A DNA stretch of 35,839 bases from Actinomycetota bacterium (GTDB taxonomy: Bacteria; Actinomycetota; Geothermincolia; Geothermincolales; RBG-13-55-18), in contig JABLXL010000036.1 of assembly GCA_013178005.1 (NCBI GenBank), forward strand, positions 1 through 35,839, read 5' to 3'. Shown one piece after another: positions 1 to 35,839 of this stretch. Both the position numbers and the translations under genes were made by a program. The notes beneath the pieces were generated by a model that made no database searches, had not been told where the DNA came from, and saw nothing but the letters and a program-made list of their open reading frames with translations. The first letter of the stretch is position 1. Each line of letters opens with the position of its first letter.

Positions 1-452
1 ATTCCTTCCATGCCAACCTCTTCGTCACCGACTGGGACGTCTCCACCAAGGTTACCAGCGAGGGAGGAGAGGTCATCTGCGAGCGCGCCGTCTACGGCGG
101 GAACCGCACCTGGGCCCACGATTCCATCGGGGTGACCGACCCCTCTGACACCTGGTACTTAGCCGAGGGATGCACGCAAGGGGACTTCGACACCTGGGTG
201 CTGGTGCAAAACCCCAACCCTGACCCGGTCACCGTGGATCTCACCTTCATGACCGCATCGGGACCCGTGGACGGCCCCCAGGACTTCGAGATCCCGGGCA
301 ACTCCCGCCATTCCTTCCATGCCAACCTCTTCGTCACCGACTGGGACGTCTCCACCAAGGTTACCAGCGAGGGAGGAGAGGTCATCTGCGAGCGCGCCGT
401 CTACGGCGGGAACCGCACCTGGGCCCACGACTCCATAGGCTATTCGCCCTGA
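1..452 (+). CDS. Surface protein, C-terminal part (WYLAEG-type repeats); 5' end outside window
   Basis: The reading frame is open from the first base (phase starting at base 3) and ends with TGA at 450-452. It encodes the end of one roughly 103-residue unit and one complete unit. The hallmarks are TWYLAEGCTQGDFDTWVLVQ at the start of a unit and VICERAVYGGNRTWAHDSIG at its end. The two units are almost identical DNA: bases 1-125 match 310-434 with an offset of 309 bp. The same units end the RCC1 protein just downstream and recur in two further secreted proteins of this window, so this is very likely the C-terminus of another secreted RCC1-type or enzyme-bearing protein. Unit function is unknown; it is probably an extracellular beta-rich module (a DUF5719-like assignment is my guess). 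Confidence 0.85.
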   Translation, partial: SFHANLFVTDWDVSTKVTSEGGEVICERAVYGGNRTWAHDSIGVTDPSDTWYLAEGCTQGDFDTWVLVQNPNPDPVTVDLTFMTASGPVDGPQDFEIPGNSRHSFHANLFVTDWDVSTKVTSEGGEVICERAVYGGNRTWAHDSIGYSP

Positions 453-501
453 CGGGGCCGGCCCTTCATCCCTGGGCCTTTAGTCTGCATAAGTTGGAGG
501 A

Positions 502-531
502 AAGGGCCCGGGGCCCAAGCCCCGGGCCCTT
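502..531 (+). terminator. Rho-independent-like hairpin after the first surface-protein gene
   Basis: A perfect 13-bp stem (502-514 with 519-531) closes on a CCAA loop about 50 bases after the stop codon. No clean T-run follows, so it may act as a transcript-stabilising hairpin or an imperfect terminator. The same hairpin, with one mismatch, follows the next gene. Confidence 0.55.
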
Positions 532-864
532 CCTCATTACGTAAGAGGCCCAGAGACCCGGGGCGTGCATATATCCGTACTCGCATGACCGAGGCCTAAA
601 CCCGCCTTGAGGGCGGAACCCCTGCCCCGTGGAAACCGACCACTCTCACCTCAGAGGCCTTGCGAAATCCGCGCATGCCTTGAAAGTGCAACCCCTGCCG
701 CGGCGAAGCCCGAACCCTGCCTTTAGTTCGATATTCCCGCCTGGATCCTGAGGAACGGCGTATGCCCCCATGCTCGCTTTACGGCAAAGGGAGCGAGGCA
801 AAGAGTCCTCCAAGCAGCAAGGCTCAACAGGAACCACCACCCGTTATCGTCTGTCGCGACGGAC

Positions 865-896
865 TTGCGCGCTCGCGCATGCCCGATATATAAAAT
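865..896 (+). promoter_or_regulatory. Candidate sigma-70-type promoter for RCC1 surface protein
   Basis: TTGCGC at 865-870 lies 16-18 bases before the AT-rich TATATAAAAT at 887-896, a sharp departure from the GC-rich surroundings. It would start a transcript about 140 nt before the gene at 1047. Based on consensus only. Confidence 0.4.
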
Positions 897-1046
897 TGGG
901 TGAAGGGGGGCATGTGCTTGTTACACGATGAGTCCATCCATATTCCTTGAGCGGCGAATGGTCCGCCTGGCAGGTACGTATCTCTCTTCTAGCTTGTCTT
1001 GAAGGCTACATGACGGGCAATGCTCGCCGGCCAAAGGAGGTGTAGG

Positions 1047-2687
1047 ATGGACCACCAGGCACGGAAGGGAAAGCTCTCGCAAAGCAGGCATCTTCGGGGC
1101 GCGCGAAGGGAGGGACGGCGGCATCGCCTCTTGCCGCTCCACGTTTCACTCCTCCTCTCGCTTTTCATATTCTTCCTCGCCCTTCCCCCCGCCCCGGCGG
1201 CGGAGCGGGCCAAAGGCTCCACCGGAGTGGGGTCGGGGGCGGCTGCGGAGAGCGTGGCTTTGGCCTGGGGATACAACTACTTCGGCCAGTGCAACGTCCC
1301 CGCGACCAGATCCGTATTCATAGCCATCGCAGCGGGAGGACATCACAGCCTCGCCCTGCGCTCAGTCGGCTCCATAGCGGCCTGGGGATGGAACGACGAC
1401 GGCCAGTGCGACGTCCCCTCACCCAACTCCGGCTTCACCGCCATCGCCGCGGGATTGGAACACAGCCTCGCCCTGCGCTCCGACGGCTCCATAGCCGCAT
1501 GGGGGTACAACGATTTCGGCCAGTGCAACATCCCCGCCCCCAACTCCGGCTTCGTAGCCATCGCCGCGGGGGGCTGCCACAGCCTCGCCCTTCGCTCAGA
1601 CGGCTCCGTAGCCGCCTGGGGACTGAATGAATACGGCCAGTGCAACGTTCCCTCCCCCAACTCAGGCTTCGTGGCTGTCGCCGCGGGGGGAGACCACAGC
1701 CTCGCCCTACGCTCAGACGGCTCCGTAGCCGCCTGGGGATACAACTACTATGGCCAGTGCAACGTCCCCGCCCCTAACTCCGGCTTCGTGGCCATCGCCG
1801 CGGGAGCCCGCCACAGCCTCGCCCTGCGCTCCGACGGCTCCATAGACGCCTGGGGGGCAGACACTTACGGCCAGTGCAATCCTCCCTCCCCCAACTCCGG
1901 CTTCACAGCCATCGCAGCGGGGGGCTACCACGGCCTCGCCCTGCGCTCCGACGGCTCCATAGCGGCCTGGGGGGAGAACGACGACGGCCAGTGCGACGTC
2001 CCTTCCCCCAACTCCGGCTTCACCGCCATCGCCGCGGGGGGGAGACACAGCCTCGCCCTGCGCACCTCGCACACCACCTGGTACCTGGCCGAGGGCTGCA
2101 CGCAAGGGGACTTCGACACCTGGGTGCTGGTGCAGAATCCCAACCCAGACCCCGTCACCGTGGATCTCACCTTCATGACCGGATCGGGACCCTTAGACGG
2201 CCCCCAGGACTTTCCCATCCCGGGCAACTCCCGCGAGTCCTTCCACGTGAACGAATACGTGAGCGACTACAAGGTCTCCACCAAGGTGACCAGCGAGGGG
2301 GGGAGCGTCATCTGCGAGCGGGCCATGTACAACCTCTCCCGCACCTGGGCCCACGACTCGGTCGGGGTGACCGCCCCCGCCACCACCTGGTACCTGGCCG
2401 AGGGGGCCACCGCCGGGGACTTCGACACCTGGGTGCTGGTGCAGAACCCCAACCCTGACCCGGTCACCGTGGATCTCACCTTCATGACCGCATCGGGACC
2501 CGTGGACGGCCCCCAGGACTTCGAGATCCCGGGCAACTCCCGCCATTCCTTCCATGCCAACCTCTTCGTCACCGACTGGGACGTCTCCACCAAGGTTACC
2601 AGCGAGGGAGGAGAGGTCATCTGCGAGCGCGCCGTCTACGGCGGGAACCGCACCTGGGCCCACGATTCCATAGGCTATTCGCCCTGA
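1047..2687 (+). CDS. Secreted RCC1-repeat protein with two C-terminal WYLAEG-type units
   Basis: 546 residues starting at ATG 1047, chosen because AAAGGAGG at 1033-1040 sits six bases upstream; an in-frame ATG at 1020 lies upstream of that site. A basic N-terminus and hydrophobic segment (residues about 30-50, ending PAPAA) form a long signal peptide. Residues about 73-345 are seven 39-residue RCC1-like units (AWGxNxxGQCxVPxPNSGFxAIAAGxxHSLALRSDGSIA), expected to close into a seven-bladed propeller. Two 103-residue units (TWYLAEG... to CERAMY/CERAVY...TWAHDS) follow. RCC1-like propellers usually mediate protein or ligand binding. No enzyme motif is visible, so an extracellular adhesion or binding role is inferred. 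The second C-terminal unit is nearly identical in DNA to the gene at 1-452. Confidence 0.88.
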   Translation: MDHQARKGKLSQSRHLRGARREGRRHRLLPLHVSLLLSLFIFFLALPPAPAAERAKGSTGVGSGAAAESVALAWGYNYFGQCNVPATRSVFIAIAAGGHHSLALRSVGSIAAWGWNDDGQCDVPSPNSGFTAIAAGLEHSLALRSDGSIAAWGYNDFGQCNIPAPNSGFVAIAAGGCHSLALRSDGSVAAWGLNEYGQCNVPSPNSGFVAVAAGGDHSLALRSDGSVAAWGYNYYGQCNVPAPNSGFVAIAAGARHSLALRSDGSIDAWGADTYGQCNPPSPNSGFTAIAAGGYHGLALRSDGSIAAWGENDDGQCDVPSPNSGFTAIAAGGRHSLALRTSHTTWYLAEGCTQGDFDTWVLVQNPNPDPVTVDLTFMTGSGPLDGPQDFPIPGNSRESFHVNEYVSDYKVSTKVTSEGGSVICERAMYNLSRTWAHDSVGVTAPATTWYLAEGATAGDFDTWVLVQNPNPDPVTVDLTFMTASGPVDGPQDFEIPGNSRHSFHANLFVTDWDVSTKVTSEGGEVICERAVYGGNRTWAHDSIGYSP

Positions 2688-2735
2688 CGGGCCGGGCCTT
2701 CATCCCTGGGCCTTTAGTCTGCATAAGTTGGAGGA

Positions 2736-2766
2736 AAGGGCCCGGGGCTCAGGTCCCCAGGCCCTT
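2736..2766 (+). terminator. Terminator-like hairpin after RCC1 gene
   Basis: Arms 2736-2747 and 2755-2766 pair as AAGGGCC, one C-A mismatch, then GGGG/CCCC. It lies 48 bases past the stop at 2687 and is the diverged copy of the 502-531 hairpin. No T-run follows. Confidence 0.5.
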
Positions 2767-2864
2767 ACCCATGGCGGAAGCGGCACCGGAGACCCGAAGC
2801 TTTGAGCGAGCCATTTGGGGCCGGGCCTTCATGCTTGGGCCTGGAGTTTGCCCGTGCGCAAGGA

Positions 2865-2897
2865 GAGGGGCCGGGGCTCAAGCTCCGGACCCTCTTT
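2865..2897 (+). terminator. Third copy of the spacer hairpin, with short T-run
   Basis: GAGGG, a mismatch, then CCGGGGC pair with GCTCCGG, a mismatch, CCCTC around a TCAA loop; TTT follows at 2895-2897. This copy looks most like a working intrinsic terminator. Confidence 0.5.
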
Positions 2898-3122
2898 CAA
2901 TCACGTAAGCGGCCCGGAGACCCGGGGCTTTATCGCTTGCGTGATGCCGGGGCAGGGAAACCCAGGGTTTGCCAACTCCGCCTGAAGGCATGCGAGAACC
3001 CTTGCAACAAACAACCGCCGCGGGCTATGCCCATGGGGAAAGCTGTTGCTATCATCATTAAAGGACAGCTTAACCGGTAACGCGAGAAAGGGCGGAAGCT
3101 GGAGAGAGAAGGACGGGAAAGG

Positions 3123-3377
3123 GTGAACTTCCCACCGCGCTGCCGTCTCCTCCTCGACCCCGCGGAAGTGGAGGAGGGTGGCTGGCGTGAGGCGGTGGTC
3201 TCCTCGGGCGACCACTTAAAGCGGGTCCTCGACGAGTACGTGGAGCTGGGCTTCGAGTGCCTGCTGGAGGAGATAGAAGCGGAGGCCGCCCCCGGTTGCT
3301 CAGAGTGCTTCAAGGCGGGGGAGGAGCGCCTCTACCGCGTTTACGTCCGCCGGACGGGGTCAGGTCTCGAATCTTGA
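3123..3377 (+). CDS. Small conserved-looking hypothetical protein (84 aa)
   Basis: It starts at GTG 3123 with purine-rich sequence (GGACGGGAAAGG) just upstream and ends at TGA 3375-3377. The product is acidic and probably cytosolic, with the pattern LLLDPAEVEEGGW, GDHLKRVLDEYVELGFEC, then a CSEC-like pair (GCSECFKAGEERLYRVYVRR). Acidic/amphipathic helices followed by a short strand suggest a small folded protein, and the composition looks like a real gene. I do not recognise a characterised family. The last residues (GSGLES) and the stop codon are supplied by a repeat also found at the end of the ligase gene at 7125. Moderately confident that it is expressed. Confidence 0.55.
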   Translation: MNFPPRCRLLLDPAEVEEGGWREAVVSSGDHLKRVLDEYVELGFECLLEEIEAEAAPGCSECFKAGEERLYRVYVRRTGSGLES

Positions 3378-3379
3378 AT
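3357..3379 (+). repeat. Short repeat GGGTCAGGT-n-CGAATCTTGA overlapping a gene end
   Basis: GGGGTCAGGTCTCGAATCTTGA lies here on the plus strand, and nearly the same sequence lies on the minus strand at 7125-7146. In both places it is read in the same frame as GSG(L/S)ES-stop. Confidence 0.7.
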
Positions 3380-3827
3380 GAAAACCCATAATATGGTATC
3401 CGGTCGGACGCCTTGCCAGGCAGGATAGCAGCGGAAAGGAAACGAGGCCGGGGAAAACGGGGTCCCCAGATCTTTTTTCCACCGAGTTAAAGGAGGAAAT
3501 AACCATGTACTGGGACAGTCCCGCCGGTGAAAACGGGGTCCCCGGATCTTTTTCCACCCGTTGAGCAGGCAAACGCGAGTCTTTTCGCCGTGAGCGAGCT
3601 CAAGTTGCTAGCCAGCTCCCGAGCTGCCCCCAATGCGGCCTTTGCTGAGCAAAGGGAGTGGCCATACGGTGACAGATGGCGAACTTACCCCGACGCGATC
3701 CAAGCTCCAGAGCCTGCTTCGAAGGTCGTCTGCTTGCAACGATATGCTTTGCCCATACAATTTGCGGCTGGTTACAACCCCGCATGGCATTGCTCCCGCG
3801 CGACCCGGACAGCTCAACCCACGTTCA
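3378..3827. other. Gene-free gap with a duplicated 38-bp repeat and a 19-codon mini-ORF
   Basis: This 450-base stretch holds two copies of a 38-bp repeat (3447-3484 and 3523-3560). Between them is a strong ribosome-binding site (AAAGGAGG at 3489-3496) before ATG 3504, which opens only a 19-codon frame. The right half (about 3600-3820) is less GC-rich than its neighbours and carries no convincing gene; it may be decayed DNA of foreign origin. I cannot assign it. Confidence 0.55.
3447..3560 (+). repeat. Two direct copies of a 38-bp repeat
   Basis: The core GAAAACGGGGTCCCC followed by (A/G)GATCTTTTT and CCACC occurs at 3447-3484 and 3523-3560, offset 76 bp. It contains the near-palindrome GGGGTCCCC. 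The second copy lies inside the mini-ORF at 3504 and supplies most of its codons and its stop. Confidence 0.7.
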
Positions 3828-5096
3828 TCAAACCGGCAGGCCTTCTTTTTGAACCCATTCCGCGAAGGGCGTGAACTCCGGCATGCGGAAGGTCCGGCCC
3901 TCCAGGTCGGGGGCGATGGGGTAGCTCCCGAACTGCCTCGCCGCCGCCACCGCCGCGTGCACGTGCTCGGGCGGGGTCCCGACGGGCACCAGGTTTATGA
4001 GCAGCGTGAACCTCCCCGTGCCCGCCCCTTCCTTCACCAGGTTGCGCACCTTCTCGGCGATGGCCTCCGGCGGTCCGGACTCGATGAGGTCCGGCCGCAG
4101 GTTGAGCATCAGGCAGACCTTCCTCTCGTCGGCGTAGCGCCGCGCGGTGGAAACGCCGATCTCCTCGTAATCCTCGTTCCACACCAGGAGGAAGAGGGGA
4201 CGCAGGGCGGGCAGGGCGTTTCCGCGCGTCATCATCTCCATCTTGATGTCCAGCACCTCGCGCGGGTCGGCCACGGCGCGCTCCCCCCAGCTGCCGGTGT
4301 CCAGCACCGTCCGCAAGGGGGAATTGGTGGCGCGGACGATCTTCTCTATGTAGGGGAGGCAGAACTCGCGCACCATGTCCGTGGTCACGTTGGGCTGGGA
4401 GGCCCAGGCGTCGGACATCACCACGATGGCGGCGTTGGTGACCTCCACCATCTTGGAGATCCAGGGCGTCACCACCTCCATGCTCAGGAAATCCAGGAGG
4501 CGGTGGGCGAAGGCGGGGTTGCGCCTCATGTCGCGCACGAAGTTCACGTAGCCCCGCACCAGCACGGCCATAGTGAAGGGTGAGCAGGCATAGGCCATGG
4601 GCGGGACTCCCATGAGCTCCAGGTAGCGCCGGTAGGACTCCAGCACGAAGGGCATGCGCCCGTCCAGGCCCGGGCGCGGCGGGCGCAGGCGCGCGAGGTC
4701 GCCCTCGCTCTTGACCAGGGGGTCGGAGGTGTCCACGTCGGGCTCGCTGCGCTCGCGCCAGATGAGCCTCTGGCCCAGGGCCTCCAGCTCGATGTTGTAG
4801 AAGTCGAAGACCGGCGACCAGAAGTCGACCCCGAAGTAGCGGGCCATGTTCCAGGAGGCGTGGATGAACGGCTTGGGCTCGGAGAAGAAGGCCTTCGCCG
4901 ACAGGCCGTGCATGCCCATGGCGTAGGTGTAGGGCTGGGCGATGACCGGCACGCGGTCGGGAGTGCCGTAGATGCCCGCGATGAGGCGCTCGTACCCGTC
5001 CAGGCTACCCAGGCGCAGGCCGTGGGAGTAGGCGATGGCCTTGTTCAGCTTGAGCATCACCCTCAGCTGCGTCCGGGCCATGGCGAGGGACGTCAT
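3828..5096 (-). CDS. URO-D-fold (MtaA/MtbA-like) methyltransferase-family protein lacking the usual zinc ligands
   Basis: 422 residues. It starts at ATG 5096, directly abutting the stop codon of the corrinoid-protein gene (TAG then ATG), so the two are translationally linked. Residues about 33-395 follow the uroporphyrinogen decarboxylase/corrinoid methyltransferase fold: GxPDRVPVIAQPYTYAMG near the N-terminus, a central region of helices and strands, and LNLRPDLIESGPPEAIAEKV near the C-terminus. In MtaA/MtbA-type enzymes a His-x-Cys plus a distal Cys bind zinc and activate a thiol. Here the equivalent segment reads VLDTGSWG (264-271), and the distal Cys region reads LLINLVPVGTPPE, so zinc binding appears lost. 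It probably transfers a methyl group to or from the adjacent corrinoid protein by different chemistry; the substrate is unknown. Confidence 0.82.
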   Translation of the reverse strand: MTSLAMARTQLRVMLKLNKAIAYSHGLRLGSLDGYERLIAGIYGTPDRVPVIAQPYTYAMGMHGLSAKAFFSEPKPFIHASWNMARYFGVDFWSPVFDFYNIELEALGQRLIWRERSEPDVDTSDPLVKSEGDLARLRPPRPGLDGRMPFVLESYRRYLELMGVPPMAYACSPFTMAVLVRGYVNFVRDMRRNPAFAHRLLDFLSMEVVTPWISKMVEVTNAAIVVMSDAWASQPNVTTDMVREFCLPYIEKIVRATNSPLRTVLDTGSWGERAVADPREVLDIKMEMMTRGNALPALRPLFLLVWNEDYEEIGVSTARRYADERKVCLMLNLRPDLIESGPPEAIAEKVRNLVKEGAGTGRFTLLINLVPVGTPPEHVHAAVAAARQFGSYPIAPDLEGRTFRMPEFTPFAEWVQKEGLPV

Positions 5097-5735
5097 CTAG
5101 ACCACCCCCAGGAGCCGGTCCACCAGCTCCACCGCCTCGGCCGCGTTGTCCGCGTATCCGTCGGCGCCGATGCTCTCGGCGTACTCGCGGGTGACCGCCG
5201 CCCCGCCCACGATGACCTTGACCCCGTTCCTCAGGCCCGCCTCCTCGAGCAGCCGCATCACCTCGGCCATGCCGCGCATGGTGGTGGTCATATAGGCCCC
5301 CATGCCCAGCACGTCCGCCTCCAGCTCGCGGGCCTGGGCCACGAACTCCGGCAGGGGAACGTCCACCCCCAGGTCAATCACCTGGTAGGAGGCGCTGCGC
5401 AGCAGAGCGACCACGATGTTCTTGCCGATGTCGTGGGCGTCTCCCTCCACCGAGCCCATGACCACCTTGCCCTTGTAGGTTACTTCGCCACTCGCGAGCA
5501 GGGGCTCGATCCGCTTCATTACCAGCTTGTAAGCCTCGGTGGCGAGGATGATGTCGGGGAGGAAATAGGTGCCCTCCTGCCAGAGCCGGCCGGCCTCGTA
5601 GATGCCGGCCACTGCCCCCTTCTCCAGGACCTCCTTGGGGGAAGCCCCTTCCTCAAGGGCACGGGCAGCGATCTCGTCCGCCTTGACCTCGTCGCCCTCG
5701 CTTACCGCCTGCCTGAGCTCGTCTTCCCATCCCAT
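5097..5735 (-). CDS. Corrinoid (B12-binding) protein of a methyltransferase system, MtaC/MttC-like
   Basis: 212 residues, the usual length for these proteins. The start is ATG 5735, with AAAGGAG about seven bases upstream. Residues 1-85 form the helical cap domain with the YFLPDIILATEA segment. From about residue 88 comes the Rossmann-like cobalamin domain, with GSVEGDAHDIGKN (D99-x-H101-x-x-G104) providing the lower-axial His ligand. GMGAYMTTTM and VIVGGAAVT follow, as expected for base-off binding of the nucleotide tail. It acts in the cytosol as the methyl carrier between a substrate methyltransferase and an acceptor enzyme, most simply the URO-D protein encoded immediately downstream. A second homologue with reversed gene order lies at 25402. 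Confidence 0.93.
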   Translation of the reverse strand: MGWEDELRQAVSEGDEVKADEIAARALEEGASPKEVLEKGAVAGIYEAGRLWQEGTYFLPDIILATEAYKLVMKRIEPLLASGEVTYKGKVVMGSVEGDAHDIGKNIVVALLRSASYQVIDLGVDVPLPEFVAQARELEADVLGMGAYMTTTMRGMAEVMRLLEEAGLRNGVKVIVGGAAVTREYAESIGADGYADNAAEAVELVDRLLGVV

Positions 5736-5877
5736 CCCAAGACTCCTTTCCCGCTTCGTGTGTCATACCGTGGCGGTTGCCGCCCGCCTGCGGCTCTATC
5801 CAGAATACATGAAACCGCTGGCCGAATGGACCCAACCCCGCGGATCTTTTAGCTTGGATCGGCACTGGACGCCGCCG

Positions 5878-5919
5878 TTACATGTACACGCCGTAAATCA
5901 TGGCGGCGATGCCGAGCGA
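5878..5919 (-). pseudogene. Remnant tail of a lost GIDE-domain paralogue
   Basis: On the minus strand these bases read SLGIAAMIYGVYM-stop. The intact gene next door (ending 5952) ends GGIAAMIYSAFM-stop, and the DNA is also alike (ATCATGGCGGCGATGCC in both). The rest of the paralogue is gone; a GC hairpin (stem 5925-5932/5936-5943) lies between the two ends. Confidence 0.6.
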
Positions 5920-5951
5920 GGTTCGCCTCACGCCGCGTGAGGCTCGCCGGG

Positions 5952-6734
5952 CTACATGAACGCGCTGTAGATCATGGCGGCGATGCCCCCCAGGACGAGG
6001 ATGGCGGCCAGGGCATACTGCAGGGCGGAGGAGCGCTTTATTTTCCGGGACAGCTCCACCTCCATCTTGTGGCTGATGACGAAGGGGCCGTCGCCCTTGC
6101 CCAACGCCGCGACCTCGCCCGAGCGCTGGGCAGTGCCCAGTACGTAAACGGGCTGTCCGACACGGATCAGGGACTCGGTTATGCGATATCCCAACACTTC
6201 ATCGTAGTCGTCGTCCAAGGCACCGAGGATGCTCTCCAGCAGCGCGCCGGTGGCGCTGGAAGCCTGCAGGTAGTCTCGGCTGTGGCCGTGCCCCTCGTGG
6301 GTCCTGGTCTCGGCGACGTAATCCGCGCCATCGGGGAAGACCAGGCAGCGGCCGGTGGAATCGCGCACGTAGAAGGGGATCTCCTCCGCGCGGTCGTCGA
6401 CGGTGTCCCAGTATTCCTCGCTCTCCAGCTGGCCCGTGTCCTTGTCCAGCTTCCGGCGCTGCCTGCGGTGCTCCAGCTTGTAGCGATAGTAGACGCAGGG
6501 GATCTGGCCTGTGGGCGAGAGCAGCGGCTCTTCCGCCTCCACCACCCCCACCAGCTCCACCCTGGCTCCGGGGGCGGAGAGGCCCATCTTACAGGCGTCG
6601 GCGGCGTTAACGGTGGGGGCCGCCTCCATGGCCTGGAGCTTCCTGCGCCCTCTGAAACCCATGATGGCTAGGACGACACCAATGACGAGGGCGATCCCGC
6701 CGCCGACGAGCACCACCCATTGCGAGTTCTCCAT
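5952..6734 (-). CDS. Two-TM membrane protein with GIDE-type domain
   Basis: 260 residues from ATG 6734, preferred because AGGAGG at 6743-6748 lies at proper spacing; in-frame ATG 6737 and two GTGs overlap or crowd that site. A hydrophobic segment spans residues about 5-25, followed by RGRRK. Residues about 45-225 match the bacterial GIDE-type region: LLSPTGQIPCVYYRYKLE, then IPFYVRDSTGRCLVFPDGADY, GYRITESLIRVGQPVYVLGTA and PFVISHKMEVEL. A second TM helix closes the C-terminus (LQYALAAILVLGGIAAMIYSAFM). Related proteins are widespread single-gene membrane proteins; the domain is shared with eukaryotic MULAN/GIDE ubiquitin ligases, but no RING is present here. Its role in bacteria is not established, and no neighbour clarifies it. 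A paralogue remnant follows its stop codon. Confidence 0.82.
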   Translation of the reverse strand: MENSQWVVLVGGGIALVIGVVLAIMGFRGRRKLQAMEAAPTVNAADACKMGLSAPGARVELVGVVEAEEPLLSPTGQIPCVYYRYKLEHRRQRRKLDKDTGQLESEEYWDTVDDRAEEIPFYVRDSTGRCLVFPDGADYVAETRTHEGHGHSRDYLQASSATGALLESILGALDDDYDEVLGYRITESLIRVGQPVYVLGTAQRSGEVAALGKGDGPFVISHKMEVELSRKIKRSSALQYALAAILVLGGIAAMIYSAFM

Positions 6735-6743
6735 CATCACCAC

Positions 6744-7124
6744 CTCCTGTTGCGGCGTCGCCGCCCGTTCGCGTTCGGGGTCGTGTCTTCACTTTTCACT
6801 TCCGAGGAGACGACGCGCATCCTCCTGGCGAATCGGATCGGGATCGTGTCTCCGCTTTTCCCCTCCGAAGAGACGTTGCAATTCCACCTTGCGAAACGGC
6901 GGAATGTACAAGTGAATACAAGACCGTCATCTCCGTTCCGCTGCTATCCTGTAGAGGATCGTCGCCATATCTTCACTTATACGTTCCGAGGAGACGACGC
7001 GCATCAGCCCGGCGAAACGGCGGAATATACAAGTGAAGGCATGACCCTCTTCTCCGTTCCGAATGGACAAGCGAGGGCATGACCCTCTTCTTTGTTCCTG
7101 CTCAGCAAAAGGACCACTCTTAAC
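6744..7124. mobile_element. Cluster of palindromic (REP/MITE-like) repeats
   Basis: The interval is filled with related palindromic units. One unit (about 6779-6927) has outer arms CTTCACTTTTCACTTCCG and CGGAATGTACAAGTGAA, with a second imperfect unit nested inside. A compact unit (about 6969-7038) has arms CTTCACTTATACGTTCCG and CGGAATATACAAGTGAAG, 18 bp with about three mismatches. Both contain AGGAGACGACGCGCATC next to the left arm and GCGAA-x-CGGCGGAAT at the right. A half unit (about 7061-7110) repeats GCATGACCCTCTTC. No transposase is encoded, so these look like non-autonomous elements moved in trans, as REP sequences are by RAYT enzymes. That origin is inference. Confidence 0.65.
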
Positions 7125-7147
7125 TCAAGATTCGGAACCTGACCCCT
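7125..7147 (-). repeat. Second copy of the gene-end repeat
   Basis: Read on the minus strand, GGGTCAGGTTCCGAATCTTGA encodes GSGSES-stop, matching the plus-strand copy at 3357-3379 in sequence and frame. It borders the palindromic repeat cluster at 6744-7124. Confidence 0.7.
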
Positions 7148-8780
7148 TCTGCCTGGCGATCTCCTCCTCGCGCAGGGCGCGGCGCAGGATCTTGCCCACC
7201 ATGGTCTTGGGCAGCTCGGGGCGGAACTCCACCATCTTGGGTGCCTTGTAGGGGGCCAGGCGCTCGCGGCAGAAGGAGATGATCTCCTCCTCGGTGCACT
7301 CCTCGCCCTCCTTGAGCACGATGTAAGCCTTCACCGTCTCGCCGCGGTACTCGTCGGGGATGCCCACCGTCACCGCTTCCTGCACCTTGGGGTGCTCGTA
7401 GAGGACCTCGTCCACCTCGCGCGGGTAGATGTTGAAACCGCCGGCGATGATCATGTCCTTCTTGCGGTCCACGATGTAGAAGTAGCCGTCCTCGTCCATG
7501 GTGCCGATATCCCCGGTGAAAAGCCAGCCGTCCCGCAGGGTATCCGCAGTCTCCTCTGGCTTCTCCCAGTAGCCCTTCATCACCTGGGGCCCGCGGATGA
7601 TCAGCTCGCCGGGCTCGTTTATCCCCAGCTCCTGTGTCCCCGTCTCCACGTCCACGATCTTAGCCTCGGTGTCCGGGAAGGGGATGCCGATGGAGCCGAC
7701 CTTACGCATGCCCATGATGGGGTTGGAGTGGGTGACCGGTGAGGCCTCCGAGAGGCCGTAGCCCTCGCAGAAGATGCCCCCGGAGATGCGGCTGAACTGC
7801 TTGATCACCTCCACGGGGATGGGGGCGGACCCGGAGTTGCACAGCCGGAGCTTGTCCACGCCGTAGTTCAGCGCCTCGGGGTGGCTGAGGATGGCCACGT
7901 AGAGGGTGGGCACTCCGGGGAAGAAGTTGGGGCGGTACTTCTGGATGGCCTGCAGCATCATGTTGATCTCGAACTGGGGGATGAGGATCATGGCGGCGGC
8001 GTTGGCGATGGCGGTGTTCATGCCCACCGTCTGTCCGTAGGAATGGAAGAAGGGGATGACGTCCAGGTAGATGTCCTTGCCGCGCTCGGTGAACTCCTTC
8101 GCCCACATGGAGCACTGCATGGCGTTGGCCAGGAGGTTGCGGTGGGTGAGCATGACCCCCTTGGGCAGGCCGGTGGTGCCGCCGGTGTACTGCAGGGCGG
8201 CGAGGTCGTTCTCGGGGTCTATCTCCACCTCGGACACCTCCGGCTCGGCGTCGGCGATGACCTCCTTGAGGTAATAGGTGGAGGGGTCCTTCTCCACGTT
8301 GGGGTTGACCGGCGTCTCCATGTAGTCGGTGATGCTGGAGGCGATGATCCTCTTCAGGGGGGATTTCTCCCTGACCGCCTGGATGCGCGCGTCGAAGAGG
8401 TCGAGGTAGATGAGGGTCTCCGAGCCCGAGTCGTTGAACTCGTACTCCAGCTCCCGCTCCACGTGCAGGGGGCTTATGTTGACCACCGTCGCCCCCGCCT
8501 CAAGCGCCCCGTAGTAGGAGATGATGAACTGGGGGCTGTTGGGGAGCATGATGGCCACGCGGTCACCCTTCTCCACCCCCATCCCGCGCAGGGCGGTGGC
8601 CAGGCGCCGCACCTGGTCCCGGATCTGCCCATAGGTGAGCTGCTGGTCGAAGAAGATGGTGGCCACGTTCTCGTCGTACTTGACGCAGGTGAGTTCCAGC
8701 AAATGGAAGAGCGGTATGTTGGGGTAGCGTATGGTCTCGGGAACGAAGTAGTCGTAGTTCTTGAGCCAGATCTTTTCCAT
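7125..8780 (-). CDS. Long-chain/medium-chain fatty acid-CoA ligase (AMP-forming)
   Basis: 551 residues from ATG 8780, where AGGGAGG lies just upstream; an in-frame start 27 codons earlier has no ribosome-binding site. This is an ANL-superfamily enzyme that activates a carboxylic acid to acyl-AMP and then acyl-CoA. Motifs in order: P-loop YTGGTTGLPKGV (198-209), FFHSYGQTVGM, GYGLSEASPV (adenine-binding region), GWLFTGDIGTMDEDGYFYIVDRKKDMIIAGGFNIYP (hinge region), and PKTMVGKILRR with catalytic Lys530. Length and motifs match FadD-like ligases; the acid cannot be read from sequence. The final GSGSES plus stop come from a repeat shared with the unrelated gene ending at 3377. It points away from a second ligase gene at 9309. 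Confidence 0.93.
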   Translation of the reverse strand: MEKIWLKNYDYFVPETIRYPNIPLFHLLELTCVKYDENVATIFFDQQLTYGQIRDQVRRLATALRGMGVEKGDRVAIMLPNSPQFIISYYGALEAGATVVNISPLHVERELEYEFNDSGSETLIYLDLFDARIQAVREKSPLKRIIASSITDYMETPVNPNVEKDPSTYYLKEVIADAEPEVSEVEIDPENDLAALQYTGGTTGLPKGVMLTHRNLLANAMQCSMWAKEFTERGKDIYLDVIPFFHSYGQTVGMNTAIANAAAMILIPQFEINMMLQAIQKYRPNFFPGVPTLYVAILSHPEALNYGVDKLRLCNSGSAPIPVEVIKQFSRISGGIFCEGYGLSEASPVTHSNPIMGMRKVGSIGIPFPDTEAKIVDVETGTQELGINEPGELIIRGPQVMKGYWEKPEETADTLRDGWLFTGDIGTMDEDGYFYIVDRKKDMIIAGGFNIYPREVDEVLYEHPKVQEAVTVGIPDEYRGETVKAYIVLKEGEECTEEEIISFCRERLAPYKAPKMVEFRPELPKTMVGKILRRALREEEIARQKGSGSES

Positions 8781-9308
8781 GTCGTACCTCCCTTTCGCCT
8801 TCGCGGCGCGCCCCGTATCATAACGCAGAAGGAGGAGGAGGACGCGCAGCCCCGCAGTCATCCCCAGCCGGACTTATTAATCCTTATTTTCAAGGCTTGC
8901 TCCGTGATGCGTCAACCTGACATGCGGGATATCTCTTTCCATCACCGAGAGACTCGCGTTCCCTGGAGGCGAAGGCGCGAAGCGATGGGCGTGAGCGCCA
9001 GCATACAAGCGGTCTTGAACTACGGCACCGGTGTCCCCCGGGAGAACTCCAAGCCCGGTTCGGGTTGGGAACAGGAGGGAAGAAGTCCCGGGAGAAGATC
9101 ACGTACGCGGCTCCATCGGGCGGGTTCGTTGGGCAACATCCTATCAAACCCTGCTAATCCCGGGATGAAAGCCGTTTTCGTGGCAATACCGGGACTTGAC
9201 GCGCGAGACATGGTGAAAGCGCCCCTGATGGTGGGTTATAATCTTGCCGCTGGGCTGTTTTTATGAAGCCGGCACGGCGGCCGGCAAACCACCAGGGAGG
9301 GAGAGGGG
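8781..9308. other. Divergent intergenic region between two acyl-CoA ligase genes
   Basis: These 528 bases separate two divergently transcribed ligases. No gene is supported. TATAAT at 9237-9242 is the best -10 candidate for the plus-strand ligase, and ATCATA at 8817-8822 reads TATGAT on the minus strand, 37 bases before the other start. Neither has a good -35 at standard spacing. A shared activator or repressor site would be expected here, but I could not identify one. Confidence 0.45.
9237..9242 (+). promoter_or_regulatory. Candidate -10 element of the 9309 ligase gene
   Basis: A perfect TATAAT lies 66 bases before ATG 9309. The bases 17 upstream (9214-9219, TGAAAG) match the -35 consensus only weakly; a better TTGACG at 9196-9201 is too far away (35 bases). 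Confidence 0.35.
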
Positions 9309-11123
9309 ATGACTGATTTCCGGCATTTCTACGAGGACATACTGAGTTCCTTCGCGCGCTACCCGGCCGTTATCCACGGCGACGAGATCGTGACCTACCG
9401 GGAGCTCGACTTGCGCACCAACCGGTTGGCCCATGCCCTTATGGAAATGGGGGTGGGCCGCGACCAGAACATAGGCATAGCCGAGTACAATACCCCGGCT
9501 TTCCTGGAGGTGGTGGCGGCGGCGTGGAAGATAACCGCCCGCGCCGTGACCCTTAATTTCAAGTTCAAGGAATGGGAGCTGAAACACGTCATCGAGGACG
9601 CGGGCATGAGCACCGTGTTCTTCAACGAGGACATCGCCGATCGCATGGTCAACCTGCGACCGGAGCTGCCGGGGGTGAAAAATTACGTTATCATCGGAGA
9701 GCGCCGCGTGGAGGGCATGCTCAATTACCACGAGATAACCAAGGGCAAGCCCTCGACGCACCCGGAACCCCCCTGGGAGGGCTTCCGCGACGACGATATC
9801 GTGGTGCTCATGTACACGGGGGGCACCACGGGCTATCCCAAGGGAGTCATATACACCCAGGAGCAGGCCTTGAGCGCTCCCCTGGAGGCCATGCTGCGCA
9901 ACTTTGCGGGTGGTCTGGGCGATCTCTCCAAGGCTCCTCCCCAGGTTTTCAAGGGCGTCGAGAAGACCCTGCACATCCCCGGCACCGCGAAGGCCCTACC
10001 CTGGCTGCTCTCGCGCGAGGCCACGCGCAAGGCGTTGAGCGCCGCTGGGAAGAAGGCGGGCCCATTCATCAAGTGGGCCCCGGATCCGCTGATGAAGGCG
10101 CTGCTTTCCCTCCAGGCCAGGCTTACCGGGGGGAAGGTCAGGTTGCTTCTCGCCAGCCCCATGATGCATGCCTGGGCCTACAACCACGCCCTCATCGGCA
10201 TGATCGGCGGGTTCACCAGCATCATGCTCCCCTCCAAGAGCTTCGACGTGGTGGAGATGATGGAGGCGATAGAGAAGCACCGTGCCAACGTACTGGTGGC
10301 GGTGGGGGACGGGCAGTGCAGGCCCTTCGCCGACGAGCTCGACCGCGCGGCGGCCGAGGGGCGGCGTTATGACCTGAGCTCCCTCCTGGTAGTACTTTCC
10401 AGTGGGATGGCCCTCTCCGTGGACGTGAAACGCAGGCTCCTGGATCACCTGCCCCAGCTGATCATCCTCGACGTGCTGGCCTCAACCGAGGGGCACTACA
10501 TCTCCGTCACCCCCTATACCGCGGCCGACCGCGAGCTGGAGAAGACCGTCTTCCGCGTCAGCGATACGGTCAAGGTGATCACCGAGGAGGGCAGGGAAGC
10601 CAGGCCGGGGGAGATAGGCGAGGTGGCGGTGGCCCGCGAGCACCAGGGCTCGTCGGGCTATTACGGCGACCCCGAGAAGACGGCGCGCACCTACCGCAAG
10701 GTGGGCGGCAGGACTTTGGTCTTCACCGGGGACATGGCCATGGTGGACGAGAAGGGACACATACACCTGATAGGGCGGGGCTCTGGCTGCATCAACACCG
10801 GGGGAGAGAAGGTATTCCCGGAGGAGGTGGAGGAGGTCATCAACCGCCACCCCGCGGTGGAGCTCTCCGGCGTGACCTCCGTTCCCCATCCGCGTTGGGG
10901 GGAGGCGGTCACCGCCGTGGTGCAGCTAAAGCCGGGCGAGGCCTGCTCGGAGGAAGAGATCGTCGCCTGGTGCAAGGAGCGGCTTGCCGACTACAAGGCG
11001 CCCAAGTACGTCCTCTTCGTGGAGGAGCTGCCGCGGCTCATCACCGGCAAGGTCCACTACCGGGAGATAAAGCAGCTGGTGAACGAGAAATACCAGCGCG
11101 GCGATATCGCCCAAGCTTCGTGA
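9309..11123 (+). CDS. AMP-dependent acyl-CoA synthetase with a helical insertion
   Basis: 604 residues from ATG 9309 behind a purine-rich ribosome-binding site (GGGAGGGAGAGGGG). ANL-superfamily motifs are present: VLMYTGGTTGYPKGV with the P-loop at 169-180, SPMMHAWAYNHALIG, LDVLASTEGHY in place of the usual YGxTE segment, TLVFTGDMAMVDEKGHIHLIGRGSGCINTGGEKVFPEEVE, and LITGKVHYRE with catalytic Lys581. Between the P-loop and the next core motif, residues about 200-275 form an extra mostly helical stretch (VFKGVEKTLHIPGTAKALPW..., MKALLSLQARLTGG), making it longer than a typical 500-550-residue ligase. Such insertions occur in FadD-type ligases for bulky or branched substrates. The substrate is unknown. 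Confidence 0.9.
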   Translation: MTDFRHFYEDILSSFARYPAVIHGDEIVTYRELDLRTNRLAHALMEMGVGRDQNIGIAEYNTPAFLEVVAAAWKITARAVTLNFKFKEWELKHVIEDAGMSTVFFNEDIADRMVNLRPELPGVKNYVIIGERRVEGMLNYHEITKGKPSTHPEPPWEGFRDDDIVVLMYTGGTTGYPKGVIYTQEQALSAPLEAMLRNFAGGLGDLSKAPPQVFKGVEKTLHIPGTAKALPWLLSREATRKALSAAGKKAGPFIKWAPDPLMKALLSLQARLTGGKVRLLLASPMMHAWAYNHALIGMIGGFTSIMLPSKSFDVVEMMEAIEKHRANVLVAVGDGQCRPFADELDRAAAEGRRYDLSSLLVVLSSGMALSVDVKRRLLDHLPQLIILDVLASTEGHYISVTPYTAADRELEKTVFRVSDTVKVITEEGREARPGEIGEVAVAREHQGSSGYYGDPEKTARTYRKVGGRTLVFTGDMAMVDEKGHIHLIGRGSGCINTGGEKVFPEEVEEVINRHPAVELSGVTSVPHPRWGEAVTAVVQLKPGEACSEEEIVAWCKERLADYKAPKYVLFVEELPRLITGKVHYREIKQLVNEKYQRGDIAQAS

Positions 11124-11180
11124 ACGAGGCAATAAGTCAGCCCTTTTGCCCGGCTGAGATCACACTATTGTGCATGCCTG

Positions 11181-11395
11181 GAACCCGGGTCGTGTCTTGA
11201 CTTTTTTGTTCCGAGTCCACGACGGGTGTTTGTCTTACGCTACGGCGGAATGAAAAAGTAAAGACCCCACGTGCGGGTATGAACCCGGGTCGTGTCTTGA
11301 CTTTTTTGTTCCGAGTCCACGACGGGTGTTTGTCTTACGCTACGGCGGAATGAAAAAGGTAAAGACATGTCCCCACCTCCGGGTATATAACCCAG
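11181..11395 (+). mobile_element. Tandem pair of palindromic repeats, 100-bp period
   Basis: Two copies begin with GAACCCGGGTCGTGTCTTGA at 11181 and 11281 and are identical for about 78 bases. Each has an imperfect inverted repeat, GTCTTGACTTTTTTGTTCCG facing CGGAATGAAAAAGTAAAGAC, around a central GGTGTTTGTCTTACG. An inverted copy closes the window (35762-35839). The arms also resemble those of the repeats at 6744-7124. No coding sequence is present. They look like REP/MITE-type elements sitting between the convergent ligase and dehydrogenase genes. Confidence 0.75.
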
Positions 11396-11412
11396 CAAAC
11401 CCGCCCCGGTTC

Positions 11413-12630
11413 TCAGGGGTAGGAGTGGAAGCCGCGGCCGCTCTTGCGCCCCAGCAGGCCCGCCGCCGTCATGCGCCGCAGCAGTGGAGGGGGATAGAAC
11501 TTGGGGTCCCCGGTTTCCCCGTACAGCCGCTCGGCCTCGCGCTGTATCTCGTCCAGGCCGAAGCCATCGGCCATCTCCAGCTGGCCCAGGGGGAGGTTGA
11601 ATCCTAACCGGGTAGCCTTGTCCACGTCCTCCGCCGTGGCCACCCCCGCCTCCACCACCCGCACCGCCTCCAGGATGCCTGGCATGAGAAAACGCTGCAG
11701 CAGGGCCGCGGATCGCCCGGCTCCTCCGTCGGGGCTCTCCCCGCTCCGCGATGCTGTTATGTAACCTTCCCGCTTGCCGCTGGAATAATCGTAGAACCCG
11801 CGGCCGCTCTTGCGCCCTAGAAGGCCCGCGGCCACCATGCGGCGCATAAGGGGAGGGGGGAGGAACTTGGGGTCGCGGGTATCCTCGTAGATGGCCATGG
11901 CGGCGTTGAAGGAGACGTCCAGGCCGGCGTTGTCCATGATCTGCAAGGGGCCCACCCCGGCCTCGAAGCCCCCCGTGGCGCGGTCGATCTCCTCCGGAGT
12001 CGCCAGCCCCTCGTCCACCATGCGCGCGGCCTCGATGGAGGAGGGGATGTTCACGCGGTTGGCCACGAAGCCGGCGTGGTCCCGGTTGACGAGCACGGTT
12101 TCCTTTCCCAGGCTGCGCGCCCAGTTATCGGCGGCGGCCATGGTCTCGTCCGAGGTGAGCAGGCCCCTTATTATCTCCACCAGGCGCATGAGGGGCACGG
12201 GGCCGAAGAAGTGAATGCCCACCACCCTCTCCGGATGCGAGGTGGTGGCGGCGATGGAGGAGATGGGGATGGCAGAGGTGTTGGTCCCCAGGATGGCATG
12301 GGGCTGGCATACGCGGTCCAGGGCGCGGAAGACCTCCTCCTTGAGGGAGATCCGCTCCGGCACCGCCTCGACCACGATATCCGCGCCCGAGGCTTGATCT
12401 AAGCTCGTGGTGACGTCGATGAGCCCAAGGGCACGCGAGGCTTGGCCTTCGTCCACCTTTCCCTTGGACGCGAGCTTCTCCAGCGATGCGCGGATGTTAT
12501 CCATCGCCGAACGCAGGCATTCCTCGCTCACGTCGCACAGGGTTACCCGGTAGCCCGCCATCGCCGAGACCTGCGCTATGCCGTGTCCCATGAATCCCGC
12601 TCCCACCACGAAGACGTTCTCTATGGTCAT
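11413..12630 (-). CDS. 3-hydroxyacyl-CoA dehydrogenase with duplicated C-terminal domain
   Basis: 405 residues from ATG 12630, preceded by GGGGGGA. It oxidises (S)-3-hydroxyacyl-CoA to 3-ketoacyl-CoA with NAD+, in beta-oxidation or the reverse direction. The NAD-binding fold begins FVVGAGFMGHGIAQ (8-20). NTSAIPISSI holds the conserved Ser119, HFFGPVPLMRLVEII the catalytic His140 and Glu152 (the usual HFFNP has Gly for Asn), and GFVANRV the conserved Asn191. The first C-terminal domain ends DPKFLPPPLMRRMVAAGLLGRKSGRGFYDY (residues 253-282). After a 25-residue linker a second ends DPKFYPPPLLRRMTAAGLLGRKSGRGFHSY (375-404). Single-domain enzymes are about 285 residues, so this is an internal duplication as in FadB/PaaH-type two-domain forms. 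Confidence 0.93.
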   Translation of the reverse strand: MTIENVFVVGAGFMGHGIAQVSAMAGYRVTLCDVSEECLRSAMDNIRASLEKLASKGKVDEGQASRALGLIDVTTSLDQASGADIVVEAVPERISLKEEVFRALDRVCQPHAILGTNTSAIPISSIAATTSHPERVVGIHFFGPVPLMRLVEIIRGLLTSDETMAAADNWARSLGKETVLVNRDHAGFVANRVNIPSSIEAARMVDEGLATPEEIDRATGGFEAGVGPLQIMDNAGLDVSFNAAMAIYEDTRDPKFLPPPLMRRMVAAGLLGRKSGRGFYDYSSGKREGYITASRSGESPDGGAGRSAALLQRFLMPGILEAVRVVEAGVATAEDVDKATRLGFNLPLGQLEMADGFGLDEIQREAERLYGETGDPKFYPPPLLRRMTAAGLLGRKSGRGFHSYP

Positions 12631-13045
12631 ATCATCCCCCCATGCATATAGGCCTCCGCGCTCGCCCTTGGGCGGAGGGCAACGGTCCAGAAAGACGCGT
12701 CGCGAGGCGATCCCTGCTCTGCCGGGTATCTTGCCACGATGAAATCCATGACCCGCGCTCGTTCATGCCAGGTCGTTTCACGGCGCCGGCGCTTTCAGGG
12801 TAATATAATCCTGGTGAATACGCCATCCTGCTGGCGGGGAAGAGGAATGGAGAATAGGGGACAGGCCGAGCACCTCTTGAATCTCATAGCGGATGTGCTG
12901 TCTAGTCCCGGGGCAGAGGAGGTGAACCAAGGCTTTCGGTGTCGCCGTAACGGCAGGCGCCAGCGGCGATATGTCGATCGGGCGCATGTTTTCGAGCCTT
13001 GCGATATCGAATCGGCGCACGTCTTTCCGGTGAAGGAGGGGAACC
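12631..13045. other. Divergent intergenic region with a copy of the MBL gene's start region
   Basis: No gene is supported in these 415 bases. TATAAT at 12804-12809 could be a -10 for the plus-strand MBL gene but has no fitting -35. At 12917-12957 the sequence GAGGAGGTGAACCAAGGCTTTC, followed by GTCGCCGT, mirrors the MBL start (GAAGGAGGGGAACCATGGCTTTC...GTCGCCGT at 13033-13065), offset 117 bp, with AAG replacing ATG. Confidence 0.5.
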
Positions 13046-13786
13046 ATGGCTTTCAGCGTCGCCGTTGCGGGTGAGGTAACCAGGTCCAAGGTCGTGCCCA
13101 TAAGGACCGCCATCGCCAACTGTTACCTGGTGCTGGGCGCGAAGCCCTATCTCGTGGATACTAATACCCCCAAGGCCAGAGCGAGGATCATCCGTGCCCT
13201 GGAGGCCAACGGGCTCAAGCCGGGGGACCTCGGCTTCATATTCATCACCCACCATCACTACGACCACACTGGATGCCTGGCGGAGATGAAGAGGCTCTCG
13301 GGCGCGAGGGTAGCGGCGGGGACCAAGGATGCCCCGGTGATCTCGGGGGCCGAGGAGCCACCTGGACCCGGAGGCATCAGCCCGGCGGGCAGGTTGCTGC
13401 GAGGGTTGCCCCCTTCATGGCTGGAGAGCTACCAGCGCTACGAGAAGTGCGCGGTGGACCTGGAGCTGGCGGAAGGGGATACCATCCAGGAATTGGGCTT
13501 GGAGGTCCTGGAGCTGCCCGGCCACACCAAAGGCGGCATCGCCCTTTACAGCCGCTCCGAAAGGATGGCCTTCGTCGGCGACATGGTGGGAAACATCATG
13601 GGAAGACTCGGCCCGCCCTTCCTCTCCTTCAGCTACGATAAAGAGGCCATCCTCTCCTCCATGAGGCGACTGGCGGCCCTGGACCTGGACTTCGCGTACC
13701 CGGGCCACGGCGCCGTCATCGGCCCGGGCGCCGCGGGCAGGATAGGAAGCCTGGCCTCCAGGCTCGCAGCCAAGTGGCGCCTGTAA
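13046..13786 (+). CDS. Metallo-beta-lactamase-fold hydrolase
   Basis: 246 residues from ATG 13046 with AAGGAGGGG at good spacing. The MBL signature THHHYDHTG (residues 68-76) gives the HxHxDH dinuclear metal site (His69, His71, Asp73, His74). Further ligands appear in LPGHTKGG, FVGDMVG and YPGHGAVIG near the C-terminus. The fold is complete and of normal length; there is no signal peptide. Family members hydrolyse thioesters, lactones, phosphodiesters or glyoxalase-type substrates, and the sequence does not settle which. Beside acyl-CoA genes a thioesterase or lactonase role is attractive but unproven. It stands alone on its strand and is followed by a good terminator at 13860-13882. Confidence 0.88.
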   Translation: MAFSVAVAGEVTRSKVVPIRTAIANCYLVLGAKPYLVDTNTPKARARIIRALEANGLKPGDLGFIFITHHHYDHTGCLAEMKRLSGARVAAGTKDAPVISGAEEPPGPGGISPAGRLLRGLPPSWLESYQRYEKCAVDLELAEGDTIQELGLEVLELPGHTKGGIALYSRSERMAFVGDMVGNIMGRLGPPFLSFSYDKEAILSSMRRLAALDLDFAYPGHGAVIGPGAAGRIGSLASRLAAKWRL

Positions 13787-13799
13787 ACCACCCGTCAGG

Positions 13800-13836
13800 C
13801 CTGGGGGTCAAGGCTGGCCATCGGCCTGAGGCCAGG
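13800..13836 (+). repeat. 37-bp repeat after the MBL gene, also at 35724-35760
   Basis: The block CCT-GGGGTCAnGGCTGGCCATCGGCCTGA is shared with 35724-35760, in both cases a few bases past the stop codon of a plus-strand gene. It contains GGCTGGCCATCGGCC and may be a dispersed gene-end repeat. Confidence 0.6.
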
Positions 13837-13859
13837 GGGCCAGGGCTATCGGCCAGTTC

Positions 13860-13882
13860 AAGCAGCTACGAGGCTGCTTTTT
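13860..13882 (+). terminator. Intrinsic terminator of the MBL gene
   Basis: A seven-bp stem AAGCAGC/GCTGCTT with loop TACGAG runs directly into a T-run (13878-13882), 74 bases past the stop codon. Confidence 0.75.
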
Positions 13883-13985
13883 CTGGTGTGTCTGGCGGAT
13901 GAGCGGCAGGCGGACACATTAAAGGTTACGGTCCTTCTCCCGGAAGTGCGGGTAGAAAAGACGGAAGAGCTCGTCGCCGGCCGGG
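13883..13985 (-). other. Possible gene fragment on the minus strand
   Basis: Read on the minus strand, about 13924-13983 gives AGDELFRLFYPHFPGEGP-stop, which looks like the end of a real protein but is cut off by the 129-bp repeat that starts at 13986. Too short to name; it could be chance. Confidence 0.25.
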
Positions 13986-14248
13986 AAATAACCGTTAGTT
14001 TAAGCTCCGGGTGCGGGGTTGAAAACAAGAGGCGAAGCGCATTGCCCGTATTTTGCGGCGAAGAGCCCTTTCTTAAGCAGAGCTAGGAAAAATTCAAGAT
14101 ACGACCCCAGAGGAAAGTTAAATAACCGTTAGTTTAAGCTCCGGGTGCGGGGTTGAAAACAAGAGGCGAAGCGCATTGCCCGTATTTTGCGGCGAAGAGC
14201 CCTTTCTTAAGCAGAGCTAGGAAAAATTCAAGATACGACCCCAGAGGA
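13986..14248 (+). repeat. Two identical 129-bp direct repeats (134-bp period)
   Basis: Copies at 13986-14114 and 14120-14248 appear identical by eye, separated by five bases. Each begins AAATAACCGTTAGTTTAAGC and ends TTCAAGATACGACCCCAGAGGA. The end matches, inverted, the GGGTCGTATCTT/GGTCGTGTCTTGA ends of the palindromic repeats at 11181 and 35762. Perfect identity means a recent duplication. No gene lies inside. Confidence 0.85.
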
Positions 14249-14255
14249 CGACCCC

Positions 14256-14285
14256 AAGAAAAGGGGCCGGGTTGCCCCGGCCCCT
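14256..14285 (-). terminator. Intrinsic terminator of the thiolase/DUF35 operon
   Basis: A perfect ten-bp stem (14262-14271 with 14276-14285, loop TTGC). On the minus strand it is followed by TTTTCTT (14261-14255), 20 bases past the stop of the last operon gene. Confidence 0.8.
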
Positions 14286-14305
14286 CTCGACCGTATCGTG
14301 AGTGC

Positions 14306-14809
14306 TTACTTCACGATCTCGAAATACGCGACGTCATGGATGCTACCGGTGCGGTTCTCAGACCACACGGCGCGCATGCGCATCCCCACCTCCAGCTCCT
14401 TCTCGTCATAGACGTTGCAGAAGTGCATCATGCGGGTGTTGGCCCCATCAAGGGTCACCCAGATGGAGGTGAAGGGCACCTGCTTCATGCCGCCGTTGTT
14501 TGCGTCTATGTAGGGGAAGCGCACGATGGTGAAGCCCTCGAGGGTGCCCTCGGGCCCGACCTCGACCCACTCGTTCATCTCCACGTAGCACTTGCCGCAG
14601 GTCTGGCGCGGTGGCATATAGACCCAGCCGCATTCCGGGCACTTCACGCCCATGAAGCGCTTGTTGTCCCGCAGCTCTGCCAGGAACTTGCTCCAGTAGT
14701 ACCCGAGATGCCAGTGGAAGTCGTATTCCAGGTGGCCGGACTCGTGGGTGAGGAGCTCATAGCCCTCGGGGGTGTGGGTGCGCTTGCGCTTGTCCTCGTA
14801 AAGTCCCAT
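14306..14809 (-). CDS. DUF35 Zn-ribbon/OB-fold protein, partner of thiolase-like protein
   Basis: 167 residues from ATG 14809, chosen because AGGAGG lies eight bases upstream; the in-frame GTG 14818 is part of the AGGAGGTGAG ribosome-binding region itself. N-terminal helices precede a rubredoxin-like zinc knuckle CPECGWVYMPPRQTCGKC (Cys57, 60, 71, 74). An OB-fold follows (GTLEGFTIVRFPYID..., TRMMHFCNV, VGMRMRAVW). DUF35/ChsH2-type proteins bind thiolase-fold partners and shape the acyl-CoA site, as in Ltp2-ChsH2 aldolases and archaeal thiolase complexes. It is last of four genes in a mirror-like operon (DUF35 - thiolase - thiolase - DUF35) and most likely pairs with the thiolase-like protein 15 bases upstream. 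Confidence 0.9.
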   Translation of the reverse strand: MGLYEDKRKRTHTPEGYELLTHESGHLEYDFHWHLGYYWSKFLAELRDNKRFMGVKCPECGWVYMPPRQTCGKCYVEMNEWVEVGPEGTLEGFTIVRFPYIDANNGGMKQVPFTSIWVTLDGANTRMMHFCNVYDEKELEVGMRMRAVWSENRTGSIHDVAYFEIVK

Positions 14810-14824
14810 TGCTCTCACCTCCTC

Positions 14825-15979
14825 CTATGGCAGGTCCGCGCCCAGGATCATGACGTCCGACCACGAGCAGCCGCCGAACCCGGTGCACAGGGCTTTCTTC
14901 GCGCCCTCAACCTGCCGCTCTCCGGCCCTTCCCATGATCTGCCACGCGCCCTCCCCGATGCGGATAAGGGCGGTGGCGCCGATGGGGTTGGTGGAGATAA
15001 CCCCTCCGGAGGGGTTGATGGGCAGTTCCCCGTCCATCTCGAAGGTGCCCTTGCGGATGAGGGCGGGCGCGCCGCCGTGCTCGCAGAACCACAGCGAGTC
15101 CATCCACTTCACCCCGCAGGTGGAGGCGGGGAGGTACAGCTCCGCCACATCGAACTCCTTGAGCGGGTTGGTGATGCCCGCCAGCTTGTACGCCGCCGCC
15201 GAGGCGCGCTCCAGGGTGGGCATGAACTTCCACTCCAGGTCGCCGAAGTGGGTGTAGTCGTGGCGCACCACCGACGCGTGCACCCAGGCCGGCCGGGGGC
15301 AGAGCTTCTTAGCCTTCTCCTCGCAGGCGAAGATCACCGCACAGGAGCCGTCCGAGCGCGGGCACATGTCCAGGAACTTGATAGGGTAGGAGAGCATGGG
15401 GGAGTTGAGCACGTCCTCCACCGTGACCTCCTGGCGCGAGTGCGCGTAGGGGTTCCTCAGCGCGTTGTTGCGGTCGCGGGCGGCCACCATGGCGGCGTCC
15501 TCCTCCGTGGCCCCGAAGGCCTTCATGTACATGGAATATTCCGTGGCCAGGGGGCCTATGGCTCCGGCGAAGGGGTCCCTCTCCAGCGTCGGGTTGGCGC
15601 AGGTGGAGATGGCCGCCTGGGTGTCGGATTCCGAGTTCTTCTCCCATCCCACCGCCATGACCACGTCGAAGAGGCCGCTGGCAACATGGTAATAACCGCA
15701 CGCGCCCACCGTGGTTCCGGTGGTTCCACCCGTGGTGACCTTGAATACTGGCTTCATGCAGGCCCCCAGCCCATCCACAGCCCACATGTCCACGTAGTTG
15801 ATGTTCTCGAAGTGGTCCATGTTGCCGACGACGATGGCGTCTATGTCCTTGATGGTGAGCTGCGCGTCATCCAGGGCTCGGGAAACGGCCTCGGCGATGA
15901 GTTCCGTCCCCGAGGCATCGAGGCGCTTGGCGGCGTGGTGGGTCTGGCCTACTCCGATGATGCCTACTCTTTTGCCCAT
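14825..15979 (-). CDS. Thiolase-fold protein without nucleophilic Cys (SCP2-thiolase/Ltp2-like), A
   Basis: 384 residues, start ATG 15979 (GGAGGTGACGTGAA upstream). The thiolase fold is complete: VGIIGVGQT, GLFDVVMAVGWEKN, LPINPSGGVI, GAWQIMGRAGERQVEGAKKAL. The active site is altered. Where thiolases carry the acyl-accepting Cys, this has VTTGGTTGTTVG (81-92). The usual EVHDAF motif reads ELYLPAS (Tyr282 for His), and GHPxGA reads TNPIGA (331-335). A Cys remains near the C-terminal catalytic position (Cys365 or 371). Loss of the nucleophile with Tyr in the HDAF position is as in Ltp2-type aldolases, which cleave a side-chain beta-hydroxyacyl-CoA and need a DUF35 partner. A retro-aldolase is therefore favoured over a thiolase; a non-catalytic subunit is possible. 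Confidence 0.85.
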   Translation of the reverse strand: MGKRVGIIGVGQTHHAAKRLDASGTELIAEAVSRALDDAQLTIKDIDAIVVGNMDHFENINYVDMWAVDGLGACMKPVFKVTTGGTTGTTVGACGYYHVASGLFDVVMAVGWEKNSESDTQAAISTCANPTLERDPFAGAIGPLATEYSMYMKAFGATEEDAAMVAARDRNNALRNPYAHSRQEVTVEDVLNSPMLSYPIKFLDMCPRSDGSCAVIFACEEKAKKLCPRPAWVHASVVRHDYTHFGDLEWKFMPTLERASAAAYKLAGITNPLKEFDVAELYLPASTCGVKWMDSLWFCEHGGAPALIRKGTFEMDGELPINPSGGVISTNPIGATALIRIGEGAWQIMGRAGERQVEGAKKALCTGFGGCSWSDVMILGADLP

Positions 15980-15993
15980 TTCACGTCACCTCC

Positions 15994-17136
15994 TTATTTC
16001 CCCAGTACCCAGACGCAGTGCGACTGCCCGCACATGCCGTTGACGCCGTGGACAAGAGCGGTCTCCGCCCCATCGAGCTGGCGTTCGCCCGCCTCGCCGC
16101 GCAGTTGCAGCACCGCCTCGGCCATGGCGTACAGGCCTGCCGACTGCACGGGGTGGCCGGATAGGCGCCCGCCGGAGACGTTCACGGGGAACCTGCCGCC
16201 GGCGTCGAACCATCCGCGTTCCAGGTACTCGCACCCCTTGCCGTCGTCGCAGATTCCCAAGCCCTCGAGCCACAGGGGCTCCATGTAGGAAAAGGCGTCA
16301 TAGACCTCTGCGAAGTCGATCTCGTTGAGGGGGTCGGAGATACCCGCCATATCGTAGGCACGCTTGGCGGCGGCTTTAAGGGCGCGCGTATCCGCGAGGT
16401 CGCGGTCCCCCGGGCGGAAGGCGTCGGCGCAATGCCCCACGCCCTTCATCCATACCCTTTTCTTGTTGGTGGTGAGCTTCTTGGCCTGCCTCTCCGCCGC
16501 CAGGATGAGGGTGCAGGCGCCGTCGGTTACCGGGGAGCAGTCCAGGACCTTTAGAGGGTCGGCCACCTTGCGCGAGTTCATCACGTCGTCCACGGTGATG
16601 TCCATGGGCAGCAGCGCGATGGGGTTGCGCTTGGCGTTGCCATGGTTCTTCACCGATACCAGGGCGAACTGCTCCTCGAGAAGCCCGTACTTGCTCATGT
16701 AGCGGCGCGCCTGCAGGGCGGCGGAAGACACCGCGTCCAGGCCCAGCTTGCGCTCCACCAGGGGGTCGAAGGCGCAGTTGGTGATGCCGTTCATGTTGCT
16801 CTCAGTGCCCTTGTGGTGGGCGCACACGATGCTCACCCCGAACGCGCCGGAGAGGATGCGCATCATGCCGTAAAGGGCGCCGAAGGTCCCGTCTCCCTCC
16901 ACGGTGGTGATGTCCTTGCCGAAGGCTCCCGAGGCGTCGGATATGGCCATGCTGGAGATGGTGCGTCCGTCCCAGAAGTCACTGGACACCGAGACCACGT
17001 TGTCGACCTCGTCTCGGGTTATTCCCGCGTCCTCCAGGGCCTTGGTGGTGGCCTCGAAGACCATCTCCGCGAAGGTCAGGGGGCTGTTCTGGGCGTACTT
17101 GGTGAATCCCACGCCGATTATCGCGACTTTTTCCAT
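15994..17136 (-). CDS. Thiolase-fold protein without nucleophilic Cys (SCP2-thiolase/Ltp2-like), B
   Basis: 380 residues from ATG 17136; an in-frame GTG three codons earlier lies inside the GGGGTGA ribosome-binding region. The fold runs VAIIGVGFTKY, GVSIVCAHHKGTESN, FPVNVSGGRLSGHPVQSAG, VLQLRGEAGERQLDGAETALVHGVNGMCG. The nucleophile region reads TTVEGDGTFGALYG (77-90), with no Cys. The HDAF motif is EVYDAFSYME (Tyr279), which matches the Ltp2-like YDxF pattern. GHP (327-329) and a C-terminal Cys369 are kept, unlike paralogue A. It follows DUF35-B by 18 bases and precedes paralogue A by 14, so all four proteins are probably made together. It may form a heteromeric aldolase with DUF35-B or with A. 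Confidence 0.85.
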   Translation of the reverse strand: MEKVAIIGVGFTKYAQNSPLTFAEMVFEATTKALEDAGITRDEVDNVVSVSSDFWDGRTISSMAISDASGAFGKDITTVEGDGTFGALYGMMRILSGAFGVSIVCAHHKGTESNMNGITNCAFDPLVERKLGLDAVSSAALQARRYMSKYGLLEEQFALVSVKNHGNAKRNPIALLPMDITVDDVMNSRKVADPLKVLDCSPVTDGACTLILAAERQAKKLTTNKKRVWMKGVGHCADAFRPGDRDLADTRALKAAAKRAYDMAGISDPLNEIDFAEVYDAFSYMEPLWLEGLGICDDGKGCEYLERGWFDAGGRFPVNVSGGRLSGHPVQSAGLYAMAEAVLQLRGEAGERQLDGAETALVHGVNGMCGQSHCVWVLGK

Positions 17137-17154
17137 GCCTATCACCCCGCTTCC

Positions 17155-17619
17155 CTAGCCTATGGGACGGAAATGCTTGATGTCGAGGATATTGCCCTCG
17201 CGCTCATCCTCGAGCACCGCCTCCACCCTCATGCCCACCTTTACGTCCTCCGGCGCCACCTCGTCGATGAAGTGGACCATGCCGGTGTCGGCGCCGTCCA
17301 TCTTGATCACGCCGTAGACGAAGGGGGCCTTGCGGGGGTGCATGGACGGCTCCTCGTAGCGCACGACGGTGTAGGTCTCCACCGTGCCGGTGCCGGGTAG
17401 CTCCACCCAGTCATGGGGCTCCTCGTAGCAGTTAATGCATTTGATCTTGGGTGGCACGAAGGTCGTCCCGCACTTGGGGCAGCGGTTGGCCCAGATCTTG
17501 CCGTTGTCCCGCAGTTCGCAGTAGAAGCGGCTCAAGGTGCTTCCCACCGTCCATGAATAGGGGACGCTGATCTTGCCCTCGTGGACCATTATCTCCACGT
17601 CGTTCTTCCAGTCAGACAA
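17155..17619 (-). CDS. DUF35 Zn-ribbon/OB-fold protein, B
   Basis: 154 residues if started at TTG 17619, which lies eight bases after AGGGAGG; a GTG at 17628 overlaps that site and would be too close to it. The arrangement matches the other DUF35 gene. Helical N-terminus (SWTVGSTLSRFYCELRDNGKIW), then CPKCGTTFVPPKIKCINC (Cys47, 50, 61, 64) for zinc, then the OB-fold (GTVETYTVVRYEEPS, FVYGVIKMDGADTGMVHF, VKVGMRVEAVLED). It is expected to bind the neighbouring thiolase-fold protein, as ChsH2 binds Ltp2. It is the first gene of the operon; a promoter candidate lies about 480 bases upstream. Confidence 0.88.
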   Translation of the reverse strand: MSDWKNDVEIMVHEGKISVPYSWTVGSTLSRFYCELRDNGKIWANRCPKCGTTFVPPKIKCINCYEEPHDWVELPGTGTVETYTVVRYEEPSMHPRKAPFVYGVIKMDGADTGMVHFIDEVAPEDVKVGMRVEAVLEDEREGNILDIKHFRPIG

Positions 17620-18080
17620 CTGCCTCACCTCCCTTTACCTTGCCCTGCTGCCGTTAAGTGGTGCGTTTGCTGGAGCCTCCATCCATCACCTCCTCGCGGG
17701 GGCCGAATACCCTCCAGGACCGTTATAAGGAGCATCCGGTCGGGGATGCGTCTTACGCCCTACTTAGTACATGACCAGCTTGGCTTCACGTCCCGGTCGG
17801 CAATGTTCAGGAGTCCAGGAATAGGATAGCAACCCTGGAACACCTGAAGTCGAGGATCCTCACGGGCACTTTGCCGATCTCCAATTCATCCCCTGGTCCA
17901 GATCTACACCGTCTTCAACCTGGCCCCTACTGGTGGGAAAGTATGTTCCGCTTCCCGTCAGGGGCTAAAAGATTTCCCGTGGCTTGAGGGCGCGCCCTCC
18001 ACCGCGCCCGGTGCTGGATTCGCGAACCCAAGGCCCACTGGCCTCAAACCTCCCTACCCTGAGCCGGCGCAAAAGGTTTG

Positions 18081-18099
18081 TGTTAAGTGAGCGTTAACA
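18081..18099. promoter_or_regulatory. Inverted repeat, candidate operator at the thiolase-operon promoter
   Basis: TGTTAA and TTAACA flank seven bases (TGTTAAGTGAGCGTTAACA). The site lies at the expected start point of the minus-strand promoter, where a dimeric repressor (TetR- or GntR-like) would block transcription. No regulator gene is nearby, so the protein is unknown. Confidence 0.45.
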
Positions 18100-18100
18100 T

Positions 18101-18129
18101 ATTTTATAACGTTTGCCTCATTCCGTCAC
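18101..18129 (-). promoter_or_regulatory. Candidate promoter reading toward the thiolase/DUF35 operon
   Basis: On the minus strand GTGACG (18129-18124) and TAAAAT (18106-18101) are separated by 17 bases, each five of six matches to the sigma-70 consensus. AT-rich DNA here stands out. Predicted start about 18094. Confidence 0.45.
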
Positions 18130-18190
18130 CCACGAAAATAGTACATCGCTTTGAAAGGTTACTTGGTGGGGCAGGGAACACGGAGAACAG

Positions 18191-18223
18191 TTTGGGGCGG
18201 GCGCTTGGCACGCCCGCCCCAAA
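18191..18223 (-). terminator. Hairpin terminator after the AOR gene
   Basis: A perfect 13-bp stem (18191-18203 with 18211-18223), loop CTTGGCA, begins 15 bases past the stop of the AOR gene. The stem ends in three A-T pairs; no long T-run follows on the minus strand. Confidence 0.65.
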
Positions 18224-18237
18224 AGGTCTTCGTATGG

Positions 18238-20103
18238 TCACAGGTTAAGCCTGTCGGCGACGTAGCCGAGGCCGTATTTCTCCAGCGTTTCGCGGGTGGG
18301 CATGCCGTCGGGGGTCATGCCGCGGTACTCGTAGAACTCGCGCAGCATGGTCTCCATGTCGGGCACCGATCCGGCGATGCCCCCGTCCTCCACTGGGGTC
18401 ATGATCCGCTGGCCTATGCGGTCGTCGGCGCCGGTGGCTCCCCAGATATGGCCCAGGCAGCGCTGCAGGAACCATACCCGCGCGCCCGCCTCCATCAACT
18501 TCTCCACGTCCCATCCGTATCCAGCCACGGCGTTGAAGAGCTCCGCCCACTGGGTCACGGTGTAGGCGGTTCCCGGGAACTCGCACCAGCAAGCGGAGTT
18601 CATGATGCACCCCAGGTCGGCGGTCAAGGCCACCGCTTCCGCCCGGTTCTCGGTGGAGAACTTGGGGTAGTTCTTGTCCAGCCCGATCTCGGGGTACTCG
18701 ATGGCCCCCCATTCCAGGAGGAAGGTCATGTTGGAGACGTGGCAGGCGCCGCGGATGGAGACGGCGTAGGCCAGGCCGTCGCCCCAGTCACAGCGGGGAT
18801 CATGCATGGGTGCCTCAAGCCCCTTGGAGTCGGTGAGGTAGGCCTCCGCACCTCCTCCCACCTCAGCGGCGGCGGCCCTTGAGCCCTTGGCGAGGAGCGT
18901 CGCCAGCTTGCCCTGCCGGGCCACCACGCTGGGGAGGAGCTCGATGACCGTGTCCACGTCGCCCCATTCCAGCTTCAGGCCGTCGTAGTCCTCGGGCTTG
19001 AGGATGCCCGCCTCGTAGCAATCCATGGCCCACGCGAAGGTAGCCCCGAGGGTTATGGTGTCCATGCCCGCGCGGTTGCAGAAATCGTTGATCTTGCACA
19101 GGGCGGCCAGGTTATCGTTCATGATCATGGTCCCGAAGGCCGCCTGGGTCTCGTATTCCGGCCCGGGGCCCGGCCTGTCCATGGCGTAAGGGCCTTCCTT
19201 TACCTCCACCACCGGCTTGCAGCGCACGGCGCAGCCACGACAGCTCGCGTGGTCCACGATGAAGTTGTCGGCGAGGGCGATGCCGGAGAGCTTCTCCGCC
19301 CCCTCCTCCCACAGGCCCCGACCCCAGTTGCGTGTGGGGACGTCGCCTTCGAACATCTTGGCCTCCATGTTGGCGCCGGTGCCGAAGGCGGAGAGGGCGC
19401 CGCAGAAGATGTTGTCCTTGATCATCTCGCGGTGCTCCTCCTGCATGGCCTTCACCTTCTCCGGGTCGGCGTACTCGGGCTTCAAGCCGCCCTCGGCGAC
19501 GATGGCCTTGAGGTTCTTCGCGCCCATCACTGCGCCCATTCCCGAGCGTCCGAAGTGGTGGCCGTAGTCGTTGGTTATGGAGGCGAAGGGGATGAGGTTC
19601 TCGCCCGCCGGACCGATAGCCAGCACCTTTGCCCCCTTGCTGTAGCGCTCCTTCAATGTGTCGGTGGTCTCGTAGATATCCATGCCCCAAAGGTCGTCGG
19701 CCGGCAGGAGGTCGGCGGTTCCCTCCCCCAGCAGGAGGAAGACGGGACCCTGCGCTTTCCCCTTGAGGATCACCGCGTCGTAACCGCACCTCTTGAGCTC
19801 GGGGCCGAAGTTGCCCCCGCACGAGGCCTGGCCCCAGATGCCGGTCAGGGGAGAGCGCGCCCCTACCGAGAGGCGGCTCGAGCCGGAGAACCCGATGCCG
19901 GTCAAAGGGCCCGTGGCGAAGATGAGCAGGTTGTCGGGATCCAGGGCCCCCGCCTCCAGGTTACCGCGGTCGAAGAGCAGCTTCGCCGCGAGACCCGTCC
20001 CCCCGATGTAGTCGCGGTAGGTCTCCTCGGGAAGCTCTATCTCCTGGGTGGACCCATCCGAGAGGTCCACCTCCAGGACCTTACCCATGTTTCCGAAAGC
20101 CAT
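18238..20103 (-). CDS. aor: Tungsten-type aldehyde:ferredoxin oxidoreductase
   Basis: 621 residues from ATG 20103, eight bases after GGGGAG; ATG 20109 and GTG 20112 are too close to that site. AOR-family enzymes oxidise aldehydes to acids (or reduce acids) with ferredoxin, using a tungsto-bis-pterin and one [4Fe-4S]. The N-terminal beta domain (GKVLEVDLSDGSTQEIELPEE...YIGGTGLAAKLL) is clear. SSRLSVGARSPLTGIWGQASCGGNFGPELKRCGYDAV and ITNDYGHHFGRSGMGAVMGAKNLKAI are pterin-site segments. The cluster motif CRGCAVRC gives Cys288, 291 and 295, with a fourth Cys likely among 499-507. Length fits bacterial/archaeal AOR. It is the last gene of a cluster with an Fe-alcohol dehydrogenase and two SCP2-like proteins. 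The substrate aldehyde is unknown. Confidence 0.93.
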   Translation of the reverse strand: MAFGNMGKVLEVDLSDGSTQEIELPEETYRDYIGGTGLAAKLLFDRGNLEAGALDPDNLLIFATGPLTGIGFSGSSRLSVGARSPLTGIWGQASCGGNFGPELKRCGYDAVILKGKAQGPVFLLLGEGTADLLPADDLWGMDIYETTDTLKERYSKGAKVLAIGPAGENLIPFASITNDYGHHFGRSGMGAVMGAKNLKAIVAEGGLKPEYADPEKVKAMQEEHREMIKDNIFCGALSAFGTGANMEAKMFEGDVPTRNWGRGLWEEGAEKLSGIALADNFIVDHASCRGCAVRCKPVVEVKEGPYAMDRPGPGPEYETQAAFGTMIMNDNLAALCKINDFCNRAGMDTITLGATFAWAMDCYEAGILKPEDYDGLKLEWGDVDTVIELLPSVVARQGKLATLLAKGSRAAAAEVGGGAEAYLTDSKGLEAPMHDPRCDWGDGLAYAVSIRGACHVSNMTFLLEWGAIEYPEIGLDKNYPKFSTENRAEAVALTADLGCIMNSACWCEFPGTAYTVTQWAELFNAVAGYGWDVEKLMEAGARVWFLQRCLGHIWGATGADDRIGQRIMTPVEDGGIAGSVPDMETMLREFYEYRGMTPDGMPTRETLEKYGLGYVADRLNL

Positions 20104-20122
20104 GCGCATCACTCCCCGCCGC

Positions 20123-20539
20123 TCAGTTAAGGGACATGATCTTGGTGAGCCTGGTAAGGGCTCCCAGGCGGGTGAACATGCCCTTTATCCTCAGCTCCTT
20201 CCTGAGGAGCTTCTTCACCACCGCCATGCCCGTCTCGTCGAAATACCAGGGCATGCCGTACTTGATGTTGATGTTGGCCAGGTCGAGCAGGGTGGCGGCG
20301 TCGGTCTCGATGGAGATATCCGGGCTTCCTTCTTTGCCCCCGTACACGGTGAGGGTGCCGCGGTTGAAGTCCATGGTGATCTCCGTCTCGGCGTCCTTGG
20401 CGTTGATGTAGACACGCGCCTTGAGCTTGTTGAATTCCTTAAGCTTTTCCGGTTTCTCCAGGTTGGCCTTGAGCATGTCCGAGAGCATGACCGCCATGGC
20501 CACCTCGTCGGCCCCTGGGGCCAGTTTCACGTCCGCCAT
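20123..20539 (-). CDS. SCP2-like (sterol carrier) domain protein, small
   Basis: 138 residues from ATG 20539 with an excellent AAAGGAGG site. The sequence fits the SCP2 fold: a helical start (EVAMAVMLSDMLKANLEKPEKL), strands KARVYINAKDAETEITMDFNRGTLTVYGG, then ISIETDAATLLDLANINIKYG and a C-terminal LRIKGMFTRLGALTRLTKIMSL matching the 'G(k)l(k)i(k)G...l.rl' end of the family. SCP2 domains hold lipids, sterols or acyl chains in a hydrophobic tunnel. There is no signal peptide. It lies 19 bases before the AOR start, so it may present a hydrophobic aldehyde or acyl-CoA to the cluster's oxidoreductases. Confidence 0.8.
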   Translation of the reverse strand: MADVKLAPGADEVAMAVMLSDMLKANLEKPEKLKEFNKLKARVYINAKDAETEITMDFNRGTLTVYGGKEGSPDISIETDAATLLDLANINIKYGMPWYFDETGMAVVKKLLRKELRIKGMFTRLGALTRLTKIMSLN

Positions 20540-20600
20540 CTGATTACCTCCTTTTCGGGTTGAGCGTAAAGCCCGCGGCGGAATGCCGGTCGGCGCCCGC

Positions 20601-21764
20601 TCAGAACGCCTTCTTGTAAACCTCCATCACTTGCTCCGCCTCGAAGACCATCTTGGGGTTGTAAACTATGGAGCCGTCGCAGAGGGCCATGTCCGAGGCC
20701 TCGGCGAGCCCTTCCTCCTCCACGCCCACTTCGCGCAGGGACTGGGGCATGCCGATCTTCTTGGTCAACTCGAAGACGGCGTCCACCGCCGCTCCAGCGG
20801 CCTCCTCGTCGCTCATGCCCTTCTCCTTCACCCCCATGGCCTCGGCCACCAGGGCGTAACGGTCGGCGCATTCGTCCATGTTGTACATCATCACGTGGGG
20901 GAGGAGGATGGAGTTGGCGACGCCGTGGGGCACCTTGTAGAGGGCGCCCACGCAGTGGGCCATGGCATGCACCAGGCCGACCTGCGCGTTGGAGAAGGCG
21001 ATGCCGGCCATGGTCGCGGCGATCTGCTGCTGGCCGCGGGCCACCAGGTCAGAGCCGTTTTCCACGCATATGGGCAGGTACTGCATGATTAGGCGGATGG
21101 CGCCGTAGGCCAGGGTGTCCGAGATGGGCTCGGCCTGCAGGGCGTGGATGGCCTCGATGGCGTGGGTAAGGGCGTCCATCCCCGTCATGGCGGTGATGCG
21201 CGGCGGCATGGTGGCGGTCATCTCGGGGTCGAGTATGGCGGTGTTGGGCATTAGGTAGTCGTCGCCGTAGAGCAACTTCTGGTTCTTCTCCCAGTCCTTG
21301 ATCACGAAGGCATAGGTGACCTCGCTCCCGGTGCCGGCGGTGGTGGGGATGACCACGTGGGGGGTGATGGGGTGGGTGAGCATCTGGAAGCCCTGGTAAT
21401 CCTGGAGGTTGCCTCCCTCGGAGACGATGATGGCCATGCCCTTAGCGGTGTCGATGACGCTGCCACCGCCCACGCTCACTATGCAGTCGGCGCCTTTCTC
21501 GCGCGCTATCTCGGCGGCCTCGTTGACGATGTGGTACCCCGAGTCCTGGGGCACGCCGTCGAAGGTGCCGACGTGCCGGCTGCCCAGCGCCTTCTCCACC
21601 TTTTCCACGATCCCCGCCTCCACCAGGCCCTTGTCGGTGACCACGAAGGCACGGGAGCACTTGAGGTGGTCCACCTCCGCTCCCAGGTCCTTCACGGCGC
21701 CGATCCCGAAAACGAGCCTGGTGTAGTTCTTGTAGATGAAGGACAGATCCTTGTCGTAAGCCAT
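20601..21764 (-). CDS. Iron-containing alcohol dehydrogenase (group III)
   Basis: 387 residues from ATG 21764, eight bases after GGAGG; the GTG at 21773 falls within the GGAGGTGAA site. It interconverts an alcohol and an aldehyde or ketone with NAD(P)H. SVGGGSVIDTAKGMA (97-111) is the dinucleotide-binding motif and IPTTAGTGSEVT a further family signature. Metal ligands are Asp197 and His201 (GMDALTHAIEA), His266 (VHAMAHCVG) and His280 (KVPHGVAN). All are present and the length is normal. Placed between two SCP2-like genes and upstream of AOR, it probably handles the same hydrophobic aldehyde. Confidence 0.94.
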   Translation of the reverse strand: MAYDKDLSFIYKNYTRLVFGIGAVKDLGAEVDHLKCSRAFVVTDKGLVEAGIVEKVEKALGSRHVGTFDGVPQDSGYHIVNEAAEIAREKGADCIVSVGGGSVIDTAKGMAIIVSEGGNLQDYQGFQMLTHPITPHVVIPTTAGTGSEVTYAFVIKDWEKNQKLLYGDDYLMPNTAILDPEMTATMPPRITAMTGMDALTHAIEAIHALQAEPISDTLAYGAIRLIMQYLPICVENGSDLVARGQQQIAATMAGIAFSNAQVGLVHAMAHCVGALYKVPHGVANSILLPHVMMYNMDECADRYALVAEAMGVKEKGMSDEEAAGAAVDAVFELTKKIGMPQSLREVGVEEEGLAEASDMALCDGSIVYNPKMVFEAEQVMEVYKKAF

Positions 21765-21863
21765 GCGTTTCACCTCCGGTAAAGTTGCCGGGGACGGTCT
21801 TCCCCGGGTCGTCTGGCTTCGGTCTGGCCAGAAAATCGGACGCCGGCGTCCGTATCGTCAAGA

Positions 21864-21892
21864 GGGTTCCCGGATGCCGGATCCGGGAACCC
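21864..21892 (-). terminator. Hairpin between the first SCP2-like gene and the alcohol dehydrogenase
   Basis: A perfect 12-bp stem (21864-21875 with 21881-21892, loop GCCGG) lies 34 bases past the SCP2-like stop. On the minus strand TCTT follows, so it may be an attenuating terminator that makes downstream expression lower. Confidence 0.55.
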
Positions 21893-21925
21893 CTTACATC
21901 TCGGAAGAAAACGTTGCCGTCTCGC

Positions 21926-22489
21926 CTAGATCCCCAGCTCCTCCTCCGCCCGCTTGAGCAGCGCGCGCAGGTCTTCCTTCCCCGCGTCGTCGAGTTCGTC
22001 GGGGAAGCGCGGGTTGGTGGAGGCCGAGAGGTCCACCAGGCGGGAAGCCGCCTTCACCGCGCGCACGATGGTGGGAAGGTCGCCCTTGAGCTTCAACTTG
22101 CCCTGCATCATGCCCTTGACGGTGTCCAGCTCCTTGGCCATGACCGCCTTCCAGCGCTCGTATTCCCCGGTTATCACGTAGTCGCCGGCCTCGCCCACCT
22201 CGGCGGGGACGATGCGCACGTAGTTGCAGTCGCCGTGCCAGAGGTCCATGAACATGTAGAGGTCCTTGTCCAGCCCTATCTCCGGCTTGGCGAGGATCTT
22301 GATGACCACCGAGCCCTCCCAGGTCTTGGCGGCCTCCTTGTACTCGGCGTCGTTCTGGATCAATTCCTCGTACTGCTTCACCCACTCCGGGGTCCCCATG
22401 ATGTAGGGCGGGGACTGGCTCTCCATCCTCTCCTTTACGATGTTGTTGTAGGTCTCAACCCACTCATCGGTGCCATACGGAATTGCCAT
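21926..22489 (-). CDS. SCP2-like domain protein, larger
   Basis: 187 residues from ATG 22489 (GAGGAGGGA upstream). Two repeated helical segments near the start resemble each other (GTDEWVETYNNIVKER and GTPEWVKQYEELIQND). The SCP2-type core follows: GSVVIKILAKPEIGLDKDLYMFMDLWHGDC, YVITGEYERWKAVMAKELDTVKGMMQGKLKLKGDLPTIVRAVKAASRLVDL. The latter is the classic 'x-g-x-a-x-m-x-GklklkGd' region. The C-terminal 35 residues are charged helix. The likely role is to bind a lipid or acyl intermediate. It is first in the AOR cluster, just downstream of a promoter candidate, and only distantly like the smaller SCP2 protein. Confidence 0.82.
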   Translation of the reverse strand: MAIPYGTDEWVETYNNIVKERMESQSPPYIMGTPEWVKQYEELIQNDAEYKEAAKTWEGSVVIKILAKPEIGLDKDLYMFMDLWHGDCNYVRIVPAEVGEAGDYVITGEYERWKAVMAKELDTVKGMMQGKLKLKGDLPTIVRAVKAASRLVDLSASTNPRFPDELDDAGKEDLRALLKRAEEELGI

Positions 22490-22575
22490 ACCGATTCCCT
22501 CCTCTGACTAGTCGAGTCGCCCAGCAGTGTCTGACCGGCGGGAAGCCTTTCGAAAATGAGTCCACCGGCATGAAC

Positions 22576-22605
22576 AATATAATGATTTTACCTACGGGTA
22601 TGCAA
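22576..22605 (-). promoter_or_regulatory. Candidate promoter of the SCP2-ADH-AOR cluster
   Basis: On the minus strand TTGCAT (22605-22600) and TATATT (22581-22576) are 18 bases apart, giving a start near 22570 and an 80-nt leader to ATG 22489. Consensus match only. Confidence 0.4.
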
Positions 22606-22735
22606 CATGTTTCCCTCGCGGTCACGGGATATTGCTTCGCTTACCGTTGCCATGCCCTCCGCGGAGGCAGCGCGCGGCTCGAGAGGGGACATTCCGCGAC
22701 ATTCCCCGTGCGCTCGCGAGGGACGCGCTTCCGCC

Positions 22736-22993
22736 TCACGGAACGCGAACCGCCGCGCCGCCCGGCGCGAGGACGGTTATGGCGTCGGCGGCGCAGACCC
22801 TCACACACTCGCCGCACCCGTCGCAGAAGGCCGCGAAGCGGGGAACCACGCGGTACCGCGGCTCCGCCGCGTGCCGGGCGCGGTTCCTCGTCCTGGGAAC
22901 GGCCAGAAAAACGCCATGCGGGCATGCCTCCTGGCAACGGTAACCGCACGCCACGGCGTCGCAGTCGCGTATTTTCACGCGGTATGCCGCCAT
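22736..22993 (-). CDS. Ferredoxin-like 2[4Fe-4S] protein
   Basis: 85 residues from ATG 22993, three bases after the stop of the larger Fe-S protein. The second cluster motif is canonical: CDGCGECVRVCAAD (Cys57, 60, 63, 67). The first is unusual: CDAVACGYRCQEACPHGVF has spacing C-x4-C-x3-C-x3-CP (Cys11, 16, 20, 24). Between them lies a basic Ala/Arg-rich loop (PRTRNRARHAAEPRYRVVPRF). It carries low-potential electrons in the cytosol and is probably a subunit or partner of the protein encoded just upstream. Confidence 0.85.
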   Translation of the reverse strand: MAAYRVKIRDCDAVACGYRCQEACPHGVFLAVPRTRNRARHAAEPRYRVVPRFAAFCDGCGECVRVCAADAITVLAPGGAAVRVP

Positions 22994-22996
22994 CTC

Positions 22997-23812
22997 CTAC
23001 CACCTGCCCGCCGCCGAGGGCACTCTGTCGCGTGACACCAGGGACAGGGCCCCGCGTGGGCACGCGGAGCGGCACAGCCCGCAGCCGAAACATTCCCCGG
23101 CGTGCACGTGTACGCTTCCCGCCTCCGCGTCGTAATGCATGGCTCCGAAAGCGCATCGTGAGATACACACGGGATCTTCACAGAAGCGGCAAAGCTCGCG
23201 GTCCACGGCGCAGACCTCGTGACCCTTGAAGATGGCCACTTCCACGTTGTTGGCCCGGCGCTGCTTTAGGGAGGTGCAGTAGCGGGCGTCGCAGTTGCAG
23301 ATGCATACGGGAAAGGGGACCTTGGCATAGAGGACCTGGTGGAAGTGCCCGCGCTCGTCGCTCATCCTTACCAGCTCCTTTGCCTCCTCGAGGGTTATCT
23401 CCTCCATGGGGCCTTCCGGTATCAGGCGTCGTTGCATATCCTTGATGGGCCCGAAGTTGAGGCATACCATGTCGTCGCGGTGGCCCACAAGCTTGCGGCA
23501 AGCACAGGGCAACAACACGAAATCGCGGGCGTATTCCAGGAGCTGCAGCGAGTCCTCGAGGGAGACCACCTGTCCCCCGTGCTCGTTGGGGGCCATGCGG
23601 CCGATTATGGCCTTAACCACCTTGCCGATCACCGGCCAGTTGATGAGCTGCGTGACCTTGGAGGTGAAGTCGATGTAGTAATCGATGCCCCAACCTCCCA
23701 CCTTCTCCAGGGTTCTGACTCTCTGCCGGTCCTCCATCATCTTCTCGGAGAAGTTTTCGGGGTTGAGATACCAGCGGTTGCCCTGGCCGTGCTTCTCGCA
23801 GAACTCGCACAT
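22997..23812 (-). CDS. Multi-cluster iron-sulfur protein with C-terminal 2[4Fe-4S] ferredoxin domain
   Basis: 271 residues from ATG 23812 (GGGAGG upstream). The N-terminus has CEFC (Cys2, Cys5). The middle has LLPCACRKLVG...VCLNFGP (Cys103, 105, 117) and PVCICNCDARYC (Cys170, 172, 174, 179), enough for one or more extra clusters or a metal site. The C-terminal ferredoxin domain is standard: CRFCEDPVCISRC (Cys208-220) and CFGCGLCRSACP (Cys241-251). There is no signal peptide and no convincing TM helix. Proteins with this plan occur in anaerobes, but I know of no assigned reaction. It is transcribed with the small ferredoxin and diverges from the HdrB-like gene, suggesting one electron-transfer unit. 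Confidence 0.82.
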   Translation of the reverse strand: MCEFCEKHGQGNRWYLNPENFSEKMMEDRQRVRTLEKVGGWGIDYYIDFTSKVTQLINWPVIGKVVKAIIGRMAPNEHGGQVVSLEDSLQLLEYARDFVLLPCACRKLVGHRDDMVCLNFGPIKDMQRRLIPEGPMEEITLEEAKELVRMSDERGHFHQVLYAKVPFPVCICNCDARYCTSLKQRRANNVEVAIFKGHEVCAVDRELCRFCEDPVCISRCAFGAMHYDAEAGSVHVHAGECFGCGLCRSACPRGALSLVSRDRVPSAAGRW

Positions 23813-24066
23813 GGAGAACGCCTCCCGCCGACACGACAGCCCGGATGAGATGCAGCAATTATATCATGGGGGGTCGAGGCCTCGCGGGCATGCGTTAAAC
23901 GCGCGGAAAGGCCTTTCGGCTCGATGTGCTGCCGCGGATGATGTCGGGATGAGGGAGAGCGTGACGGTCCCGCCCCGCGGGGTCAGTCCAGGCTCAGCGG
24001 AGGGCATGTTCCGCGCGGATATGATAAATTACGGGCATGAGCTCATAAGCGAAAGAGGAGGGAGCC

Positions 24067-25056
24067 ATGTTCATCCGGGAGAAATGCGACCTGTGCGGCG
24101 ACTGCGTATTCATGTGCCCCTACGTGGATTACGACCGCGATCGATCCATCGAACAGTTCCGGAGGCTCGTGGAGGGTGAGACGCCCGAGATCGTCGGCCA
24201 GTGCGTCACCTGCGTGGCCTGCAACCAGTTCTGCGAGAAGGGGGCCAACCCCTTCGACCTCATACTCAAACGCCAGGAGGAGACGGGGGTGCTGAACATC
24301 CCCGAGCAGAACACCGAGGTGTTCCGCAACCTGCCCAAGGCGCCCAGCCAGGTCGTGGAGGGAGAGCCCGGAAAGCCCACGCTCTCCCTGTGCAGCGTGG
24401 GGGACTTCATCCCCGGCCTCTTCGATGGTCCCCTCTTTGAGGGGTTGACCTTGCTCAAGGGCGGAGATTACTTCTGCAACGTGGGCTGGGTGCACCTGGG
24501 CTGCGAGACCCCGGTGCGCGAGGGCGCGCGGAGGGTGGTGGACAACCTCGCGGCCACGGGAGCGGAGGAAATCGTCTTCTACCATGACGATTGCTACGCC
24601 CTTCTCGCATCCATGGTGAAGGAATACGGGATCGAGGTGCCCTTCCGGCCTGTGCACATCATAGAGTACCTGCTGGATTACGTGAAGGCGCATCGCGATG
24701 AGGTCAAGCCACTGGGCATCAAGGTCGCCTACCAGCAGCCCTGCGCGTCGCGCTACACGCCGTGGAAGGACGGGCAACTGGACGAGCTGTTCGGGCTCAT
24801 CGGGGTGGAGAGGGTGGCGAGGGAGCACGATCGCCGCTTAGCCCTGTGCTGCGGCTCGCCCATGATGCCCCGCGACCGTGATAAAGCCATGGAGATCAAG
24901 AAGCGCAACATAGACGACGCGGTGGAGCACGGGGCACAGGCCATGGCTTACCTCTGCCCTCTCTGCGTGCTCAACCTGCGCAAGCCGGCCGACGCCGCCG
25001 GGCTGGAGAATTACCATATCATCGAGCTGGTGAAAAAGGCGTTGGGTTACGTTTAA
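24067..25056 (+). CDS. HdrB/GlpC-like Fe-S oxidoreductase (two [4Fe-4S] plus CCG domain)
   Basis: 329 residues from ATG 24067 behind GAGGAGGGA. The N-terminal ferredoxin domain has two clusters, CDLCGDCVFMCP (Cys7-17) and CVTCVACNQFCEKG (Cys46-56). From about residue 110 the sequence follows the cysteine-rich CCG region of HdrB, GlpC and LutA-type proteins: HLGCETP, YHDDCYAL, YQQPCASRYTP, LALCCGSPM, YLCPLCVLN. In heterodisulfide reductase such motifs bind the non-cubane clusters that handle thiol/disulfide or quinone-linked electrons. The partner here is unknown; the divergent Fe-S genes and the nearby corrinoid module are candidates (e.g. reductive reactivation of cobalt), which is inference. 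Confidence 0.88.
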   Translation: MFIREKCDLCGDCVFMCPYVDYDRDRSIEQFRRLVEGETPEIVGQCVTCVACNQFCEKGANPFDLILKRQEETGVLNIPEQNTEVFRNLPKAPSQVVEGEPGKPTLSLCSVGDFIPGLFDGPLFEGLTLLKGGDYFCNVGWVHLGCETPVREGARRVVDNLAATGAEEIVFYHDDCYALLASMVKEYGIEVPFRPVHIIEYLLDYVKAHRDEVKPLGIKVAYQQPCASRYTPWKDGQLDELFGLIGVERVAREHDRRLALCCGSPMMPRDRDKAMEIKKRNIDDAVEHGAQAMAYLCPLCVLNLRKPADAAGLENYHIIELVKKALGYV

Positions 25057-25401
25057 GCGGGAACCCGCGCCTGAAGTCTTGCAAAAGCGAAAGCCAGACT
25101 GGGATTAACTGGGAGCCGAGGCAGGGCGCAGCCGCCCAGTCGGTAAGGTGGCGGGGTGAAGGCTTTCCCTTCCAGTGGATCGCGAGGCCGCCGATCCGGA
25201 AGGGCGAGCGAGCGGCCTCGGCGTTTCCCCGCGCTTTTCTCTCAAGAAGGGGTGACCCTATCCTTGTTCCTCAGGAACGGCATCCATGCCTTTCCGTGAG
25301 CGCTCTCAAGCGACCCCGGCATATGCAGGGGCCCGGGTCGGGGCGGCGTAAGACTCGGCCTCAAGGCCGCTTTTCGCGTTAGGGCTTGCCTTCGCTCGAC
25401 G
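25057..25401. other. Gene-free convergent region with inverted repeats
   Basis: No gene is supported in these 345 bases between convergent genes. CGAGGCCGC (25183-25191) and GCGGCCTCG (25212-25220) form a perfect nine-bp inverted repeat with a 20-base loop. A short hairpin CGGCC-TCAA-GGCCG (25356-25369), followed by CTTTT on the plus strand, could terminate the Fe-S gene's transcript. Confidence 0.45.
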
Positions 25402-26043
25402 TTATCCCAGTAGAGAACGAAGAAGGGCGGGGGCCCCGGCGGCGTTCTCCCCGTAGCCGTCGGCGCCCATGTCCGCGGCCACGGCCTGGGAGAGCGGGGC
25501 GCCGCCCACTATGATCAGGGGCGGGTCGGCCATGGCGCGCGCCAGCTCCACGGTGCGGCGCATGTTGGGCAGGGTGGTAGTCATCATGGTGGAGAGCGCC
25601 AGCACCCGGGCTCCGTTCTCCCTGACCTGCTCCAGGAACCTCTGCGGCGGAACGTCGTATCCCAGGTCGATCACGCGGTGGCCATCCGCCTCCAGCATCG
25701 CCGCCACCAGGTTCTTGCCTATCTCGTGCACGTCTCCCTCCACCACGCCCAGCACCACGGTTTCCGATGAGCCCGGGGCGCCGGATTCCCCCAGGTGCGG
25801 GAGCGCCATCCGTATACCGGCGTGCATGGCCTCGGCGGCCACGAGCAGCTCGGGCAGGAAGTACTCGTGTCGCTCGTAGAGCTCACCGGCCTCCTTCATC
25901 CCCGGACAGAGTCCCTCCTGGATGATCTCCCGCGCCGGGATCCCCGCGGCCAGGGCCTCCTCGCATCGCGACAATACCTCTTCCTCCATTCCCTCCCGCA
26001 CCGCAGCGGCGATAACCTCAAGCAGTTCGTTCCCCTTTGCCAT
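25402..26043 (-). CDS. Corrinoid (B12-binding) protein, second methyltransferase module
   Basis: 213 residues from ATG 26043, spaced correctly from GAGGGTG; ATG 26049 touches that site. The helical cap domain (LCPGMKEAGELYERHEYFLPELLVAAEAM) is followed by the cobalamin domain with GVVEGDVHEIGKNLV (Asp104-x-His106-x-x-Gly109), LSTMMTTTLPNM and IIVGGAPLS. All key features of MtaC/MtbC/MttC-type carriers are present. It lies 11 bases downstream of a zinc-site URO-D methyltransferase, the reverse of the order in the first module (3828-5735). Similarity to that module's carrier is clear but not close. Confidence 0.93.
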   Translation of the reverse strand: MAKGNELLEVIAAAVREGMEEEVLSRCEEALAAGIPAREIIQEGLCPGMKEAGELYERHEYFLPELLVAAEAMHAGIRMALPHLGESGAPGSSETVVLGVVEGDVHEIGKNLVAAMLEADGHRVIDLGYDVPPQRFLEQVRENGARVLALSTMMTTTLPNMRRTVELARAMADPPLIIVGGAPLSQAVAADMGADGYGENAAGAPALLRSLLG

Positions 26044-26054
26044 TTGCATCACCC

Positions 26055-27203
26055 TCACTTGATCGGGTATTTTCCGTAGACCTTCGCCGCCCTCACCACC
26101 GCCAGGGCGTTGGCCAGCTCCAGGTTCGGCGGGTACTCGCAGGCCGGCGCCAGGACGTAACCTCCCCCCGGCGCCAGCACCCTGATCTGCTCCCTGGCCA
26201 GTTCCATGATGGCCTTGGGCGACTCCAGCAGGAGGCTCTGGGTCGGGATGAGGCCGGCGATGGCGGTTCGTTCACCATATTTTGCCTTCAGCTCCGCGAG
26301 GTCGGCGCAGTCGTCCGGGACGTCGGCTAGGGATACGATGACCGGCTCCATGTATTCGAGCTGGAGGTCCAGGTAAGGCCTGGTGCCGCAGTTGTGCAGG
26401 GCGACCAGGGCGCCGTTGCGCCTTATCTCGTCCGCTATGCGCCGGGCGTAAACCCCCTCCATCTCCACCCACAGCTCCCTCGACACGCCGGACTGGGAGG
26501 CGAAGAGCGTGTCCAGCATCACCGCGTCCACGCCCGTGTCGCAGAGCGCCCGCGCGTAGTCCACCAGCACCTCGGTGATGACCTCCAGGGCCGCCTTCAC
26601 CTTTTGCGGGTGGCGCGCGCAATCCGCGAAGAGCCTGGGCGCGCCGCGCATCATGTTCAGGACCCCCAAGGGCCCGAACACGAACCCCATCACCGGGTAG
26701 CGGATGCCCGCTTTCTTCGCCAGGATCCGGGCCAGCTTTACGCCCATGCCCATGCGCGGCGATCTGCGAGGATCGAAGGGCTCCAGGCGTTCGTAGTCGT
26801 CCACGGAGGCGATGCGGGGCTTGCGGTAGTCGGGGTAGGCGGTGCTGTAGGGGGGATAGACCATCTCCTGCCCGAAGTCGGCGGCCTCCACCGAGAGGTC
26901 GATGACGGTGTAGAGGACGTCGCCCCCGAGGAGCTCGTTGGCGGCGATGTAGGCCTCGGCCGCCGCCTCGGGGTCGCGCGAGAACCTCTCATAAGATATG
27001 CCGGTGAGGCGCCGCGCCGCCCCGAGCAGGAAATGGGTCACGGGCACTCGGTCCGGCTCCTTGTGGAAGGCTGCGCAGAGCACCCGCTCCAGCGGAAGGA
27101 GCTCCCCTATCCTCCCGTGCGCGTGAAATATGCCCGAGGCGGCGCGCATCATCCCCACGGTAGGCCTGATGAGCTTGCCCCTGAAGCGAGGATACACGGA
27201 CAT
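26055..27203 (-). CDS. URO-D-fold corrinoid methyltransferase with intact zinc site (MtaA/MtbA-like)
   Basis: 382 residues from ATG 27203, with GGGGAGGG just upstream; an open frame extends 51 codons further but has no start signal and unlikely composition. The URO-D fold is clear: PLERVLCAAFHKEPDRVPVTHFLLG, VMGFVFGPLGVLNMMRG, DTGVDAVMLDTLFASQSGVS, VSLADVPDDCADLAELKAKYG, AIMELAREQIRVLAPGGGYVLAPACEYPPN. ALHNCGTRPYLD gives His270 and Cys272, and LAPACEYPP gives Cys355, together the zinc site used in MtaA/MtbA to activate a thiol for methyl transfer. It probably moves a methyl group between a substrate or thiol and the corrinoid protein encoded 11 bases downstream. Substrate unknown. Confidence 0.9.
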   Translation of the reverse strand: MSVYPRFRGKLIRPTVGMMRAASGIFHAHGRIGELLPLERVLCAAFHKEPDRVPVTHFLLGAARRLTGISYERFSRDPEAAAEAYIAANELLGGDVLYTVIDLSVEAADFGQEMVYPPYSTAYPDYRKPRIASVDDYERLEPFDPRRSPRMGMGVKLARILAKKAGIRYPVMGFVFGPLGVLNMMRGAPRLFADCARHPQKVKAALEVITEVLVDYARALCDTGVDAVMLDTLFASQSGVSRELWVEMEGVYARRIADEIRRNGALVALHNCGTRPYLDLQLEYMEPVIVSLADVPDDCADLAELKAKYGERTAIAGLIPTQSLLLESPKAIMELAREQIRVLAPGGGYVLAPACEYPPNLELANALAVVRAAKVYGKYPIK

Positions 27204-27367
27204 GTTTTCCCTCCCCACCCTTGCATTGCCGTGCTGCCGTGCCGCCATGTTAGCACAAGACGGCCAACCTTGTCCTGGTTCTCCTGGCCCCAGGGGAGAG
27301 GCGGTTGGCGAGGCGTCGAAATCGGGCGCGCGCCGCGTGCACGCGGCAGGAGACAAGTATAAAAGCC

Positions 27368-27397
27368 TTTCAACCGCGGGCGGAGAAGGCCGATAAT
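27368..27397 (+). promoter_or_regulatory. Candidate promoter of the secreted glycosidase gene
   Basis: TTTCAA (27368-27373) and GATAAT (27392-27397) are 18 bases apart, placing the start about 50 bases before the TTG start codon. Confidence 0.35.
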
Positions 27398-27450
27398 GTA
27401 ATCAGTGCCGGAATATCCGACAGGAGGCGGCCGCGTCAAGAGGGGGCGAT

Positions 27451-30309
27451 TTGCGCGGGACATCCCTTACCCTGATCGTCTTGGTAATCATTCCCATGGT
27501 GGCCATGGCGTCCACGCCCGCGGCGAGCGCCGAGCCCGCGATGAGGGCAGAGGCCGGGCGCGTGGCGGCGGGGTCGGCGCGCTCCACGCCCCGGGGTGGT
27601 GAAGCCGCCGCGGTCTCCGCCTGGACGGGACGCGCGTTCGGCGAGGGGGCAGCGGCGGTCCGCGGCGCCCAAACGCCCGCGGCCCCGTTGGTGGAGCGCT
27701 TCGGGGTGGCCTCCAGCCACATAAAGCTTTATGGCGGCGAGACCATGGAGAGGGAATTCGACGCCATGGAGGACGCGGGCGCGGCCTGGGTGCGCTGCGA
27801 TTTCGCCTGGTCAGACCTCGAGCCCATCCAGGGAGTGTGGAATTTCGCCGGAGCGGACGCCGTGGTGGAGAAGGCGTCGCAACACGGCGTGAAGGTGCTG
27901 GGCATCCTCGGCGCGTGTCCCCCCTGGGCCAACGGCGGCAACGACTGGAACTACCCGCCCACGGACGTGGACGCGTGGCGGAACTACGTCCGCACCGTGG
28001 TGTCCAGGTACCGGGGCAGGGTTTCCGCCTGGGAGATCTGGAACGAGGAGAACATCCACGCTTTCTGGCAACCCGAGCCCAGCGCGGAGGATTACGTGGC
28101 CCTGCTGGCGGCGGCCTCGCCCGAGGCGAGGGCGGCCGACCCGGAGGCCACCGTGGTCATGGGCGGGGTGGCCGGTCTGGGCAGCGATTACCTCGACGCC
28201 TGCCTTTCCCTGGGCGCGGCGGATTACATCGACGCCATCGCCTATCACCCCTACGCCGAGACCATAGGTGAGGAGGGGCAGCCCGAGGAGGACGAATTCC
28301 GCCCCAAGGAGCGGCTCTGCCGCGACCTGCTCGCCTTCGTGCGCGGGCTGGTGAGCCAGCACACGGCGAAGGACCTCGAGGTCTGGATAACCGAGGTGGG
28401 GTGGACCACCTGCGCCGAGGTCCCTCCCGGGGTGGACGAGGACACCCAGGCTGATTATATGCTCCGCACCGTGGTAAACTACGCCTCCACCGACGTGGAC
28501 CGAGTGATCTGGTTCAACCTGCGAGATACCCACCTGAACGACTGGGACCGTTACGGTCTCCTTGCGCAGGATTTCTCCCCCAAGCTCTCCTGCCAATTCT
28601 TTTCCACCTTCTCGCGGGTTTTCGGCCCGGCCGTGGGGGTGGACGCGGCGGCGGCGTCCTTTTCGTGTTCCCGTCCGGAGACCCTGGAGGCGCACTGCTT
28701 CCGCATGGCCGACGGAGATCTGGCCATAGCGGCCTGGAAGAGCGACGACGGGCTGGATTCCCTCTCCTTCACGGTGTACGACCCCGATTTCGAAAACCCG
28801 TTGAGGGTGGACCCGAGCAGCGGCGCCTCGTCCGCCCTGGGGGGCGTCTCACGCGACGCCTCGGGAAGGGTCAGGGTGGTCGGGCTCCCTGTCGGCAAGC
28901 GGCCGGTCATCGTGACCCTCGATAAGGGCGCCCAGGAACCGGAGCCGGAACCCGAACCGGAGCCCGAGCCTGAGCCCGAGGACGGTGGCGCCTACTACTT
29001 CGCCGAGGGCTACACCGGGGAGGGTTTCCAGGAGTACCTCTGCGTGGGAAACATGGACGAAGGCGACGCCGAGGTTAGGGTGGAATTCCTTTACTCCGAC
29101 GGGACTTCGCGCGCGGAAAGCATGCTGGTGCCCGCCGGGGGCCGGAGCACCCTGGACGTCAACGCCGCGGCGGGGGCGGATAGGGTGCTCTCCATGGTGG
29201 TCACCTCGGATGAGAGGATCGTGGCGGAAAGGGCGATGTATTTCAGCTACGGAAAAGGGTGGACGGGCGGCCACGCGGTAATAGGAGCGCGATTCCCCTC
29301 CCAAGAATGGTATTTCGCCGAGGGGTACACGGGGGAGGGATTCGAGGAGTGGCTTTGCCTGCTCAACCCGAACGGCACGGCGGCGGGGATTTCCTTTCGC
29401 TTCCAGACCCAGGAAAAGGGAGAGATAGTGGTGGATGGTCTGACCGTGGCCCCGCGCTCCCGCGCCAGCTTCAAGGTCAACGACATCCTGGGAGAAGGAT
29501 ATCAGGTCTCCTGCGCGATAAGGGCGAACGTCCCGGTGGTGGCCGAGCGCCCTATCTATTTCGACTACCTGGGCACGGGCTCCCGTCACTGGGAAGGGGG
29601 ACACTGCGTCATGGGAGCTACGCATACGGCGCGCCGCTTCCTCTTCGCCGAGGGCACCACGCGGGAGGGCTTCGAGGAGTGGATAACCCTGCAGAACCCC
29701 AACGCGTTCCCCATCGATGTCTCGGCCACCTATGTTTTCGGTCCCGACCAGGGGAACCCGGAGAACAGGAAGTACCGCGTGGAGGGCGGCAGGAGGCTTA
29801 CCGTTTTCGTGCCCGCGGAGGTGGGCGCGGGGAAGGATGTCTCTGTGGAACTTACCTCGGACGCGGGGTTCCTCGCGGAACGCCCGTTATACTTCGCCTA
29901 TACGGGCTTAGGCGCGGGAGGTTGGGAGGGAGGGCACTGCGTCATCGGAGCGACCGGCGCTGCCGGCGAATGGTATTTCGCCGAGGGCTACACCGGCGAG
30001 GGATACCACGAGTGGCTTTGCGTCCAGAACCCCGGGGAGGCGGAGGCGAGGCTGGAGGTCGCCTATCTCACCCAGGAGAGCGGAGCCCTGGAGCCGCGCG
30101 AAGTGGGTGTGCCCCCGCGATCCCGCGTAACCCTGCTGGTCAACCAGCACGCCGGCGCGGGTTACCAGCTCTCCTGCCGGCTCCGCGTGCTCTCGGGCCC
30201 CGGCGTGGTGACGGAGCGACCCATGTACTTCTCGCAGGGAGGGCGCGACGGAGGCCACGACGTGGTGGGATACGCGGCGGGGATCGGGGACGCGGTTTTT
30301 TTGCCGTGA
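27451..30309 (+). CDS. Secreted glycoside hydrolase-like protein (clan A TIM barrel) with four WYFAEG units
   Basis: 952 residues, apparently from TTG 27451 (GAGGGGG just upstream), which makes the signal peptide (residues 1-27, ending AASA) begin at residue 1. Residues about 80-420 form a GH39/GH5-like barrel: DAGAAWVRCDFAWSDLEPIQGVWNF, VSAWEIWNEENIHAFW with probable acid/base Glu199, AYHPYAE, and LEVWITEVGWTT with probable nucleophile Glu315. A small beta domain follows, then a Pro-Glu linker (about 494-511). Four units begin near residues 514, 620, 729 and 840 (YYFAEGYTGEGF and variants, each ending in a (V/L)AERxxYF-like motif and GGHxVIGA), relatives of the units in the RCC1 proteins. 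It likely hydrolyses an external glycan; the substrate is not predictable. A strong terminator follows. Confidence 0.88.
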   Translation: MRGTSLTLIVLVIIPMVAMASTPAASAEPAMRAEAGRVAAGSARSTPRGGEAAAVSAWTGRAFGEGAAAVRGAQTPAAPLVERFGVASSHIKLYGGETMEREFDAMEDAGAAWVRCDFAWSDLEPIQGVWNFAGADAVVEKASQHGVKVLGILGACPPWANGGNDWNYPPTDVDAWRNYVRTVVSRYRGRVSAWEIWNEENIHAFWQPEPSAEDYVALLAAASPEARAADPEATVVMGGVAGLGSDYLDACLSLGAADYIDAIAYHPYAETIGEEGQPEEDEFRPKERLCRDLLAFVRGLVSQHTAKDLEVWITEVGWTTCAEVPPGVDEDTQADYMLRTVVNYASTDVDRVIWFNLRDTHLNDWDRYGLLAQDFSPKLSCQFFSTFSRVFGPAVGVDAAAASFSCSRPETLEAHCFRMADGDLAIAAWKSDDGLDSLSFTVYDPDFENPLRVDPSSGASSALGGVSRDASGRVRVVGLPVGKRPVIVTLDKGAQEPEPEPEPEPEPEPEDGGAYYFAEGYTGEGFQEYLCVGNMDEGDAEVRVEFLYSDGTSRAESMLVPAGGRSTLDVNAAAGADRVLSMVVTSDERIVAERAMYFSYGKGWTGGHAVIGARFPSQEWYFAEGYTGEGFEEWLCLLNPNGTAAGISFRFQTQEKGEIVVDGLTVAPRSRASFKVNDILGEGYQVSCAIRANVPVVAERPIYFDYLGTGSRHWEGGHCVMGATHTARRFLFAEGTTREGFEEWITLQNPNAFPIDVSATYVFGPDQGNPENRKYRVEGGRRLTVFVPAEVGAGKDVSVELTSDAGFLAERPLYFAYTGLGAGGWEGGHCVIGATGAAGEWYFAEGYTGEGYHEWLCVQNPGEAEARLEVAYLTQESGALEPREVGVPPRSRVTLLVNQHAGAGYQLSCRLRVLSGPGVVTERPMYFSQGGRDGGHDVVGYAAGIGDAVFLP

Positions 30310-30405
30310 AAAGCGCTCGCCGCGATCCGTCCCCGGTTTCCCAGTCGGGGTCCATGTGAAACCGCCCATGGATTTCCCCTCTCCGCCTGCCATGCCCGAA
30401 GCGCG

Positions 30406-30437
30406 GGAGGGGAGCTGCGGGCTCCCCTCCGCTTTTT
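30406..30437 (+). terminator. Intrinsic terminator of the glycosidase gene
   Basis: A ten-bp stem (30406-30415 with 30421-30430, loop TGCGG), followed by GC and TTTTT (30433-30437), 97 bases past the stop. A smaller CCGGCC-TCGT-GGCCGG hairpin at 30456-30471 may serve the convergent gene. Confidence 0.8.
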
Positions 30438-30528
30438 ACCATGTCTGCATGTAGCCCGGCCTCGTGGCCGGCACAAGCTCACTCGCCCGTTGCCCAGCCT
30501 GTTGGTGTTTGCAGGTAGGCCCCACGGA

Positions 30529-32718
30529 CTAGGGTGCGAAACCGAGCGAGTCGTGGGCCCAGACGTGCCCCGGACCGTACATGGCCCGTTCGCACACCAC
30601 TGGCCTATCTGCCTCCACCAGGGTGGCGGCATCGAAGTCGGTGACGTAGCTGCCGACCGGGAAGGAGGCGCGGTAGCCGGGAGCGAGCACAAAGCCGCGT
30701 GGCCCCGGCACGGCGCCCGTGGGAGTCATGAAAGTGATGTTCAGCTCGGCATAGCCGGTCCCGGGGTTCTGCACCAGGATCCAGGTCTCCATGCCTCCGT
30801 CGGTCGCGCCCTCGGCCAGGAACCACTCCTGGGACGGGGCTGCCGCCCCGATGGAGTTGGTAGCCCAGGTCCTGCCGTCCCCGTACATGGAGCGCTCGCA
30901 GACCACCTCGCCGGTGGGGCAGAAGACGTGGGTAGCCACGTTGAAGGAGCTCACCCAGTCGTTGGCCCGGATGCTGCGGCGGGTATGCGCGGGCACGGAC
31001 AACCCCTGCAGCTCGGGGGAAGAGATCTTTCCCGTATCGGTGTCGAACTCGACCGTGACGGGCACCTCGAAGTCGTTGGGGTTCTGCACCAGTATCCAGG
31101 TCTCCATGCCGCCGTCGGTCGCGCCCTCGGCCAGGAACCACTCCTGGGACGGGGCGGCCGCCCCGATGGAGTTGGTGGCCCAGGTCCTTGCGTCCCCGTA
31201 CATGGAGCGCTCGCAGACCACCTCGCCGGTGGGGCAGAAGACGTGGGTCGCCACGTTGTAGGATTTTACCCAGTCGTTGGCCCGGATGCTGCGGCGGGTA
31301 TGCGCGGGCACGGACAACCCCTGCAATTCGGGGGGAGAGACCCTCCCGTTATCGGTGTCGAACTCGACCGCCACGGATACCTCGAAGTCGTTGGGGTTCT
31401 GGATCAGGATCCAGGTCTCCATGCCGCCGTCGGTCGCGCCCTCGGCCAGGAACCACTCCTGGGACGGGGCGGTGGTGGCGATGGATTCGTGCGCCCACGT
31501 GCGCCCATTTCCGTACATGGAGCGCTCGCAGACCACCTCGCCCCCGTATGAGGTAACCCGGGTGGAGATATCGTATGTGTTTGTGTAGCGGCCCAGGTTG
31601 AAGGTGGTTCTGAACTCGGCAGGTATCTTAACCCCCTGCAGCTCGGGCGGCGTGAGCCTCCCATCCGCGGTATCGAAGGCCATGTCGATATATACCGGCT
31701 GGGGGCCGGGGTTCATAACCAGGACGAAGGTCTCCATGCCGCCGGCGGTCGATCCTTCGGCCATGTACCAGGTCAGGGGAGGCTTTATGGCCAGGTTGTG
31801 ATTGTCTCCCGCGGCGATGGCGGTATGGTCGCGGTTGAGGAAGGGTACGTCGTTCTGACCGTAGCTGTTGTCTCCCCAGGCCTCGACGGTGCCGTCGGAG
31901 CGGAGGGCGAGGCAGTGGGCGTTTCCGGCGGAAACCGCGGTGAAGCCGGAGTTGGGGGCGGGCACGTTATGCTGCCCGTGCTGGTTGTCGCCCCAGACCA
32001 CGACCGAGCCGTCCTCCTTGAGGCCCATGCATGTATACATATGGCTCGCCGATATGGCGACGAAGTCGGAGTTGGGTGCGGGCACGGAGGTTTCGCCTCT
32101 ATAATTGGTGCCCCAGGCCTCGACGGTGCCGTCCGAACGGAGGGCAAGGCTGTACCTGAACCCGGCGGAGATGGCGGTGTAGCCGGAGTTCGGGGCGGGC
32201 GGGTTGCACTGGCCCTCATCGTTTTCCCCCCAGCCCACGATGCTGCCGTCGGCCTTGAGGCCGAGGCTGAACCAGACGCCCGCCGAGACGGCCTTGAAAC
32301 CGCTATTGGGGGCGGGGACGTTGCACTGCCCGCCGGTGTTGTCCCCCCAGGCCACGATGGTCCCGTCTTGCTTCAAACCGAGCCCGTGGCGGTAGCCGGC
32401 CGATATGGCGACGAAGCCGGAGTTGGGCTCCGGCACGTCGAGCTGTCCGTAGGTGTTGTCCCCCCAGGCGACGATGGAGCCGTCCTCCGTAAGGCCCAGG
32501 CTGAACGAGCCACCCCCCGAAACCGCGATGAAATCGGAGTTGGGGTAGGGGGCGTTGCACTGGCCCGCGTCGTTCCAGCCCCACCCCTTGACGGTTCCGG
32601 CGACGACCGCGGCCGCATCATCGGCCCGGGCGGTTGCCCTGACGCCCGGGAGTTGCGCCGCCCCGGCCGCTATGAGCATAACGATGACAAACGGTATCAG
32701 GACTCTATTCTTGGACAA
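30529..32718 (-). CDS. Secreted RCC1-repeat protein with four C-terminal WYLAEG-type units
   Basis: 729 residues from TTG 32718, seven bases after AAAGGAGAG. A signal peptide spans about residues 1-33 (LIPFVIVMLIAAGAAQLPGVRATARA). Seven RCC1-like units of 39 residues (WGDNxxGQxNVPxPNSGFxAxSAGxxxxLxLxxDGxVxA) fill about residues 43-315. Four units follow, starting TWYMAEGSTAGG and then three times EWFLAEGATDGG, with ends VVCERSMYGxGRTWA(T/H). The middle two units are almost identical. The plan matches the protein at 1047 but with twice as many C-terminal units and clearly different sequence, so the two are paralogues rather than recent copies. The role is unknown, probably cell-surface binding. 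Confidence 0.9.
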   Translation of the reverse strand: MSKNRVLIPFVIVMLIAAGAAQLPGVRATARADDAAAVVAGTVKGWGWNDAGQCNAPYPNSDFIAVSGGGSFSLGLTEDGSIVAWGDNTYGQLDVPEPNSGFVAISAGYRHGLGLKQDGTIVAWGDNTGGQCNVPAPNSGFKAVSAGVWFSLGLKADGSIVGWGENDEGQCNPPAPNSGYTAISAGFRYSLALRSDGTVEAWGTNYRGETSVPAPNSDFVAISASHMYTCMGLKEDGSVVVWGDNQHGQHNVPAPNSGFTAVSAGNAHCLALRSDGTVEAWGDNSYGQNDVPFLNRDHTAIAAGDNHNLAIKPPLTWYMAEGSTAGGMETFVLVMNPGPQPVYIDMAFDTADGRLTPPELQGVKIPAEFRTTFNLGRYTNTYDISTRVTSYGGEVVCERSMYGNGRTWAHESIATTAPSQEWFLAEGATDGGMETWILIQNPNDFEVSVAVEFDTDNGRVSPPELQGLSVPAHTRRSIRANDWVKSYNVATHVFCPTGEVVCERSMYGDARTWATNSIGAAAPSQEWFLAEGATDGGMETWILVQNPNDFEVPVTVEFDTDTGKISSPELQGLSVPAHTRRSIRANDWVSSFNVATHVFCPTGEVVCERSMYGDGRTWATNSIGAAAPSQEWFLAEGATDGGMETWILVQNPGTGYAELNITFMTPTGAVPGPRGFVLAPGYRASFPVGSYVTDFDAATLVEADRPVVCERAMYGPGHVWAHDSLGFAP

Positions 32719-33066
32719 CGCCCTCTCCTTTCTATCCCCTGCGGTCGACGCATTTTCACCAAATAGTTATTTATCGTCATTGAACATTCCATGCTAAAGA
32801 CAGCCAAGTCGGCATTTTCGGTGCGCTCACTGCCATATTGGGGCCATGTCTATTCCCGCGTCTTCCTCCCCATCCCTCGCTCGAGCGTTCTTTTCTTGGG
32901 CGAAAAGGACGCTCGGCGCCGGTTGCGAAGGACTTCACGAGCGGGTTATTCGCGACCCGGAATACCGGGAATTCACCATACATATCTTGCGTTTCTGTCG
33001 GTTATATGAAAACATAACCCTGATGGGCAACTGGGGCTTTCGCAAAGACCACACGAGGTAAAGGGT
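32719..33066. other. Divergent intergenic region
   Basis: These 348 bases separate the divergent RCC1 and lipoprotein genes. Two AT-richer stretches (about 32755-32790 and 32985-33020) probably hold the promoters, but I cannot assign boxes with confidence. AAATAGTTATTT at 32761-32772 is a small inverted repeat. No small gene or known riboswitch is recognised. Confidence 0.4.
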
Positions 33067-35697
33067 ATGGGGAAAAGACTTTTTAATAGCTTTAGCGGCA
33101 TCGCGCGGGTTGTGGTGCCCCTGGTGGCCATCGCCCTGTTGCTGTCGCTCCTTGCGGGCTGCGCGCCGGATCCCGTTTACACCGACCCCACGCCGGGGCT
33201 GGTCTGCAGGTGGGACTTCCCCTCCTCCGCGGACGGCCTGCCGATACCCTGCTCCGTTTATCTCCCCAGAGGTTATGACCCCGGGCGCGCGTACCCGGTC
33301 TGGCTGGAGCTGCATTCCCTGTACGGGATCCCTATCCTTTCCAACGATCCCAACAATCCCTTCTCGGCGGAGCTGAAGAGGATCGCCGACGAGAGGGGAT
33401 GGATCATCCTCGCGCCCTGGGGGAGGAACCTCCACAGCCTCTACGCCGACGGCATGGACAGGAGCCAACCGCCCTACGGCGAGCCGGAGATCTTCGATGA
33501 TTTCTCCGCCGGCGCCGCATCCTGGCAGCCGCTGGGAGGCTCATGGGCCGCGACCGGGGGCACCTACAGGCAGTCAGACGCCTCTCCCTCCTGGAAGGAG
33601 TCGGTGCACAGTGCCTCCACGGGCAAGGACTACTCCGTCCGCGTGAAGATAAAAGACCTCGCCCCCACCGGCATGGAGAGCGCGGTGGGGGTCAACCTGC
33701 GCCGCGGCACCGGTAACGATTTCTACCACGTCGACCTGCACCGGGACGGGAGCGGCAAGAGGTCGGTGAGGATGTTCAAGGTGGAAGGAGGGCAGTGGCA
33801 GCACCTCTACACCATGCCCTATGACTGGGGGCCGCTTGTCCCCGCCGACGGCTGGGTTTACCTCAAGTTCTCGTGCTACGACGATTACCTCGAGGTGTAC
33901 GTCAACGAAAACATAGTCAACATGCAGCCAGGCTACGACGCCACCCCCTACAACTACGGGAGGGACGTGCCCGGGACTCCGCTCCCGCCCGGCAGGGTCA
34001 GCCTCTGCAGTTACGGCGGAGTGCACGAGTTCGACGAGGTGCGCGTACAGAACGAGTACAAGCACGGAGAACGCGACGTGATGGATTGCCTGATGGGGGC
34101 GATGGAGAAGTGGCGCATCGACCCGGAGCGGATATACGTGGCCGGCCATTCCCAGGGCGGCCTGGGCGCTTACATCCTGGGCCTGCACTACCCCGATCTC
34201 TTCGCGGCCCTGCGCCCCGCCGGAGGCCTGTCGGACCTCCATTACGACTACCAGTGGCTGTTGAGGTACTACCCCAGAAACCCCGGCCCCCCCTATGCTT
34301 ATGTCAATGACGGAAGGCTCTCGGACTATATCCGCATGCTGGCGGGCGGGGAACCCGGGCCGGAGAACCCGGAGCGCATGAGCGTGCTCAACGCCAACAG
34401 CGCGCGCTACATTCTGGAGAACGCGCTCAACACCCCCTGGCGCATCGTTCACGGGACTCCCGACTCCAACGTTCCCAACACCTATGACCCGGTGGCGGTG
34501 GGATGGTGGGTGCCGTGGTGGATCTTCTGGGTGCAGGCTCCCGCTCCTCCCGAGTACAACCCGGCGACTTCGACCTACGCCAACGGCAGGGACATCGCGG
34601 CCCTTCTTAACTCCTGGTCGGACGGCGAGAGGTACTACTGCGAATACCTCACCAACCCCTTCCTAGGCCATGGCTACATGGATCCCTATGGGGACACGGC
34701 CGCCTTTTTCGCGCCGAGGTCGCTCGACCGCCGTCCCTCTGAGGTGGCCTATAAGACCTACGATAACGACAACAACGGCGCCTGGTGGCTGCGCCTGGAG
34801 GTCCCCCGACCCGGAATGAACGAGCCGGGCATGGCCCGGGTTAAAGTGGACGCCGCGGAGAACTCGGCGTCCATCCACGCCCGCAACCTGTCGCGCCTGG
34901 AGCTTGACCTGCCCTGGATGGGGCTGGACAACGGGGCGGGAAGGACGCTCCGCTTCACCCTGGACGACGACACTTCCCCCAACGTCTTCCCCATAACCGA
35001 TACCACCGGGTCCCTGGCCCTTGAGCTCACGGGGGCGTGGACATCCGCCTCGGGATACGAGGTGAGGCTGGACGGCGCCCTGCTCTCCCCGGGGACCGAC
35101 TATACCGTGGAGGGCGCGAGCATGCTCATATCTCGTGTTCCGGTGAGGGGAGGGCACACCTTGAGCGTGTCCGTGCCGTCAAGCCTGCCCGCCAACCTGG
35201 CGCCAAACCCAGGTGCCGAGGATGAAGGGGAAGGAGGTGTTCCCGCGGCATGGACGGGCGTGGCGGAAGGCGGGGGTGCCTCCTTCCTGTGGGACGACCT
35301 GGAGGCGCACGGCGGGTCGCGTTCTCTCAGGGTGAAGGACGCGACCTTCCCGACCTCGGGCGGCAGGGCGGCCTGGAGGTCCCGGCCACTGGCGGTTACC
35401 GCCGGAAAAAAATACCTTCTGAGCGCCTTCGTGAAGGAAAGGGCGCTGCGCGGGGCGCGGGCCGGGTTGGGCATCGCCTGGTACAACGCTTCGGGAGGCC
35501 TCCTGTCCGTCTCCTGGGCGGCGCTGCCCGCGACGGACGGCTATTCCGCCAACCGTGAATGGGAGCCCCTCGCGCTCGAGGCTACCGCGCCCCCGGGGAG
35601 CGCCGCCGCGGTCCTGCTGGCAGGCCTCGAGGGCACGGGTGCGGGAAAGTCAACCGGCAGCGGCTGGTTCGACGACATCTGCTTCTCGATCAGATAA
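33067..35697 (+). CDS. Lipoprotein serine esterase/depolymerase-like, with inserted beta domain and C-terminal binding domains
   Basis: 876 residues from ATG 33067 (GAGGTAAAGGG upstream). A lipobox LLAGC places the lipidated Cys at residue 32. Residues about 45-138 start an alpha/beta-hydrolase (SVYLPRGYDPGRAYPVWLELHSLYG...WIILAPWGRN) like PHB-depolymerase/feruloyl-esterase enzymes. Residues about 139-337 (DDFSAGAASWQPLGGSWAATGG... to VHEFDEVRVQNEY) are a jelly-roll of the laminin-G/DUF1080 kind inserted into the hydrolase. The hydrolase then resumes: VMDCLMGAMEKWRIDPERIYVAGHSQGG (Ser362), HGTPDSNVP (Asp466), GHGYMDP (His535). Two beta domains complete the C-terminus, the last (NLAPNPGAED...GWFDDICFSIR) like CBM4/9-type modules. 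It probably cleaves an ester in a polymer outside the membrane. Confidence 0.87.
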   Translation: MGKRLFNSFSGIARVVVPLVAIALLLSLLAGCAPDPVYTDPTPGLVCRWDFPSSADGLPIPCSVYLPRGYDPGRAYPVWLELHSLYGIPILSNDPNNPFSAELKRIADERGWIILAPWGRNLHSLYADGMDRSQPPYGEPEIFDDFSAGAASWQPLGGSWAATGGTYRQSDASPSWKESVHSASTGKDYSVRVKIKDLAPTGMESAVGVNLRRGTGNDFYHVDLHRDGSGKRSVRMFKVEGGQWQHLYTMPYDWGPLVPADGWVYLKFSCYDDYLEVYVNENIVNMQPGYDATPYNYGRDVPGTPLPPGRVSLCSYGGVHEFDEVRVQNEYKHGERDVMDCLMGAMEKWRIDPERIYVAGHSQGGLGAYILGLHYPDLFAALRPAGGLSDLHYDYQWLLRYYPRNPGPPYAYVNDGRLSDYIRMLAGGEPGPENPERMSVLNANSARYILENALNTPWRIVHGTPDSNVPNTYDPVAVGWWVPWWIFWVQAPAPPEYNPATSTYANGRDIAALLNSWSDGERYYCEYLTNPFLGHGYMDPYGDTAAFFAPRSLDRRPSEVAYKTYDNDNNGAWWLRLEVPRPGMNEPGMARVKVDAAENSASIHARNLSRLELDLPWMGLDNGAGRTLRFTLDDDTSPNVFPITDTTGSLALELTGAWTSASGYEVRLDGALLSPGTDYTVEGASMLISRVPVRGGHTLSVSVPSSLPANLAPNPGAEDEGEGGVPAAWTGVAEGGGASFLWDDLEAHGGSRSLRVKDATFPTSGGRAAWRSRPLAVTAGKKYLLSAFVKERALRGARAGLGIAWYNASGGLLSVSWAALPATDGYSANREWEPLALEATAPPGSAAAVLLAGLEGTGAGKSTGSGWFDDICFSIR

Positions 35698-35723
35698 AGC
35701 GGTCCTCCCGCAGCATGCGCAGG

Positions 35724-35760
35724 CCTTGGGGTCAGGGCTGGCCATCGGCCTGAAGCCTAG
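35724..35760 (+). repeat. Second copy of the gene-end repeat of 13800-13836
   Basis: CCTTGGGGTCAGGGCTGGCC and what follows match 13800-13836 with few differences. It starts 26 bases past the lipoprotein stop codon and runs straight into the palindromic repeat at 35762. Confidence 0.6.
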
Positions 35761-35761
35761 G

Positions 35762-35839
35762 GTGGGGTCGTATCTTTACCTTTTCATTCCGCCGCTTCGT
35801 AAGACAAACACCCAACCTCGTCCCGGAAGAAAAAAGTCA
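35762..35839 (-). mobile_element. Inverted copy of the 11181 palindromic repeat, cut by window end
   Basis: Its minus strand reads TGACTTTTTTCTTCCG, then GGTGTTTGTCTTACG, then CGGCGGAATGAAAAGGTAAAG, aligning along its length with the copies at 11181 and 11281. It shows the element is dispersed and occurs in both orientations. Confidence 0.75.

What the first reader, a model, noticed from the sequence alone, without database searches (positions are those of the whole stretch)
14306..17619. Mirror-image DUF35-thiolase-thiolase-DUF35 operon in which both thiolase-fold proteins lack the nucleophilic cysteine
Seen: no Cys at the acyl-acceptor position in either protein (VTTGGTTG in A, TVEGDGTFG in B), and Tyr replaces His in the EVHDAF motif (ELYLPAS; EVYDAFS). 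Paralogue A also lost the GHP His while B kept it. Known: Ltp2-type proteins with this loss are retro-aldolases that need a ChsH2/DUF35 partner in steroid side-chain breakdown. Inference: this is a paired, possibly heteromeric C-C lyase (or synthase) in an anaerobe, with one subunit more degenerate than the other. A four-protein assembly of this sort is not one I recognise.
Basis: partly seen in the sequence, partly recalled or inferred. Interest (0 to 1): 0.72.

Follow-up and report, generated by a model that had tools for sequence, protein, structure and literature searches.

The report
Paired cysteine-less thiolase-fold aldolase operon
Four neighbouring genes in a bacterium of the class Geothermincolia encode two thiolase-shaped proteins that have lost the thiolase cysteine, plus two small zinc-binding partners; they look like a relative of the Ltp3-Ltp4 enzyme with which mycobacteria and rhodococci split branched sterol side chains, here conserved across a whole class outside any sterol gene cluster.

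Summary
The tight minus-strand operon DUF35-B, thiolase B, thiolase A, DUF35-A (14306-17628) encodes two thiolase-fold proteins with no nucleophilic Cys. It is no oddity of one genome: the same four genes in the same order recur across the class Geothermincolia and in two Bacillota MAGs, related sets occur in Cupriavidus, Streptomyces, mycobacteria and haloarchaea, and the window's genome has three further paired loci. A and B fall into two separate, well-supported clades that also hold the proteins at the mycobacterial ltp3 and ltp4 positions, next to a double-DUF35 protein. Ltp3-Ltp4 is already described as a heteromeric aldol-lyase for C24-branched sterols. The window is therefore an Ltp3/Ltp4-type, not an Ltp2-type, set. 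Best reading: an A-B-DUF35x2 retro-aldolase cutting a beta-hydroxyacyl-CoA, with the linked aldehyde:ferredoxin oxidoreductase, Fe-alcohol dehydrogenase and CoA ligases handling the released aldehyde in one family. Chemistry, substrate and stoichiometry are inferred, not shown.

The parts
17155..17628 (-). DUF35-B (zinc ribbon + OB fold, 157 aa), first gene of the quartet; both CxxC pairs intact
   Evidence: ORF and Pfam OB_ChsH2_C 7e-18, zf-ChsH2 1.7e-7; own clade with orthologues
15994..17136 (-). Thiolase-fold protein B (Ltp4-type): no Cys, VEGDGTFG loop with a 3-residue deletion, EVYDAF, GHP; probable degenerate partner subunit
   Evidence: alternative GTG start at 17145
14825..15979 (-). 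Thiolase-fold protein A (Ltp3-type): no Cys (Gly85), Tyr282-x-Pro284, Asn331 in place of the GHP His; probable catalytic subunit
   Evidence: 40% identical to the protein at the mycobacterial ltp3 position
14306..14818 (-). DUF35-A (170 aa), last gene of the quartet; both CxxC pairs intact
   Evidence: own clade with orthologues
18238..20112 (-). Aldehyde:ferredoxin oxidoreductase (AOR), upstream on the same strand, about 610 bp from the quartet
   Evidence: AFOR_N and AFOR_C; linked to the quartet in several genera of the same family
20123..20539 (-). SCP2 lipid-binding-domain protein (138 aa), conserved neighbour
20601..21773 (-). Iron-containing alcohol dehydrogenase, conserved neighbour
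21926..22489 (-). SCP2 lipid-binding-domain protein (187 aa), conserved neighbour
11413..12630 (-). 3-hydroxyacyl-CoA dehydrogenase, conserved downstream neighbour in the family
7125..8861 (-). AMP-forming acyl-CoA ligase (assigned by eye), conserved downstream neighbour in the family

Best explanation
The quartet is an Ltp3/Ltp4-type heteromeric aldol-lyase. A and B form a thiolase-fold dimer and each holds a DUF35 subunit (an A-B counterpart of the alpha-beta-beta-alpha Ltp2-ChsH2 and Sal-Shy complexes). The complex cuts the Calpha-Cbeta bond of a beta-hydroxyacyl-CoA without a covalent acyl-enzyme: the conserved Tyr282 of A takes the proton from the beta-hydroxyl, the acyl-CoA enolate leaves, and an aldehyde or ketone is released with a shorter acyl-CoA. 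B is mainly a structural or substrate-shaping partner. In this family the aldehyde is probably oxidised by the neighbouring AOR (reducing ferredoxin) or reduced by the Fe-ADH, and the acid is re-activated by the neighbouring CoA ligases. Shown here: the gene set, the missing Cys, the residue signatures, clade membership, pairing and context. Inferred: the reaction, the complex, which subunit is catalytic, the substrate (most likely a beta-branched or bulky acyl-CoA that blocks ordinary beta-oxidation) and the fate of the product.
For: Both proteins lack the Cys, and the HDxF His is Tyr, the residue shown to be the catalytic base in TcLtp2 (Tyr294) and CtSal (Tyr302) (PMC12329534). A-type rows: Tyr in 52 of 55 and Asn in 55 of 55 that reach those columns. 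A and B clades are supported at 100/95 and 99/85, contain the proteins at the mycobacterial ltp3 and ltp4 positions, and stand apart from Cys thiolases (100/97). The mycobacterial-type locus L117 has EchA19 and Rv3520c-family neighbours, a double-DUF35 protein, PRK07937 and PRK08313, matching the published order Rv3520c, Rv3521, ltp4 (Rv3522), ltp3 (Rv3523). Ltp3 and Ltp4 are genetically characterised aldol-lyases, described as heteromeric. A and B distances go together across 35 pairs (Mantel r 0.94, 0 of 5000 permutations). AOR, Fe-ADH, SCP2, 3HCDH and CoA ligases are conserved neighbours in several genera of the family, and sets in Bacillota lie among beta-oxidation genes.
Against: Neither A nor B has the second catalytic group known from Ltp2 (Tyr344) or Sal (Cys304): A has Asn and Pro there, so the proton donor is unknown. 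AOR linkage is confined to one family; other families keep the quartet without it. No enoyl-CoA hydratase or acyl-CoA dehydrogenase was recognised beside the window's quartet. Five genomes have an extra solo A gene without adjacent B or DUF35, so A may act in another way too, although all five also carry a full quartet. The Mantel correlation partly reflects shared descent. No experiment on any close homologue was found; Ltp3-Ltp4 itself was found characterised only by genetics.
Confidence: 0.6

Rival explanations
1. The complex runs in the synthetic direction: an alcohol is oxidised by the Fe-ADH to an aldehyde or ketone, which A-B condenses with an acyl-CoA to a beta-hydroxyacyl-CoA that the linked 3-hydroxyacyl-CoA dehydrogenase oxidises.
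For: Fe-ADH and 3HCDH are conserved neighbours; the Bacillota set in L077 is directly followed by a 3HCDH. A 3HCDH is not needed for a retro-aldol step.
Against: Characterised relatives (Ltp2, Sal, Ltp3-Ltp4) all work in degradation; aldol addition of an acyl-CoA enolate is thermodynamically uphill (general knowledge).
Confidence: 0.13
2. The quartet is a non-catalytic or carrier complex (acyl-CoA/lipid binding or a scaffold), like PhlA in the PhlABC acyltransferase, serving another enzyme.
For: DUF35 proteins act as staples in PhlABC and in thiolase/HMG-CoA synthase complexes; PhlA is a thiolase-superfamily subunit without Cys and without a role in acyl transfer. B is variable at every catalytic position.
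Against: A keeps an invariant polar signature (Gly, Tyr-x-Pro, Asn) from Bacillota to mycobacteria, which a mere scaffold would not need; no Cys-containing thiolase partner is in the operon.
Confidence: 0.15
3. It is a Claisen thiolase that uses another residue or a Cys from elsewhere as nucleophile.
For: Thiolase fold; nearest solved sequences are Cys thiolases.
Against: No Cys within four columns of the nucleophile position in any A or B row but one; both catalytic His residues are also replaced in A; A and B lie outside the Cys-thiolase clade.
Confidence: 0.05
4. Both A and B are catalytic with different substrates, and the two DUF35-thiolase pairs work as separate homodimeric aldolases that merely share an operon.
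For: B keeps YDAF plus a GHP His in the window and Tyr in 26 of 48 rows; A also exists alone in five genomes.
Against: B-type Tyr and His are not conserved; A and B are paired nearly everywhere sampled; ltp3 and ltp4 are both essential for one step (title of Wilbrink et al. 2012, cited).
Confidence: 0.07

Closest known systems
Ltp3-Ltp4 with Rv3521 (actinobacterial sterol C24-branched side-chain aldol-lyase)
   Same: Two adjacent Cys-less thiolase-fold proteins of the same A and B clades, beside two DUF35 domains; A is 40% identical to the ltp3-position protein, with Y-x-P and N-P motifs; B is 27% identical to the ltp4-position protein
   Different: DUF35 domains are separate genes here and keep both CxxC pairs (none found in either half of the mycobacterial fusions); B is full length; no sterol cluster; AOR/Fe-ADH neighbours; below the curated NCBIfam cut-offs
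Ltp2-ChsH2(DUF35) and Sal-Shy(DUF35) steroid aldolases
   Same: Thiolase fold, no Cys nucleophile, Tyr base at the HDxF His position, DUF35 partner
   Different: Separate clade; single thiolase subunit; YDHF + Tyr344 or YDCY motifs are absent; DUF35 fused to or partnered with a MaoC hydratase
BbsAB benzoylsuccinyl-CoA thiolase
   Same: Thiolase-fold + DUF35 zinc subunit, anaerobic metabolism
   Different: BbsB keeps Cys, His and GHP and is a Claisen thiolase
PhlABC acyltransferase / archaeal thiolase-HMG-CoA synthase-DUF35 complex
   Same: Two thiolase-superfamily subunits plus DUF35
   Different: The two subunits are of different subfamilies, the thiolase keeps Cys, one DUF35 type only

Membership tests
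Ltp3/Ltp4-type heteromeric aldol-lyase | Two adjacent thiolase-fold paralogues falling in the Ltp3 (A) and Ltp4 (B) clades | tested here: met
   A one side of a branch 100/95, B 99/85, both in 100% of 200 bootstrap trees
Ltp3/Ltp4-type heteromeric aldol-lyase | Two DUF35 domains encoded with the pair | tested here: met
   Two separate DUF35 genes; fused in mycobacteria and Streptomyces
Ltp3/Ltp4-type heteromeric aldol-lyase | Above the curated NCBIfam cut-offs of PRK08313 / PRK07937 | tested here: not met
   374 of 514 bits and 162 of 419 bits; so a relative of the same kind, not an orthologue
Ltp3/Ltp4-type heteromeric aldol-lyase | Retro-aldol cleavage of a beta-hydroxyacyl-CoA by an A-B heteromer | not testable with these tools
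   needs protein work
Ltp2-type aldolase | Membership of the Ltp2 clade | tested here: not met
   Ltp2/Sal form a separate clade 100/99
Ltp2-type aldolase | YDHF motif and second Tyr (Tyr344) | tested here: not met
   A: YLPA + Asn; B: YDAF + His
Sal-type aldolase | YDCY motif with catalytic Cys304 | tested here: not met
   A has Pro, B has Ala at that position
Claisen thiolase (BbsAB, archaeal acetoacetyl-CoA thiolase) | Nucleophilic Cys and GHP His / HDxF His | tested here: not met
   nucleophile Gly in both; HDxF His replaced by Tyr in both
DUF35 (OB_ChsH2_C + zinc ribbon) | Both Pfam domains above cut-off and two CxxC | tested here: met

The most novel reading that the evidence does not exclude
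A class-wide anaerobic chain-shortening route in which a four-subunit A-B-DUF35-DUF35 aldolase with a one-sided Tyr/Asn active site (no second acid as in Ltp2 or Sal) releases an aldehyde that an aldehyde:ferredoxin oxidoreductase turns into acid and reduced ferredoxin, replacing the oxidation and thiolysis steps of beta-oxidation for branched acyl-CoAs.
Probability: 0.28. Interest if true: 0.72.

Novelty: new variant of a known kind. Interest (0 to 1): 0.5.

Why it matters
It extends the Ltp3-Ltp4 kind, known from aerobic sterol-degrading actinobacteria, to a conserved gene set of a whole uncultured class and to Bacillota, Pseudomonadota and haloarchaea. It points to an old A/B duplication with a fixed division of labour. 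The invariant Tyr-x-Pro/Asn signature of A and the free variation of B give a direct, testable prediction for a poorly characterised enzyme, and the AOR linkage suggests how cells without oxygen could recover energy from a retro-aldol aldehyde.

Tried and rejected
Ltp2-type filing: rejected by the tree and by motif tests. 'B is the active subunit with a Tyr-His dyad': considered first because the window's B has YDAF plus GHP; rejected because both vary among B orthologues, the His even within the genus. AOR as an obligatory partner: rejected, since several class members keep the quartet without a close AOR. Structure prediction: A and DUF35-A read as one chain through the in-frame stop gave pLDDT 75, pTM 0.77, thiolase fold; DUF35-B with B gave a poor model (pLDDT 58, pTM 0.63); the alignments were shallow, so neither proves the subunit contact. 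A first mixed alignment misplaced the DUF35-only rows and was dropped. DUF35 tree: DUF35-A and DUF35-B are separate clades, but their match to the N and C halves of the fused protein could not be resolved. Rfam: no RNA family in the window. The literature searches found no paper on a four-subunit A-B-DUF35-DUF35 complex.
Full report
OBSERVATION. Pfam confirms Thiolase_N plus Thiolase_C_1 and the two DUF35 domains. A and B are 34% identical to each other. In an alignment with solved thiolases and with the other thiolases of this genome, the nucleophile position is Gly in both, and B has lost three residues in that loop. The HDxF His is Tyr in both. The GHP His is Asn in A and His in B.

HOW WIDESPREAD. 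Record titles of close relatives name Candidatus Solincola, Geothermincola and Geohydrothermomicrobium, i.e. the class Geothermincolia of the Actinomycetota. A-type proteins 78-98% identical to A occur in most sampled genomes of the class, and DUF35-B, B, A, DUF35-A is kept in the same order in several families. Two Bacillota MAGs carry the same set with A 58% identical, one of them directly between acyl-CoA dehydrogenase, 3-hydroxyacyl-CoA dehydrogenase and crotonase genes. Looser relatives occur on plasmids of Cupriavidus, Streptomyces, Tsukamurella, Rhodococcus and a haloarchaeon. The window's own genome has three more paired loci, on contigs C55, C69 and C29, all Cys-less, while six of its other thiolases keep Cys. 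The C29 pair lies outside the A and B clades.

WHAT IT IS. Sequences from further actinobacteria were fetched with the NCBIfam model PRK07937. In locus L117 the neighbours are an EchA19 equivalog and an Rv3520c-family F420 enzyme, followed by a double-DUF35 protein of 342 aa, PRK07937 (354 aa) and PRK08313 (393 aa). This is the published order Rv3520c, Rv3521, ltp4 (Rv3522), ltp3 (Rv3523). Streptomyces and Tsukamurella plasmid loci have the same layout. A careful maximum-likelihood tree of 73 proteins puts all A-type proteins, with the ltp3-position ones, on one side of a branch (100/95), all B-type, with the ltp4-position ones, on another (99/85), Cys thiolases on a third (100/97) and Ltp2/Sal on a fourth (100/99). 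A is 40% identical to the ltp3-position protein and B 27% to the ltp4-position one. Reviews and papers describe Ltp3 and Ltp4 as aldol-lyases for the C24-branched sterol side chain, one of them as a heteromeric enzyme.

WHICH SUBUNIT WORKS. Over 56 A-type rows the nucleophile column is Gly in all 56; of the 55 rows that reach the other columns, the HDxF His is Tyr in 52, the residue two further on is Pro in 52 and the GHP His is Asn in 55. Over 48 B-type rows the same columns are mixed: Tyr 26, His 10, Thr 5 and others; Asn 29, His 14 and others. The known aldolases give the mechanism by analogy: Tyr294 of Ltp2 and Tyr302 of Sal take the proton from the beta-hydroxyl, and Tyr344 or Cys304 gives one to the enolate (PMC12329534). 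A has the first Tyr but Asn and Pro at the second sites, so its proton donor is open.

PAIRING. A and B tree distances over 35 pairs correlate at r 0.94, with none of 5000 permutations as high; shared descent accounts for part of this. DUF35-A and DUF35-B are likewise two separate clades that include the Bacillota and C55 copies, so all four genes are older than the split of these lineages or moved together. Five genomes have an additional solo A gene (L066, L067, L068, L070, L071); each also carries a full quartet.

CONTEXT. In the window's family the quartet follows a conserved run of Fe-S protein, SCP2, Fe-ADH, SCP2 and AOR, and is followed by CoA ligases and a 3-hydroxyacyl-CoA dehydrogenase. 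G001, of the same genus, lacks both the close A orthologue and the close AOR, though its assembly is incomplete. Other families keep the quartet without the AOR. The aldehyde-handling part of the model is therefore specific to this family.

STRUCTURE. A read through into DUF35-A was predicted with pLDDT 75 and pTM 0.77; the best structural matches are SCP2-type thiolases, and Ltp2 (6ok1), Sal (9myr) and 4u4e are also matched. The B model is poor. No complex could be predicted.

LIMITS. PDB reference sequences were taken from printed HMMER alignments and lack their ends. Reaction, substrate, stoichiometry and life style are inferred. Ltp3 and Ltp4 were identified in L117 by gene order and family models, not by name. 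Some neighbour genes (ligases, corrinoid proteins, crotonase, acyl-CoA dehydrogenases) were named by eye from the sequence.

VERDICT. A real, well-conserved gene set, best described as an Ltp3/Ltp4-type heteromeric aldol-lyase with two separate DUF35 subunits: a new variant of a known kind.

Noticed in passing
window 13986-14248: Perfect tandem duplication of a 134-bp unit just 3' of the quartet; about 36 bp of it (unit positions 89-124) recur in most of the 101 matches found in this genome, with a handful of near full-length copies: a dispersed repeat family, not identified.
   Followed up: partly
window 11181-11366 and 6775-6899: Two further short tandem repeats (100 bp x 1.9 and 63 bp x 2), both with a GTGTCTTGACTTTT / GTGTCTCCACTTTT-like core that may be related to the dispersed repeat.
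   Followed up: no
L066, L067, L068, L070, L071: Extra solo copies of A (78-80% identical) without adjacent B or DUF35, with intact Tyr/Asn signature, each in a genome that also has the full quartet.
   Followed up: partly
window 3828-5735 and 25402-27356: Two pairs that look like a corrinoid protein with a UroD/MtaB-like methyltransferase, suggesting methyl-transfer metabolism (by eye).
   Followed up: no
window 1020-2687 and 30529-32718: Two long secreted-looking proteins with RCC1-like repeats; their genes hold 117-bp and about 310-bp tandem repeats.
   Followed up: no
L129 6343-15775: Simplicispira suum plasmid cluster joins an A/B pair, an Ltp2-like protein, two DUF35 proteins, an MBL-fold hydrolase and an Fe-ADH, partly mirroring the window's neighbourhood.
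   Followed up: partly
4yzo (ST0096, Sulfolobus tokodaii) and 4u4e (Sphaerobacter thermophilus): Solved thiolase-like proteins that also lack the Cys; 4u4e has a YDSF motif and groups with Sal.
   Followed up: no
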